Below, piece after piece: positions 1 through 64,000 of a DNA stretch of 64,000 bases. Where the stretch lies: positions 5,332,001 to 5,396,000 of the forward strand of contig NZ_CP036278.1 in assembly GCF_007748035.1 (NCBI RefSeq), read 5' to 3'. Under the pieces are notes generated by a model. That model saw only the letters and a program-made list of their open reading frames with translations, was not told the origin of the DNA and did not search any database. The DNA is from Aeoliella mucimassa (GTDB lineage: Bacteria; Planctomycetota; Planctomycetia; Pirellulales; Lacipirellulaceae). The position numbers and the translations under genes were made by a program. The stretch's first letter is position 1, and each line of letters starts with the position of its first letter.

Positions 1-768
1 CACCTGCCCCGCAGAGAGTTGCGGGCGAGCCACTCGTTTGGGGGAAAACTGGCCAAGCTCCACCACGTCGTGCACGGTTCCGGCCTGTAGGAACTTGATT
101 TTCTGTCCCTTCTTCACGGTGCCGTTCATTACCCGCACGTAGGTTACCGCACCGCGGAACTCGTCGTACACGCTGTCGAACACCATCGCTTGCAGCGTGT
201 CCTTGGGATCGCCGGTGGGAGCCGGTACCCGCTCAACCACCGCTCGAATTACCTCGTCGCAGCCGACGCCAGTCTTGGCACTACAACCGAGCACTTCGTC
301 GGGATCAATGGCGAGCGTCTGCTCCATCTCCTGCTTCACTTCATCGGGACGAGCATGGTTCAGGTCCACCTTGTTCATCACCGGCACGATCGCCAGGTCC
401 TGCTCCATCGCCGCGTAGGCGTTGGCCACCGTTTGGGCTTCGACCCCTTGGAACGCATCGACCAACAGCACCGCACCCTCGCAACAAGCAAGCGAACGCG
501 AGACTTCGTACTGGAAGTCGACATGGCCCGGCGTGTCGATCAGGTTTAGCTCGTACTCTTTGCCATCCACTTTGGCTCGCATGGTCACCGCGCGGGCTTT
601 GATGGTAATGCCCCGCTGGCGCTCGAGCTCCATGTCGTCGAGCACTTGCTCTTTCATATCCCGCTTGCTGATCGTCTCGGTGATCTCAAGCAGCCGGTCG
701 GCAAGCGTGCTCTTCCCGTGATCGATGTGGGCAACGATGGAGAAATTGCGAATGTTCTTAGGATCCAT
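1..768 (-). CDS. lepA: Elongation factor 4 (LepA), N-terminal part
   Basis: Ribosome-associated GTPase that back-translocates stalled ribosomes. The 256 visible codons start at the ATG at 766-768 and run off the left edge, so roughly the last 340 residues of a usual 600 are missing. The G domain is clear: P-loop AHIDHGKST at residues 13-21, RQRGITIKA switch region, DTPGHVDF, and MNKVDL. Domain II begins before the edge. The start MDPKNIRNFSIVAHIDHGK is typical of the family. No neighbour on this strand is visible upstream; the nearest gene reads the other way. Confidence 0.96.
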   Translation of the reverse strand, partial: MDPKNIRNFSIVAHIDHGKSTLADRLLEITETISKRDMKEQVLDDMELERQRGITIKARAVTMRAKVDGKEYELNLIDTPGHVDFQYEVSRSLACCEGAVLLVDAFQGVEAQTVANAYAAMEQDLAIVPVMNKVDLNHARPDEVKQEMEQTLAIDPDEVLGCSAKTGVGCDEVIRAVVERVPAPTGDPKDTLQAMVFDSVYDEFRGAVTYVRVMNGTVKKGQKIKFLQAGTVHDVVELGQFSPKRVARPQLSAGQV

Positions 769-1394
769 AAGGGAGGGGCCAAAGGTGGGAGGTCGGGGCC
801 AGCGTGCCGGCCAGCCAAATCGGGGGTTCGCTGCGAGTCGGTGTAGCCCCTCAATATATCATGGGTGAGCAGCCTAACTAAATGGGACTGCCCGGCGGCC
901 GCCCGCTTTGCGGAGGACCGTTTTCGCCCCCAAAAAGGGGACAAATTGCGGGCGAGACCAAAATCGCAGCAGAAGAGCAAAAAAAGTTGCCTGCTGGATA
1001 GCCAAAATAGGGACCTGCCAACGCTGCTTATCGCGATCCGGCCATCGGTGGTTAGGCTTCGAGCTTGCGAAATCGCGCACTCATTCAGCAGCCGAAAAAG
1101 CTCCTCCTGAACTGCCCATCTCTCCTAATCTTCGATGTGTTTTCGTAATGATGCGCGTGGTCGAATTGATCCATTCGAAAGCGGACTTCCAGCTCGTTTA
1201 TTTGCCATTTCGGCCCCTCATGTCGAACTCATCAAAACGTAACTCAATCTTCACACTGTCTTCATCCAAGCGGATTGGCAGAGGAATATACTACGCGTCT
1301 TAGTTTTGCTGCCACCGCTGGGTATCCCCATTACTGCTGTTTTATCCCAGCAGAGCTTATCGCCCCCTTAGATATACACCAGGAGTTGACACTA
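769..1394. other. Intergenic region between lepA and the PEP-CTERM gene
   Basis: About 620 bases between two divergent genes. I see no credible reading frame, tRNA or strong hairpin. It must hold the promoters of both genes, but I cannot place them with confidence. Overlapping frames run through it without a ribosome site or family likeness. Confidence 0.5.
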
Positions 1395-2696
1395 ATGAGA
1401 GCTTATATCGCTTTGCTAGCCTGCGGGCTGGCAATCGCCGCGACGGAAAGCGCCGTGGCTGTCACCACGACCACGCTGACGTACCAGCAAGGTACCGATG
1501 GGTACAGCGGAACCGTCGAACGCCGCATTGGCCGTGCCGAAGCAGAACAGGGCGACGACCCTGTCGACACCGTCGACGCGAGCTTCTATCTCGACGGTGG
1601 CCCCACCGCCTCGGATCGCAAGGACCTGCTGATTCGCTTCGAAAACACCTCGATCCCCAGTGGTGCGGTGATCTTGAATGCTAGCCTCGGATTCACCACG
1701 AGCAGTGTCACCTCCAACAATGTCTCGGGTGGTGCATTCAACGTTTACTCGTTGAGCTCCCCTTTCGGTTCCGATGAGACCTTCGACAGCTACACCGGCG
1801 GCAACGGCCTCGATGGCGGTACTGCCATGATCCTGGGCAGCTTCGATGGCATGACCACCGTCGAAACCACCTCCTACGCCCGCATTGATCGCGAAATGCA
1901 ACTTGTCGCCAACGGCGGCACCTCCTACGGCTTTGGTGTTCGCACCGACCGCAGCGGCGACGGCTGGAGCTACCACACCTCGGTGAGCAGCGCCTTCGAA
2001 AGTCGTCCCACGCTGAACGTGACTTACACCATGGACTCGGGCGTGGAACTGCAAACGCAGAATCCCACGGTCGATATCTTCCCGAACGGCGTGAATGCCG
2101 ACACGGCTGGCACGCTGATCAATGGCAACAGTGCCGATCAATACTTCCTCGATGGCGAAGACCTGGATAACAACTCCTACGATCAACCTTACCTAGTTCA
2201 GTTCGGTGGTCTCGACTTGAGTGAGTACGACGAAATCGTTCAGGCCGAGCTGGTACTCGTTACCGGTTTTTCCAATGGTGCTTCGGATTCTCCCGGACCG
2301 TTCACGGTGCACCAAATCATGCAACCGTGGGACGAGAACACCACCTACGAAAGCCTCGACAGCGACTCGGACGCTAGCTCGAACGAAACTCAAGAGCTGA
2401 TCGATGGTGGCTTCATTGCTGAAGAGGCCCAATCGATCATCGACATGAACGATACCGAAGTGCTGTACATCGACGTGCAATCGATCGTCGAAAACTGGCG
2501 AGCTGGCGATGCCAACTACGGCCTGTACATTGCTTCTGGTGGCACCGGCAACGGCTGGCAAATCTTCACCAGCGGTGCTACCGAAGCTGGCTTCCAGCCC
2601 GAGCTTCGTGTGGTTGGTCGCCAAGTTCCTGAGCCAGGCAGCATCGCCCTGGCGGTACTCGGCATAGTTGGCCTGCTGGCTGCTCGACGCCGCTAG
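1395..2696 (+). CDS. Exported PEP-CTERM protein with two DNRLRE-like modules
   Basis: 433 residues. An N-terminal signal peptide (MRAYIALLACGLAIAATESAVA) is followed by two similar beta-rich modules, about residues 25-215 and 225-400. Both have the D..LLIRF / ..ARLRL...R..LNVTY type pattern of DNRLRE-like domains, which are carried by surface proteins. The C-terminus is a PEP-CTERM sorting tag: VPEPGSIALAVLG, a hydrophobic stretch and a final RRR. This predicts processing by an exosortase-type system; an EpsI homologue lies at 46.3 kb. I chose the ATG at 1395 because AGGAG lies 10 bases upstream and the signal peptide begins there, although the frame stays open further back. A terminator follows. 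The ligand or role is unknown. Confidence 0.85.
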   Translation: MRAYIALLACGLAIAATESAVAVTTTTLTYQQGTDGYSGTVERRIGRAEAEQGDDPVDTVDASFYLDGGPTASDRKDLLIRFENTSIPSGAVILNASLGFTTSSVTSNNVSGGAFNVYSLSSPFGSDETFDSYTGGNGLDGGTAMILGSFDGMTTVETTSYARIDREMQLVANGGTSYGFGVRTDRSGDGWSYHTSVSSAFESRPTLNVTYTMDSGVELQTQNPTVDIFPNGVNADTAGTLINGNSADQYFLDGEDLDNNSYDQPYLVQFGGLDLSEYDEIVQAELVLVTGFSNGASDSPGPFTVHQIMQPWDENTTYESLDSDSDASSNETQELIDGGFIAEEAQSIIDMNDTEVLYIDVQSIVENWRAGDANYGLYIASGGTGNGWQIFTSGATEAGFQPELRVVGRQVPEPGSIALAVLGIVGLLAARRR

Positions 2697-2732
2697 TCGG
2701 CTCCACGAGCCATCACCTACTGCAACTCACAA

Positions 2733-2768
2733 AGGGCAAGCCGCTCATCGGCTTGCTCTTTTTTTATT
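2733..2768 (+). terminator. Intrinsic terminator of the PEP-CTERM gene
   Basis: A stem GGCAAGCCG / CGGCTTGCTC with a short loop is followed directly by a run of T (2757-2765). It lies 37 bases after the stop codon. Confidence 0.85.
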
Positions 2769-2816
2769 TCTCCTCATTGATCGTTACTTCCGACGAAGCA
2801 TAGGGATTGTTATTCA

Positions 2817-3146
2817 TCACTCGTCACCAGGGCGGGTCTCTTCGTCTAGCCACAACAGGTACTCACGGCTACCGTCGACGATCGGCACCACGATGATCTC
2901 CGGCACGTCGTACGGGTGGAGTTCGGTAATCACGCGTTTGACCGACTCGATGTGCTCGCCAGTGGTCTTCATGTGCACCACGAACTCTTCCGCAAACTCG
3001 ACTTTGCCTTGCCAGCGGTAGACGCTTCGCACAGGGCCGCTGATCTGAGCACAGGCGACGAGCCGGTGGTCGACCAGCTCGACCGCAATCTTTTCGGCCA
3101 CCGCATGGTCGCCGGTGGTAGTGGTGATTTGCACGTACGGTTGCAT
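2817..3146 (-). CDS. cutA: CutA-family protein
   Basis: Small trimeric cytoplasmic protein of the CutA1 family, linked to divalent-ion tolerance in Escherichia coli; the molecular role is debated. The 109 residues match the usual length. Family motifs are ACAQI-GPVRSVYRWQGKVE in the middle and HPYDVPEIIVVPIVDGS-EYL--WL near the C-terminus. The start at 3146 gives MQPYVQITTTTGD, the normal N-terminus; a longer frame upstream has no family likeness. It is divergent from the glycosyltransferase gene, with 169 bases between the starts. Confidence 0.93.
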   Translation of the reverse strand: MQPYVQITTTTGDHAVAEKIAVELVDHRLVACAQISGPVRSVYRWQGKVEFAEEFVVHMKTTGEHIESVKRVITELHPYDVPEIIVVPIVDGSREYLLWLDEETRPGDE

Positions 3147-3315
3147 CGGTGGATCCCCAGGATGGCGAACGGTTTCTATCGATTGTAGCGGAAGCCCCGC
3201 CTGTGCGCGGAGGTTCGTTTGCGATTGCACGTCGGGGCTCCGCTCGCGAGTTCGCGGCGAACTAAGTTTGGATATCCAGCACACGAATCTCCTCCTTGCG
3301 TCGCGTAGGTGCCCG

Positions 3316-4551
3316 ATGTCGAGCCAACCTCCTACCTTACAGCTCTACCCTCCCCCGCCGAGCCCCCCCGCTGCGCCCGCGATTCCTGAAATCCGCGTTC
3401 CGGTTGTCGACGACCCGGTGCTGCTGCCGATCCATCCGCTTACCACCGTGCAGGTGCTGCACGTGATCAATGGCGAGCACTACTCGGGTGCTGAACGGGT
3501 GCAGGACCTGCTGGCAGTGCGACTGCCGGACGAAGGAGTAAAAGCCGATCTGGTTGCCATCAAGCCTGGCAAGTTTGGCGAGGTGCGTCGTTCGAGTTCG
3601 CGACTTACGCTGCTGCCGATGCGGGGCCGATTCGACCTGCGTGTGGTCGGCAAGCTTAAGCAACTGGTGCGCCGCCATCAGTACCAAGTGCTCCACGCCC
3701 ATACGCCGCGGACCGCGCTGGTGACCGCCATGGTCGCTCGCAGCCTGGGCCTGCCTTGGGTGTATCACGTTCACAGTCCGGTGTCGCGCGATAGCGAACG
3801 TCGCTGGCAAAACTGGATCAATACCAAAGTCGAACGCTTCTGCTTGTCGAGTGCCTCGCGGGTGGTGGTGGTTTCGCCGTCGCTCGAGTCGTACATGCAC
3901 GAGCAAGGGGTCAGCGAAGAGCGAATCGTCTGCATTCCTAACGGGGTGCCAGCGACCGACATCCAGCGGCCTGCGGTGCCGGTGGCATCGCCGATGGTGG
4001 TCGGCATGGTCGCCTTGTTCCGCCCCCGCAAAGGAACCGAGGTGCTGCTCGAGGGCATCCACCGCGCCCGTAACGAAGGCAAGGACCTGCGACTGCGGCT
4101 GATCGGTGGGTTCGAGACTCCCGAGTACGAACAGCAAATTCGTCAGCTGGTCGACAAGCTCGACCTTGGCCAGCACGTCGAGTTCACTGGATTCACCAGC
4201 GCGGTCGCCGAAGAGCTGGCGACGCTCGATATCATGGCGCTGCCGAGCTTGTATGGCGAAGGGCTGCCGATGGTTGTGCTCGAAGCCATGGCGGCCGGCG
4301 TGCCGGTGGTTGCCTCGCGGGTGGAAGGTGCCACCGCGGCGATTCAACACCTGAAGACCGGCATGCTCGTCGAACCAAACAACCCCGAGCAGTTGGCCCA
4401 GACGCTGGCCGCGTTCGCCAACAATCACATCGACCACTCGACGATGGCTGCCGCGGCGATGGCTCGCCATGCGGAGTACTACTCCGACGTCACCATGGCC
4501 CGCGGCATGGCTGCCCTCTATCGCGAAGTGCTCGCAGAAGCACGCGTGTAG
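3316..4551 (+). CDS. Glycosyltransferase family 4
   Basis: 411-residue GT-B glycosyltransferase that should move a sugar from a nucleotide donor to an unknown acceptor, at the cytoplasmic face of the membrane. The N-terminal half has VLHVINGEHYSGAERV (around residue 49) and LHAHTPRTALV. The C-terminal donor domain has GMVALFRPRKGTEVLLEGI and LPSLYGEGLPMVVLEAMAAG, which contains the E-x7-E motif, then PVVASRVEG. The first 35 residues are Pro-rich and poorly conserved. The ATG at 3316 is preferred; the longer frame overlaps the divergent cutA promoter. No other polysaccharide genes are nearby, so the product cannot be stated. Confidence 0.9.
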   Translation: MSSQPPTLQLYPPPPSPPAAPAIPEIRVPVVDDPVLLPIHPLTTVQVLHVINGEHYSGAERVQDLLAVRLPDEGVKADLVAIKPGKFGEVRRSSSRLTLLPMRGRFDLRVVGKLKQLVRRHQYQVLHAHTPRTALVTAMVARSLGLPWVYHVHSPVSRDSERRWQNWINTKVERFCLSSASRVVVVSPSLESYMHEQGVSEERIVCIPNGVPATDIQRPAVPVASPMVVGMVALFRPRKGTEVLLEGIHRARNEGKDLRLRLIGGFETPEYEQQIRQLVDKLDLGQHVEFTGFTSAVAEELATLDIMALPSLYGEGLPMVVLEAMAAGVPVVASRVEGATAAIQHLKTGMLVEPNNPEQLAQTLAAFANNHIDHSTMAAAAMARHAEYYSDVTMARGMAALYREVLAEARV

Positions 4552-4585
4552 CCGTCCGTAGGTGGTGTGCATCATTGCTGATTGC

Positions 4586-4888
4586 TTAGTCATCTTCCTG
4601 TGCCCGCATGAATACCACAACCAGTGCCGCGGCAATCAGAAACAAACTGAGCGATATGGCGAAGTGGGTAAATTCCATCATTAGCAGGAGACCGATCGAG
4701 CTGACCCCGGAGAGCAGACTCCACACACCAGCGGTTACGCCGCCGAGCATTAAGAAAATGTTACCAACATTTCGCGATGTATCGGCCAGCGATCGCTTGC
4801 TAGTGGGCTCCGAAAAGTCGTACCCGCATGCTTCACATTTCACTGCCGTCTGCCCCATACTGGCTTGGCACTTTGGACAAATAGCCAT
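4586..4888 (-). CDS. Zinc-ribbon membrane protein, unknown function
   Basis: 100 residues. It opens with a zinc ribbon (CPKCQASMGQTAVKCEACGY, two CxxC pairs, residues 4-23). A short linker and two hydrophobic segments follow (about residues 43-62 and 70-92), ending in an acidic tail. This is a common layout for small membrane proteins that are named only by domain. The start at 4888 has GGAG eight bases upstream; the ATG nine codons earlier lacks a site. It lies 70 bases downstream of another small membrane gene on the same strand and may be co-transcribed with it. Confidence 0.75.
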   Translation of the reverse strand: MAICPKCQASMGQTAVKCEACGYDFSEPTSKRSLADTSRNVGNIFLMLGGVTAGVWSLLSGVSSIGLLLMMEFTHFAISLSLFLIAAALVVVFMRAQEDD

Positions 4889-4958
4889 CTCTATTGCTCC
4901 TACCTTTTCACTCAAATCCGCCGCTTCCAGGTGAGTGCCCCAGTCGCAGCACCACGCC

Positions 4959-5138
4959 TCACTTCAAGACAAGCGTGCCGATCACTGCCAGCACCGAGCT
5001 CACGACGACCACTAGCACCAGAACCGCGAGGATGTTTTGGATGATGTTCTCGCGTTCCGATTGCTCGGGCGGAGCCAGACCCAAGAGCCGGCAGACGCCG
5101 AGGAACAATATCAAAAGCCAATCGAGTCCGCCCCACAC
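4959..5138 (-). CDS. Small membrane protein, GTG start
   Basis: A 59-residue frame beginning with GTG. It reads MWGGLDWLLILFLGVCRLLG, a polar stretch PPEQSERENIIQ, then NILAVLVLVVVVSSVLAVIG and a short tail. Two membrane segments are evident. An AGAGG site lies eight bases before the GTG, and an in-frame stop precedes it. It sits directly upstream of the zinc-ribbon membrane gene on the same strand. No function can be given. Hydrophobic codon use and a plausible ribosome site support it, but it is short. Confidence 0.55.
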   Translation of the reverse strand: MWGGLDWLLILFLGVCRLLGLAPPEQSERENIIQNILAVLVLVVVVSSVLAVIGTLVLK

Positions 5139-5438
5139 GAGTAAGCCTCTTCGCTTGTTCTAGGATGCTGTTAGTTACGGTCACCGCTGGCGGGTGTCTA
5201 GTTGATTCTATCGATCGCAGGTGCGCGATGCCACACATCGCGGGGTTCCTCATCATGGTCGATCTCCTACTTACTGGGCGAAATGTCGTTGGTTCGGGTT
5301 ATGCGGTTTGTGCTCTCGATGCCAGTCGCGGGTTCCGTGGCGAACTCCCGCCCGCAGGCTGGAGCCAAAACTATATTTTCGTGAGGCCCCCTGCGAGTGG
5401 GCCGCAGGCGGTTTCCCATTGAATCAGGATTCATCATC

Positions 5439-6635
5439 ATGTCGAAGCGTATTGGCATTCTCACCAGCGGCGGCGATTGCCCCGGTCTCAACGCGGTGAT
5501 TCGCGGCACTGCGAAAAGCTGCGACCAGCTGGGATACGACTGCATTGGATTCCTCAAGGGATACGAAGGTCTCTACGACCCGGTGCAATACGTGCCGATC
5601 ACGCCGAAGAACACCAAAGGCATCCTGAGCCAAGGCGGCACGATTCTCGGCTCGACGAACAAAGGTCGCTTCGCAGCGGTCAAAGGGGTAAACAACCGAG
5701 TCGAAATCGAACAGCACCTGATCGAAGGGGTGAAGAAAACCATCGAACAGCTCGACATCGACGGACTCATTTGCGTCGGCGGCGATGGCTCGCTGGCCAT
5801 TGCCCAACAGTTCCACGAAAATGGCATCCCCGTGGTCGGCGTGCCGAAGACCATCGACAACGACCTGTCGGCCACCGCGTTTACGTTCGGATTCGACAGC
5901 GCGATTGAGTGCGCAACCGACGCCCTCGACCGCCTGCACACCACGGCCGCCAGTCACGAGCGGATCATGGTGCTCGAAGTGATGGGTCGCCATGCGGGCT
6001 GGATTGCCTTGCACGCTGGCATCGCCGGCGGCGGCGACGTGATCCTCATTCCAGAGATCCCTTGGAAGTTCGAGCACATTTGCCACAAGATCCTGCACCG
6101 CGAGAGCCAAGGCAAGAAGTTCACCCTGGTCGTCGTGGCCGAAGGTGCACACATGCCCGACGGCAACATGGTCGGCCAGGAAGTCAGCGGCCAGCAGCTC
6201 AAACTCGGCGGCATCGGCCGCGCGGTGACCGACGAAATCGAACGCCGGCTCCATCGCGAAACCCGACTCTGCGTGCTCGGTCACCTGCAACGCGGCGGTG
6301 CGCCCACCACGTTCGATCGTGCACTGGCCACCCAGTTCGGCGCCCATGCGGTTCGCATGGTGGTCGAAGGTCGCTTCGGCGAGATGCTCTGCTATCGCCC
6401 ACCAGAGATGACCAGCGTGCCGATTTCCGAAGCGGTCAGCCGGATCCGCCAGGTCGACCCCGACGGGCCGATGGTGCAAGCAGCCCGGGCGCTGGGACTG
6501 AGCTTCGGCGACCGCCCGGCCGACGAGCTTTCGATCGGCGTATTCGACAAAAACGTCTGTTATATCCATAGTCGCCCCGAGGGAGAGGAGCTGCTTGCGG
6601 ATACCGAAGCTGCCGTGGAAGCGGCATTGTCGTAA
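5439..6635 (+). CDS. pfkA: 6-phosphofructokinase
   Basis: Phosphorylates fructose 6-phosphate to fructose 1,6-bisphosphate in glycolysis. The 398 residues carry GGDCPGLNAVIRG (11-23), GGDGS (114-118), PKTIDND (136-142) and MGRHAG (182-187). Gly in GGDGS points to ATP as donor, since pyrophosphate enzymes usually have GGDD. PKTIDND rather than PGTIDND places it in the mixed group III. That donor assignment follows family rules and is not proven. The ATG at 5439 begins MSKRIGILTSGG, as expected; the upstream frame adds 14 unrelated residues. The 300 bases before it hold no gene that I can support. Confidence 0.95.
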   Translation: MSKRIGILTSGGDCPGLNAVIRGTAKSCDQLGYDCIGFLKGYEGLYDPVQYVPITPKNTKGILSQGGTILGSTNKGRFAAVKGVNNRVEIEQHLIEGVKKTIEQLDIDGLICVGGDGSLAIAQQFHENGIPVVGVPKTIDNDLSATAFTFGFDSAIECATDALDRLHTTAASHERIMVLEVMGRHAGWIALHAGIAGGGDVILIPEIPWKFEHICHKILHRESQGKKFTLVVVAEGAHMPDGNMVGQEVSGQQLKLGGIGRAVTDEIERRLHRETRLCVLGHLQRGGAPTTFDRALATQFGAHAVRMVVEGRFGEMLCYRPPEMTSVPISEAVSRIRQVDPDGPMVQAARALGLSFGDRPADELSIGVFDKNVCYIHSRPEGEELLADTEAAVEAALS

Positions 6636-6692
6636 GATTTTCCGGTATCGCAGACGTTGCGGGCCCCTTCCTCAAGCGGTAATTTGGAATCT

Positions 6693-7700
6693 ATGAACAT
6701 CACTACCCCTTTCCGATCGTCGGCGCTTGCGGCCTTGAGCCTCGCGCTGTTGGCAACACTAATCCCCACTGCTGCCCAGGCGGGCGACTCCGCTTACACT
6801 TGGGCCGATAACGAGGAGAAGCACGAGTGCGAACTCACGCTCAACGGCAGTCCGCTTGTGCGATACATGTACGCTCCCATCGACGAGTCGAACGGCGAGC
6901 GTCGCGCGGAAACCTATAAGCCTTACCTGCACGTGTTCAGCCCCGATGGATCGAAGATCATCACCAAGGGCCCTGGCGGATTATTCCCCCACCACCGCGG
7001 CATCTTCTACGGCTTCAATCGCATCACCTACGGCGACGGCAAGAAGTGCGACACCTGGCACTGCCATGGCAAGGCTTTCACTGAGCACGAACGATTCTCG
7101 ATGATGGAATCGTATCCCACGAGCGGTGCAATTGAATCCGTCGTCTACTGGCACGGGCAAGAAGGCGAAGTCTTCGCTACCGAAGAACGGACCATGCAAG
7201 TCGGTCAGGTCGACGGCATGACTCAAATCGATTTTGTCTCCACGCTCACCCCAGCGAAGAACATCGACAAGATCCACCTCGATGGCGACCCGCAGCACGC
7301 CGGCGTGCAGTTCCGTGCTTCGCAAAAGGTGCCGGACGAAACCGCCAAGCAAACCTATTACCTGCGCCCCGATGGCAAAGGCAAAGAGGGCGAGACCCGC
7401 AACTGGGATCAGAACAAGCCCGACTCGGATGAGAGCAAACTGTGCATCGACCTGCCCTGGCACGCGGTCTGCTTCGTGCTCGATGGCGAGCGATACACCG
7501 TGGTTCGCTGCAACCACCCCGAGAATCCCAAGCCGGCCCGCTATAGCGAACGCGACTACGCCCGCTTCGGTTCGTACTTCGCGACCGACGTCACGCCCGA
7601 AAAGCCGCTGACCGTGAAGTACCGCTTCGTCGTCAAGCAAGGCGAGCTGACCGTCGACGAGTGCAAGGCGATCTGCGACGGATTTGTCGCTGCCGAGTAA
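6693..7700 (+). CDS. Exported DUF6807 (PmoA-like) protein
   Basis: 335 residues with a signal peptide (about residues 1-29, ending TAAQAG). The mature part resembles DUF6807, named PmoA-like in databases. Recognisable features are the opening strand YTWADNEE, PYLHVFSPDG, the FPHHRGIFYGFNR motif, a WHCHGKAF segment and a closing YRFVVKQGELT. The family is abundant in planctomycetes and often lies near sugar-degradation genes, but no such genes are here and no activity is established. Start chosen at 6693 because the signal peptide begins there. It is followed by a strong terminator. Confidence 0.85.
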   Translation: MNITTPFRSSALAALSLALLATLIPTAAQAGDSAYTWADNEEKHECELTLNGSPLVRYMYAPIDESNGERRAETYKPYLHVFSPDGSKIITKGPGGLFPHHRGIFYGFNRITYGDGKKCDTWHCHGKAFTEHERFSMMESYPTSGAIESVVYWHGQEGEVFATEERTMQVGQVDGMTQIDFVSTLTPAKNIDKIHLDGDPQHAGVQFRASQKVPDETAKQTYYLRPDGKGKEGETRNWDQNKPDSDESKLCIDLPWHAVCFVLDGERYTVVRCNHPENPKPARYSERDYARFGSYFATDVTPEKPLTVKYRFVVKQGELTVDECKAICDGFVAAE

Positions 7701-7752
7701 GCCCTTGGTTTAGCCGCAACACCGTGCGACGACCACCTGCAAAGCAATCCAC

Positions 7753-7786
7753 AAAACAGATTCCCAGCGATGGGAATCTGTTTTTA
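7753..7786 (+). terminator. Terminator hairpin built on an AGATTCCCA box
   Basis: Stem AAACAGATTCCCA, loop GCGA, stem TGGGAATCTGTTT, then further T residues. The arms use the same AGATTCCCA/TGGGAATCT box that recurs in the two long repeats at 17.4 and 62 kb. Confidence 0.85.
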
Positions 7787-8615
7787 TATGCGCTGATGTT
7801 GCGGCTGATTGGTTGGAACTTTCATTCTGCGGGAGCATCCAATGACGGAAGAATCTCGTAGGTCACAGGACCCCAACGAGCGTTCCGACGATACGTCGGT
7901 CCTCGGCCATATTCCTCAAATCTCCCCCCTCCCCTCGGGAGTCTTTTTGCCCCCAAAAGCGGGAAATCGATTCGTGGGGGCTTTATTCTCTCCGCACCGA
8001 GGGCGGCAACTTCACGTTTCGCCTGGGTTTACCGACATTTTTTGCATTGTCAAAAAACGCCCGCCGGGAGTTTCGCCCCACCCTGCTGTTGAGTGGGGGC
8101 AAAACGATTCTTCTCCCTCGCTGGGATCAACGACACGGACCGCGTGGCGGTCCGGCTAGGGAGGTACTAGGATCGTTGACCTTCGCGCGGCAGGAAGCCG
8201 AAAGCTTAACGCCGACAGCCGATAGCCAAATTGTCAAACAGCGTCGCACCCATCACGCGGTGGTGCACTGATCATTAGTGCACATCTGGTGGCCAATTTC
8301 TACTAGAAAATGGAAAGATTCTTCGGCCACGGATGAACACCGATGAAACACGGATAACGAATTACACCCTCCCTCGGGAGGGTCCGGCTATCAGGCCGGG
8401 GGAGGGGCGCTACGCAAAACCAAACCTGGGGCGACACTTCGGCTCGTGGAACTCGCCGGCGTTTGCCCCAGGCTAATCTGTTTCGCCACTCCGTGGCTTA
8501 AAAGGTAAAGGAGTTGTCACCACACTGTAACCCAGGCCCTTGTGGCCTGCTGGAGGTGCCACGCATTCCGCCACAAGGGCGGAGGCTACAACTGTTTCCA
8601 TATTGCGAGAAGAGT
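7787..8615. other. Gene-free region with pieces of dispersed repeats
   Basis: About 830 bases without a credible gene. The stretch 8195-8325 resembles part of the 17.4-kb repeat (a CCGACAGCCGATAGC segment, then ATTAG, then GGTGGCCAATT). 8365-8405 has a hairpin-rich CCCTCCCTCGGGAGGGTCCGG... block, similar to 18110-18165. 8538-8579 holds an inverted repeat CCCTTGTGG / CCACAAGGG. These look like repeat debris between the DUF6807 gene and the convergent gene at 8616. Confidence 0.6.
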
Positions 8616-10841
8616 CTACTCTTCCTCGCCGTAGTACTGCTGCAAAAGCTCTTCGTCCGACAGGTCGAACTCCACCTGCTGGCGGATTGGCGTCATCTTT
8701 GCGGGTGAGGCTTTGACCGTCGCTTGGGCTTCGACAATCTCGTTGTAGTGGGCTAGCGGGTCGCGACAATATCGCATTTTGTATTGGAACTCTGCATCGG
8801 CTAGCGCTGCGGCTTGGGAAAAGATCGCCGCATATACCAGCAACCAGACGATCGCCGCCCCCGCGGCGGAACGGCCGGCAAAGCGGAGTAGTTGAGACCA
8901 GCGTTGCCGATCGGCAGGCACAAAACCAAGTCGCCAGCCTTCGCGTTGCTGCCTGGCCGACCGCAGCACGTACCACCCGATCACCAGCAGCAGCGACAAC
9001 GCGAGTCCCACGTAGTGCCCCAGGTGGGCGAACCACTGCAGCACCGCCCACATCCAAGAGCCGGTTTGCAGTTTGGTGCCGGCGCGAATCACCTCGGCAT
9101 CGAGGCCGCCGAATCCGCGGGCGTGCACCCACAACTCGGGGGGATTCGCAGCGAGCGCTGCCAACGCCCAGGAGACCCAAGGCCATTGGGCCGCCAACAC
9201 AGCGATCGCGGTGGTGATCGCCAGCAGCGTCCGTGTTTGATAGCGAACTTGCCGGCGACGTATCACACGCAGCAGTATCCATGCGGCCCCCGCAGCGATG
9301 GCAAACGCCGAGAGCCAGATGCCGCCGATGATCGCCCGCTGCTGCCAGGCGTGGCTAATTACCTCGGCCGGGGCCATGCCTAGCACCACGATCGTCAGTC
9401 CATAGCCTACTAGCCAGGCAACGCACTGCCGGACAAAGCCGAGATGCGAGGGCGTGTCGCCCCGGCGAGCCAATAGCCAGCCGACCAACAGCAGCGGTAA
9501 CGCGAGGTACAACATCGCGCCGGCCGACAAACTGGCGACCGCCGAGTAGGTAGCCTCGCGGGTGGTGCTGAACGGTTCGGGGTAGACTTCGGCATGCAGC
9601 GTTTGCAACGCGGCGGTAAGTGTCGCCGCGTCGATGCGGAGTTGGCGCTCTCGCAATTTCAGCGCGTCGAGTTCCGCTTGCGAGATGGCGTCGGGGAAAG
9701 CCTCAGCTATCTTTAGCAGTCCTGCGTAATTAGCCTCGCGGATGACTGCGTATCGAAGTTGAAGATCAAGTGCAGAAGTCTCCTTGGGTAGGATCGCTTG
9801 CTCAAAGAGCCGTAGCGTTTGACGTTTGTGATCTATTGCCAGCTCGATGTTGCCGTCCAAAATCGCGTCGTCGGCTTGCACCATGCACCAGCGCGACAAC
9901 ATAGCATAGAGCCACGTTTGTCGGTAGGAAATCAATCGATTGGTCGCGACGATGGGCCAGTCCGATTGCTTGGCCCCAGATTGGCTAACTAACTCGGCAA
10001 TGCAGGGCGTCCCTGCTTCGCCAAACGCTAAGTACGCTTTCTGCTGCCCCGCTTCGAACCGCTTGCAGCCTTGCAGGAACCCGGACTCGTCGTGAATTGC
10101 GAGCGTCCTACTTACAGTACTTGCAAGCCTTCTGGTTTGCTGATCGATTCGCTGAAAGTCTTCGTCTTGCGTAGCATCATCGGGGAAGAACGCATCGTAA
10201 CTGGCCGACTGCTCCCACAAACTAAATGCCGCCAAGTAATCGTAGAGGGCGTTGTCGGGATCGTGCTGCTGACACTGTTCGAGCACTTGCAGCCAGTCCG
10301 CTTCGCGGGGTGAAAAGTCGAGGCCGCTCATGAACTGGTCTCCCTCGAACTCAAGCAGCGCCCGCATTCGCCACCAGTCGACGTTCTGCGGTTCGAGCTC
10401 AGTGGCTCGTCGTGCCAGCTCCAGACAGCGGGGCAGGCACCGCTCGCGAAACTCTGCCGTGGCCCGGGCAATGGCTTCATCGTCTAGCTCCATGCCCATG
10501 GACGGAAAAGCCTTGGGATATTCCTTCGACTTCATGTAGCCGGACATAAAATCGACGCCCGGGGAGTCGAGCACCCAAGCGGCTCCCATGGCAAGCGAGG
10601 CCGAATCGGGATGCTCGGCGACCACGCGATCGGTCTCCGCCAGCCAGAACTTGGCTTGGTCGACAGGAGGACACTGACCGATGGGCGTGTGCTGCAGCCC
10701 CACCGGGGTACCGAGGGCGAATTGCCACTGGTCCGACAGTAGCCCCCATCCGTACTCGGTATGCGATGCGACCGAAGCGATCCGCACGACCGCCAGCAGC
10801 ACTGCCGCCGCGACTACCCATTTGGCATACCGATGTCCCAT
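8616..10841 (-). CDS. Large multi-pass membrane protein, unknown function
   Basis: 741 residues. A signal-anchor helix (about residues 9-26) leads into a soluble region of about 400 residues rich in Ala, Glu, Leu and Trp. It contains TPR-like helical segments, for example LPRCLELARRATELEPQNVDWW. After that come six or so membrane helices between residues 430 and 685 (such as LYLALPLLLVGWLLA and ALSLLLVIGWYVLRS). The acidic C-terminus ends YYGEEE. I do not recognise a family. The TPR likeness is an impression from the sequence. The gene stands alone, downstream of mutS on the same strand but separated by 255 bases. Confidence 0.75.
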   Translation of the reverse strand: MGHRYAKWVVAAAVLLAVVRIASVASHTEYGWGLLSDQWQFALGTPVGLQHTPIGQCPPVDQAKFWLAETDRVVAEHPDSASLAMGAAWVLDSPGVDFMSGYMKSKEYPKAFPSMGMELDDEAIARATAEFRERCLPRCLELARRATELEPQNVDWWRMRALLEFEGDQFMSGLDFSPREADWLQVLEQCQQHDPDNALYDYLAAFSLWEQSASYDAFFPDDATQDEDFQRIDQQTRRLASTVSRTLAIHDESGFLQGCKRFEAGQQKAYLAFGEAGTPCIAELVSQSGAKQSDWPIVATNRLISYRQTWLYAMLSRWCMVQADDAILDGNIELAIDHKRQTLRLFEQAILPKETSALDLQLRYAVIREANYAGLLKIAEAFPDAISQAELDALKLRERQLRIDAATLTAALQTLHAEVYPEPFSTTREATYSAVASLSAGAMLYLALPLLLVGWLLARRGDTPSHLGFVRQCVAWLVGYGLTIVVLGMAPAEVISHAWQQRAIIGGIWLSAFAIAAGAAWILLRVIRRRQVRYQTRTLLAITTAIAVLAAQWPWVSWALAALAANPPELWVHARGFGGLDAEVIRAGTKLQTGSWMWAVLQWFAHLGHYVGLALSLLLVIGWYVLRSARQQREGWRLGFVPADRQRWSQLLRFAGRSAAGAAIVWLLVYAAIFSQAAALADAEFQYKMRYCRDPLAHYNEIVEAQATVKASPAKMTPIRQQVEFDLSDEELLQQYYGEEE

Positions 10842-10948
10842 CGCCCGATCTCACTGTGGTGTTCGAACCGAGTCCCCGGGAGCCGAACCAGGGACTTGCT
10901 CCAGAGTATTCGCTGGACCGGCGGTTTTATAGGTCGGGAAAAAAGAAA

Positions 10949-11058
10949 GTAGCACGACTCTCCGAGTCGTAGGTAGTTGGCAACGATTTGCCTGGTAGAT
11001 CACGCCTCGGCAGTTGGAAGTTCGCTACCATTGTTTACGACACGGAGTGTCGTGCTAC
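10949..11058. repeat. Long inverted repeat with nested palindromes
   Basis: Arms at 10949-10971 and 11036-11058 are complementary except for two positions. Each arm is itself a hairpin, ACGACTC-TCC-GAGTCGT on the left and ACGACAC-GGA-GTGTCGT on the right. The arm differences keep the inner stems paired. It lies between mutS and the membrane gene downstream. Confidence 0.7.
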
Positions 11059-11096
11059 GATCTGCCCTGCGGGGCGATCGCAATCAGAGGCTGCGG

Positions 11097-13754
11097 TTAC
11101 AAATCCTTCTTCAGCGCGTCCATGGCTGCCAGGGCTTGCAATGGGGTCATATTGTTGAGATCGAGCTCGCGGATCTTTTCGACCACGGGGTGTTCGGCGG
11201 TCTCGAACAGCGTGAGCTGCATGCCGACCTTTTGGCTGGGGGCGGTCTGCGTGTGCGGGGGCGACACTTCGGCGTGTGGCGTGTCGAGGCGGTGGCCCGA
11301 CTGTTCGAGTTCGGCGAGAATCTCCTCCGCCCGCTCGCTTACTGCCCGCGGAACGCCGGCCAGTTGGGCGACATGGATCCCGTAGCTGCGATCCGCGGAG
11401 CCTTCGACGATTTGGTGCAAAAACACGATCTTCCCGAAATGCTCGCGAACCATCACGTTGCGATTCGCAACGCCGGGCAGCTGGTCGGCAAGCTCCGTGA
11501 GCTCATGGTAGTGCGTCGCAAACAGCGTGCGGCAACCAATCTGGTGATGCAGGTACTCCACGATGCTCCAGGCGAGCGACAGCCCGTCGTAGGTGCTGGT
11601 GCCGCGGCCGATTTCGTCGAGCACCACCAGGCTGCGTTCGCTGGCGGTGTTGAGAATGCGGGCCGCTTCGGTCATCTCGACCATGAAGGTACTCTGCCCG
11701 CGGGCCAGCTCGTCGCTTGCACCGACGCGGGCGAACAACCGGTCGGCGACCCCGATCCGCGCCTTACGGGCGGGGACGAAGCTGCCGATCTGGGCCATCA
11801 GCACGATCAACGCGGTCTGGCGAATGTAAGTACTCTTACCCGCCATGTTGGGACCCGTGATGAGGAGGATCTGCGGACTCGCGGCGGTGGGTTGCGACTC
11901 GTCGGCGGCTCGCGTGGATGGGGCCACTCCCCCGCAGACGGTATCGTTCGGCACGAACGTGCCGGCTGCTTCGGTGGCTTCGACCACCGGATGCCGGCCT
12001 GCTTCGATCTCCAGCACCGGCGCGTCGGCAATCTCGGGACGCACGTAGTCGCGGGCGCGGGCCACCTCGGCCAGGCTCGCGAGGGCATCGAGATCAGCCA
12101 AGCACTCGGCCGTGGACAGCAGCCGCGGAACATGACGCAGCGTCAGCTCGCGGAGTTCGGTGAACAGCTGCATCTCAAGGTCCTGCACCCGCTCTTCGGC
12201 GCTCAGCACCTTTTCTTCGTACTCTTTCAGCTCGGGCGTGATGAACCGCTCGGCGTTTTTGAGCGTCTGCTTGCGGATGTACTCGGCCGGCACCTTGTCG
12301 CGATGGGCGTGGGTGACCTCCAAGTAGTAGCCGAACACCTTGTTGAAGCCGACCTTCATGCTGGGGATGCCGGTCCGCTCGATCTCGGCGGTCTGGTAGT
12401 TGGCCATCCATTGCTTGCCGCCGCTCATGAGTTCGCGGAGCTCGTCGAGCCGGCTGTCAGCCCCCGGGCGGATGAAGCCACCCTCGCGGGCCAGCAGCGG
12501 GCAGGCTTCCTCGAGCATCGCTTCGAGCTTGCTCCGCAGTTCGGGGCAGAGGTCGACCTGCTCCTCAATCGCGGCCAGCAGCTTGCTCGCCCGGCCGGTC
12601 AGCTTGGCTTTGAGCGCGGGAAGCGCGGCCAGCGTGCGACCGACGAACGACAGGTCGCGAGGGCCGGCGCGTCCGGTGGTTACCCGCGCGGCGAGTCGCT
12701 GAATGTCGTAGATGCCCTTGAGCACGTCCCGCACTGCCGAGGTGAGCTGCGGATGCTCTACCAACTCGGCTACTGCGTCGAGTCGCTCGTCGATCTTCTC
12801 GGCATCGACCAGCGGGTGGGCGAGCCAGCTACCGAGCCGGCGGGCCCCCATCGGGGTGACCGTGCGGTCGAGCACGCCGAGCAAGGTACCCTCGCGGCTG
12901 CCATCGCGGAGGGTGCGAGTGACTTCCAGGCTGCGCCAGGTGGCCGCGTCGATTTCCAGCGACTCGGCCTGACGCAGCGGCACCAGCGACGCGATGTGCG
13001 ACAGGTCGGCCTTTTGGGTTTCGGTAAGGTACTCGAGCACCGCTCCCGCGGCGGCCAGCGACAGTCGATCGGTCGCCGACTCGTGATCGAAGCCAAACCC
13101 GTCGAGCCGCTGAGTGCCGAAGTGCTGAGCCAGTCGCTCGGCTGCTTGCTGTTGATTGAACGCCCACGCCGGGCGCGAGGTCGACTGTCGGCCGGTAAGC
13201 CATTCGGCGGGGAGCTCGGCCCGCTGTTCGTCGCTCACCACGATCTCGGTCGGCGCGATGCGGGCGAGCTGGTCGACCACATCCCGCACCGGCAGGGCGG
13301 CCGCCTGGAAGGCTCCCGTCGAAAGGTCGACCCACGCCAGGCCGACCTGTTGCGCGTCGCCATCGGTGATGAGGGCCGCCAGGTAGTTGCTGGCCGCGGG
13401 ATCGAGCAGCGAGTCGTCGGTCACGGTGCCGCGGCTCACGATGCGGGTGATCTCGCGCTTCACGATGCCTTTAGCCTGCTTCGGATCCTCCATCTGATCG
13501 CAGATTGCGGCTCGGTGCCCCGAGGCAATGATTTTGGCCAGGTACTGATCGAGCTGATGATGAGGAAAACCGGCCATCGCGACCGGGTTTTCCCCTTTGT
13601 CGCGGCTCGTAAGCGATAGCCCCAGCACGCGGGCGGCTACCTTGGCATCGTCGTAAAACAACTCGTAAAAGTCGCCCATGCGAAACAGCAAAAGCGCATC
13701 GCCGGCCACTTCCTTGGCCTGGTGGTACTGCTGCATCATCGGACTGAGGGCCAT
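11097..13754 (-). CDS. mutS: DNA mismatch repair protein MutS
   Basis: Binds mismatches and starts methyl-independent or methyl-directed repair with MutL. The 885 residues have the mismatch-reading motif GDFYELF (residues 27-33), the core and lever domains, and the Walker A site GPNMAGKST around residue 635. STFMVEM, DEIGRGTSTYDG and ATHYHEL follow. A short Ala/Ser-rich insert just before Walker A is unusual. Near the C-terminus MQLTLFE resembles a clamp-binding motif. It starts at the ATG at 13754; MALSPMMQQYH is typical. No mutL is in the window. Confidence 0.97.
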   Translation of the reverse strand: MALSPMMQQYHQAKEVAGDALLLFRMGDFYELFYDDAKVAARVLGLSLTSRDKGENPVAMAGFPHHQLDQYLAKIIASGHRAAICDQMEDPKQAKGIVKREITRIVSRGTVTDDSLLDPAASNYLAALITDGDAQQVGLAWVDLSTGAFQAAALPVRDVVDQLARIAPTEIVVSDEQRAELPAEWLTGRQSTSRPAWAFNQQQAAERLAQHFGTQRLDGFGFDHESATDRLSLAAAGAVLEYLTETQKADLSHIASLVPLRQAESLEIDAATWRSLEVTRTLRDGSREGTLLGVLDRTVTPMGARRLGSWLAHPLVDAEKIDERLDAVAELVEHPQLTSAVRDVLKGIYDIQRLAARVTTGRAGPRDLSFVGRTLAALPALKAKLTGRASKLLAAIEEQVDLCPELRSKLEAMLEEACPLLAREGGFIRPGADSRLDELRELMSGGKQWMANYQTAEIERTGIPSMKVGFNKVFGYYLEVTHAHRDKVPAEYIRKQTLKNAERFITPELKEYEEKVLSAEERVQDLEMQLFTELRELTLRHVPRLLSTAECLADLDALASLAEVARARDYVRPEIADAPVLEIEAGRHPVVEATEAAGTFVPNDTVCGGVAPSTRAADESQPTAASPQILLITGPNMAGKSTYIRQTALIVLMAQIGSFVPARKARIGVADRLFARVGASDELARGQSTFMVEMTEAARILNTASERSLVVLDEIGRGTSTYDGLSLAWSIVEYLHHQIGCRTLFATHYHELTELADQLPGVANRNVMVREHFGKIVFLHQIVEGSADRSYGIHVAQLAGVPRAVSERAEEILAELEQSGHRLDTPHAEVSPPHTQTAPSQKVGMQLTLFETAEHPVVEKIRELDLNNMTPLQALAAMDALKKDL

Positions 13755-13859
13755 CGCGTTTGCTCCTAGCTGGGAATCGAACTCCCTATGCTAATCGAGC
13801 GGGCGGTGTCAGTCAGGGGGCAGTTCGCAGAACACTCCAGTGACAGGCAAATTCCCTGT

Positions 13860-14252
13860 CTATTCCGGCTCGGCGTCGCTGGGGTCGCCGTCGACCAGGT
13901 CGCACCGGCAGTAGTAGCAATAGTACGGACTGTCGGTCTCGCGATCGCACTCACCGCATCGGTACACCGGCGATTCAAAGTTGCGGCTGATCCGCCCGCC
14001 GTACGGCAGGCCAGCAATCTTCTTCTGCAATCGCAGGTGCTCGGCCAAGGCCTGGAACAAGAGCCAGGCGATCAAGCCATTGAATAAGGTCATCAGTGCG
14101 ACCAGCCACCCCTCGTAGGGGGTCATGAGGAAGAAGACCGTTGCCAAGAGTACCGAAAGCACAAAGAGCAGGATGCCTACCAGACTGAGTTTGCCTTCGA
14201 GCCCTCCGTGGTAGGTCGATCCCACACGGATACATTTTGCGGTTTTAGCCAT
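13860..14252 (-). CDS. Membrane protein with C-terminal zinc-ribbon-like motif
   Basis: 130 residues. A short basic N-terminus is followed by two membrane segments (LVGILLFVLSVLLATVFFL and WLVALMTLFNGLIAWLLF). A polar stretch and a cysteine cluster CGECDRETDSPYYCYYCRCD come after, then an acidic tail. The cysteines could bind zinc. The start at 14252 has CGGAG a few bases upstream; the longer frame adds 20 unrelated residues. No family assigned. It lies about 100 bases before the mutS start on the same strand. Confidence 0.75.
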   Translation of the reverse strand: MAKTAKCIRVGSTYHGGLEGKLSLVGILLFVLSVLLATVFFLMTPYEGWLVALMTLFNGLIAWLLFQALAEHLRLQKKIAGLPYGGRISRNFESPVYRCGECDRETDSPYYCYYCRCDLVDGDPSDAEPE

Positions 14253-14532
14253 GGGTGCTCCGGGGGGTTCGTGGTCGGGGGTAGCCGCCGGCGGGCGGTA
14301 CCTCGATAACACTAGTTATGCACTCGATACCGGCGGTGATGCAACCACCGCTCCTCCAGGACCCTGACCGGGTGACGGATCTCTGTGCACGGAGTGCTTC
14401 GCGGAATGTCGGCTGGCTGGTGCTCCTGGTACGAATCGCCTGGCTACGTGATAATCGGCCAGAGAGAAGGCGGGTTGCCCCCTGCCCTCTGCAGATTTCG
14501 TTCACCGAGAAGCTCTTCGTCGAAGCGGCCCC

Positions 14533-15171
14533 ATGATTGCCATTGGTTTGATGTTGTTTCTGATTATGGACCCCTTTGGCAACATGATTGTTGTCAATTC
14601 GCTGGTGTCCGATCTCCCTCGCTGGCAGCAGGCGCTAGTGATTCTGCGCGAGGGTGCCATCGCCATGGGCATTCTCATCCTGATTGCGATATTCGGCAGT
14701 GCGATGCTCGACACTCTGGGCCTCGAGGAGGCCTCGCTGCAACTCTCCGGCGGGATCGTACTGTTCCTGATCGCCTTGGGAATGCTGTTTCCCTCCCGGC
14801 GCGTGCTCGACGAAGAGACCACCGACACCCCGTTGGTGGTGCCGATTGCGATGCCGCTGATTGCGGGGCCAAGCGCGATTTCGATGGTGATTCTATTCAG
14901 CAAGCACCACGCGATGCCAACCGTAATCGGTGGCATCGCGCTGGCGACGATCTCGTCGACCTTGCTGCTGGCCGCCTGCTCGCTGGTGTATCACCTGCTC
15001 GGGCGGCGCGGTTCCATTGCTCTCGAACGGCTAATGGGCCTACTGCTCATCATGATTGCCGTTCAGATGCTGCTCGACGGAGTCGATGCGTTTATTAACG
15101 CACGACTCCAAGCAGCCGAGGCCGTCAACATCAGTTGGCGGCCGTTTGCGGCTTACGGCCCTTCGACTTGA
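14533..15171 (+). CDS. MarC-family integral membrane protein
   Basis: 212 residues with six hydrophobic segments. The family signature is visible in LFLIMDPFGNMIVVNSLVSDL at the N-terminus, LQLSGGIVLFLIALGMLFPS in the middle, PIAMPLIAGPSAISMVILF, and a final GLLLIMIAVQMLLDGVDAFI. MarC/UPF0056 proteins are inner-membrane proteins annotated as putative amino-acid (NAAT) transporters; their substrate is not settled. The start ATG at 14533 sits after a CGAAGCGG stretch and has no good ribosome site. The last 41 bases overlap the convergent DEAD-box gene. Confidence 0.9.
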   Translation: MIAIGLMLFLIMDPFGNMIVVNSLVSDLPRWQQALVILREGAIAMGILILIAIFGSAMLDTLGLEEASLQLSGGIVLFLIALGMLFPSRRVLDEETTDTPLVVPIAMPLIAGPSAISMVILFSKHHAMPTVIGGIALATISSTLLLAACSLVYHLLGRRGSIALERLMGLLLIMIAVQMLLDGVDAFINARLQAAEAVNISWRPFAAYGPST

Positions 15172-16978
15172 ACTTGCCTTTGTTGCCCCATGGCTTGCCG
15201 CCGGCTTTCGCGCCGGACTTGGCTCCAGGCTTACCACCAGGCTTGCCACCGGGACGACCACCAGCCTTGGCACCATTGCCGCCGCCGGAGCTGTTGCCAC
15301 GCGACGTGGCACCCGGCTTACCACCGGAGCGTGCGCCCGACTTAAAGCCCGATTTGAAACCGGGCTTTCCGCCTGGCTTGCCGTTGCGAGGACCGCGTTC
15401 GGTGCGTTCGCCGTTTTCGCCGCGTGGACCACGGTCGTTGCGATCGGTACGCTCGCCACGTTGGCCGGTCCGTTCACCGTTTTCTCCGCGTTGACCACGA
15501 TCACCACGTTCGCTGCGTTGACCACACTCACTACGTGAATCACGTTCGCCGGATCGTTCGCTGCGTTGACCGTACTCACTACGCGGACCGCGTTCGCCGG
15601 AACGTTCGCCGCGACGTCCTTCCGACTGACCGCCGGAACCGCCGAACTGCCCGGACTTCCGGAACGGACGCTTCCGCTTCGGACGCGAGGAGTTGCCGCC
15701 GCGTTGTGGGCGTCCACCACCTTGGCCGCCGTTTTGCTGACGATTGGAGTGCGACTGCTCCTTCATCGGGCGGGCAGGTTCCAGCTCTTCGCCATTCTCG
15801 CCATGCACCGCGATGCGGGTCTTCATCAACCGTTCGATCGCGAACAAGTAACGTCGCTCGTCGCGAGCACAGTACGAAATCGCTACCCCTTCGGCACCCG
15901 CCCGGGCAGTCCGCCCAATGCGGTGCACGTAGGTCTCGGGGGCCTCTGGCAAATCGTAGTTCACAATGTGCGAAACATCGCGAATGTCCAAACCGCGGGC
16001 AGCAATGTCGGTCGCCACCAGAATCGGAGGATTCTTACCCTTAAACCTTTCGAGCGTACGGGTGCGGGCTCCTTGGCTCTTGTTGCCATGAATGGCGGCC
16101 GCGCGAAGTCCGTCGCGTTCCAAACGCTTGACGATCTTGTCGGCACCATGCTTCGTGCGACTGAACACCAACGTGCGACTCCGCGGGGTCTCTTTCAAGA
16201 ACCGCGCTAGCTCGTCGGGCTTCTCTTTCTTCTCGACCATCCGCACGCTTTGAGCAATCCGCTCGGCGGGAGTCGCTACCGGAGCGACTTCCACGCTCTC
16301 GGGATCGGTCAGCCATTGCTCCGCCAGGCGGCGAATCTCCGTCGGCATCGTTGCCGAGAACATCAGCGTCTGACGCTCCTCAGGCACCATCGACACGATT
16401 CGCTTGAGGTCGGGCAGGAAGCCCATGTCGAGCATCTGATCGGCTTCGTCGAACACCAGGATTTCGATCTGCGACAGGTCGATGTGCCCTTGGCCAATCA
16501 GGTCGAGCAACCGCCCGGGAGTCGCAACCAACGAGTCGACCCCATGACGCAGCGCCCGCACCTGGTGGAGTTGCGACACGCCGCCAAACACCACGCAATG
16601 ACGTAGCGGAGTGTGGCGACCATACTTCTTCAGGCTCTCGCTAATCTGGGCAGCTAGCTCGCGAGTAGGCGACAGCACCAGCGACTTGAGAACGCGTGGG
16701 CGTGGGTTCGCCCCTTTTGATCCCTTCGGACCTTTGTGCTTCGGCTTTTCGGGTTTGTGCCCCTCGGGCTTCGGTGGCAACGTCTGCAGCAAACGATCGA
16801 GCATCGGCAGCGTGAACGCAGCGGTCTTGCCGGTGCCGGTTTGGGCGCAACCAATCACGTCGCGCCCGGCCAGGATCATCGGAATTGCAGCCGCTTGAAT
16901 CGGGGTGGCCTCTTCATAGCCCAATTTTTCGAGGGCACGGAGAAACGGTTCGGCCAAGCCAAGTTCGGTGAACTTCAT
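15131..16978 (-). CDS. DEAD-box RNA helicase with long low-complexity tail
   Basis: ATP-dependent RNA helicase of the RhlE/DeaD group. The Q motif lies at residues 24-28 (ATPIQ), Walker A AQTGTGKT at 45-52, followed by PTRELA, VFDEADQMLDMGF, SAT, and the helicase C motifs ARGLDI and HRIGRTAR. The core ends near residue 385. The remaining 230 residues are a repetitive tail, first Arg/Glu/Ser/Gly (RGERSGERG-like) and then Gly/Lys/Ala/Pro (GGKPGAKSGAK-like), probably RNA-binding. At 615 residues it is longer than usual because of this tail. The 3' end overlaps the convergent MarC gene by 41 bases. Confidence 0.94.
   Translation of the reverse strand: MKFTELGLAEPFLRALEKLGYEEATPIQAAAIPMILAGRDVIGCAQTGTGKTAAFTLPMLDRLLQTLPPKPEGHKPEKPKHKGPKGSKGANPRPRVLKSLVLSPTRELAAQISESLKKYGRHTPLRHCVVFGGVSQLHQVRALRHGVDSLVATPGRLLDLIGQGHIDLSQIEILVFDEADQMLDMGFLPDLKRIVSMVPEERQTLMFSATMPTEIRRLAEQWLTDPESVEVAPVATPAERIAQSVRMVEKKEKPDELARFLKETPRSRTLVFSRTKHGADKIVKRLERDGLRAAAIHGNKSQGARTRTLERFKGKNPPILVATDIAARGLDIRDVSHIVNYDLPEAPETYVHRIGRTARAGAEGVAISYCARDERRYLFAIERLMKTRIAVHGENGEELEPARPMKEQSHSNRQQNGGQGGGRPQRGGNSSRPKRKRPFRKSGQFGGSGGQSEGRRGERSGERGPRSEYGQRSERSGERDSRSECGQRSERGDRGQRGENGERTGQRGERTDRNDRGPRGENGERTERGPRNGKPGGKPGFKSGFKSGARSGGKPGATSRGNSSGGGNGAKAGGRPGGKPGGKPGAKSGAKAGGKPWGNKGKFKSKGRKPQTAAN
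15150..15640 (-). repeat. Repetitive coding tract in the helicase tail
   Basis: Short degenerate units coding for RGER/RSER/GENGER and GGKPG-type peptides. They are internal to the helicase gene. Repeat-number variation between strains would be expected here. Confidence 0.7.
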
Positions 16979-17424
16979 CTTTTAACTAATCTACTTTCGT
17001 GTCTGCACCCTGGGCGCGGTCGGGGTCCGCAGACCTCTACCACTAGGGGGCTTCGTGGGGTCCCTCGCAAGCGAGGGTTTGCCGTTGGATTGCCTTGCTC
17101 CACCTGGTAGGTGGCCAACTTGTTACTCAAGAAGGGCGTTCCCCCAGCTCATTTACGTCTGGGGAGGCAAGGCCTAAGGGGCAAGAGAATCAATCGCAGT
17201 CGAGCGGCACCTGCCGAGGGGGCGTCGCGATTGAACTTCACGACCGCCTGGCAGGCGAAATATCGAGCTTGAGTGAACAGACCGGCACTCAAAGCTCGGT
17301 AAGTCTCACACCTCATGTAAGGAGTGGAAGTATAACCGCCCTGTCCAGATTTGCAAGGCGTGATTCGCCCGCTAGCACGGGATATTTCCCCGCCAACCAT
17401 TGCAACCCTCACCAAGGCCGCGAC
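16979..17424. other. Intergenic region upstream of the helicase gene
   Basis: About 450 bases with no supported gene. A hairpin around CCCTCGCAAGCGAGGG (17058-17073) is the only clear structure. The promoter of the helicase gene should lie near its right... left end, but I cannot place it. Confidence 0.4.
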
Positions 17425-18030
17425 TAGCATTATGATAGATTCCCAATTTACCCACCGATGGGAAAATTGAATCTCCGCCGACTCTATAAAACCAGTGGTT
17501 TCGTCCCTCGAATAGATTCCCATTTCCAAAAACGCATCGAGTGGGAATCTATTTTCGCGCTGGGTATCTATCGCAAATCGTTTACCAGCAATGAGTTGCA
17601 TCAACACCTCCGCGATAGTTGCCCAAAATAGATTCCCATGGGTGGGAAACTATTTTGAGTTGGACGTTGGGAGTTGGAAGTTGGGGTTTGAAAGGGTAGT
17701 AGCGTGGGTCCAGGAGCTTCCAGCGTCGCAGCCCCACCACCGCATTACCCACACGCGCAGCAGCCAGCCCCCACGCCAGCAACCATTCGCCTGCGCGTCG
17801 CTAGTCGTTTGTTATTTAGAGAAACATCACATCTGATTCACCTCCTTTCATAAAAAGCCAACAGCCGATAGCTGAAAGCCGACAGCCTCAATCACCTGTC
17901 CATTAGAACACCACAGGTGGCCAATTCCCAGCGAAAAATGGAGAGAATCAAAACACCCAATTCCCCCTTCGCTGGCCCAATTCCAGGAACGCGGGTCGGC
18001 CTCTTAGGGCCGGGGAGGTGGGAAGCGGAG
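17425..18030 (-). repeat. Composite intergenic repeat, copy A
   Basis: About 600 bases that match 61513-62165 in reverse orientation. The best-conserved part (about 17430-17650) is roughly 90% identical by eye and contains several ATAGATTCCCA / TGGGAATCTAT boxes able to form hairpins. Further out come a GCTGTCGGCTTTCAGCTAT segment, a GGTGGCCAATTCCCAGCG segment and a CCCACCTCCCCGGCCCT segment, in the same order in both copies. Open frames across it share a peptide with copy B, but the base differences change amino acids freely, so I treat it as non-coding. The strand is given relative to copy B read as plus. Confidence 0.75.
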
Positions 18031-18104
18031 AAAGCTTCTCAATTCATCAGATCGGGCCCCGAGAGCATGCACGCTCCTACGTTATGCTCAAGCCAACGTC
18101 AAGG

Positions 18105-18220
18105 CCTCAGGCCCTCCCCGGGCCTGATAGCCCGACCCATCCCGAAGGGAGGGTGCAGACAGTATCACGCCCCGAAGGGGCAATCACATGCCAGCCCGGG
18201 GCATCGCCCCGGGAGGTCTT
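18105..18220. repeat. Cluster of short GC-rich palindromes
   Basis: Three hairpin-forming units follow each other: CCCTCCCCGGGCCTGATAGC, CGCCCCGAAGGGGC and CCCGGGGCATCGCCCCGGG. The first is close to a block at 8365-8405. They resemble dispersed REP-like intergenic repeats and end just before the small gene at 18231. Confidence 0.55.
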
Positions 18221-18230
18221 TGGAAAAGCA

Positions 18231-18446
18231 CTACACCGATTGCTTCATATGGTGATACCCGGCTTCCGTCAGCGAGTATCCCCCTTTGAATTTTTCGCGA
18301 ACCAGGAACTGTCTATCCACGAGGCTTTGTAAGGCCATGGTCTTGTCTTCCAGGTCTTGCCCATAGAAGCACAGCATCTTGTCGGGGGTCATATAGAACT
18401 GTCGGAACACCGTTAACACGCACTCTTCGGTCATCGATAAAATCAC
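18231..18446 (-). CDS. Small winged-helix-like protein, unknown
   Basis: 71 residues. The sequence MTEECVLTVFRQFYMTPDKM, then LQSLVDRQFLVREKFKGGYSLTEAGYHHMK, looks like the recognition part of a winged-helix domain (LVDRQFLVRE...GYSLTEAG). The frame may start at the GTG at 18446, which has GAGAGG seven bases upstream, or at the ATG four codons later. It is followed upstream by another small gene on the same strand. Function unknown. The wing-like pattern is my reading. Confidence 0.6.
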   Translation of the reverse strand: MILSMTEECVLTVFRQFYMTPDKMLCFYGQDLEDKTMALQSLVDRQFLVREKFKGGYSLTEAGYHHMKQSV

Positions 18447-18494
18447 TTCTGCCTCTCGGATTTACAGGTTTCCACCTCCGTGCAAAAGTCTGAT

Positions 18495-18653
18495 TCAACT
18501 CCCCTCAGTGTCGTCATCCACCACGGAACTCGAAGGTTCTTCGTCTATGGTTTCTTCCTTGCGGACCCGCTTCTTCTGGCGTTTCTCTTCCGCCTTGCGT
18601 TTCTTCTCTAGCTCGCGACGTCGTTTTTCGAAGGTGTTTTGATTTTTGGACAC
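18495..18653 (-). CDS. Small highly charged protein, GTG start
   Basis: 52 residues starting at GTG (18651-18653): MSKNQNTFEKRRRELEKKRK, then a Lys/Arg/Glu-rich helix and an acidic, Ser-rich tail ending DDDTEGS. Small proteins opening MSKxQxTFEKRxRExEKKxK are known in bacteria next to RNA-binding or cold-shock genes. Here an RRM gene lies just upstream on the same strand, which fits. It is too short for most gene finders. Confidence 0.6.
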   Translation of the reverse strand: MSKNQNTFEKRRRELEKKRKAEEKRQKKRVRKEETIDEEPSSSVVDDDTEGS

Positions 18654-18754
18654 ATAATCCCCAAGCACGGGTGCGATCGATCGTGGTTGGCGGGCGCAGC
18701 AAACAACGCTGGCCCGCTCTGTGCAACCACTAAAAGTCCGTAAGCTAGCTTTGG

Positions 18755-19060
18755 TTAATAGCGTCGCCCGCGACCGCCGCCGTATCCACCACCACCGCCG
18801 CCGCTTCGGCTTTCACGCGGTTTGGCTTCGTTCACCGTCAACGGACGGCCATTATGCAGCGTTTCGTTCAATCCATTGATGGCCGATTGCGCATCGCCAT
18901 CCGACTCCATTTCGACGAAGCCAAATCCTTTGCTTCGGCCGGTTTCACGATCCGAAACCACTTGGGCGTCGCGTACGCCACCGAATTCGCTGAAGAGCTT
19001 TTCAAGATCTCCACTGGACATCTCATAACTAAGATTTCCACAATACAACTTCTTACCCAA
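18755..19060 (-). CDS. RRM-type RNA-binding protein
   Basis: About 101 residues. A single RRM fold has RNP2 KLYCGNL near the start and RNP1 KGFGFVEM in the middle. A Gly-rich tail (SGGGGGGYGGGRGRR) follows. Such proteins resemble the cyanobacterial Rbp group and may act as cold-inducible RNA chaperones. I place the start at a TTG (19058-19060), six bases after GGAG, giving MGKKLYCGNL. An ATG four codons upstream (19072) is also possible but would have the GGAG inside the gene. It is probably expressed with the two small genes that follow. Confidence 0.88.
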   Translation of the reverse strand: MGKKLYCGNLSYEMSSGDLEKLFSEFGGVRDAQVVSDRETGRSKGFGFVEMESDGDAQSAINGLNETLHNGRPLTVNEAKPRESRSGGGGGGYGGGRGRRY

Positions 19061-19397
19061 AATAGTCTCCATCCAATACAGAACCGGGCAAACAATAGCG
19101 CCATGCCCAAAAGAAAACGGTCGGCAAAACGACCACATACTAGGCGGGACGGGCGAAAAAGCGTCGGGGACTAACCACCAGAGAGGGCTAGAAGCGTAGT
19201 CATCAATCGACTGACCTACCACCCTCATGGTATCGGCTGGCGAAACTTGTGGATAGACCTAATCGGAAGCCGCTGTCGAAATAGCAATCAGAGAACTCGC
19301 CCTACGATGCTGGCAAACCAGTAAATAAAGGGCAAAAGCTACTGCCAATCGAATCACAACCGAACACCGCCTGACCAACAGCGACTACGTTTCGCTA
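19061..19397. other. Region upstream of the RRM gene
   Basis: About 340 bases between two genes of the same strand. I see no gene. It should carry the promoter and 5' leader of the RRM gene; RRM genes often have long regulated leaders, but I see no diagnostic structure. Confidence 0.4.
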
Positions 19398-19844
19398 TCA
19401 ATCATTCCAAATCTGCAGCCAGGCCTCGCCGGTTTGCGGTTGAATGACTAGCAACGCTTGCTCCGACTCCAGATCGGCTTTGGCGCTGCGGAGCGTGGGG
19501 TCGTCGCCTACAGAGATGGGGAAGAGCTGCGACTCGATCGGAGTCACTGGGCCGGACTGCCAAGCAACTCTCCCGCCGAAGGGAGAGCTTTGAAGCCAGG
19601 CGTTGGCATCGGCCTGGCTCATCTCAAGGTGGATCGTTCGCACAAAGTCTGTGCCGAACGGGCCCGCTTCCTGGTAGTCGCTTCCAAGCACCTCTGCCGA
19701 CTTTGGCCATGGCAAGCCCGTAGTTTCGACGATGATCCAACGTGTTGGATCCGCGAATCCCCAGAACAACACCACCATCGCAAGCAACACCGCCGCCAGT
19801 GCAAGCCAAAGCCAGAGTTTGCTAGCCGCACGCGAGTTCGTCAT
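19398..19844 (-). CDS. Membrane-anchored protein, unknown function
   Basis: 148 residues. An N-terminal signal-anchor (LWLWLALAAVLLAMVVLFWGF, about residues 10-30) is followed by a soluble domain of about 115 residues with no motif that I recognise. The start at 19844 has AGGAG nine bases upstream. It lies downstream of fliG on the opposite side of a 140-base gap, same strand. Function unknown. Confidence 0.72.
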   Translation of the reverse strand: MTNSRAASKLWLWLALAAVLLAMVVLFWGFADPTRWIIVETTGLPWPKSAEVLGSDYQEAGPFGTDFVRTIHLEMSQADANAWLQSSPFGGRVAWQSGPVTPIESQLFPISVGDDPTLRSAKADLESEQALLVIQPQTGEAWLQIWND

Positions 19845-19983
19845 GAGGTGGCTCCTGCTGGATAGCGGACGCGACCTCAATAAAATGGCTTATAGGGCAG
19901 CAATCCGTGCCTACCACTTTAACACGACATTGCGCGGCTGGCGACCAAAACCGCCAGCCGGCGACGAGAACCCGACAGGCCAC

Positions 19984-20973
19984 CTACTGCACCAGCTGCT
20001 CTTCTTCGCCATTGGCATTGATTTCGATTTCGCCGGCGTCTTCCAGGCTGCGGACGATATCGACGATGCGTTGCTGCTCGGCTTCGACCGCGGACACTTT
20101 GACCGCCCCGAGGAACTCCATTTCTTCGCGGAGCATATCGGCCGCCCGTTGCGACATGTTGCCGAGCACCTTGTCCTTGAGTTCCTCGCTGGCACCCTTG
20201 AGAGCCAGAGCCCACTGCGAAGTTTCGATGTGCTTAAGCATGACCTGGATGTCCTTGCCCGAGAACTTGGCGACATCCTCGAACACGAACATCAAGCGGC
20301 GGATCTCTTCGACCAGATCGGGATCTTCTTCGGCAATCTGATCGAGAATCATCCGTTCGATCGACCGCTCGGTCACGTTGAGCATTTCGGCCACCGGTTC
20401 CACGCCGCCGGCGCTTTGCAGGCTCTGGCTCACTACGTTCGACATCCGCCCTTCGAGGCCGCGTTCGACTTCGCGAATGATCTCGGGATTCGTCTGCCCC
20501 ATCGTGGCCATCCGCCGCACGACGGCCAATTGCCGGTCGGGCGAGAGCCCCGCGAGCACCTCGGCTGCGTAGTTGGCTGGCAGATACGACATCACTAGCG
20601 CAATCGTCTGAGGATGCTCGTCGCTCAAGTAGGTCAACACGTTCTGACTATCGACCGTTCGCAAGAACCCGAACGGCAACGCTTCGATCTGCTGGCGAAT
20701 ATTGTCGAGCGCCTGCCCGGCATCGGAGCCGAGCGCTTTCTTCACCAGATTCTTCGCGAGGTCGAGACTTCCCCCTTCGGTCGAAGCCGCGGGGCTGGTA
20801 TTGGCGAACTCGCGGATCGTGGTGTCCTGCTCCATCGGACTGATCCGCTTGGTGCGGGCGATCTCGATGGAAACCTGTTCGACCTCTTTAGCACTGAGCT
20901 TGCTCAGCACGAGCGCAGCCTCATCCTCGGGCAGGCTCATCAGTACGATTGCAGCGCGATGAATATCCGACAT
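19984..20973 (-). CDS. fliG: Flagellar motor switch protein FliG
   Basis: Part of the C-ring that couples torque from the stators to the rotor. The 329 residues are close to the usual 330. The N-terminal domain contacts FliF (RAAIVLMSLPEDEAALVLSKL). The middle domain has the conserved EHPQTIALVMSYL, and the C-terminal torque helix carries the charged DIQVMLKHIETSQWALALKG and GPRAADMLREEMEFLG-type segment (here SQRAADMLREEMEFLG). The start at 20973 gives MSDIHRAAIV; the longer frame adds 17 unrelated residues. No other flagellar gene is in the window. Confidence 0.95.
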   Translation of the reverse strand: MSDIHRAAIVLMSLPEDEAALVLSKLSAKEVEQVSIEIARTKRISPMEQDTTIREFANTSPAASTEGGSLDLAKNLVKKALGSDAGQALDNIRQQIEALPFGFLRTVDSQNVLTYLSDEHPQTIALVMSYLPANYAAEVLAGLSPDRQLAVVRRMATMGQTNPEIIREVERGLEGRMSNVVSQSLQSAGGVEPVAEMLNVTERSIERMILDQIAEEDPDLVEEIRRLMFVFEDVAKFSGKDIQVMLKHIETSQWALALKGASEELKDKVLGNMSQRAADMLREEMEFLGAVKVSAVEAEQQRIVDIVRSLEDAGEIEINANGEEEQLVQ

Positions 20974-21147
20974 AGTGGCGACAAACAGCTGGGGGGAAAA
21001 GTAGTCGACCCCCCTCGCGCGCACTTACCGCGCAAGGGTATCTATTGAATCGTAGCTCGCGAGCGACGAGCTTGAGAGATTTTGCCGATTAGGCAAACTT
21101 TACCGCAGACAACGCTAGCCTTGGCAGTCGACAAGAAAGCCCGCGTG

Positions 21148-21633
21148 CTAAGCGTCCCACACGCAAACGCCCTGCTGGCCCTGGCATTCGTCGACCGCGA
21201 CCTCGAGCCGGGCAGGCGCGAAGCCCTGCTCGGCCAGCGATGCTAGCAGTTGCTCGCCAATGTGGTGAGCTAGCAACTCGGCCGTGGTATTCGAAACCGG
21301 CAGCAGCACGCAGTCGCCCTTGGGAAACACCCAGCGGCGATCCTCGAATGTAACGGTCACCTCGCGATCGTCGGCCACGACTGCGATGGTGGGATGGCTG
21401 GTCGGCAGCAGCATGCGATGATCAAGCCCGCTAGTGATGGCCATCAGCGCATCGCGAGCGGCGATGAAGTCGACCACGTACTGGTTCTCATCGAGCGGCC
21501 CAGTGAACTCGGCCGACACCGTGTAGTTATGCCCGTGCAGCGGCTCACAAATGTTACCGGCGTAAGTGATAAAGTGCGCCGCGCAGAACGTGAATTGTTC
21601 CTTCGCAAGCCGAACGCGATAACTGTTTTGCAT
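21148..21633 (-). CDS. 6-pyruvoyltetrahydropterin synthase / QueD-like protein
   Basis: 161 residues of the PTPS/QueD fold. Zinc ligands are His20, His33 and His35, in AAHF and LHGHNY. The C-x3-HGH motif (Cys29) matches the 6-carboxytetrahydropterin synthase subgroup. HTTAELLAHHI-like (NTTAELLAHH) and a final E-V-VDE segment complete the site. The next gene is CitG-like. In planctomycetes such a pair belongs to tetrahydromethanopterin gene sets, so a role in pterin-cofactor synthesis is as likely as queuosine synthesis. The family is sure, the substrate is not. Confidence 0.88.
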   Translation of the reverse strand: MQNSYRVRLAKEQFTFCAAHFITYAGNICEPLHGHNYTVSAEFTGPLDENQYVVDFIAARDALMAITSGLDHRMLLPTSHPTIAVVADDREVTVTFEDRRWVFPKGDCVLLPVSNTTAELLAHHIGEQLLASLAEQGFAPARLEVAVDECQGQQGVCVWDA

Positions 21634-21669
21634 GGTTGGCCTCGTGAGCGCGGGGCGAGCAGGCGAAAG

Positions 21670-22542
21670 CTACTCGACCGGCGGAGCGTAAAACTGCACC
21701 GGCATCGACAGACGGTTCTGGACGAGCAGCACAAACAACGCCGCAGCGAGCAGGTCGGCCGTGGTTCCGGGATTGCGACGATGCCCATCGGCTCGTAGCC
21801 AGAAGTCGAGGTCGGCGACTCCGCGGTAGTAGGCTTCGATGTCTTGCGTGTACAAGGCCAGCGTCGTGGCGGCCTGCGTCGCCAGGTCGTCGGAGAGCTG
21901 CTGGCCGAGTTTGCGGGCCACCAGGCTATCGCCATGGCGCGAGAGCAGCAACAACTGACCGAGCACGATGGAGTCGTTCAGCTTCCGCCCGCCGGCCAGG
22001 TGCGACTCGATGTAGTCGGCCGCAGCAACCACGTCGGCAAAGTTCGTCGTGTACTGGCGTGCGATCAGGTCGCGATCGGCCGCCAGTTGCATGGCCGCCA
22101 GCAGCGAGTGCTCGGGCGGCTGGGCAACGTCGCCTTGCTCGACCTCCCCAAGCCCGCCAGGCTTGGCCAGGCGAATCGCCTGATAGATGTCGGCCACGTC
22201 GTCGGCGGTCGCCTGCTCGATGAGCTTGCCAGCGAGTTGGGTGTCGCCCTTGGCCATCGCGAGCGGTGCAAGCAGCAACAACGTGCCGAGGTTCGTGTTC
22301 ACTCCGGCGACTCGCTGCGTCGCTTCGACGCCAGCCAGCACGGTGGCTCCCAGACCTTGCTCGCTGCAGCGTTCGATCACCGGACCGATGACCGCCGCGC
22401 TGGCGAGAAAGTCGGCGTAGCTCAGGTCTTCGAAATCGGCACCGCGATGCACGTTGCCCGGCTTCGCCGAGGTGGCCTCCCACAAGCAAGCCAGCGAGGC
22501 GCACGCCCCCAACGAAAAACGAGAAGGCTCAGCGGAACTCAT
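21670..22542 (-). CDS. CitG/MdcB-like triphosphoribosyl-dephospho-CoA synthase family protein
   Basis: 290 residues. The CitG-family pattern is clear: ACLWEATSAKPGNVHRGADF at the N-terminus, then GVNTNLGTLLLLAPLA. A Lys-Pro-Gly-Asn-Val-His motif and the two glycine-rich helices are kept. Family members make the prosthetic-group precursor of citrate lyase, but a distinct branch sits in methanopterin-linked C1 gene clusters, where its reaction is tied to cofactor synthesis. No citrate lyase gene is nearby, and the pterin gene next to it favours the second reading. Its start overlaps the stop of the upstream hydrolase gene by four bases. Confidence 0.82.
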   Translation of the reverse strand: MSSAEPSRFSLGACASLACLWEATSAKPGNVHRGADFEDLSYADFLASAAVIGPVIERCSEQGLGATVLAGVEATQRVAGVNTNLGTLLLLAPLAMAKGDTQLAGKLIEQATADDVADIYQAIRLAKPGGLGEVEQGDVAQPPEHSLLAAMQLAADRDLIARQYTTNFADVVAAADYIESHLAGGRKLNDSIVLGQLLLLSRHGDSLVARKLGQQLSDDLATQAATTLALYTQDIEAYYRGVADLDFWLRADGHRRNPGTTADLLAAALFVLLVQNRLSMPVQFYAPPVE

Positions 22543-23438
22543 GAAAGTGCCTCAGCATCAGTACGCGATAAGAACGACTCAATCAGCTCGAGCGATTGAT
22601 CGGGAGCATCTTCAACCACCCAGTGACCGACATCGTCCAAGCGGTGCACTTCGGCGTTGGGCCAGTAGCCGATGAACTTCTCCAGACAGTCGGGACGGAA
22701 GCACCAGTCCTGCATGCCCCAGGCGAGCAGCGCAGGGCGATCGGCCAGCGACTCGAGCCCACGCTCGATGCCTTCGAGCGTATGCCAGGTGGGATGCTTG
22801 GCCGACATTGGAATGTCGGCAACGAACTCGTAGATCTGACGACGATTCGCCCAGCTATTGGTCGGCTCCAGGTAGGCGGCTGCGACTTCTGGGGCGAGCT
22901 GGCTGCTCCGCGACAAGGTCATGGTGAGCGCCGCCCGGGTAAACATGTTGAGCCCCTGCACGCCCAACCGCCCAACCACCGGCCAACGGCAGGCAGCGAT
23001 TCGATAGGGAATGTACCAAGGGGGAAACGCGCCGGTATTGAACAGCACGATCCGCGACAACCGCTCGGGTGCTTGCAGCATCGCCCCCAGCCCAATGGCT
23101 CCTCCCCAGTCCTGGGCGACGAGCGTGATGTTCTTGAGGTCCAGCTCCTCAACTAGCGAAACCAAGTGAGCAATGTGATCGGCCAGGCGAAGCGTTTGCT
23201 GCGGCTTGTCGCTCAGCCCGCAACCAAGGTGGTCGATTGCCACGGTGCGAAATCGTGGGCTCAGCGCGGTGATCAGCCGGCGCCAGTGAAACGACCAGGT
23301 GGGATTGCCATGCACGAACAACATCGGCGGCGAGTCGGCCGCACCTTCGTCGATGTAGTGAATGCGCCCCTTGTCCGTACCGAGCCAGTGCGAGCCGAAC
23401 GGATAGAGTTCGCGCCAGTGAGCTTGGGAGTGACTCAT
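22539..23438 (-). CDS. Alpha/beta hydrolase of the haloalkane dehalogenase/OleB group
   Basis: 299 residues. The oxyanion motif is HGNPTW (43-48) and the nucleophile elbow is VAQDWGG with Asp110 in place of serine. An acid in the cap-following region and the final VGHWVVED histidine complete a catalytic triad. Asp nucleophiles mark haloalkane dehalogenases and the beta-lactone decarboxylase OleB. HGNPTWSFHWRRL and DHLGCGLSDKP are close to OleB-type sequences, but no OleA, C or D gene is here, so the substrate stays open. It overlaps the CitG-like gene by ATGA and probably shares a transcript with it. Confidence 0.85.
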   Translation of the reverse strand: MSHSQAHWRELYPFGSHWLGTDKGRIHYIDEGAADSPPMLFVHGNPTWSFHWRRLITALSPRFRTVAIDHLGCGLSDKPQQTLRLADHIAHLVSLVEELDLKNITLVAQDWGGAIGLGAMLQAPERLSRIVLFNTGAFPPWYIPYRIAACRWPVVGRLGVQGLNMFTRAALTMTLSRSSQLAPEVAAAYLEPTNSWANRRQIYEFVADIPMSAKHPTWHTLEGIERGLESLADRPALLAWGMQDWCFRPDCLEKFIGYWPNAEVHRLDDVGHWVVEDAPDQSLELIESFLSRTDAEALS

Positions 23439-23663
23439 AGACCAACAGCAAGCGATTCTGGAGGGACCGACAAAGCGTGGGAAGGGAATACCGTAGGAGT
23501 GTATCGCTCAGGGCGATGCGCCTCCCACGACGACGTGAAAATCTGCGGGCAATTCCGCGGATTCGACGCTACACTAGGGCGACACTCGCTTTAGACTACC
23601 GGCAAGCGGGCGATCCTCACAGGGCGTCCCCTTTCGAAACACTGGGAAACGAGGATCGACTTC

Positions 23664-24341
23664 GTGGCAAGCCTGACCGTCGAAAACTACTTGAAGGCCA
23701 TCTACCAGCTGGCCGACGGCGACCTGCACCGCACGGTTTCTACAGGGCAGATCGCCGAGGCCCTGTCGGTGTCGCCAGGCACGGTGACCAGCATGCTCAA
23801 AACGCTGGCCGAAAGCAGCCTGGCGAGCTACAAGCCGTACGAGGGGGTGCAGCTCACCCCGGTCGGCCGCGCGCTGGCGCTACGTGTGATCCGCCGCCAT
23901 CGATTGATCGAGCTGTTTCTCGTCCAGACACTCGAACTCTCGTGGGACGAAGTGCACGAAGAAGCCGAGCACATGGAGCACGCGGTCAGTGACTGGCTGG
24001 TCGACCGCATCGAGCAACACCTGGGTCACCCGAAGTTCGATCCGCATGGCGATCCGATTCCGGCGGCCGATGGCGAGATGACCCACGCGGCGGCCATTCC
24101 GCTGGCCGAGCTATCCGCAGGACGACAGTTTCGCGTCGTGCGAGTGGTCGACCAATCGCCAGAGTTCTTGCGCGAGCTAAGCGAGTCGGGCATCGCGATC
24201 GGCGTGTCGGGCTCGGTGGCCGAAGTGCACGCTGATGGTGGACAGACGATCGAACTTGATGGCGATCAGCAACATCTCGATTCGCATGTCGCGAGTCATG
24301 TGTACGTCGACGAAACGCGCGACGCACCCTCACAGCCATAA
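23664..24341 (+). CDS. DtxR/MntR-family metal-dependent regulator
   Basis: 225 residues. The N-terminal winged helix has TVENYLKAIYQLADGD, then TGQIAEALSVSPGTVTSMLKTLAESSLASYKPYEGVQLTPVGR. The dimerization and metal-binding domain carries RRHRLIELFLVQTLELSWDEVHEEAEHMEHAVSDWLVDRIE, with the His and Glu ligands of the family. An FeoA/SH3-like C-terminal domain follows (about residues 145-215). It probably represses metal-uptake genes when manganese or iron is bound. The start is GTG at 23664 with GAGG about ten bases before. It stands alone; no transporter gene is adjacent. Confidence 0.92.
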   Translation: MASLTVENYLKAIYQLADGDLHRTVSTGQIAEALSVSPGTVTSMLKTLAESSLASYKPYEGVQLTPVGRALALRVIRRHRLIELFLVQTLELSWDEVHEEAEHMEHAVSDWLVDRIEQHLGHPKFDPHGDPIPAADGEMTHAAAIPLAELSAGRQFRVVRVVDQSPEFLRELSESGIAIGVSGSVAEVHADGGQTIELDGDQQHLDSHVASHVYVDETRDAPSQP

Positions 24342-24346
24342 AAAAA

Positions 24347-24385
24347 CCGCTTGCGGTTTAGTCCAATGGGCTAAACCGCAAGCGG
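24347..24385. terminator. Strong hairpin after the MntR-like gene
   Basis: A perfect 15-bp stem, CCGCTTGCGGTTTAG / CTAAACCGCAAGCGG, with a 9-base loop. The run of seven A before it means that the T-tract is on the minus strand, so it terminates best leftward-moving transcripts. It may act in both directions. Confidence 0.8.
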
Positions 24386-24906
24386 CGATAAAACAAACTA
24401 ACCGGCCTATTGCGACGGAGTGGAGTCGCTCGAAGAATGACGCAAATCGGACGGTGCTGCGCACAGCCATGTGATCGATTCGGGCCAATCGAATTTTTAG
24501 GTCCTCCCGGCGGAATGTTGGCCGGCAAGTTTGATTCGCTACCTCGACGCTCGCGGTGGGTGATCCCACTGCAGCGAGCAGGTCGAGTCATTGTATGCAA
24601 GTAAGGTTATCGGACCAGGGCCTGCTGAACTTCAGCTTCGCGAGCAATCTTTTCGGACGCTCGCGGGCTCCCAATCGGGTTTGTGACTCTACAGCAAAAT
24701 TGTAGTTCACGAAAGAACGGTCGCCACCTTTTTATCGCCTTTTTCGGTGATCGCACCGAGAGCAAACAGCGTGCCGGGATCTCTCGCGAATCGCTCTTGT
24801 GAGCGACTCCTATTTTTACTAAACGCAGCTAGGCGTGCCACGGTTCGGCGTGGTGCGGAGCTTTGTTTCGCTTTTCAGTTCACCACCAGCCTGGCGAGTT
24901 TTCATC
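24386..24906. other. Gene-free region
   Basis: About 520 bases between the terminator and the exported protein at 24907. No frame here has a ribosome site together with family likeness. I see nothing else that I can name. Confidence 0.4.
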
Positions 24907-25260
24907 ATGCTTTCGCGACGCGATGCCCTGCTAAACACTTTTCGCTGGGTCGCCAGTTCCGTTGCTACCATGGCCTGCGCGCTGGTAGCAGATCGGGCGC
25001 AGGCCACGATTCCTCGCGGACCGGTTCTCGAGGAACGGCTGCTCGTCGGCCTGCGGGTGAAAACCCAATCCGACAAAGAATTCATTGCCAAAATCGTGGC
25101 CCTCGTCGAGCAAGGCGTGCTGCCGGTGTCGCTGGTCGACTCGACCTATTTTTGGGCGCGCGGCAAAGCATCCAAGAACCTGCGTCTGCAAAACAATCCG
25201 ATGGTGTACTTTCGCCCTGGGTTGGTGGCCCGCGCGGCCCGACTCGGCATCAAGCTGTAG
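24907..25260 (+). CDS. Exported protein with Tat-like signal, unknown
   Basis: 117 residues. The N-terminus MLSRRDALLNTFRWVASSVA has a twin-arginine pair followed by a hydrophobic stretch and an ADRAQA cleavage region, suggesting export, possibly by the Tat path. The mature part of about 85 residues (RLLVGLRVKTQSDKEFIAKI and VSLVDSTYFWARGKA) has no motif that I recognise. The start at 24907 is inferred from the signal peptide. Neighbours on this strand are small and give no clue. Confidence 0.65.
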   Translation: MLSRRDALLNTFRWVASSVATMACALVADRAQATIPRGPVLEERLLVGLRVKTQSDKEFIAKIVALVEQGVLPVSLVDSTYFWARGKASKNLRLQNNPMVYFRPGLVARAARLGIKL

Positions 25261-25394
25261 CGACTTGGCAAACAAAAACAGCGAATAATTTGTCGCCGGC
25301 ACCCAACAGGGTCGGTAGGCATCTCGGCCGATGCTCGCTAAAATCGACAGATTGCAGCCCACCCCCCAACTACCGTGCATCGAAAGCAATTGCC

Positions 25395-25700
25395 ATGGCG
25401 CGTAAAGTCATAAATCGCAAAGAACTGCGAGCCGAAGCCGAAGCCGCTGAGGCAGCCGAGGCAGCAGACGGCACCACAAAGAAGGTCAAGAAAAAGGCCA
25501 AGCGTAAGAGCCGCGCGAAGGCCGCCAAAGAAGTCCGCCTGAAGGCCTTCTGGGGCGTGTTCAACCAGTCGCTCCGCCGGGTCGCCCTGTACGACTTCAA
25601 TCAGAAGAAAGAAGCCGAAAAGAAGGCCGAAGAACTCAGCGCCTCGGGCAAATCGCCCCACTTCGTGCAGCCCGTGAAGGAAGCCATCGAAGAGGCCTAA
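25395..25700 (+). CDS. Small Ala/Lys-rich basic protein
   Basis: 101 residues. The N-terminal half is an alternating Ala/Glu and Lys/Arg region (EAEAAEAAEAAD, then KKVKKKAKRKSRAKAAKEVR). The second half contains an ordered-looking segment, LKAFWGVFNQSLRRVALYDFNQKKEAEKKAEEL. It could bind nucleic acid, but that is only a charge argument. The ATG at 25395 is chosen because the upstream frame does not look coding. Short proteins with this FWGVFNQSLRRVA segment appear in planctomycetes, as far as I recall. Confidence 0.72.
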   Translation: MARKVINRKELRAEAEAAEAAEAADGTTKKVKKKAKRKSRAKAAKEVRLKAFWGVFNQSLRRVALYDFNQKKEAEKKAEELSASGKSPHFVQPVKEAIEEA

Positions 25701-25778
25701 GCCTCCGATTCGCCCTGCTATCAGGCGTTGTAACGCTGTCAGCGGGCCAGCTTCCCACATTTCATTCTAGGCGGATTG

Positions 25779-25857
25779 CCCCGACCACCGGCTTGCATTC
25801 CCCGGTCGGGCAAACAAAAACATACAAGCGCGGCTCGCGTGTTAGCGCAAGCCGCGC
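25779..25857. promoter_or_regulatory. Two hairpins before the winged-helix gene
   Basis: 25779-25808 pairs CCGACC with GGTCGG. 25828-25857 pairs AGCGCGGCT with AGCCGCGCT. Neither has a T-tract. They may end the upstream message or structure the leader of the gene at 25910. Confidence 0.4.
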
Positions 25858-25909
25858 TGTTATCTGTCGATCCGTTGCCAAGTGCCACCCGCCAGAGGAG
25901 CCACCCGCC

Positions 25910-26263
25910 ATGGCCAAGAAAACCGCTGCCTCGAAGACCACCCCTGCCGCCAAACCAGCCCCCGCTGAAACGCCAGCCGCTGCTGCGAAGCCGACCCCAG
26001 CCCCCAAAAAGGCTGCCCCCAAGAAAAAGGCCGCCGCCAGCAAAGCCAAACCCGTGGTGCTGATGACCAGCGACCACATTGGGCACACCGCCGGCGATGT
26101 GTGGAAAGCCCTCGCCGAGCAAGGCCCACAGACGGCCACGTCGCTCAAAAAGCTGGTCGATGCTCCTGGCGACACGGTGATTGCCGCAGTCGGCTGGCTG
26201 GCTCGCGAAGGCAAGCTCGATTTCGTCGCCTCGGGTCGGGTGGTAAAAATCGCCCTCCGCTAA
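25910..26263 (+). CDS. Winged-helix protein with Ala/Lys/Pro-rich N-terminus
   Basis: 117 residues. The first 47 are a low-complexity Ala/Lys/Pro/Thr tail, similar to histone-H1-like tails. The rest, MTSDHIGHTAGDVWKALAEQ to REGKLDFVASGRVVKIAL, matches the DUF2582-type winged-helix fold found in several bacterial phyla. GAGGAG lies ten bases before the ATG at 25910. A chromatin-like DNA-binding role is plausible from the tail plus winged helix, but unproven. Confidence 0.82.
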   Translation: MAKKTAASKTTPAAKPAPAETPAAAAKPTPAPKKAAPKKKAAASKAKPVVLMTSDHIGHTAGDVWKALAEQGPQTATSLKKLVDAPGDTVIAAVGWLAREGKLDFVASGRVVKIALR

Positions 26264-26331
26264 TGTCTGTCTGACTCGATGGCCAGCCGCAGCTATCCAC
26301 CAGCATGCGGCCCCAGCGAAGGAAACTAGCG

Positions 26332-27258
26332 ATGAAAATTGCGATTGTCGGCGTTGGCCACGTGGGAGCGGCGCTCGCTTACTCGCTGCTGAATCTTGAA
26401 ACAGCCAGCGAATTGATGCTGGTTGGCCGAAATCAAGGCCGACTGCAGGGCGAAACGCTCGATCTGCGCCACGCCAGCAGCTTTTTCGACGATCCCCCGC
26501 TTATTACCTACGGGCGGGTCGAGGATTGCCGCAACGCGGACATCATCGTTCTCACCCTGGCGGTCCCCCAGATCCAACTCGACCGTAACGCGATGGCCGC
26601 CGACAACGCGGCCCTGTTCCGCCAAGTCGTTCCGCTGCTTGCTGAGCAAAACCCCGCAGCTGTGCTGATTGTGGCCACCAACCCGGTGGAAGCCCTCACC
26701 CAATACACTATTGAGCTATCCGGTTTCCCACCCAGCCGAGTGATGGGGGCAGGCACGATTATCGACAGCTGCCGGTTCCGTCTGTCGCTATCCGAGCATC
26801 TATCGGTCCACCCCGACGACGTGCGGGCCTACGTACTCGGCGAACATGGTGATTCGCAGTTCCTATGGCAAAGCGGGGCCTCCGTAGGAGGCGTGACCCT
26901 CGATCCTGCGGATATCCCGCAAAGCATGATCGAGGCGGCTCGCTCGTCGGGCACCGACGTTTTTCGCCTTAAAGGGCATACCTGCTATGCGATTAGCGAG
27001 GCCCTGCAGCTTATCATCCGCAGTATCGCGGGCGACCGACTGCAAACGATGCCGGTTTCGACCCAGGTGAACCTAGGGGACGAATTCCCCCCACTTTGCC
27101 TGGCATTGCCGTGCATCGTCGGAAGAACTGGCGTCACCCGGCGTTTACAGCCGAAATTCTCGGAACAGGAATACCAGCAGTGGCTTACCTGCGGGCAAAG
27201 CGTCGCTCGCACCCTGGAAGCCATACGCGAGACATCGCCGGAACCAGTGGAAAACTAG
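26332..27258 (+). CDS. L-lactate/malate dehydrogenase family protein
   Basis: 308 residues, cytosolic NAD(P)-dependent 2-hydroxyacid dehydrogenase. The glycine motif is GVGHVG (7-12), then ATNPVEALTQ (115-124). Arg in DSCRFR (145-150) and the catalytic His in LGEHGDS (169-175) follow. The end of the second strand is LMLVGRN instead of the usual LVDxN; loss of the Asp that holds the adenosine ribose suggests a preference for NADP. The specificity loop is unusual (AVPQIQLDRNAM), so lactate against malate cannot be decided. The start at 26332 gives MKIAIVGVGHVG. Confidence 0.9.
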   Translation: MKIAIVGVGHVGAALAYSLLNLETASELMLVGRNQGRLQGETLDLRHASSFFDDPPLITYGRVEDCRNADIIVLTLAVPQIQLDRNAMAADNAALFRQVVPLLAEQNPAAVLIVATNPVEALTQYTIELSGFPPSRVMGAGTIIDSCRFRLSLSEHLSVHPDDVRAYVLGEHGDSQFLWQSGASVGGVTLDPADIPQSMIEAARSSGTDVFRLKGHTCYAISEALQLIIRSIAGDRLQTMPVSTQVNLGDEFPPLCLALPCIVGRTGVTRRLQPKFSEQEYQQWLTCGQSVARTLEAIRETSPEPVEN

Positions 27259-27484
27259 AGTCTTTTCGAGCTTAACCCGCTCCACAGGCAACTAATTCCA
27301 CAAACACTCCTGGCAAGTCACCTGGTCGGATCGCTCGACCTTACGGGGTACACCAATCGGGACGAGACGCACTTTTCGTAAGTGCACCCCCCGAACCACC
27401 CTTGCGGCTGTTGGTGTCGACTGTATATTAAGCGATTCGCACGATATCGCGGGTCGGTTGCGTCTGACTGGACGCGATCAGCGC

Positions 27485-27557
27485 GCTAGCGTAGCTCAAT
27501 TGGCAGAGCAGCGGTTTTGTAAACCGCAGGTTGTGGGTTCAAGTCCCTCCGCTAGCT
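27485..27557 (+). tRNA. tRNA-Thr (TGT)
   Basis: Full cloverleaf: acceptor GCTAGCG/CGCTAGC, D stem GCTC/GAGC, anticodon loop TTTGTAA, T loop TTCAAGT. CCA is not encoded. First of four tRNA genes in a row before tuf. Confidence 0.95.
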
Positions 27558-27770
27558 CTCTGGTGGGGCTTCGGCTAGTTGCCGCGGCAACGTGCGGCCG
27601 AAGCGATTGCAGACTTCCGGGAATGCAATCAGAAACCAAGTTCCAGCGACTCCAGCGTCCGCTTTTGCAAAAACGCCGGCAAAACCAGCACCAATACCGT
27701 GCGGGGGCTGCTAGCAAGCAGCATAAGCGACTAAGCGATGGGCTCGCAGAAGAACCGAAGTTTCCCATTC

Positions 27771-27853
27771 GGGAGGTTACCGAAGCGGTCAAACGGGACA
27801 GACTGTAAATCTGTTGGCTCATGCCTTCGTAGGTTCGAATCCTACACCTCCCA
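27771..27853 (+). tRNA. tRNA-Tyr (GTA)
   Basis: Acceptor GGGAGGT/ACCTCCC, anticodon GTA in ACAGACTGTAAATCTGT, long variable arm and T loop TTCGAAT. CCA is not encoded. Confidence 0.95.
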
Positions 27854-27947
27854 CTAGCGAAAGCGACAAACTTCGAGAAACTAACAGTTGTGGAAAGTCA
27901 GTCGAATGACTCTCCACAAGTGATCTCGAATGTAGTCACCCCTGCTT

Positions 27948-28018
27948 GCGGGTGTAGCTCAATGGTAGAGCAATAGCCTTCCAAGCTAAAGACGAGGGTT
28001 CGATTCCCTTCACCCGCT
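27948..28018 (+). tRNA. tRNA-Gly (TCC)
   Basis: Acceptor GCGGGTG/CACCCGC, anticodon TCC in CTTCCAA, T loop TTCGATT. CCA is not encoded. Confidence 0.94.
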
Positions 28019-28107
28019 TTGATGGGGGCTGTCGGCTATCGGCTCACGCCTTACAGCTTTATGATGTAAGCAGCGCCGAAAGCTAAGAGTCCACCACCGA
28101 AACAAAT

Positions 28108-28180
28108 GCTGCTGTAGCTCAGTTGGTAGAGCACGTCCTTGGTAAGGACGAGGTCACGCGTTCGAGTCGCGTCAGCAGCT
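28108..28180 (+). tRNA. tRNA-Thr (GGT)
   Basis: Acceptor GCTGCTG/CAGCAGC, anticodon GGT in CGTCCTTGGTAAGGACG, T loop TTCGAGT. It lies 76 bases before tuf. A Thr-Tyr-Gly-Thr tRNA run before tuf is a widespread bacterial arrangement. Confidence 0.95.
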
Positions 28181-28256
28181 TTTCGAGTGGTGACTTACCG
28201 GTTACCTTAATTGTTTCACCTTCAGTGTTTCCCAGGTATTTGAGTTAGGGACAAAA

Positions 28257-29456
<1,200 letters not shown>

Positions 29457-29473
29457 TTATAAAATCGGATACC

Positions 29474-29507
29474 GAATGGCGGGTGGCTCTACGGCCACCC
29501 GCCATTC
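29474..29507 (+). terminator. Hairpin after tuf
   Basis: A 14-bp perfect stem GAATGGCGGGTGGC / GCCACCCGCCATTC with a 6-base loop, but no T-run after it. It probably terminates or protects the tuf message. Confidence 0.65.
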
Positions 29508-29534
29508 ACCCTATCCGTAGATGCGATTTCATTT

Positions 29535-29610
29535 AGGGGCGTAGCTCAATTGGCAGAGCACTGGTTTCCAAAACCAGGGGTTGTGAGTTCGAGTCCCACC
29601 GCCCCTGCCA
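29535..29610 (+). tRNA. tRNA-Trp (CCA)
   Basis: Acceptor AGGGGCG/CGCCCCT, anticodon CCA in TTTCCAA, T loop TTCGAGT, discriminator G. The genomic CCA end (29608-29610) is present, unlike the other tRNAs here. It lies between tuf and secE, a conserved position. Confidence 0.95.
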
Positions 29611-29696
29611 TTTATTTTTGTTAGCTGCCGGGAGCGGAATCTGGCCGATGGCCGGTCGGACCGCAAGCGGCATTGGTCACTTGGCGGGAGTCGTCG

Positions 29697-30146
29697 GTGG
29701 GTGCCTACCTGCAAGAACTGTTTAAGTTCAATCTCTATAAACGTACCCAAGGGCGCGTTGTCCGTCAGCTAACCTTTGCGGCCTGCGCTATCATTGTTGC
29801 TTTGGGTTGCTGGTCGCTTTCCGGCGAACTGCAATCGATCGACAGCCAGCCCGTTCGGTACCTACTACCCTTTGGGCTGCTTCTGGCAGGTGTCTGGGCA
29901 TGCTTTCGCCTGATTCAGATGCCCCAGTTTGCCGACTTTCTCATTTCGGTCGAAGCCGAAATGAACAAAGTCGCCTGGCCCAAACGACGCGAGTTGATCA
30001 ACGCCACGATTGTGGTGATAGCAGTGATCTTCCTGCTGGCGATCCTGCTCTTCAGCTTCGACTTCATCCTTCAAGCATTGAAGGCCGGAGCAGAAGGCCT
30101 GATCAAGAAAGACACGGTTGACGCCGCTACCGAGCTGGCCAAGTAG
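29697..30146 (+). CDS. secE: Protein translocase subunit SecE
   Basis: Essential subunit of the SecYEG channel in the inner membrane. 149 residues. The C-terminal part has the signature FLISVEAEMNKVAWPKRREL followed by the conserved membrane helix VIAVIFLLAILLFSFDFIL. Two further hydrophobic segments near residues 30-75 make it a three-helix form, longer than the one-helix type. I choose the GTG at 29697 with GGGAG seven bases upstream; a TTG eight codons earlier is less likely. It is followed by nusG. Confidence 0.93.
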   Translation: MGAYLQELFKFNLYKRTQGRVVRQLTFAACAIIVALGCWSLSGELQSIDSQPVRYLLPFGLLLAGVWACFRLIQMPQFADFLISVEAEMNKVAWPKRRELINATIVVIAVIFLLAILLFSFDFILQALKAGAEGLIKKDTVDAATELAK

Positions 30147-30199
30147 TCTAACGCAACTCGCATATCTATCTCTCTACACCTCCCGTTTGGGGTTTGACT

Positions 30200-31081
30200 G
30201 TGAACGACGACGTCGAAAAACAGGAAGAATTGACGTCCGGCGATTCGGCCGCGGAACCAGTGGCTGGAGATCCAGCTGAAGATGCAACCCCGCTCGCTTC
30301 CGGCGACGCCGAGGCCCTGGAGGCAAATGTCTCCGGGCAAATGAAGGAAGTCGCCGATACCTCGGCCGACGAAGGTGCTGCCACCGAAGCCCTGGAAGAA
30401 GCTGCCGAGGAACTGGCAACCGAAACCGGCAACCAACCGGCCGACGGCGAGCCGACCCTTGAAGAGCTGGAAGCACTAGTCGACGACTCCGAGCCCGAAG
30501 TCACTCCCTCCGGCCCCATCGAAATCGATGTTCCCGAGGAAGAAGACATCGACCTGAAGTGGTACATCCTAAAGGTTCAAAGCAACCGCGAACGCTCCAT
30601 TGCCGACGCCCTTCGTCGCAAGATTGCCATCGAAGGACTGAACCGTTACTTCGGAGAGGTGAAAGTACCCACGGAGAATGTCACCGAATTCAAAGGTGGC
30701 AAGAAGAAAATCGTCGAACGCAAGCTTTGGCCTGGCTACATTGCCGTGGAAATGCACGTGAACGACGATACCTGGTTTGCGATTCGCGAGACTTCGGGAA
30801 TCGGCGATTTCACCGGCGCCGGCGGCAAGCCTGCTCCGATGGATCCCCACGAAGTCGCTAAATTCCAGCAAACCGAAGTGGAAGAGGCCGAGGAAGCTCC
30901 CAAGCTGGATATCAAGTTCAGCCCTGGCGACAAGGTCAAGGTCATGGAAGGCAACTTCGAGAACTTCGAAGGCGAGGTGAGCAGCATCGACGAAACACAC
31001 GGCCGTGTTACCGTGATGCTGAGCATTTTCGGTCGCCCCACCCCGGTGGAACTGGAGTACTGGCAGGTCGAAGGCCTGTAA
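30200..31081 (+). CDS. nusG: Transcription elongation/antitermination factor NusG, extended
   Basis: Binds RNA polymerase and couples it to the ribosome or Rho. 293 residues, far more than the usual 180. Residues 1-115 are a very acidic Ala/Glu/Asp-rich extension with no fold visible. The NGN domain starts at LKWYILKVQSNRERSIADAL and includes a GKKKIVERKLWPGYIAVEM segment. The KOW domain is FSPGDKVKVMEGNFENFEGEV to the end. The start is uncertain: GTG at 30200 with GGGG upstream, or TTG at 30194. It lies between secE and rplK, the normal position. Confidence 0.93.
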   Translation: MNDDVEKQEELTSGDSAAEPVAGDPAEDATPLASGDAEALEANVSGQMKEVADTSADEGAATEALEEAAEELATETGNQPADGEPTLEELEALVDDSEPEVTPSGPIEIDVPEEEDIDLKWYILKVQSNRERSIADALRRKIAIEGLNRYFGEVKVPTENVTEFKGGKKKIVERKLWPGYIAVEMHVNDDTWFAIRETSGIGDFTGAGGKPAPMDPHEVAKFQQTEVEEAEEAPKLDIKFSPGDKVKVMEGNFENFEGEVSSIDETHGRVTVMLSIFGRPTPVELEYWQVEGL

Positions 31082-31307
31082 TCGCCGCACTCCCCCACTC
31101 GGCGGGCCCGCTGAATCCTCTCGCCATGCTAGCACTTTTTCCGATTTGGCAACCTGGGCACTACTTTCGTGCCATTTTCGCCAAAGCGGACAAAGAAATT
31201 ACAAAAATCTATGCCCCCCTACTTTTCTTTTCCCAGCTAAGCGGGTAGAAAACAGGGCTCGGCAATGGTCGATATTCCTCACCTTTAAGCGCTCGAGCGA
31301 CTAGGTC

Positions 31308-31733
31308 ATGGCGAAGCAAGTTGTTGGCAAAGCAGCATTCCAAATTCCCGGTGGGCAGGCAACACCTGCTCCTCCTGTCGGTACTGCGCTCGGTAAGCAC
31401 GGCATTAATCTAGGCCAGTTTGTCCAAGCGTTTAACGATGCCACCAAAGAAGCAAACGGAATGATGATTCCGGTGGTGGTCACGGTCTACAACGACCGCA
31501 GCTTCGACTTCATCACCAAAAGCCCCCCCGCGGCAGTTTTGCTCAAGAAAGCAGCCGGCCTAGCGAAGGGCTCGGGTGTGCCGAATAAGACCAAGGTTGG
31601 CAAAGTTTCGACCGCTCAGCTGGAAGAAATCGCCACCACCAAGATGCAAGACCTCAACGCCCGCGATCTGGAGCACGCCGTGCGAATGATTGCCGGCACC
31701 GCCCGCAGCATGGGCATCGTGGTCGAAGGCTAA
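31308..31733 (+). CDS. rplK: 50S ribosomal protein L11
   Basis: 141 residues, full length. It begins [20 protein letters not shown] and has the proline-rich [23 protein letters not shown] hinge. The C-terminal rRNA-binding domain closes with [15 protein letters not shown]. It forms the GTPase-centre base with 23S rRNA. The C-terminal domain is not unusual. It follows nusG by 226 bases and precedes rplA. Confidence 0.97.
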
Positions 31734-31851
31734 CATCGCCTGAAATCCACCAGTACACGCGTTTTTACCAAGCATAACCAAACGTGGGACGCCGGCTCAC
31801 CATCGAGACGGCGGTTTGAACCACACTTCTTCCGCGAAAGGGGGAAGCATC

Positions 31852-32529
31852 ATGCCAAAACTCACCAAGCGTCTCAAGGCATCGACTGCCAAGAAGCCGA
31901 AGAACCCGGTTCCTCTGGCCGAAGCCATCGAAACCCTCAAAGGTTACGACGCCACCAAGTTCGACCAATCGGTGGAAGTCGCCATGCGTCTGGGTGTCGA
32001 TCACACTCAGGCCGATCAAATCGTCCGTGGCTCGATCGTACTGCCCAACGGCATTGGCAAAGACCAACGAGTGGTCGTGTTTGCCAAAGGCCCTCAAGCT
32101 GAAGCAGCTACCGCAGCCGGAGCCGATGAAGTAGGCGACGAAGAGCTGGCCAAGAAGATCCTCGGCGGCTGGACCGATTTCGACGTCTGTATCGCAGCTC
32201 CCGACATGATGAAAGTAGTTGGTCCTCTCGGCCGCGTGCTCGGCCCTCGCGGGTTGATGCCTTCGCCTCGTGCGGGCACCGTGACCCCCGATGTAGCCAA
32301 GACCGTCGAAGAATATAAGGCGGGTAAGGTTGAGTTCCGTAACGACAAGGGTGGCAACATCCACGCAATCGTTGGCAAGCTGAGCTTCGACTCGGACAAG
32401 CTTAACGAGAACATCCAGGCGTTCATCGATCGCATCATCAGCATGAAACCTTCTGCTGTGAAGGGTGTTTACGTGAAGAGCGTGCACCTGAGTGCGACCA
32501 TGAGCCCGAGCGTTTGCGTAGCCATTTAA
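31852..32529 (+). CDS. rplA: 50S ribosomal protein L1
   Basis: 225 residues. Signature segments are [27 protein letters not shown] and [32 protein letters not shown]. It builds the L1 stalk of the ribosome and in many bacteria represses its own operon. The start at 31852 gives MPKLTKRLK, with GGGGGAAGC a few bases upstream; the earlier frame adds 12 unrelated residues. It follows rplK in the usual order. Confidence 0.97.
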
Positions 32530-32583
32530 TTCAACAGGGTGAGCAGCCTGGCTGATCACCAACCCCTGACCCCCCCGACTGTC

Positions 32584-33114
32584 ATGAGTAAGCTTGTAAA
32601 AAACATGATTACCAACGAGCTAAAGTCTCGTTGGGATGGCGTGACCGACGCCCTGTTGGTGGATGTGGCCTCGCTCGAAGCCAACGACACCGTGGCGCTC
32701 CGCCGGCAACTGCGTGAAAAGAATATTCACCTGCTTGTGGTTAAGAACAGCCTGGCTCGCCGGGCTGCTGAGGGCACGACCCTAAGCCCTGCGTTCGATG
32801 GAACTGCTGGCACCACTGCTGTGGTGTGGGGTGCAGAAGACATCGTTTCGCTGGCCAAGGAAGTCACCAAGCTCTCGTCCAACAAAGAGTTCGAGAAGTT
32901 CACCGCCAAAGGCGGTGTAATGGACGGAACCAAGATCTCGCCCGAAGAGGTCAAGCAAGTCAGCAAGTGGCCAAGCCGCACAGAACAGCTCAGCATTCTG
33001 ATGGGTCAAATTCTATCGCCGGGTGCGACGCTGTCTGGTCAAATGCTTGCTGGTGGTGCTAACCTTGCCAGCCAGATCAAGCAGATCAGCGAAAAAGAAG
33101 ACGCCGCAGAATAG
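32584..33114 (+). CDS. rplJ: 50S ribosomal protein L10
   Basis: 176 residues. The N-terminal rRNA-binding domain has LLVDVASLEANDTVALRRQLREKNIHLLVVKNSLARRA. The C-terminal helix that carries L7/L12 dimers is ANLASQIKQISEKED. The start at 32584 gives MSKLVKNMI; the upstream frame is unrelated. It lies between rplA and rplL. Confidence 0.95.
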   Translation: MSKLVKNMITNELKSRWDGVTDALLVDVASLEANDTVALRRQLREKNIHLLVVKNSLARRAAEGTTLSPAFDGTAGTTAVVWGAEDIVSLAKEVTKLSSNKEFEKFTAKGGVMDGTKISPEEVKQVSKWPSRTEQLSILMGQILSPGATLSGQMLAGGANLASQIKQISEKEDAAE

Positions 33115-33251
33115 ATTCGAATCAACACTAAAATCAACTCGCAAGGTCTTTGGTGCAGCCTGAGTAGCGATTGCCAAGCCCCGCGAATACCGACACCGTC
33201 AATTGACAAGGCCCGCCCGCGGCCGATCCAGCGAGAAAGGGAACCGTAACC

Positions 33252-33659
33252 ATGAGCGACGAAGCAGTTGCCGAATACTCCGAAACCACCAAGGACCTCG
33301 GAGAGAAGATTATTGGCCTGACCCTCAAAGAGGCGAAGGAACTTAGCGATTACCTGAAGGACGTTCATGGTATTGAGCCCGCTTCGGGTGGTGGTGCCGT
33401 GATGATGGCTGCTCCCGCCGAAGGCGGTCCTGCCGCTGCGGAAGAGAAGACCGAATTCGACGTCGTGCTCGAAGGCTTCGGCGACAAGAAGATCGGCGTC
33501 ATCAAGGAAGTCCGCACCGCGACTGGCCTGGGTCTGAAGGAAGCCAAAGAAATGGTCGAAGGCTGCCCCAGCAAGGTCAAGGAAGGTATCTCGAAAGAAG
33601 ATGCCGAGAAGCTCAAGGAAGCTTTGGAAGCAGCTGGCGCTACGGTCTCCATCAAGTAG
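33252..33659 (+). CDS. rplL: 50S ribosomal protein L7/L12
   Basis: 135 residues. The N-terminal dimer domain, an Ala-rich hinge ([15 protein letters not shown]) and the C-terminal domain ([20 protein letters not shown], then [21 protein letters not shown]) are all present. It recruits translation factors to the ribosome. A good AGAAAGG site precedes the ATG at 33252. Confidence 0.97.
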
Positions 33660-34083
33660 CACTCAATCGTGTTCCCTGCCCCTTCATGGTGCAGGTACGC
33701 GTGAGTGTCGCTGGATGCCGTTTCGCGTGGCAAGGTAAGGGGTGCGCGAATTTCGCCACCCCAACCTACCCACACCGCCTAGCCTGCGGGCTTTTTGTGC
33801 GTGGTGGAAGTTACGCGAGTGCCCATAGTGGTCGGTTTCTGGTATAACACCTTAACTGGCCACGCTTGCTTGCCTTCCCTTTCGGCCGATTGCATGAGCT
33901 TTCCGCTGCTGTCCATCCTCATCGCCCCTTCGGTGAAGTGCGAAGTAGGCCGCTGCGCGCCTTTGGTGCAGCCGGCCTTCCGTACGTTTATCGAAGTGAC
34001 TGGCGTATCTGCCCGCGTGTCGCCTCGGGCCCTTCACGTTCGATCAACGGACCCTTACGTCCAACCAATGGAGTAGTTCCGCC
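33660..34083. other. Spacer between rplL and rpoB
   Basis: About 420 bases. In many bacteria this spacer holds an attenuator or RNase III site. Here only a weak hairpin with a T-run (AGCC-TGC-GGGCTTTTT, 33780-33796) is seen; it could let part of the message through. No gene is supported. Confidence 0.4.
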
Positions 34084-37806
<3,723 letters not shown>

Positions 37807-37823
37807 GCAGGGTCACGGAAGGC

Positions 37824-37902
37824 TCACGCACAGGCGCATTAGCGTCAGGGAACACGTGAGCAAAACTGTTCATTTCTTTGCGATCTCACGCCTTGTGCGT
37901 GA
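37824..37902 (+). repeat. Inverted repeat between rpoB and rpoC
   Basis: TCACGCACAGGCG (37824-37836) can pair with CGCCTTGTGCGTGA (37889-37902), leaving one bulge and a 52-base loop. There is no T-tract, so a terminator is unlikely; an RNA-processing or stability hairpin is possible. Confidence 0.5.
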
Positions 37903-37927
37903 ACCATACCCATCCAGGAGCTAAAAC

Positions 37928-40900
37928 ATGAGCCTGCTCGAAACTTCCAACTTCGATCGCATTAACGACTATGCTTCGGTCAAAATCAGCTTGGCCCGTC
38001 CGCATGACATTCGTAGTTGGTCGTTCGGCGAAGTGAAGAAGCCCGAGACCATCAACTACCGGACTTATCGTCCGGAGAAGGATGGTCTGTTCTGCGAGCG
38101 GATCTTCGGTCCCGAGAAAGACTGGGAATGTGCCTGCGGTAAGTACCGTGGCATGAAGTACAAGGGCATGATTTGCGATCGCTGTGGTGTGAAAGTCACC
38201 CACAGCCGCGTGCGTCGCAAGCGGATGGGCCACATCGAGCTGGCCGCACCGATCGTGCATATCTGGTTCTTCAAGGCCATGCCAAGCCGCCTGGGTTCGC
38301 TGCTGGCGATGAAGACCACCAGCTTGGAGAAGGTGATCTACTTCCAGGATTATGTGGTGACCAATCCTGGTGATACCACGCTGAAGCCGCAACAACTTCT
38401 CACGGAAGAAGAGTTCCGCGCTGCACGCGAAGAATACGGCGAAGGTGCCTTCGAAGCCGACATGGGCGCCGAAGCCATTCGCAAGCTGCTGGGTGCACTC
38501 GACCTGGTAAAGCTTTCGGAAGAGTTGCGTGTAGAGCTCAAGGAGACTGGTTCGAAGCAAAAGGCCAAGGACCTGATCAACCGTCTGAAAACGGTAGAAG
38601 CCATTCGCGACTCCGACAACAAGCCAGAGTGGATGGTGCTCGACGTGATCCCCGTGATCCCGCCCGACCTGCGTCCGCTCGTGCTGCTCGACAGTGGCAA
38701 CTTCGCGACAAGCGACTTGAACGATCTATACCGCCGGATCATCAACCGCAACAACCGCTTGAAGAAGCTGGTCGACCTGAACGCTCCCGAAGTGATCATT
38801 CGCAACGAAAAGCGTATGCTCCAGCAGTCGGTCGATGCGTTGTTCGACAACAACCGCTGCAAGCGTCCAGTGCTCGGTAGCTCGAACCGCCCCCTCAAAT
38901 CGCTTACCGACATGATTAAAGGTAAGCAGGGTCGTTTCCGTGAAAACCTGCTTGGTAAGCGTGTCGACTACTCGGCACGTAGCGTGATCGTGGTCGGTCC
39001 GACCCTGCGTCTGCACCAATGTGGTCTCCCCAAGAAGATCGCCCTGGAACTGTACCAGCCGTTCATTATTCGCCGGCTCAAGGAGCTAGGGCATGCCGAC
39101 ACGATCAAGTCGGCCAAGAAGATGCTCGAGCGCAAGGACGAAGAGGTTTGGGATATCCTCGAAGAGGTGATCACCAACCACCCCGTGCTGCTGAACCGTG
39201 CTCCCACGCTGCACCGCATGGGTATTCAGGCTTTCGAACCGACACTGGTCGAAGGTAACGCGATCAACCTGCATCCGCTCGTGTGTAAGGGCTTCAACGC
39301 CGACTTCGACGGCGACCAAATGGCGGTTCACTTGCCGCTGTCGATCGAGGCTCAGGTGGAAGCTCACACGCTGATGATGAGCACGCACAACATCTTTAGC
39401 CCGGCCAATGGTGCCCCGATTATTAGCCCGTCGCAAGACGTGGTGATGGGTTGCTACTACATCACGATGAACGTGCCCGACTCCAAAGGCGACGGCATGA
39501 CGTTCAGCTCGATGGAAGAAGTCGAGATGGCCCATGCAGCCGGCAAGGTTAGCACCCATGCGAAGATCAAGGTGCGTTTGCCAAAAGATCGCTGCATGCG
39601 TGAAGAGATGGACAATCCAAACGCAAAGGGCAAGGTGATTGAAACCACGGTTGGCCGTGTGTTCTTCAACATGATCCTGCCTGAAGGCATGCCTTACTAC
39701 GACACCGCTTTGGTATCTCGTCAGTTGTCGAAGGTAATTAGCGACTGCTACGAGTTCCTCGGACGTCGTCGCACGATCGATCTGCTCGACGACATGAATC
39801 GTCTCGGCTTCAAGCAGTCGACACTCAGTGGTTTGTCGTTCGCAACCGACGACTTGGTCACCCCCGACAGCAAGGGCAAGATTCTCGCCGCGGCTGAGAA
39901 GGAAGTGCTCAAGCGTAATAAGCTGTACCAACGCGGTATCATCACCGAAGGTGAGCGGTACAACGGCGTGCTCGACGCCTGGACTCACGCTCGTGAAGAA
40001 ATCACCAGCGCGATGATGACCGCCCTGCAAAACGACTTCCGCGATGGCGGATACGTGAACCCAGTGTATTTGATGGCCCACTCCGGTGCTCGTGGTGGTG
40101 TCGAACAGATGCGTCAGCTGGGTGGTATGCGTGGTCTGATGGCCAAGCCAAGTGGTAAGATTATCGAGACCCCCATTAAAGCGAACTTCCGCGAAGGCCT
40201 GACGGTACTCGAGTACTTCAGCTCGACGCACGGTGCTCGTAAGGGTCTGGCCGATACTGCTTTGAAGACGGCCGACAGCGGTTACCTCACTCGTAAGCTA
40301 GCCGACGTCGCCCAAAACGTGGTCGTCACCATGCACGACTGCGGCACCACCAAGGGTATCACCAAGGGTATTATCTACCGTGGTGAAAAGGTCGAGGTGA
40401 GCCTCGCCGACTCGATCCGCGGTCGTGTTAGCCGTTCGAACATCGTGAACCCGATTACCGACGAAGTGATTGTTGGCGAAAGCGAACTCATCACCGGTCA
40501 AATCGCTGGCAAGATTGAGGAACTGGGTCTCGAGAAGATTCAGGTTCGCAGCGGCATGACCTGCGACGCCCCACTCGGTATCTGCCGCCTTTGCTACGGC
40601 ATGGACATGTCGACCGGTAACCTGGTCGAAGAAGGCATGGCCGTCGGTATCATCGCTGCCCAGAGTATTGGTGAACCTGGTACTCAGCTTACGATGCGTA
40701 CGTTCCACATCGGCGGCGTGGCCAGTGGTGACGTCGAGAAGAGCGATATCAAGGCTACCAAGGAAGGTATCGTCAAGTACGCCCGCCTGAAGGCTGTGGT
40801 TAACGCCGAAGGCGAACGCATCGTGCTCGCTCGCAACGGTGAGCTCTCCCTGGTCGACGAAAAAGGCCGCGAAATCGAGAAATACGACGTACCGACCGGT

Positions 40901-42313
40901 GCCCACGTGATGTTCGAAGAAGATTCGACCGTCAAGAAGGGCGACGTGCTCTGCGAATGGGATCCACACTCGATTCCAATTCTTGCCGAGACTGGTGGTA
41001 AGGTTCGCTTCGAAGACCTCATCGAAGGCGAAACGATTCGCGCCGAGAAAGAAGCCTCCGGCCATACTCGTTATCTGGTGATGGATCACAAGGGCGACCT
41101 GCATCCGCAGATCGTCGTAGAAGATCCCGCCGATGGCAAGATTCTTGACTTCTACTACATGCCCGAGAAGGCTTACCTGGAAGTTAAGGAAGGCGACGAG
41201 ATTGCTCCCGGTGCGGTGCTGGCCAAAACCCCGCGTGAAGCGGGTGGTAACCAGGACATCACGGGTGGTCTGCCTCGCGTGACCGAGATTTTCGAAGCAC
41301 GCAAGCCGAAAGATCCTGCGGTGATCGCCGAGATCGACGGTGTCGTCGAGATCATGCAAGAGAAGAAGCGTGGCAAGCGTTCGATTATCGTCCGCAGCGA
41401 AAGCGGCATCGAACGCGAGCATCTCGTGACGCAGAACAAGCACCCCCGCGTTCACACGGGCGACTTGGTCAAAGCGGGCGATTCGCTGGTCGATGGTCCT
41501 TTGGTACCGCACGACATCTTGCGTGTCTCTGGCGAAGAAGCGGTTCAGCAGTACCTGACTCGCGAGATTCAAAACGTGTACCGCAGTCAGCGTGTGGATA
41601 TTAACGACAAGCACATCGAGATCATCGTTTCGCAGATGCTGCGTAAGGTGAAGATCGAATCGCCGGGCGATACGGATCTGCTGCCAGGCAGTGTGGTCGA
41701 CAAGTACGACTTCCGTTTGGCTAACGAGAAAATCGCTCTCTGCTTGCGGATTTCGGACAAGGGCGACAGCGAGTTCGAAGAAGGAGCCATCGTTCCCAAG
41801 GACGTGCTCGAACAAGCCAACGCCCAGATCGAAGCCCTCGGCGGAACCCTGGCGAAGGGCGCCAAACCGAAGAAGGCCACGGCCGCTACCCAGTTGCTTG
41901 GTATTACCAAGGCCTCGGTGCAGAGCCAAAGCTTCATCTCGGCGGCGAGCTTCCAGGAAACCACCAAGGTGCTTACCGAAGCCGCCCTGGCTGGCCGAAC
42001 CGACAACCTGGTCGGCCTGAAAGAAAACGTGATCCTGGGTCACTTGATTCCTGCAGGTACCGGTTTCCGGAGCATTCAGGAGTCGGAAGTCCGGATCAAC
42101 CCCGAAGCCCTCGAAGCCCTCGCGGCCGAAAAGGCTTCGCTGCTGGAGAAGAGCTTCCCACTGCTGCAATCGGGCATGCCCGAGGCTGGCAACGGCGAAC
42201 TCCCACCCGCAGTGGGTCAGATTCCCAGCACCCTGGATGCCTTGCTCGGCAACGACCCCGAGCCACCAGCGATGGACGATGGAGACCTGCCTCCTTCGCC
42301 ACCGATGGAGTAA
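37928..42313 (+). CDS. rpoC: RNA polymerase subunit beta'
   Basis: 1461 residues. The N-terminal zinc finger is [20 protein letters not shown] near residue 57. The catalytic magnesium site is [14 protein letters not shown] near residue 458, and the second zinc-binding cluster is [13 protein letters not shown] around residue 880. The bridge and trigger helices follow ([18 protein letters not shown], then [13 protein letters not shown]). The C-terminus has a proline-rich acidic tail. AGGAG lies eight bases before the ATG at 37928. Confidence 0.98.
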
Positions 42314-42352
42314 TCCCTGCCGGGATTGCCGATATTGCGGTTCTTCCGAAAT

Positions 42353-42379
42353 CCCTGGCCTCAAAATTGCAGGCCAGGG
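42353..42379 (+). terminator. Hairpin after rpoC
   Basis: Stem CCCTGGCCT / AGGCCAGGG with a 9-base loop, 39 bases after the rpoC stop. No T-run follows. A second short stem CCCCAAAG-TC-CCTTGGGG type lies at 42421-42438. They separate rpoC from the str genes. Confidence 0.55.
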
Positions 42380-42473
42380 GCCGGTTGACCGCCGTAGATA
42401 TTCCCTTATATTGAGTGGTTCCCCAAAGTCCCTTGGGGCTGACCTAGACCACGTACTAACGCGTTATTGCACT

Positions 42474-42842
42474 ATGCCCACAATCAACCAACTAGTTCGC
42501 AAGAACCGCAAGGCGAAACGGAAGTTTTCCAAGTCGCCCGTGCTCGAGAAGTGCCCGCAAAAGCGTGGTGTCTGCCTGCAAGTGCGGACCATGACTCCTA
42601 AGAAGCCAAACTCCGCGTTGCGGAAAATTACCCGTGTTCGCTTGTCGAATGGCAAGGAAGTCACGGTATACATCCCCGGCGAAGGCCACACCCTGCAGGA
42701 ACACAGCATCGTGCTGGTCCGCGGTGGTCGTGTTCGCGACTTGCCGGGTGTTCGCTACCAGGTCGTCCGTGGTGCCCTTGATACGTTGGGTGTAAACGGT
42801 CGCAAGCAAAGCCGCAGCCGTTACGGTGCGAAGAAGGGTTAA
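42474..42842 (+). CDS. rpsL: 30S ribosomal protein S12
   Basis: 122 residues. It contains [12 protein letters not shown] at the start and [24 protein letters not shown] in the decoding-centre loop, including the lysine linked to streptomycin response. [27 protein letters not shown] follows. Codes for the decoding-site protein; first of the str genes. The start at 42474 gives MPTINQL. Confidence 0.98.
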
Positions 42843-42950
42843 CACACACTCTCAGGCGGTCGGCCGACCTTGAATCACGGTTGGTCACCCGAAAACTGCC
42901 TGAACAGACATTTTAGCTGATTGCTAAACGCCAGTACTTGAGAGCCAAAT

Positions 42951-43421
42951 ATGGGTCGTATTACCGCCAGCCGCAAACAACTGAAGCCCGATCCCGTTTA
43001 CGGATCCGTGCTTGCATCCAAATTCACCAACTATCTGATGCTGGATGGCAAGAAGAGCACCGCACAGCGTGTGTTCTACGATGCATTGGACGAAATCAAA
43101 AAGCGTCTTCCCGACGAAGAGCCAATCGATGTATTCACCCAAGCGGTGGAGAACGTTAAGCCTTCGATCGAAGTTCGCAGTAAGCGTGTTGGTGGTGCTG
43201 CCTATCAGGTGCCGATGCAAGTGAATCGCACCCGTCAACAGTCGCTGGCGATTCGCTGGATTCTGATGGCCGTTCGCGAAAAGAAGGGTCGTCCCACCCA
43301 CATGAAGCTGGCCGACGAACTGGTTCAAGCATTCAACCGCGAGGGTACTGCAATGACCCGACGCGAAAACGTCCATCGTATGGCCGACGCCAACCGGGCA
43401 TTTGCTCACTTCGCCTGGTAA
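42951..43421 (+). CDS. rpsG: 30S ribosomal protein S7
   Basis: 156 residues. Typical segments are [56 protein letters not shown] and the closing [18 protein letters not shown]. It nucleates assembly of the 30S head. It lies 108 bases after rpsL and is followed by a terminator-like hairpin before the EF-G gene. Confidence 0.98.
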
Positions 43422-43437
43422 CGAAAGAAGTCATCAA

Positions 43438-43500
43438 GGCCAGGGGTCAGGGATCAAGGTTCTTATGGTAGAATCTTGGTCTCTGGCCCCTGGCTTTTTC
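43438..43500 (+). terminator. Terminator after rpsG
   Basis: Long imperfect stem: GGCCAGGGGTCAGGGATCAAG (one arm, 43439-43459) against CTTGGTCTCTGGCCCCTGGC, then TTTTT. It lies 17 bases after the stop and suggests that EF-G has its own promoter. Confidence 0.8.
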
Positions 43501-43561
43501 CATGCGCGGATCGTAACACCAAGCCGAACCAAGTATTTCCTGTTGCTGCGAGTCCTCCTGA

Positions 43562-43732
43562 TGCTCAAGGCATTGCTACTTACTACTGGCAACGTTTGTA
43601 GCGGTTGCAGTTGGTCTGTACTACTGGATCCATGTGAAAGGCTGGCTGGGTCTGAATGACTGGCGGCTGGAAATGCTGCTGGCACTATTACTAATTGGCA
43701 TCCCCGCAAGCATGGCCGCCCGAGCCATGTAA
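43562..43732 (+). pseudogene. Small membrane-protein frame without a usual start
   Basis: An open frame ends at TAA 43730-43732 and reads LATFVAVAVGLYYWIHVKGW, then LGLNDWRLEMLLALLLIGIP and ASMAARAM. It looks like a real two-segment membrane peptide. It has no ATG in frame near its start. The ATG at 43561 (MLKALLL) is in the neighbouring frame and would join it after a one-base shift. Either a rare start is used, or a frameshift has broken the gene, or the likeness is chance. Confidence 0.3.
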
Positions 43733-43790
43733 GCACAATTGGGAGTCGACTCGACGCTGCCCGTGCGAGCTCCGACTCCACCAAGAAATC

Positions 43791-45920
43791 ATGGCTACCG
43801 ACCTTACCAAAGTTCGCAACCTCGGCATCATTGCTCACATCGATGCCGGCAAGACCACCGTTACCGAGCAAATGCTGTGGGTCAGCGGCGCAAAGCATCG
43901 CGCCGGCGCCGTGGATCAAGGTACTACCACCACCGACGACGATCCCGAGGAAGGCGAGCGGGGCATCACCATCTATTCGGCGTGCGTGCAATTCCCTTGG
44001 AAAGAGGTGAACATCAACCTGATCGACACGCCCGGGCATGTCGACTTTACTGCTGAAGTAGAGCGAAGCCTGCGAGTGCTCGACGGAGCGGTGGTAGTGT
44101 TTAGCGCCCGAGAAGGTGTAGAGGCTCAAAGCGAAACCGTATGGCGTCAGGCTAACAAGTATGGCGTGCCACGGATTGCCTTCATTAACAAGCTCGATCG
44201 TGAAGGGGCCGACTTCCACGCGGTGCTGGAAGAAATCGAGAACCGGTTGCACGCGACGCCGGTTCCGCTACAGATTCCCGTTGGGCAAGGACCTCCCCAC
44301 ACCGACAATCCATTCCGTGGCGTGATCGATCTTATCCGCATGAAGCTGCTCACCTTCCCCGGCGGGAAGGAAGACATTCGCATCGACGAAGAAGACGTTC
44401 CCGAAGAACTGCTTACCGAGGCTCAACTCTATCGCGAGAAGCTGCTGGAATCGCTTTATGACTACAGCAACGAGTTGATGGAACTGGCACTTGCCGAAGA
44501 GCCGATTCCGGAGAAGCTGATCCATCGCGTGATTCGCGACGCCACGGTGCATCAGCAAATCCAACCCTTGCTCTGCGGTTCGGCCCTGCATGGCATGGGC
44601 GTGCAGCCACTGCTCGACGCGGTGGCCGCCTATCTGCCGAATCCGCTGGAGATGCCTCCCGTGGTTGGCACCGATCCGAGCAGCAAATCGGGAGGAAAGA
44701 AGGGGGAAGAAGGCGAGAGCAAGAAGATCTCGCGCAAGCCGGACACCACCGAACCGTTTTGTGCATTGGTGTTCAAGGTGCAACCATTCAAGACTGGCGA
44801 CCTGCACTGGATTCGCATCTACTCCGGCGAGCTTAAACCGAACAGCCGTGTGCTGAACGCAGGCAAGAACAAGAAAGAAAACGTCGCGCAGCTCTGGCGG
44901 CTGCATGCGAGCAAGAAAGACGAGCAACTCACCGAAACCCAAGCGGGCGATATCTGTGCGGTGATTGGACTGCGCAACAGCATTACCGGCGACACGCTGT
45001 GCGATACTCGTGAGCCGATTCAACTCGAGTCGATTGAGTTCCCCGATACCGTGATCTCGATGGCTATCGAACCAGAGAGTACAACTGACAAGAAGAAGCT
45101 CTCCGACGTGCTCGATATGCTTCGCAAGCAAGACCCCACGTTTGCCGCGATTGAGAACGAAGAGACCGGCCAGACCATCATCAGCGGTATGGGCGAGTTG
45201 CATCTGGAAGTGATCCAGCACAAGCTTGAACGCGATTACAAACTGAACGTCAAGGTGCATCGCCCACGAGTGAGTTACCGCGAAACGGTCGACAAGGCGG
45301 TCGAAGTAGTCGGCGAGTGCAATCGCTTGATCAACGGCGTCCAACATACCGCAGCGGTAAAGCTACGCGTCGAACCGTTCGTAGCCACCGGGCCGCTGGC
45401 CGCCCATGCTCCACCGGTTACTGTTACGGTCGACCCCAATCACGGGCTTCCCAACGAATACTTGAATGTGGTGATGGAAGAGCTGGAAAACGCCGCCGCT
45501 GGTGGTGGTTCGCTAGGCTTCCCGCTAATGCGAATGAAGGTCACCGTGCTGGGCGGCGAAGTACACGAGACCGACGCGACGGAAATCGCCTTCCGCACGG
45601 CCGCCAATCACGCGTTTGACACAGGACTGCGTGAAGCAGGCATTGTGCTGCTTGAACCGATTATGAAGCTTGAGCTATCTACACCGGATGAGCACGTCGG
45701 CGACCTGGTAGGTGACCTCCAACAGCGACGAGCCATCATCCATCAAACCGAGACTCGCGGCAACGACACGGTACTGCATGCCGAGGCACCACTAGCCAAC
45801 CTGTTTGGGTACTCCAGTGCCATGCGGAGTCTGAGCCAAGGTCGGGCAGGGTGTTCGATGACGCCGAGCGACTACGGGCCTGCTCCCGACGAAGTAGTGA
45901 AGAAGTTCCTCGGCGAATAA
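43791..45920 (+). CDS. fusA: Elongation factor G (divergent type)
   Basis: GTPase that drives translocation or ribosome recycling. 709 residues. The P-loop is AHIDAGKTT near residue 14, then ERGITIYSA, DTPGHVDF and NKLDREG. Domains II-V are complete, with GMGELHLEVI and a final GYSSAMRSLSQGRAG. Switch I (VDQGTTTTDDDPEEGERGIT) differs from standard EF-G, and a Lys/Glu-rich insert (SKSGGKKGEEGESKKISRKP) lies around residue 300 at the G/II boundary. Its place after rpsL-rpsG points to the main EF-G, but it may belong to the spirochaete/planctomycete subfamily. Start at MATDLTKVRN. Confidence 0.94.
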   Translation: MATDLTKVRNLGIIAHIDAGKTTVTEQMLWVSGAKHRAGAVDQGTTTTDDDPEEGERGITIYSACVQFPWKEVNINLIDTPGHVDFTAEVERSLRVLDGAVVVFSAREGVEAQSETVWRQANKYGVPRIAFINKLDREGADFHAVLEEIENRLHATPVPLQIPVGQGPPHTDNPFRGVIDLIRMKLLTFPGGKEDIRIDEEDVPEELLTEAQLYREKLLESLYDYSNELMELALAEEPIPEKLIHRVIRDATVHQQIQPLLCGSALHGMGVQPLLDAVAAYLPNPLEMPPVVGTDPSSKSGGKKGEEGESKKISRKPDTTEPFCALVFKVQPFKTGDLHWIRIYSGELKPNSRVLNAGKNKKENVAQLWRLHASKKDEQLTETQAGDICAVIGLRNSITGDTLCDTREPIQLESIEFPDTVISMAIEPESTTDKKKLSDVLDMLRKQDPTFAAIENEETGQTIISGMGELHLEVIQHKLERDYKLNVKVHRPRVSYRETVDKAVEVVGECNRLINGVQHTAAVKLRVEPFVATGPLAAHAPPVTVTVDPNHGLPNEYLNVVMEELENAAAGGGSLGFPLMRMKVTVLGGEVHETDATEIAFRTAANHAFDTGLREAGIVLLEPIMKLELSTPDEHVGDLVGDLQQRRAIIHQTETRGNDTVLHAEAPLANLFGYSSAMRSLSQGRAGCSMTPSDYGPAPDEVVKKFLGE

Positions 45921-46290
45921 CACCAACTTGCTTTCTGCCAACAGTATCCTGTTCCGCAAGCCAGCTTTGTCGGTTGTGCAGATGAAACGGCCTGAAAACG
46001 GGTGAGATTAAAGGCCATCCTCCCCGAACACTACCAAGCCAGCCTGCGTAGCATTAGAGAAGAGACATAGGCAACTCGAGGCTGAATGTTTGCGCATTAC
46101 CAGAAGCCTGCAAACAGATGCTCGGTGGGGACGGTTTCTCGCCACTCTCACGGCGGTCCTGTCAGCGATCCATTGCTTGACACTCCCAGAACACAGGCCT
46201 ATTCTTACAAAGTATTATTTACACTTGGCCTAGTGTGCGCAAAGTACTACCTGCAAAGCACTTAAGCACCTTTTCCCAGGCAGCTCCCCC
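45921..46290. other. Intergenic region before the EpsI-like gene
   Basis: About 370 bases. No frame looks coding and no strong terminator is seen. It should hold the end of the EF-G message and the promoter of the next gene. Confidence 0.4.
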
Positions 46291-47130
46291 ATGACGAAAT
46301 ACCTACCTTTTATCGTACTTTTACCGGTCCTCGCGGTACTAACTGGCTACCAGTGGTACCTGATGAATTGGGTGTGGGGAGCCAATATGCCAGCCAAGCA
46401 ATGTGCTTACTTGCTGCAAACCGGCATCCCTAAGGAATTTGGCGACTGGGTTGGTGAAGACAACGAGGTAGCCGAGGACGTTCGTAAACTGGCCGGTGCC
46501 GATGGCTACATCGATCGTATCTACCGCAACAAGAAAACCAATGAACAAGTATCCATTTGGTTTATCGTGGGGCACTTCCGCCAAGTTTCGCAACACACGC
46601 CTAACATCTGTTATGTGAATGCGGGTTACGAACAAGTTGGCAAGATCGGTGCTGTTGATATCGATGTGCCGCAACTCCCGACCGCAGAATTCTCGACGGC
46701 CAAGTTTCGCCTTGCCCGCAATGGTCAGGAAGCCTTTCAGCGAGTTTATTGGGCATGGTGGAAACCCGAACCACTTGCCGAAGGAACCTCGGCCGACAAT
46801 GTATCGATCGTCTGGACAAGTCCAGAGGACGCACGTGTTGCATTTGGTTACTGCCGGGCACTTTACAAGCTCTATTTCACCTCGATATCTAGCCCCGACG
46901 AAAAGGCCACCGAGAGTGTTTGCTTAGAGTTCGCACGCGAGTTCTTGCCAATCGCCGATAAGGCAATCCGTGAAAGCGGACTTGTGATGGTGTTGGACGA
47001 TTTGCCAGCCGACGCCAAGCAAGTATTTGAGGAAATGGAAGCCGCCAACTCTGGCCAAAACAAGCAACCAGCCAATAAAGAAGAGACGGAAGACATCGAG
47101 CAGACTGAGGCCGCCGACCAGGCTGCCTAA
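46291..47130 (+). CDS. Exosortase-associated EpsI-family protein
   Basis: 279 residues. An N-terminal membrane anchor (YLPFIVLLPVLAVLTGYQWYL) is followed by a DUF3485/EpsI domain. Diagnostic segments are FGDWVGEDNEV, VSIWFIVGHFRQVSQHTPNICYVNAGYE (with the HTPNICY motif at 102-108) and RVYWAWWKPEP. Such proteins occur with exosortases and polysaccharide export and act outside the cytoplasmic membrane. Here no exosortase is adjacent. The C-terminal 45 residues are acidic and Gln/Glu-rich. It fits the PEP-CTERM protein at 1.4 kb. Start chosen by the anchor. Confidence 0.83.
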   Translation: MTKYLPFIVLLPVLAVLTGYQWYLMNWVWGANMPAKQCAYLLQTGIPKEFGDWVGEDNEVAEDVRKLAGADGYIDRIYRNKKTNEQVSIWFIVGHFRQVSQHTPNICYVNAGYEQVGKIGAVDIDVPQLPTAEFSTAKFRLARNGQEAFQRVYWAWWKPEPLAEGTSADNVSIVWTSPEDARVAFGYCRALYKLYFTSISSPDEKATESVCLEFAREFLPIADKAIRESGLVMVLDDLPADAKQVFEEMEAANSGQNKQPANKEETEDIEQTEAADQAA

Positions 47131-47196
47131 TATCTGACTCCCTGCGATTGGTAGCTGTCTTCTACTGGTTTTCACCATTACTAACCAACGGCTGCC

Positions 47197-49047
47197 ATGG
47201 ATTCATTGCCGACACCTATCTACCTATCGCTTCTGCTGACTGTTGGCATTGCAGCGCAGTGGTTGGCATGGCGATTCAAGTTGCCGGCGATTGTGCTGCT
47301 ACTATTCTTTGGCTTCGGACTTGGTTATCTAGTCGGCCCTCCCGAAGATTACCTGGAAGGCTCTTCGATACTGTTCCCCATGGTGTCGCTTGCCGTCGGG
47401 GTGATCCTATTCGAAGGAGGTCTGTCGCTAAGTTTCAAAGAGATTCGCGATCATAGCGGCGTCGTCATTCGGCTAGTCACCATTGGCCTACTAATCACTG
47501 CAGTGCTCACCGCGCTAGCGGCTCACTGGCTGGTCGGTTTCTCCTGGCCAATGGCAGCATTGGTCGGCGCGCTGCTCACCGTTAGCGGGCCTACGGTTAT
47601 TCTTCCACTATTGCGCCAGGTACGCCCGGAGCGCAAGCTCGGTTCGGTCGTCAAATGGGAAGGCATTATCAACGACCCCATCGGAGCGGTGCTGGCTGCG
47701 TTGGTTTACGAAGCGGTCGCCCATCCCTCGGCCGACACCATGGCTCATGGCACGCTAGTAGCGCTCGGCAAAACAGTGGTTATCGGAATCGGTCTCGGTT
47801 ACATCGGTGGCTGGGGAATCCGCGAACTAATGCGACGCTACCTGGTGCCCGACTACCTGCAGAATCCTGTGATTCTGGCGCTGGTCCTCATGGCATTTGC
47901 GGTTTCGAACCTGCTGCAACCCGAGTCGGGTCTGGTTACGGTCACCGCACTCGGCATGTACCTAGCCAATCAGCACAAGGTGACCATCAAGCACGTCATC
48001 GAGTTCAAAGAGAATCTGCGCGTGCTTTTGCTCTCGGTACTCTTCATTGCGCTAGCCTCGCGAATCCAACCGACCGCTGAGCAGCTTAAGGATGTTGGCT
48101 GGGGTGGTGCCGTCATGGTGTTGATGCTGATCCTGGTGGTCCGCCCACTAGCAGTTTTCATCTCGACCATCGGCAGCGAACTGACTCAAAAGCAACGCAT
48201 GTTCCTGGCGTGGATTCACCCTCGCGGAATCGTTGCGGCTTCGGTGGCCACCCTGTTTGCGTTCGGCATCGCGAAGAACAACTCGGAATACGCCGCCGAA
48301 GGCGACAAGCTAGTACTCATTACCTTTCTCACCGTCGTGGGAACGGTCACTATCTACGGGCTGTCGCTCGGCCCCTTGGCACGCTGGTTGGGCCTCTCCC
48401 GCGAAGATCCCCAGGGCGTGATGTTCGTCGGTGCGACTCCTGTGAACCGCGAAATCGCGAAGGCGCTCAAGAACGAAGGATTCTCGACGTTGATGGTCGA
48501 CACGAACCCCGAGAACATCTCCGCCGCCCGCATGGATGGGCTTTCGGTCTGCTACGCCAGCATCGGCAGCGAATTCGTGCACAGCGAGACCGACCTAGGC
48601 GACGTGGGGAAATTGCTGGCGATGACCCCCAACGACGAAGTAAATACGCTGGCTGTCAGTCAATTTGCCGAACAATTTGGCTCGGCGAATGTCTATCAGT
48701 TAGCCCTGCACGAGAAAACCAGCGAACGACATCAGCGGATTCCATCTCACTTGCGAGGTCGAATCCTGTTTACCCAGGATCTCACGGAAGATCGCCTACG
48801 AGAACTGTACGAAGATGGGTATCGCATCAAGAAAACCACTCTGAGCGACGATTTCACCCTCGACGATTTCCGCACAAAATATGGCGAGACCGCGGTGATA
48901 ATGTTCCTGGTGCCCGAAAAAGGCCGCCTTCGTGTGCTGGCCACTAACAGCGAATTGACCCCGCAAGCGGGCAACAAAGTAATCGCTCTGGTAAGCGGCG
49001 AGCATAGCAACACCTCAGGCAGCGGCACTCGCCCAGCCATGGGCTAG
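47197..49047 (+). CDS. CPA1-type cation:proton antiporter with TrkA-N-like domain
   Basis: 616 residues. About twelve membrane segments fill residues 1-400. They include VSLAVGVILFEGGLSLSFKEI, LVGALLTVSGPTVILPLLR and the KWEGIINDPIGAVLAAL segment, whose Asp is the ion-binding residue of the family. From residue 408 a nucleotide-binding RCK/TrkA-N-like domain follows (GVMFVGATPVNREIAKALKN). A C-terminal TrkA-C-like part ends the protein. It probably exchanges sodium or potassium for protons and is gated by a nucleotide. It ends 62 bases before the tRNA used by the integrated element. Confidence 0.9.
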   Translation: MDSLPTPIYLSLLLTVGIAAQWLAWRFKLPAIVLLLFFGFGLGYLVGPPEDYLEGSSILFPMVSLAVGVILFEGGLSLSFKEIRDHSGVVIRLVTIGLLITAVLTALAAHWLVGFSWPMAALVGALLTVSGPTVILPLLRQVRPERKLGSVVKWEGIINDPIGAVLAALVYEAVAHPSADTMAHGTLVALGKTVVIGIGLGYIGGWGIRELMRRYLVPDYLQNPVILALVLMAFAVSNLLQPESGLVTVTALGMYLANQHKVTIKHVIEFKENLRVLLLSVLFIALASRIQPTAEQLKDVGWGGAVMVLMLILVVRPLAVFISTIGSELTQKQRMFLAWIHPRGIVAASVATLFAFGIAKNNSEYAAEGDKLVLITFLTVVGTVTIYGLSLGPLARWLGLSREDPQGVMFVGATPVNREIAKALKNEGFSTLMVDTNPENISAARMDGLSVCYASIGSEFVHSETDLGDVGKLLAMTPNDEVNTLAVSQFAEQFGSANVYQLALHEKTSERHQRIPSHLRGRILFTQDLTEDRLRELYEDGYRIKKTTLSDDFTLDDFRTKYGETAVIMFLVPEKGRLRVLATNSELTPQAGNKVIALVSGEHSNTSGSGTRPAMG

Positions 49048-49109
49048 GTGTGTATACTTGATAACTTACCAAGGGGCGGATCCTCGCGATCCAGGCCCAC
49101 GTACAACTT

Positions 49110-50435
<1,326 letters not shown>

Positions 50436-50447
50436 TGATTCCCCCCT

Positions 50448-50515
50448 CCTGGTAACACCTGTCGTGGGTTAGTTCAAAATTACGCTGCCGCGGTGATGGC
50501 CTCGGCCAGCGTAGG
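50448..50515. repeat. Direct repeat upstream of the integrase, copy 1
   Basis: Begins CCTGGTAACACCTGTCGTGG and continues through a TCAAAAT(T/C)ACGC segment and a GCCGCGG...GGCC hairpin region. Closely matches 50602-50670. It starts 12 bases before the integrase start codon on the minus strand. Confidence 0.75.
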
Positions 50516-50601
50516 TATCAAAGGTCATGCCGACCGCTTCCGTGCGATTCTGACGCTTCCTGTGGCTGCCTTTCTGGCAGTTTTCACTTTCTCCGCCTCA
50601 A

Positions 50602-50670
50602 CCTGGTAACACCTGTCGTGGGTTACACTCAAAATCACGCCGCCGCGACTCTCGCCGCGGCCGGCGTGGG
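50602..50670. repeat. Direct repeat upstream of the integrase, copy 2
   Basis: The first 24 bases are identical to copy 1, 154 bases away; the rest is similar and again carries a GCGGCC-rich hairpin. It ends just before the stop codon of the gene at 50679. Confidence 0.75.
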
Positions 50671-50678
50671 TCTCTCTA

Positions 50679-51041
50679 CTACTTCGATCGCAGCTCTTCT
50701 AGGTAATGCTCGATCGACTCGATCAAGCCTACCGCGAGTTGCAGGTTGATCGATTTGCCGTGAGCCACTCTATTGAGGCTCACCGCATATCGCTTCGCTT
50801 TGCTCGCTACAGGGCTTGGCAGCAAGTCGTGAAGCACCGCAGCGTCAACTAGTGCGACGATACCGCTAGGGTGCTTGGGCTCGCACCCCGCATCGGCGAC
50901 GATCTCACGCAAAGCACTTTCAAGGGCTAGGCGTGCGGTGATGAGGGCGGGTGCGATCCATCCCAGCAAAGCAAGTGGCTTTGCTGCCTCCAATAGATCG
51001 TGCCCGACCACGTGCGCCCTAGGTACGACGGTTGCCATCAT
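50679..51041 (-). CDS. HEPN/DUF4145-like protein, element gene
   Basis: 120 residues. The helical pattern DLLEAAKPLALLG, then ALITARLALESALREIVADAG, and VSLNRVAHGKSINLQ resembles small HEPN or DUF4145-like folds, with a near-terminal N-x-x-AHG. That is only likeness by eye. The start at 51041 overlaps the upstream stop by ATGA, which supports it; the longer frame lies antisense to no known feature and looks non-coding. It is followed by the integrase region. Confidence 0.55.
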   Translation of the reverse strand: MMATVVPRAHVVGHDLLEAAKPLALLGWIAPALITARLALESALREIVADAGCEPKHPSGIVALVDAAVLHDLLPSPVASKAKRYAVSLNRVAHGKSINLQLAVGLIESIEHYLEELRSK

Positions 51042-51484
51042 TCGCAGCCCCCTTCCGATTCGCCGGTCACGTCCGCCAGCACCTCGGCCAGTTCGGCCTT
51101 GCTGATCGGTTCCACGTCGACCCACTTGATCCCGGCGGGGAAAACCACTTCGTCGGTCGATAGCTGCTTGGCCGCGACGTTCGCGGCCCACTCGGCCCGC
51201 GCCTGCTCGGTGGCAGCATTTAGCTCTGCTCGCCTCGCTAATCGCCGCGCCGAGCGAGCTAACGCCCGATCGCGATTCGTGACTGCGCTGAGCTTCTTTT
51301 CCGAGGCCATGAACCTTGCGATTCGATCGGCCGCCGCATTCGCATAGCTGCAGCGGGGGCAGCGACAAGATTCCTTGTAGTGGTGCTCCCCTCGCTCGAT
51401 GTCTACGTCCTTCAGCGCTCGCTTGCTAGCCGGGGAACGTGAAGAAAGGGGGGCGACTCGCTTGTTTTTCGCAACACTTATCAT
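51038..51484 (-). CDS. Element protein with cysteine cluster, unknown
   Basis: 148 residues. It has a CRCPRC cluster near residue 43, in HHYKESCRCPRCSY, possibly a metal site. A basic helical region follows (RALARSARRLARRAELNAATEQARAEWAANVAAK), then an acidic C-terminus. I take the ATG at 51484, with GGAAGG about ten bases upstream. A longer frame from 51628 would run through the three-way-junction element and is less likely. It is coupled by ATGA to the next gene. Confidence 0.5.
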   Translation of the reverse strand: MISVAKNKRVAPLSSRSPASKRALKDVDIERGEHHYKESCRCPRCSYANAAADRIARFMASEKKLSAVTNRDRALARSARRLARRAELNAATEQARAEWAANVAAKQLSTDEVVFPAGIKWVDVEPISKAELAEVLADVTGESEGGCE

Positions 51485-51532
51485 CCGCGTTGAACCTTCC
51501 ATGGATCGCCAGAGTGGCGAGTCCATAAAGAA

Positions 51533-51618
51533 AGAGCATGCGCGTACTGGCGCTATGAGGCGGAGATGAACCCGCCCGGGGTCCTTGCGGATACCCCACA
51601 CCAATACGCGCATGCTCT
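51533..51618. ncRNA. Three-way-junction structured element
   Basis: Arms AGAGCATGCGCGTA (51533-51546) and TACGCGCATGCTCT (51605-51618) pair perfectly, with three more pairs inside a mismatch. Within lie two hairpins: GGCGG/CCGCC (51559-51576) and GGGGTCC/GGATACCCC (51578-51597, loop TTGC). The result is a compact three-way junction of 86 bases. The strand is unknown. It lies 49 bases upstream of the ATG at 51484, so on the minus strand it would be a leader RNA. It could also act as DNA. Confidence 0.55.
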
Positions 51619-51730
51619 CTGATTTCATCGTTGGGTTTCATAGTCATCTATTCCCGTTAAGGGCGTTTCATGCTCACATTCTGCATTTCCGCCACTGAAA
51701 GGTCAAGCGCACTTTCTGGGTGTTCACTAG

Positions 51731-52202
51731 CGATCGGTTCAGGCAACGTTGCCTGAACCGATCGGCCACCGCCTGCAGCACCACCGCCAGCGACGTGGCG
51801 GGATCTCAATCGCGACCGCCCCCAACATTCAGCAAAAAGTTGCTGAAGGTTCGCTCGAAAGGTTCAGGCATTTTTGCCTGACGTTTCGCCGCTCGTAGAC
51901 TCAGGAACTGTTTCCTGAGTTTACGAAGCACTCAGAACCGGTTGTGCAAAAAGTGGCACAACCGATCGGCCCACACTCACGCTTCGAAACCGGTGGAAAA
52001 TATTCCACCGATTTCGCCACCCGACTCCGGAAATAATTCCGGAGTCTATCCACCATCGCTGCGGTCAGAAATCGGTGCAAAAAGTTGCACCGATTTCCAG
52101 TCGATCGACCACCGCCGCCAGCGACGTCGCTCGAGTACTCGTTGAACCTTCCGGTAAACTTACCGGGATGTTCGATCTGTTCAGGAAACGTTTCCTGGAC
52201 AG
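51731..52202. repeat. Array of eleven non-identical hairpins
   Basis: Stems start at 51731, 51784, 51828, 51864, 51899, 51939, 51991, 52023, 52068, 52151 and 52177. Arms are 6-16 bp, and loops are mostly 2-8 bases (AAAG, ATAA, AATA, CG, AC). Examples are CGGTGGAA-AATA-TTCCACCG and GACTCCGGAA-ATAA-TTCCGGAGTC. The first is a perfect 34-bp palindrome. Stem sequences differ, but most close with A/T pairs at the loop and G/C pairs below. No frame across this region looks coding. None has a terminator T-tract. Confidence 0.85.
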
Positions 52203-52225
52203 AATCGCTCGGCCGAGCCCGCCGC

Positions 52226-52558
52226 CTACGACGGTGGCACCAGGCCGACCTCCTGTTTCAGCATCGCCAACTCCTCGCGCAGCACCTTATTCGCGTTTTC
52301 GACCGACTCACGAGCGACGGCCTGCACGTCGGCGGGCAACTGTGCGATTCGCTTCTCTGCAACCTCGCTGCCGAGCGTTAACAGCTCTTCGAACGTGCTG
52401 CACGCGCGGACCTCGTCGACGGTGACCAGGTCCGTGATTAGCCAGTCGACGAAAGCCGAGGTCATGTGCTCGGCCGCCTGGTGCATCTGAATATCGATGT
52501 GGGGCAGGCCGACGTAGCAATCTACGAAGAGCTTGCGAATGTGTTTGTCGATGGTCAT
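52226..52558 (-). CDS. Small helical element protein, unknown
   Basis: 110 residues, mostly helical: MTIDKHIRKLFVDCYVGLPH, then HQAAEHMTSAFVDWLITDLV, and a C-terminal coiled-coil-like KRIAQLPADVQAVARESVEN. It follows the tape-measure-like gene by 10 bases, so translation is probably coupled. The longer frame in this register overlaps that gene and is rejected. In phages this position often holds a tail chaperone or minor tail protein, but there is no sequence support for that. Confidence 0.6.
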   Translation of the reverse strand: MTIDKHIRKLFVDCYVGLPHIDIQMHQAAEHMTSAFVDWLITDLVTVDEVRACSTFEELLTLGSEVAEKRIAQLPADVQAVARESVENANKVLREELAMLKQEVGLVPPS

Positions 52559-52568
52559 GCGTTTCTCA

Positions 52569-54446
52569 CTACTCCTGTTGGGTCGTGCCGTAGCGTTCGT
52601 AGAGGAGTTCGCCAGCAGATTTCTCAGGCGTGCCGTAGACTCGCACAGGCACGCGCTCGCTGCCCTTATCCAGCTCGTTTTGCTCTTGAATCCCAAGGCT
52701 TCGTTTTTGGACTTCCAATTGCTCTTCTAGTAGCGGAATGAGCCTCTGAAGCACGATCGCTTCGTTTGCGTTGCCGGGGGTCGACTGCAAATACTTCGCG
52801 TACCCAAGGCGGTTCTCGAGACCGATGTATTCGTTCCTCGCCGCGCCTAGCACGATACTGCGATCATCACCTAGCGCGTCTTGCGTATTCGTCAGGCCGC
52901 GACCAATGGCCGCCATGGTTGGATGGCCGCGACGGAGCCAGGCTGCTTCGATGTCGTTCGCGGCCGCCTCGCTCGCCGATTCAATATCGCCATACTTCAA
53001 GGCCGCATCTTTCAACCGACCAGCCGAGCCGGGCACCATATTCGCGGCGCTCACGGAAGGATCGACATCAATGAACCGGCGAGCATCCAGGTAGCCATCG
53101 GCCGCGGCGAGGTTGCTGCGAATCCGAGCGAAGCCTGCACGATCGTTCTGCAACGCCGAGAACGCCATCGCAGCGTTGCTCTCGCCCAACACGTTGATGG
53201 CCGTGCTTCCAGCATCTACTTGCGATTGGATGCTATCGAGCGTTTCTACCAGCGTCCCTTTCGCCAGGCCGCGACGTAGGAGCGAGTTATAGAACGCGCC
53301 GAGCTGCGTTCCCGCCTGGTCGATGTTGCCCGCCTGTTTTTCCAGCACGGCCAACGCCGCCATTGAAGAGTCGCCGGTGAACTTCAACTCGCGAGACTGC
53401 TGCCCAAACTTCGTGCTGGCCTGGGCGGTCTCAGCCGCCGACACCTGCGTTTCCTTCGAAGACACTGAGACACGGTCGGCGATTTCGCGCAGTGAATACC
53501 GCCCATCATACAGGTTGCCAACTTTGCTGGCGGACTTGCCGAACTCAATCAGCTTGTCGCCAGCGATTTGTCGGTTCTCTCCGATATCGAGGAGCGCCCT
53601 CACGTCCTCTTTCGAGTAGCCTGCATTCTTCACAGCGATCGCGAAATCACCGCCCTGCGAGTAATTCTCGAAGATGCCGCGTTTGACCGCCTCCCGAGCC
53701 ACGCCGAGATTGGCCAAGTAATCTTCCGGCGAGTCGGAGACCTGCTGCAGCTCGCCGAGTGACCCGAGCGATTCAACCACCGCGCTGCTGGCCGACTGCG
53801 CGGTTTGTTCCATCTGACGGAGTGTCTGCATTGCCGTGCTGGCGGCCGACCCAACGCTCAGCAAGCCAGTCACGCCAGCGGCCAAACCGCTAAGCACCTG
53901 CTTGCTGAACATCCCCTTGGTGGCCGAGGTCGCCGCGTGCAGCTCGCCACGAAGCTGGGCGATCCTACGTCGCCGCGTCTCTACGCTGATCGCATCCGCC
54001 CGGTGCAGCTTAATCGTTTCACGTAGTTTTCGGTTGAACGACTCCTGCGGAGTTTCCAGCGACTGCTTGAGCGTTTCACCCTGCTGCCGCAGCGCCTGCT
54101 TGACTCGCTCCGACTCCGCTGCGAGCTTGCGTTCGCTCTCGGCCGCCTCCCGAAGCTTTGGGTCGAGGCGGTCAAGCTGTTGACGCCAACGATTCGCAGC
54201 GGCTTCGGCCTTGCCTTGCTCCAAGGCTCCCTTTTCGACGTACTGGGCGAGCCGCGCGAGCTTGTGGTTATACTGCTCGACCTTGTCGCCCGTGGCCGCG
54301 AATCGCTCCGCCTCGCTCTTCAGCTTCGCGAGGCCTTTCGCCGCGCCGGCCCCTTGCTGTTCCGATTTGTCGAGTTCGGCGTTTAGCTGACGGATCAGCT
54401 CCACCGCACCGCGACCGGAGCCTTGAAGTTCGAACTTTGTGCCCAT
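52569..54446 (-). CDS. Tape-measure-like tail protein
   Basis: 625 residues. The N-terminal 200 are a long charged coiled coil (ELIRQLNAELDKSEQQGAGA, then many Lys/Glu/Arg/Ala repeats). Then come a hydrophobic Gly/Ala segment (SKQVLSGLAAGVTGLLSVGSA, about residues 187-207) and a helical C-terminal half rich in Ala, Gly and Asp. This is the usual layout of phage tail tape-measure proteins, which set tail length. At 625 residues it is on the short side. No other tail gene is recognisable nearby, so the role is inferred. Confidence 0.7.
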   Translation of the reverse strand: MGTKFELQGSGRGAVELIRQLNAELDKSEQQGAGAAKGLAKLKSEAERFAATGDKVEQYNHKLARLAQYVEKGALEQGKAEAAANRWRQQLDRLDPKLREAAESERKLAAESERVKQALRQQGETLKQSLETPQESFNRKLRETIKLHRADAISVETRRRRIAQLRGELHAATSATKGMFSKQVLSGLAAGVTGLLSVGSAASTAMQTLRQMEQTAQSASSAVVESLGSLGELQQVSDSPEDYLANLGVAREAVKRGIFENYSQGGDFAIAVKNAGYSKEDVRALLDIGENRQIAGDKLIEFGKSASKVGNLYDGRYSLREIADRVSVSSKETQVSAAETAQASTKFGQQSRELKFTGDSSMAALAVLEKQAGNIDQAGTQLGAFYNSLLRRGLAKGTLVETLDSIQSQVDAGSTAINVLGESNAAMAFSALQNDRAGFARIRSNLAAADGYLDARRFIDVDPSVSAANMVPGSAGRLKDAALKYGDIESASEAAANDIEAAWLRRGHPTMAAIGRGLTNTQDALGDDRSIVLGAARNEYIGLENRLGYAKYLQSTPGNANEAIVLQRLIPLLEEQLEVQKRSLGIQEQNELDKGSERVPVRVYGTPEKSAGELLYERYGTTQQE

Positions 54447-54471
54447 GCTTAAATCCCTTCTGAGAGCCTCT

Positions 54472-54561
54472 GTAAGTAAGTGATTTGGCGGCGAGGAGCT
54501 TCTGGAATACCGGGGGGAACGCCATCTGGGGCCTTCTAGCCGCGCCCACTTACTTACTTAC
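54472..54561. repeat. Inverted repeat GTAAGTAAGT / ACTTACTTAC
   Basis: GTAAGTAAGT at 54472-54481 and ACTTACTTACTTAC at 54548-54561 are complementary over at least ten bases, spaced by about 66. They lie upstream of the tape-measure start and could form a leader hairpin or a protein site. Confidence 0.45.
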
Positions 54562-54725
54562 CCTCTGACCTTCGAGTAAATAAAAGTGCCGCGATTGCTG
54601 GCGGAGCCCACTGCGGGAGGGGGGGCCGGCAAAGGACCCTTGGCCCCCGGGGGGGGTGGGGGGTGCCCCAGGGCTCGCCACAGCTCGCCTGCCATCGCCT
54701 CGCGTTGGCTTTTGCTTTGGCTCAT
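54558..54725 (-). CDS. Small element protein
   Basis: 55 residues: MSQSKSQREAMAGELWRALG, a proline run (HPPPPPGAKGPLPAPPP) and a short end NRGTFIYSKVRG. AAGGG lies about ten bases upstream of the ATG at 54725. A longer frame in the same register is possible but lacks a site. It lies between two element genes on the same strand. No function. Confidence 0.4.
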   Translation of the reverse strand: MSQSKSQREAMAGELWRALGHPPPPPGAKGPLPAPPPAVGSASNRGTFIYSKVRG

Positions 54726-54841
54726 CACCTGAGCCCTTTTCGTCAACCCAACGCAATAGCAGCCCGCTGGTGAATTCAAGTGGCAGCGGGCCGCCAGCGG
54801 CCGACCGTCGCGAGCAAGCCCGCTGCCATCCGCAAGGTCTG

Positions 54842-55036
54842 CTACAGTGGTAGGCGGCCCATTTTCGAGGCTTCGCGTGCGTTGGGATTCCGACGCTTCA
54901 AAATTGCCCACGCTTGCCTGCGAGTCTTGCCGCTTTCTCGTTGGATCTCGCGCACCTTGACGCGTGCCTCCGCTAGCGACAGGCCTCCCACTTCTTCCTC
55001 ACTGGCTTGACTGTTTGATTGTTCGCTCATCTCCAT
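54842..55036 (-). CDS. Small charged element protein
   Basis: 64 residues with a charged middle (LAEARVKVREIQRESGKTRR, then QAWAILKRRNPNAREASK). AAGGAG lies six bases before the ATG at 55036, a strong site. The basic helix-rich C-terminus could bind nucleic acid. It lies in the run of minus-strand element genes. Confidence 0.6.
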   Translation of the reverse strand: MEMSEQSNSQASEEEVGGLSLAEARVKVREIQRESGKTRRQAWAILKRRNPNAREASKMGRLPL

Positions 55037-55087
55037 GACTCCTTTGCAAAACCTAAAACGGAAAAACCGCCACCACGACTGATTAGC

Positions 55088-55989
55088 TCAGTCGCTCGGC
55101 AGCAGCATCGAAACTTCTAGCTGTCGCGCATTGATCCACGCATGGATCGGCTCGCGTGATTCTTCCACCAATTGCTCGATCTCTTGGTGAAGCTCCGCAA
55201 GCTTCTTTTCTTTCGCTGGAATGGCTTCACGCATGCTCTCAAGAAACTCGCTCCACCTTTTACGATTCAGCGATTTCTTTCCTTCGCTGGAGACTTCCAA
55301 GGCCTCCGGGCAGAGGTTCTTCACCGCCTGCCATACGATGCGATATCGAGTGTGTGGCGAAAGCCAAGACCACAGCGATTGCGAATTGCTTTGATCGCTC
55401 ATTCTCTTTTCGTCTGCGATCTCGCGAGCAAGATGCTCGGCCGCTCGCCGCGATGCATCCACCCCCAAATCCGTGGCTCGACGCTCGACGACTTCACGTA
55501 AGATGGGGGGAGCCGATTTGCACAAACAATCATACAAGCGTTTGATGCGAATCACGTCGCTGTTCGCTTTCGAGTGCCGTTCGCGGAGACCAGCCAGCCG
55601 TGAGGTAATTGCTCGCAACTGAGACTCCAACGCCGGTTCGTTTTCCGCCTCTACCGAAAGATCCTCGATAGTGGCCCGCGTTTCATTTAGCGTTTTTTCG
55701 GCTTCCTCCAGTTTCTGTTGGGCGGCCTGTAACGGTTCGGGCCAGCCCCCGATTTCCTCAAGCATTCGATTGCAATTGCGGCGAGCCTGTAAGAGTCTCG
55801 CAACGTCGTGCTTGCTCTCGATTCGAGGCTGGCCGCTCCGACCGCTCGCTACGCCCGTCTGGAGTATCGCCCACTCTTCTGGGCTCACATGAAATTCAGC
55901 GGGGGTGAGTAGGGCATGGCGAGATTCTAGGGCATCGACAACCGCCTCGAACGCAACCGCCATCCGCAGTTTGTTTTCTCGCTCGTTGT
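55088..55989 (-). pseudogene. Coiled-coil element protein, main part of an IS-split gene
   Basis: The present frame from the ATG at 55963 gives 291 residues. Upstream of that ATG the frame stays open to the IS edge (DNERENKLR). The protein is rich in Glu/Lys/Ala coiled coils (QAAQQKLEEAEKTLNETRA and KEKKLAELHQEIEQLVEESR), with a conserved-looking SPHTRYRIVWQAVKNLCPEAL segment. Joined to the 22 codons at 56891-56956 through one copy of the target triplet it makes about 323 residues in frame. No family is recognised. The fragment could still be translated from 55963. Confidence 0.65.
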
Positions 55990-56890
55990 CTCAGAACGTG
56001 TTTTGAAATTGCCTGATTAAAGAAAAACAGCTACGGCTCCCTCTTTTGGTTAGCAGCCTGAGGAAGGAGCCGTAGCATGAAAACGGAAAGGAAGTATGGC
56101 AGTGATGTCACCGATCGACAATGGCAATTGCTTCGTCAGTTGTTGCCAGCACGTTCGCAGTTCGGACGTCGTCCGATTGACCGCCGGCGGATCATCAACG
56201 CGATCTTGTACGTCGTCCGCACGGGCTGCCAGTGGCGGATGCTGCCTAAGGACTTTCCGAATTGGAGTACGGTTTACGGCATCTTCTGGCGTTGGAGAAA
56301 TGATGGCACGTGGCAGAAGATTCATGATGCGTTGCGAGCCAAAACACGCAAAGCGGCAGGCAAGAAGTCGACACCCACGGTAGCGATCATCGACAGCCAA
56401 TCGGTTCGCACGGCCGAAGGAGGTGAAGAAAGGGGCTACGATTCGGCCAAGAAAATCACGGGCCGCAAGCGTCATGTGGCGGTCGATACGCTCGGATTGT
56501 TGCTCGCGATAGTCGTTCATAGCGCGGATTGGCAGGACCAGGACGGAGCCGAATGGGTAATGGACAAGCTGGGCGAGCAATTCAAGCGAATCAAGATTGT
56601 GTTTGGCGACTTCGCGTACGGTCGATCAGGGTTGCCCGATTGGACCTGGGAAACGTTTGGTTGGATTCTACAAACGGTGCTCAGGCCAGTCGGCCTAAAA
56701 GGGTTTGTGGTATTGCCGAAGCGATGGATCGTGGAACGAACTTTCGCCTGGCTGGCCCGACATCGACGGAACAGCAAGGACTACGAAAAAACAACCGCCT
56801 CCAGCGAAGCCATCACCTACGTCGCCATGATCAGCCTCATGTCGAAAAGACTGGCCAGCGCGGAAAAGTGAATTTTAAAACACGTTCTAA
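55990..56890 (+). mobile_element. IS5-family insertion sequence
   Basis: The element proper is about 55993-56887 (895 bp). Ends GAACGTGTTTTGAAATT (left) and, reversed, GAACGTGTTTTAAAATT (right) match with one change. It is flanked by TCA (55990-55992) and TAA (56888-56890), which fit the TNA target of the IS1031-like group but are not identical. It carries one transposase gene and lies against the direction of the surrounding genes. Confidence 0.85.
56077..56871 (+). CDS. IS5-family DDE transposase
   Basis: 264 residues, intact. The N-terminal part has VTDRQWQLLRQLLPARSQFGR and an INAILYVVRTGCQWRMLP segment. The DDE residues sit in AIIDSQSVR, VFGDFAYGR and the PKRWIVERTFAWLARHRRN end. The gene starts at the ATG at 56077 with AGGAAGGAG upstream. 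It is complete in a single frame, so no programmed shift is needed. It may still be active. Confidence 0.93.
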   Translation: MKTERKYGSDVTDRQWQLLRQLLPARSQFGRRPIDRRRIINAILYVVRTGCQWRMLPKDFPNWSTVYGIFWRWRNDGTWQKIHDALRAKTRKAAGKKSTPTVAIIDSQSVRTAEGGEERGYDSAKKITGRKRHVAVDTLGLLLAIVVHSADWQDQDGAEWVMDKLGEQFKRIKIVFGDFAYGRSGLPDWTWETFGWILQTVLRPVGLKGFVVLPKRWIVERTFAWLARHRRNSKDYEKTTASSEAITYVAMISLMSKRLASAEK

Positions 56891-56956
56891 GATCGCGAGC
56901 ACCTCATTTGTGACGGGCAGCAGGCGGGTTTCTTTCTTCTGAGTCGCGGTCGGCAT
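56891..56956 (-). pseudogene. N-terminal 22 codons of the IS-split gene
   Basis: ATG at 56954-56956 with AAAGGA eight bases upstream, then MPTATQKKETRLLPVTNEVL and AI. The frame runs straight into the IS end. Its 5' side follows the S49 peptidase gene in the run of element genes. Confidence 0.6.
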
Positions 56957-57001
56957 CTTCAATCCTTTGTGGTGGTGGGGGGGGAGTGGTTTGTTGCTCT
57001 T

Positions 57002-57922
57002 CTAGTGGAGCCGCCGGTAGTCGTCGGCAGCTTCGGCAAGTGTTGGGTATTTGCGTCGCAAAGCAGCCTCCTGTGATTCACTGAGGTCTGCCAAATAGTC
57101 GATGCCAGGGTGCGCGGCGATAGCCAGCTCGGCGTATTTCTCGTAGGCATCCTTGCCGTGAAGATCGGCGTGCTTGTCGTTCGCCAGCACCTTCGCGATG
57201 GCATGCTCGGGTGCTGCCACCTCGTCGACGAAGCCCCGCTTCAACGCTTCCTCTGCGTAGTAGGTTTCGGCGGAAATCGCCTGCAGTATCTGGTCGGAAG
57301 TCATGCGTTTTCTTGAGCGCCGCGGCGGCACGCGATTTATATACGCGAGGAACCACCTGCTAACTTCCTCCACCTGTGCGCGAACCGCCTCAATATCGCC
57401 CTCAGTGACAGGCACGCCGGGCATTCCGCGATGCTTCGCATTTGCCGAGGCAACCGGAATCACTTTAATGCCAGCCGCTTCGTAAGCCGCGCTCGAATCA
57501 GTGAGCACCGAAACCACACCAACGGAGCCCACCACCGTTGAAGGCGAGGCGACGATTGTGGTTGCTTGCGAGGCGATCCAATAGGCGGCGCTCGCTAGGT
57601 ATTCGCTCGCAACCACAGTTACCGCTTTCGCTTCGCTCAGCTCTCGCACAAGATCGGCTGTTTCAGGTGTGCCAGCGACCAGACCGCCCGGCGAACTCAT
57701 GCGCAGGATTACGTGGCCGACTGAGTCGTTTCGCAGCAACGAGTAGAGCCGCTCACGAACCCGCTCCAGATACCAAGGCGTCAACACGCCGTCGATCCGG
57801 CTTGTCGCGACCATTTTTGATTCCTCGCGATAACGCGCAACCTGGTGCGTTGGCGAAATCGCCAACGCTTCGTGAAGTTCAGCAGTTGCCGCCGGCAGCA
57901 GTGCCGCTAATTCGTGCCTCAT
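57002..57922 (-). CDS. S49-family (SppA-like) peptidase, phage type
   Basis: 306 residues. The clp/crotonase-like fold has VILRMSSPGGLVAG (71-84), then YLASAAYWIAS with nucleophile Ser111, and SPSTVVGSVGVV. Lys163 in ANAKHRG lies 52 residues after the serine, the same spacing as the Ser-Lys pair of Bacillus SppA. Phage members process the capsid or scaffold. With no capsid gene here, the substrate is unknown. The start at 57922 overlaps the upstream stop by ATGA; the longer frame is unrelated. Confidence 0.85.
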   Translation of the reverse strand: MRHELAALLPAATAELHEALAISPTHQVARYREESKMVATSRIDGVLTPWYLERVRERLYSLLRNDSVGHVILRMSSPGGLVAGTPETADLVRELSEAKAVTVVASEYLASAAYWIASQATTIVASPSTVVGSVGVVSVLTDSSAAYEAAGIKVIPVASANAKHRGMPGVPVTEGDIEAVRAQVEEVSRWFLAYINRVPPRRSRKRMTSDQILQAISAETYYAEEALKRGFVDEVAAPEHAIAKVLANDKHADLHGKDAYEKYAELAIAAHPGIDYLADLSESQEAALRRKYPTLAEAADDYRRLH

Positions 57923-58518
57923 TTTGAGTGACCTCGTGTAACTTCGGTGAACGTTTCGAATGCAAACGCTTCGTCTCGGGAAAGCAGCAGCGAGAACAAC
58001 GACTCGGCCAACTCCGCGCCGATGTGCTGATCCCGAAGCCACAGCAATCGTTCGCGGGAAACTTGCCAGCCAACGCCGGGACCGGGCACCTGGTCGGCGT
58101 GCCAGCGCCAGCCAGTTGCCAACTCGCCGTCGAGCGTGCGCGCCGCGGTAACACCAACGGTCGATTCGGGCGTGACGAAAGTCACATCGAAATAAGTGCT
58201 TAATCTCAGGCCGTAGCCGAGACCAGCGCGAAGCAGCAGGCCAACCGGCAGGCGTCTTTCCTGCCGAGCAAACCGCACCGCCTGCTCGACCAGAGCGAAG
58301 CCTTGAGTTGCTTGGCAGTTCGAATCAAAAACGATGAGCGTCGGCCGCGTGAAGCTCTCAATCAGGTCAGCCGCTTCCACCCATCTATCGAAATCAATCG
58401 TGCCATTCAAGCGAAGCACGTCGAGCGCCGAGTGCCATTCCTGGAAAACCTCGCCGGCAGCCTCGCCGCGGGCAACATCGCCAACGAAGGTTGCTTTTCT
58501 GGTTTGTGTATCGCTCAT
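57919..58518 (-). CDS. S49-like protein lacking the catalytic serine
   Basis: 199 residues. It aligns with the peptidase downstream: LIVFDSNCQATQGFALVEQA takes the place of the SSPGG strand-helix. LRAGLGYGLRLSTYFDVTFVTPESTVGVT takes the place of the nucleophile helix and SPST motif. The serine position becomes Gly101 and SSPGG is lost. I read it as an inactive paralogue, perhaps a structural partner of the active one. The likeness is by eye. It overlaps both neighbours by ATGA. Confidence 0.65.
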   Translation of the reverse strand: MSDTQTRKATFVGDVARGEAAGEVFQEWHSALDVLRLNGTIDFDRWVEAADLIESFTRPTLIVFDSNCQATQGFALVEQAVRFARQERRLPVGLLLRAGLGYGLRLSTYFDVTFVTPESTVGVTAARTLDGELATGWRWHADQVPGPGVGWQVSRERLLWLRDQHIGAELAESLFSLLLSRDEAFAFETFTEVTRGHSK

Positions 58519-58742
58519 AATTCGCCATCCTCCACAATTCCAAGCAGTGCCGCTTCACAAGCCGGACCAATCGGCTCGCCTGCCGGCCAGGTCGCCAGCA
58601 ACGCTTCCGCCATGTTTGGCAAGTGCTCGCGCAGCAGGCGTTCGGCCTCGTCGCGGCCGATTCGCTTCGCTCGCTCCCGGGTAGCACGTGTGAACGGCTC
58701 GCGCTGACACTGCTTTGGCGGTCGCGGGTAAAGCCTTTTCAT
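58515..58742 (-). CDS. Small element protein, unknown
   Basis: 75 residues: MKRLYPRPPKQCQREPFTRA, then TRERAKRIGRDEAERLLREH and an acidic Ala-rich end. Overlaps both neighbours by four bases (ATGA), which supports it as a real coupled gene. No family is recognised. Confidence 0.6.
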   Translation of the reverse strand: MKRLYPRPPKQCQREPFTRATRERAKRIGRDEAERLLREHLPNMAEALLATWPAGEPIGPACEAALLGIVEDGEL

Positions 58743-59767
58743 GCTGACACCTCACTTCGCTGGTGCTTCTCCCGCCATAGCTTTGCCGCAAGCAGGTTAA
58801 CTCTATTTCGCGGAAGCCCATGCGGTGCCTCTCTCGCTGCTTCTTGCTGCACCGCCTTCCACTCAGTTCGTGGGAAACTGTGCGAGCCCGCAACAATCCG
58901 CGAAAGCCCATCGTCGGCATCAAGCTCGGCCATGAGTGATTGAACCGCAGCCGATAGCGGTGGCTTCACGTCAGCAGCAGCGTAGCCACGTCGGAAGTCG
59001 AGCCACCCCTCGGAAACTTGCAGGTCGGGCTTCGCCGCGCAGACACGCCGATACAAAGCGAGCGCGGGTTGACTCCAACCATTTCGGTATCTACTCCAAT
59101 ACGCGACGACTTCGAGAACGTGCTCGGCAGCAACGCCGTTTTCGCGAGCGGAGGCGATCGCCTTGCCCGTCTGGCTCACCCCTGCTCCCTCCAATTTATC
59201 CACCACCTCCCCCCAATCACACGCGTGCGACGCTTCGTCGCACTCGCTGGGGTGGGGTGGGGTTTGGTTGGGTAGGGTTGTATGGGTACTACTGTTGGCT
59301 ACGTGCGCAGACGACATACGTTCAGGACGTGCGTTATCAACATACGTAGCATTCGTGCGTTTTGAGCTTTCGCTGCTAGCAAGAGTCGAACCTACGTCAT
59401 CAACGTATGTCGACGACGTAGGTTCAACTTCTAGCGACTTTACGATGAAGCCCCCCTGCCGCGATACCACGCCTTTCACATACCGTGGTGCGTGCTCGCA
59501 CCAGTCGTGAACGACAAGGCGATGTTCAGGGTGAGGGTCGAGCCAGCCAGTTTCGACGAGTGCGTCAACCAGCTCGTTTTCATCGCGTCCCCAGTCGATC
59601 GCAATCGCTATTTCCTCGTTGGAAAGCCTGCCGATATCGCCCCTTCGAGCTTCGTTTTGGGTGGCGATCCACAGTAGCTCTAGCACGCCAGCCGCCTCAA
59701 AGTCCCGCAAGCCAAGCCGGCGTGCAAGTCGTTTGAATTTCGTAAGCGTAGGAGTGATGTGCTTCAT
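58739..59767 (-). CDS. Replication-initiator-like protein
   Basis: 342 residues. The N-terminal domain (about 1-110) resembles phage replisome-organizer winged helices: MKHITPTLTKFKRLARRLGL, LELLWIATQNEARRGDIGRLSNEEIAIAIDW, then VETGWLDPHPEHRLVVHDW. A Ser/Thr-rich linker (about 112-170) follows, and a helical C-terminal domain with DWGEVVDKLEGAGVSQTGKA. The linker region of the DNA contains repeated motifs that may be an origin. The gene overlaps the next by ATGA. It may start replication of the excised element. Confidence 0.72.
   Translation of the reverse strand: MKHITPTLTKFKRLARRLGLRDFEAAGVLELLWIATQNEARRGDIGRLSNEEIAIAIDWGRDENELVDALVETGWLDPHPEHRLVVHDWCEHAPRYVKGVVSRQGGFIVKSLEVEPTSSTYVDDVGSTLASSESSKRTNATYVDNARPERMSSAHVANSSTHTTLPNQTPPHPSECDEASHACDWGEVVDKLEGAGVSQTGKAIASARENGVAAEHVLEVVAYWSRYRNGWSQPALALYRRVCAAKPDLQVSEGWLDFRRGYAAADVKPPLSAAVQSLMAELDADDGLSRIVAGSHSFPRTEWKAVQQEAAREAPHGLPRNRVNLLAAKLWREKHQRSEVSA
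59300..59425. repeat. Iteron-like motifs inside the replication gene
   Basis: ACATACGT occurs at 59314-59321 and 59340-59347 and inverted at 59403-59410. CCTACGTC at 59391-59398 pairs with GACGTAGG at 59414-59421. They lie in the region coding for the linker. Confidence 0.45.
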
Positions 59768-59811
59768 GCGAAGGGCTGCTTATGTTCTCGAGGAATGCAG
59801 GGAAAAACCGG

Positions 59812-60015
59812 CTACCGCGACGGGCACAGGATCGGAAGGCCTTCGTCAGCGACGCGTTGAAGCTCCTGCGGGTGGAGCTTGATAAGCCGCCCCATGGGAA
59901 CGTGTGCGATATTGCCGAGCTTGATGTGAGCATCGAGCGTGCGGATACCAATACCAAGTTGTTTTGCAGCTTCTTCGCGAGAGAGAAGAAGGCGGCGCGA
60001 GACCGGAACTGTCAT
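59812..60015 (-). CDS. Excisionase-like helix-turn-helix protein
   Basis: 67 residues. MTVPVSRRLLLSREEAAKQL, then GIGIRTLDAHIKLGNIAHVP, then the wing-like end MGRLIKLHPQELQRVADEG, match the MerR-type excisionase/HTH_17 domain. It could be the recombination directionality factor for the integrase or a regulator. The start at 60015 is inferred from the domain; a longer frame upstream would cross a hairpin and is not coding-like. It precedes the replication gene on the same strand. Confidence 0.8.
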   Translation of the reverse strand: MTVPVSRRLLLSREEAAKQLGIGIRTLDAHIKLGNIAHVPMGRLIKLHPQELQRVADEGLPILCPSR

Positions 60016-60114
60016 CGGAAAAACCCTTACACGTGTTGAGTAATCAAGAGAAGCAGGCGGCATTGCCTGCGACACTGCGCAAGAGAATAGCGAGAGAAGT
60101 TTCGCTTGAAAATT

Positions 60115-60165
60115 GAAGCGCATCGAAGCGCTTACATAACTTACCAAAGCGCTTCGATGCGCTTC
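60115..60165. repeat. Perfect 19-bp inverted repeat
   Basis: GAAGCGCATCGAAGCGCTT (60115-60133) pairs with its exact complement at 60147-60165, loop 13 bases. It lies between the end of the gene at 60176 and the HTH gene, so it may be a terminator (an AATTTTC follows on the minus strand) or an operator for the HTH protein. GAAGCGC is repeated within each arm. Confidence 0.7.
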
Positions 60166-60175
60166 GTTGAACCTT

Positions 60176-60913
60176 CTAAGAGAAGCTAGGCATCGGCGGC
60201 AGCCGATGCTTCTCAACGTAATTCTGGGCGGCTCGTCGCGCCCCTGGGTCGCTACCAAGGTGCGACCAACCGTCAACCTGCTTGATTCTTTTCCGAATTT
60301 CCGAGTAGGGAGTAGGAGGAACCTTCATCCTCTCCTCGTAGATAAAGCGGTCACGATCCTCGTTGTAGGAAGGTCTGGGCAATGAAGAACGCCCTGACGT
60401 TGCGCGTTTTAGTTCTTTGCTGAGTGAGAAACGGTTGAGGGGTGGAACGGGCTCCAACTCCCGCAGAGAATTGGCAAGGGTGTTGAAATGCTGGCGGCGC
60501 AACCAGAACAGATTCAACTTCGGTGGTGGCAACTCCCGGTCCCTGATCTGGTGAAACGACCAGTGAGGCGACTCGCCTTCATGCAACTCAGTAAGCCGAT
60601 CAAGAATTTCGATCCCAGCCGAATAGGTCGCTTCCGTGAATGAGTTACCCGGGCAACCGGCAACCACTGCTGGGTAGTCGTTCGCTCGGTCGAGCGCCTC
60701 CCGGACACCGTCAATTTCAAGTGCTTCCCAAAGGGCATGCAGATCGTGATAGAGCATCGATCCGATCTGAACGATGAAGAGAATTGGGCGTTCATATTCC
60801 CATTGCATTTCCTGAAACTGAAAAACGGTTCTCAACTCCACGGTAGCGGTGTAATCGACTCTCCCAGCAGCCGCGACGGCAGCCTCAATATCAGCATCGG
60901 AAACGTTGGCCAT
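60176..60913 (-). CDS. Element protein of unknown function
   Basis: 245 residues, rightmost element gene. It has an acidic N-terminus (SDADIEAAVAAAG), then a mixed region WEYERPILFIVQIGSMLYHD and LRRQHFNTLANSLREL, and a basic Pro-rich end. I see no known motif. It lies where satellites and prophages often carry accessory or defence genes, but that gives no evidence of its role. An AAGG stretch precedes the ATG at 60913. A strong hairpin lies just upstream. Confidence 0.6.
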   Translation of the reverse strand: MANVSDADIEAAVAAAGRVDYTATVELRTVFQFQEMQWEYERPILFIVQIGSMLYHDLHALWEALEIDGVREALDRANDYPAVVAGCPGNSFTEATYSAGIEILDRLTELHEGESPHWSFHQIRDRELPPPKLNLFWLRRQHFNTLANSLRELEPVPPLNRFSLSKELKRATSGRSSLPRPSYNEDRDRFIYEERMKVPPTPYSEIRKRIKQVDGWSHLGSDPGARRAAQNYVEKHRLPPMPSFS

Positions 60914-60939
60914 GGCCTACCCTTCATCGTAGCCAACCC

Positions 60940-60985
60940 GGCTCGCCACCTGTTCGAAGGATAGAAGAACAGGGAGGCGAGCCGA
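60940..60985 (-). promoter_or_regulatory. Hairpin in the leader of the 60176 gene
   Basis: CGGCTCGCC-A-CCTGTTC pairs with GAACAGG-GA-GGCGAGCCG, 16 pairs with a small bulge and an 11-base loop. It starts 27 bases before the gene start, so it could be an operator or an attenuator. Confidence 0.55.
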
Positions 60986-61035
60986 CGCCAGGGATCAGCT
61001 GGCTAGTTGGAAGTGTGTCTAGAACAGAAGTCATT

Positions 61036-61137
61036 CTAGCGTGATTTCTCTTGAGATCCTTCCCCCAGAATCTCGCGCAGCGCATTGCGCAGCGCTTTCG
61101 AGAGAAGTGCTGTAATTTGCGGGGAAAACGCGGGAGA
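61036..61137 (-). other. int: Stranded integrase C-terminal codons
   Basis: Read from the attR core on the minus strand in the integrase frame, it gives SPAFSPQITALLSKALRNAL, then REILGEGSQEKSR and a stop (TAG, 61036-61038). In the excised circle it would replace the six residues PPTKGL now supplied by the tRNA. Confidence 0.6.
61075..61095. promoter_or_regulatory. Candidate integrase arm site, right
   Basis: GCGCAGCGC-ATT-GCGCAGCGC, one base different from 49283-49303 and in the same orientation, 42 bases from the attR core. Confidence 0.5.
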
Positions 61138-61159
61138 TTCGAGTCCCTCCCGGACTACT
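61138..61159 (+). repeat. Attachment site attR (22 bp)
   Basis: Second copy of the tRNA 3' end. It marks the right end of the element. The tRNA sequence is not continued to its left. Confidence 0.9.
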
Positions 61160-61512
61160 TCGGTGCTTCCCGCACTACTGGAAACATAGTGTTTCTCCGA
61201 TTTCTCCGGCTCGCTCTGCAGAATGCGGTGCAGTTCCGCACCATTCCGACGGTTGCTGCACTGGATTTTGCAGCGATTTCGGATCTCGGCAGCAGCGTCG
61301 TTGTTCGCAAGCTGTGTTTCGCCAAACGCACGCTACTGCGCACCGGTGTTCGGTTGCCAAAACGCCTGCGTGGCACGGCTAGCCACCCCCTTTCGGGAGC
61401 GGTTGCCGGCTCGTCCGGCAATGGGGAGTAAACGCCCTGAATTGCAGAACTGGTTTCGCTTGGCGGTTGGTGACATCCAGAGCCGCTTAGTCCTTGGACC
61501 GTAACGTATCTT
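61160..61512. other. Gene-free flank right of the element
   Basis: About 350 bases with open frames but no ribosome site or family likeness. A small hairpin TTGCCGG-CTCGT-CCGGCAA lies at about 61404-61422. Nothing else can be supported. Confidence 0.4.
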
Positions 61513-62165
61513 CTCTAAATCCCACCTCCCCGGCCCTGAGAGGCCGACCTGTGCTGCGGAATCGGGGCCAGCGGAGCGCGAAGAAGAGGGACTGCGGGCG
61601 GCTATCTTTTCTTGTCAGTTTTCGCTGGGAATTGGCCACCGGTGGTGTTCTAATGGATAGGTGGTGTTGTGGCTGTCGGCTTTCAGCTATTGGCTTTTTA
61701 GTGATTGGAGGTGAATCAAATGTAATGCTTGGGTTGTGTCCGACTTCTAGCGACGCGCAGGCGATGGTTTGCCGGCGTGGGCGTTCGCTGCTGCGCGTGT
61801 GTCAAAGCTGTAGGCTATAGGCTGTAAGCGGTAGGCTGAGATCCTTCGGGTCGCTGGAAGCTCCCGTCAGGATGACATTCCCCAATCCGCATTCCGCAAT
61901 CCCAAATCTCCAATCGTCTCCCAACCAAAATAGTTTCCCACCCATGGGAATCTATTTTGGGCAACTATCGCGGAGGTGTTGATGCAACTTCTTACTGGCA
62001 AACGACTTGCGATAGATTCCCAGCGAGAAAATAGATTCCCACTCGATGCGTTTTGGGAAATGGGAATCTATTCGGGCGCGAAAACCACTGGTTTTGTAGC
62101 GTGCGTGCGGATTCAATTTTCCCATCCGTGGGTAAATTGGGAATCTATTTGCCCAGCGTTGGGAA
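61513..62165 (+). repeat. Composite intergenic repeat, copy B
   Basis: Matches 17425-18030 in the opposite orientation, with the same order of blocks. The 61925-62160 part holds several ATAGATTCCCA / TGGGAATCTAT boxes. A frame from a GTG at 61976 would give a 79-residue peptide shared in part with copy A; I do not annotate it. The region between 61800 and 61920 differs most from copy A. Confidence 0.75.
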
Positions 62166-62402
62166 TCTATCGTTTGGCGAATTTTTTGGTGTTTTGTAGG
62201 TTGGAAATCGCTTGACTGGAAAGCCATGGCGCGGCGAGCAGGATTTCTGGTTGCTGGGTTCTTGTTGGCCCCATCCCTACTCCACATCAGGTACGAGTTT
62301 CTGATGCGATTGCTGTCTACCCAGCGAGTACGAACGATGGCATCGAGTACCGCCGCAGACCTCTACCTACACAGGAAGTCCATTGCCACGAGCGGGAATG
62401 TG

Positions 62403-63587
62403 TTAGGCGCGGCCTTTGAGCATGCCGTGCCAGTACAGGGCGGGCAGGGCGTATTCCTTGAGCATCAGCATGCTGAAGCGTTCTTCGGCCTGATTGAACG
62501 GGAACGTCTCCTCCGGCACTTTGTCGTAGTTGAACTCGGCCAGCACCAGGCTGTTGTATCCGGTGACGACCGGGCACGAGGTGTAGCCATCGTACTTGGC
62601 GGTTGGTTGGTTTCCCTCGATGGCAGCGAGCAGATTCTCAACGACCACTGGCGCTTGCTTGCGAATGGCCGCTGCGGTTTTCGAAGTGGGAAGGCTCGAT
62701 GCATCGCCCAGCCCGAAGACGTTGTCGAATCGCAAATGGCGGAGCGTATGCGGATCGACATCGACCCAACCAGCTTCGCTTGCCAGGGGGCTATTGGCGA
62801 CGAACTGTGGTGGTCCCATGGGAGGAGTCACGTGCAGCATGTCGTAGTCGATGGTTACCGTCTCGTCTCCATCGACCGTTTGAAAGACCGCTTGCTTCTG
62901 TTCGCCATGTACCTCCTTCAAATCGAGGGCGTAGCGAACGTCGATTCCCTTGCGAGCGACTGCTTTCTCCAACACATCGGCGTAAAGCTTCACGTCGAAG
63001 ATGGCCTTCTTAGCAATCGCAAAGATCACCTCGCAATTGTCGCGCACGCCGTTTCGACGAAATGTCTCCTCAGCCAGGTAACAGATTTTCTGAGGAGCAC
63101 CGCCACACTTCACCGCACCAACCGGATGCGTGAACAAGGCGGTTCCCCCTTGGAAGTTGCGAATGTTCTCCCATGTCGACGCCACCGAATCGTACGAATA
63201 GTTGCTGCACACTCCGTTGCGGCCCAGCGATTCGCGAAGCCCCGGGATTTGCTGCCAGCGAAGCTCAATGCCGGGCGCGACGACCAGGAAGTCGTAGGTG
63301 ACCTCGGTTTTCTCGCTGGTTACCAAGCGATTCTCCGCGGGATCGAACTCGGCGACGGCTTCCTGCAACCACTCGACGCCTGGGGGAATCACCTTGGCCT
63401 CTGGCCTGCGAGAATCTTCCCGAGGAAAGATACCGCCTCCGACGAGCGTCCAGAGCGGTTGGTAGTAGTGGTACTCGGCCGGATCGATCACCAGCACATC
63501 CAGGCTGGGATGGGTACGAATCAATCGAGATGCAACCGTAATGCCAGCTGCTCCCCCGCCAACGATGACAACTTGATGATGGCTCAT
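62403..63587 (-). CDS. Sulfide:quinone oxidoreductase-like flavoprotein
   Basis: 394 residues. The FAD-binding motif is VVIVGGGAAGITVASRL (6-22). Cys127, Cys161 (VKCGGAPQKICY) and Cys169 fit the redox cysteines of SQR-type enzymes. GLGDASSLPTSKTAAAIRKQAP closes the flavin site. SQR oxidises sulfide to polysulfide and passes electrons to quinone at the membrane. Related NADH dehydrogenases lack these cysteines. The start at 63587 gives MSHHQVVIVGGG. It overlaps the upstream DUF1641 gene by ATGA, a common pairing for SQR-like genes. Confidence 0.88.
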   Translation of the reverse strand: MSHHQVVIVGGGAAGITVASRLIRTHPSLDVLVIDPAEYHYYQPLWTLVGGGIFPREDSRRPEAKVIPPGVEWLQEAVAEFDPAENRLVTSEKTEVTYDFLVVAPGIELRWQQIPGLRESLGRNGVCSNYSYDSVASTWENIRNFQGGTALFTHPVGAVKCGGAPQKICYLAEETFRRNGVRDNCEVIFAIAKKAIFDVKLYADVLEKAVARKGIDVRYALDLKEVHGEQKQAVFQTVDGDETVTIDYDMLHVTPPMGPPQFVANSPLASEAGWVDVDPHTLRHLRFDNVFGLGDASSLPTSKTAAAIRKQAPVVVENLLAAIEGNQPTAKYDGYTSCPVVTGYNSLVLAEFNYDKVPEETFPFNQAEERFSMLMLKEYALPALYWHGMLKGRA

Positions 63588-64000
63588 GACGTGGGTTCCT
63601 GTGGGGTGGGGCTTTCGATACACGATTTGCCAACGAGCTTGCCATGGACATCGGAAAATCGAATAGCAAACGCGAGTGACTGCTGGGTATGGGGATTCGA
63701 AAGACTTCGCAGAGCGGCAATGATCCCTGCACGTTTCGGCTGGTTTGCTTCGCACGATTCGCGTTGGCATTCCACCAGTGCGGTCGCGGCATTGCTTACG
63801 ATCTGCAGTGCATTGGGATCGACCACTCCCGAGCGCAGGAACAAAGTAAGCCGCTCAAGCTCCACTTCGCCAAACTGCTGGGTAAGCCACATCGCAACAT
63901 GCAAACTGCGGCGGAGCGATTCAGCGACGTTGATTCCCTGCTCCGATTGCTTGGCCACCCACTCGTCGGCAACATCCACCACCGCTGCGATGGCATCGGG
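63584..64000 (-). CDS. DUF1641 family protein, 5' end cut by window
   Basis: At least 138 residues. The frame is open through the right edge (PDAIAAVVDVADEW...). The conserved helical core is LRRSLHVAMWLTQQFGEVELERLTLFLRSGVVDPNALQIVSNAATALVE. A later segment has AALRSLSNPHTQQSLAFAIRFSDVHG. DUF1641 proteins often lie next to SQR or formate dehydrogenase genes; their role is unknown. The apparent ATG at 63982 is internal. Confidence 0.82.
   Translation of the reverse strand, partial: PDAIAAVVDVADEWVAKQSEQGINVAESLRRSLHVAMWLTQQFGEVELERLTLFLRSGVVDPNALQIVSNAATALVECQRESCEANQPKRAGIIAALRSLSNPHTQQSLAFAIRFSDVHGKLVGKSCIESPTPQEPTS

Follow-up and report, generated by a model that had tools for sequence, protein, structure and literature searches.

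Mycobacteriophage stoperators are protein sites that occur in large numbers in gene-free gaps, where they hinder transcription, and they are short, asymmetric, and conserved. As described by Weinberg et al. (2010, PMC2864571), the STAXI motif consists of tandem structured units found near integrases and, occasionally, c4 antisense RNAs, and that account leaves open whether the motif acts as single-stranded DNA or as RNA. The description by Petrillo et al. (2006, PMC1590033) has stem-loops between co-directional genes favoring the 3' side of the upstream gene. The C4 antisense RNA of P1 is described as contributing to the regulation of Ant (PMC8201110).

Here, we report an array of palindromic hairpins at positions 51731-52203 of the window, which is the whole 64,000-nucleotide stretch of DNA that was analyzed. 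The nearest described idea is the STAXI motif, which it resembles in the traits just listed. However, the STAXI units of that account are pseudoknots in two or three copies, often with UUCG loops, whereas the array is made of simple palindromes, numbering ten or more, and none of the tract hairpins has a UUCG loop. Like stoperators, the array places many sites in a gene-free gap, but the sites are long palindromes with variable arms. Compared with the intergenic 3'-end stem-loops as Petrillo et al. describe them, the tract is an array with a shared apex, and it ends before a promoter-like site. Among papers on hairpin arrays, terminators, satellites, and structured RNAs, no like case was found by title, and none was found that joins "c4 antisense RNA", prophage, and Planctomycet; most subscription papers lay outside both searches.

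Setting within an integrated element

The array belongs to an element integrated at a tRNA-Met gene (Table 1). That gene occupies 49110-49184, and its 3' end recurs at 61138-61159. Encoded in the element, all on the minus strand, are an integrase, an S49-type head protease, and a replication-initiator-like protein, together with a tape-measure-like protein on the same strand whose assignment is weaker. PHROGs gave no match to terminase or major capsid families among 14 distinct window ORFs. The 12-kb element is satellite-like, with tape-measure-like and head-protease genes and no recognized terminase or major capsid gene in those 14 ORFs.

Flanked by the gene at 52226-52558 and the minus-strand promoter-like site at 51706-51678, the array follows the end of the tape-measure operon and precedes the promoter of the c4-2-like antisense-RNA operon, both of which run on the minus strand. 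One promoter-like site was found in the scan, compared with 0.1 in shuffles. The 110-aa protein encoded next to the array is predicted to be helical, with a mean pLDDT (66) that is too low for a fold search. Its gene has no relatives in viral or genome contigs, and across 43 genomes of the family, it is represented by three copies in its own genome and one weak 43-residue match.

Table 1. Coordinates in the window of the element, its relevant genes and signals, and the hairpins of the array
Feature	Positions	Strand	Remarks
Integrated element	49164..61159		12 kb; bounded by 22-bp repeat of tRNA-Met 3' end
c4-2-like structured RNA	51526..51625	-	Rfam c4-2 match, full model, below gathering cut-off
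Promoter-like site	51678..51706	-	TTGACC-17-CAGAAT, between array and c4-like RNA; 9/12 consensus matches
h1	51731..51764		perfect 17-bp palindrome; apex present; closest to c4-operon promoter
Weak hairpin	51784..51801		6 bp; apex absent
h2	51828..51847		stem 8 bp; apex present
h3	51864..51881		stem 7 bp; apex present
h4	51893..51926		stem 15 positions including one G.T on + strand; apex present
h5	51939..51964		stem 9 bp; reading with 4-nt loop puts one mismatch at apex position 2; apex present by the test
h6	51985..52016		stem 14 positions; apex present
h7	52023..52046		stem 10 bp; apex present
h8	52068..52097		stem 13 bp; apex present
Weak palindrome	52120..52131		6 bp; apex absent
h9	52151..52166		stem 7 bp, imperfectly extended to 52144-52173; apex present
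h10	52176..52203		14-position palindrome; apex present; closest to upstream gene
110-aa gene	52226..52558	-	function unassigned; ends just upstream of array in reading direction
Tape-measure-like gene	52569..54446	-	PHROG 167, E 1.4e-6; Pfam PhageMin_Tail below cut-off

Several other features of the region were recorded. An IS4/5-family transposase ORF (56077-56871, plus strand) runs opposite to the element genes at the place where homology to two sister elements, L006 and L007, breaks. Two window copies of a box, GGTAACACCTGTCG, were found (50451-50464 and 50605-50618; expectation 0.02), and several more are visible by eye in noncoding sequence of both L006 and L007. Similar inverted repeats around ACGTAGGTT are found at 59388-59425, in the replication-initiator-like gene, and at 9257-9303 of L007, at the start of an integrase-like ORF; iterons are a possible identity for them. 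Finally, a dispersed host palindrome, approximately CCAAAATAGATTCCCA-N4-TGGGAATCTATTTTGG, has three window copies (7753-7784, 17624-17657, and 61925-61960), with none expected by chance, and is also present in L073 (15955) and L346 (721).

Hairpin density far above expectation

The array of hairpins is real. A gapless scan of the tract found 8 hairpins with a score of at least 8, 10 with at least 7, and 12 with at least 6, so that the eleven palindromes of the original prediction were a fair count. Their centers are spaced by 90, 35, 37, 42, 49, 34, 48, 76, and 31 bp. The comparison with shuffled sequence that had been proposed as a check on hairpin density left the density far above that of the shuffles: across 1,000 dinucleotide shuffles of the tract, the mean was 0.07 (maximum 2) at a score of at least 8 and 0.31 (maximum 3) at a score of at least 7. 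RNA folding of the tract was better than that of 100 out of 100 shuffles on each strand (z of -14.4 for plus and -12.6 for minus). Sixty stretches of the same genome (1.175 Mb) served as a host sample and held 378 hairpins scoring at least 8, the richest 480-bp window having 4 compared with 8 in the tract. The expectation of no coding look and no T-tracts was also borne out, as no ORF of at least 60 aa (ATG or GTG starts) lies wholly within the tract and U-tails are absent from both strands. A terminator scan of 51400-52300 found none inside the tract on either strand, its sole terminator-like site falling outside.

Elsewhere in the genome, DNA matches to the tract occur only in the two sister elements, and a search of phage DNA with 51500-52300 gave no match. 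When Rfam was compared with the array (E of at most 5), the only hits were microRNA and lncRNA families, which we took as chance. Three candidate identities were rejected. A REP/BIME-like host repeat would be dispersed, but there are no dispersed copies and the apex described below is rare among host hairpins; for a CRISPR array, the longest nearby direct-repeat family is two 14-nt copies at 79%; and a CsrA-sponge RNA has GGA in most of its hairpin loops, which is the case for 0 of the 10 loops here.

Tape-measure searches of viral contigs found nothing. A head-protease search yielded 80 viral loci, among which at least four hairpins within 500 bp were present in L085 and L092, both of other types. 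The same density was seen among 83 loci with a c4 pattern in L253, which is the G033 locus discussed below, and in L277, which is of another type. Pairs of apex-bearing hairpins within 400 bp, among the loci collected, were limited to the tract and its copies, L007, and a chance-like case in L293. Groups of at least three hairpins, judged by eye to be of another type, were present in L171, L173, L201, L204, and L207, elements that had been found via the replication protein or c4 RNA.

A fixed apex on drifting, self-complementary arms

When the ten tract hairpins scoring at least 7 were aligned by their centers, every one had an A-T pair beside the 4-nt center, G-C or C-G as the third pair, and G-C as the fourth. 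This apex, G-[G/C]-N-A-(4 nt)-T-N-[G/C]-C, was scored as A1, S3, and G4, and it provides all ten with the shared symmetric core that would be sought in an operator array; A-T closes the loop in 10/10. It was defined after inspection of the tract hairpins, and therefore the informative figures are the controls, in which it was found in 0 of 82 other window hairpins scoring at least 7 and in 7 of 378 host hairpins scoring at least 8 (3 of 139 in the first 400 kb).

Arm sequence diverges with distance from the loop. Mean identity was 0.76 at positions 1 to 4, 0.49 at positions 5 to 8, and 0.32 at positions 9 to 12, compared with about 0.25 for shuffled arms, and these values were reached by 0, 0, and 97 of 2,000 shuffles, respectively. 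Loose arm subgroups recur (h1/h3/h10 and h6/h8). The tract hairpins belong to one drifting family whose apex is fixed. The original prediction had stem sequence changing completely from hairpin to hairpin, which the identities at positions 1 to 8 and the recurring subgroups contradict; its description of the stems as unlike was half right, fitting the arms below the apex while missing the apex common to 10/10. Nor is pairing held without sequence conservation, as it had proposed, given that a specific apex is conserved. For the same reason, a binding protein that reads shape alone is not the simplest view, although the palindromes may still be protein binding sites. The RNA-processing, replication, and packaging roles that it also listed gained no direct support.

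The part of the proposal that has held up is that pairing is kept hairpin by hairpin. Each left arm pairs with its own right arm in 37 of 40 cells at positions 5 to 8 and 31 of 40 at positions 9 to 12; against the right arm of another hairpin, the figures are 157/360 and 118/360. Complementarity therefore belongs to each hairpin rather than to a shared consensus, and either of two causes could underlie it, selection that keeps the arms paired or a mutational mechanism that makes palindromes perfect. Seventeen hairpins were examined for imperfect pairs, of which 6 would be G.U on the window plus strand and 2 on the gene strand, with 5 of other kinds; these are too few for a choice of strand and lend no support to a gene-strand RNA.

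Sister elements and other c4-like loci

The structured RNA next to the array matches c4-2 over the whole model, with positions 1-79 of 79 aligned to the consensus structure, yet its 32.8 bits are below the Rfam gathering cut-off of 41. In an alignment of nine c4-like copies, both sides had changed in 17 of 35 pairs. A model built from these nine copies, R1, found 31 c4-like copies in 22 of 396 relatives, nine of the matches being its own founders; Rfam's own c4-2 model exceeded its cut-off in 1 of 296 genomes. These RNAs form a c4-2-like family of planctomycetes, with other copies at L006 7898-7997, L007 7454-7554, and L164 2524-2622. The c4 pattern was found in 3 stretches of viral contigs and 93 of genome contigs, from which the 83 loci were taken; 30 of them were scored with R1, and four hold a c4-like RNA, all planctomycete.

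Comparisons of upstream ORFs, tails, and TTGAC covered 21 of 30 c4-like loci plus L006, and TTGAC lies no more than 200 nt upstream in 14 of these 22 regions. Upstream hairpins were tabulated for 30 of the 31 R1 matches, the L006 copy, which had no locus, being left out. Within 800 bp upstream, 21 of the 30 loci (one with just 166 bp of upstream sequence) had no hairpin scoring at least 8, six had one, and single loci had two, four (G033), and eight (the window). The array is therefore not a general part of c4-like loci. At G006, no such hairpin follows a co-directional upstream ORF, and at G043, the single hairpin lies at least 597 bp upstream while the nearest co-directional ORF ends 138 bp upstream. 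At G007, a hairpin is present though the nearest upstream ORF runs the opposite way. G019 has a U-tailed hairpin (6 T of 9) in the equivalent slot, with a co-directional ORF on one side and the c4-like RNA on the other.

Sister elements L006 and L007 lie elsewhere in the same genome and share 85-88% DNA identity in their late genes, and their corresponding tracts are shorter with fewer hairpins, several of which carry the apex. L006 has one strong apex hairpin (7536-7561), which shares its GGAAACGTTTCC core with h10 and stands just after the gene that also precedes the window array; the L006 tract was matched by 68 of 1,000 shuffles on count and by 1 of 1,000 on score. The L007 tract is within chance by gapless counts (139 of 1,000 shuffles). 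L007 also has hairpins at another site, which follows ORF 8544-9170 and lies where a long ORF (9234-10631, a putative integrase) beside tRNA-Leu begins; there are three, two of them with the apex, a result reached by 0 of 1,000 shuffles. Free decay of stems in homologues had been named as evidence against selection on structure, and here the outcome was mixed. In the L006 counterpart of h1, 5 of 15 pairs had changed (one compensatory, two G.T, and two broken); in L007, 8 of 15 had changed, with seven broken, one G.T, and only the apex kept, in a register without a bulge; when one bulged base is allowed, about ten pairs still form, as judged by eye.

In another genus, the G033 locus (L164) has the order tape-measure-like gene, gene, hairpins, c4-like RNA, gene, and integrase, with a tape measure that is 29% identical over the matched part. 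Five hairpins score at least 7, two at the end of the upstream ORF and three in the gap, and neither the total nor the gap count was reached in 1,000 shuffles. Most of their apices are unlike that of the tract; by eye, three of the five have an A-T pair closing a 3-nt center, and one also has the G.

What the array may do

With a co-directional operon before it and an immunity promoter after it, the array is placed as an insulating barrier would be. Our leading interpretation, which we hold tentatively and put at a probability of about one in three, is that the hairpins shield the c4-2-like immunity promoter from late read-through. They may form either as cruciforms in the DNA or within the RNA as it is being transcribed, and they would act jointly to stop or trim late read-through, leaving the immunity operon under the control of its own promoter; RNA polymerase or a bound factor would respond to the conserved apex. 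Consistent with a barrier are the excess of hairpins over shuffles and host DNA, own-arm pairing beyond what shared sequence provides, and the location of the tract between a co-directional gene and a promoter-like site. Furthermore, apex hairpins sit close behind the same gene in L006 and behind another gene in L007, the G033 gene order recurs with hairpins that shuffles do not produce, and the G019 slot holds a U-tailed hairpin. Yet the tract itself has no U-tails (gene-strand tails have 0-3 T of 9), and a barrier would therefore have to be non-canonical. It also has to contend with the c4-like loci that lack upstream hairpins, some of them co-directional such as G006, with the distant hairpin of G043 and the misplaced one of G007, with the chance-level L007 tract and its largely broken h1 counterpart, with the different apices of G033, and with G.U pairs that do not favor a gene-strand RNA.

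Ranked a close second is the possibility, somewhat less favored, that the palindromes are double-stranded DNA sites on which a dimeric protein of the element or host would occupy two G-S-N-A half-sites, so that the cluster of sites before the c4-operon promoter would serve as an operator or a roadblock. The symmetric 12-bp core with its variable, A/T-leaning center, the closeness of h1 to the promoter-like site, and the retention of the h10 core in L006 between different arms all agree with such sites. A shared site, however, leaves own-arm pairing at positions 5 to 12 unexplained, the center spacings lack helical phasing, and the proteins tested included no regulator common to the sister elements. 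That pairing could instead be maintained by template-switch correction between the arms of a functionless palindromic repeat family that multiplied by duplication and is drifting, an explanation that we place third and consider unlikely. It would account for the identity gradient from the apex outward, the loose subgroups, the unequal hairpin numbers in the sister elements, and the breakdown of the h1 counterpart in L007, but the family is not dispersed in the host, and another genus has hairpins in this slot as well. That the element uses the array as a single-stranded DNA signal for its replication or packaging seems improbable: pairing is possible on either strand and the centers lean to A/T, but no origin or packaging gene lies beside the array among the proteins tested, and the replication-initiator-like gene, 6.5 kb away, has its own inverted repeat. 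Least plausible is a run of ordinary intrinsic terminators. Although the position behind a co-directional operon and the short A/T runs flanking several stems, as in h6 and h8, would suit terminators, U-rich tails are missing from the tract on either strand, and all of the loops are closed by A-T.

More speculatively, and with a good deal of doubt, the tract may represent a new class of cis-acting array in satellite-like elements of planctomycetes, one in which numerous hairpins, free in their stems but alike in a conserved apex, are read by a putative hairpin-binding factor and keep a structural operon apart from an immunity switch based on antisense RNA. Because tip and stem vary independently of each other across its hairpins, the array is a natural set with which recognition of shape and recognition of sequence could be separated by experiment. 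If it is a barrier or is read at multiple sites, then a small mobile element of a little-studied phylum would separate structural from immunity transcription without ordinary terminators.
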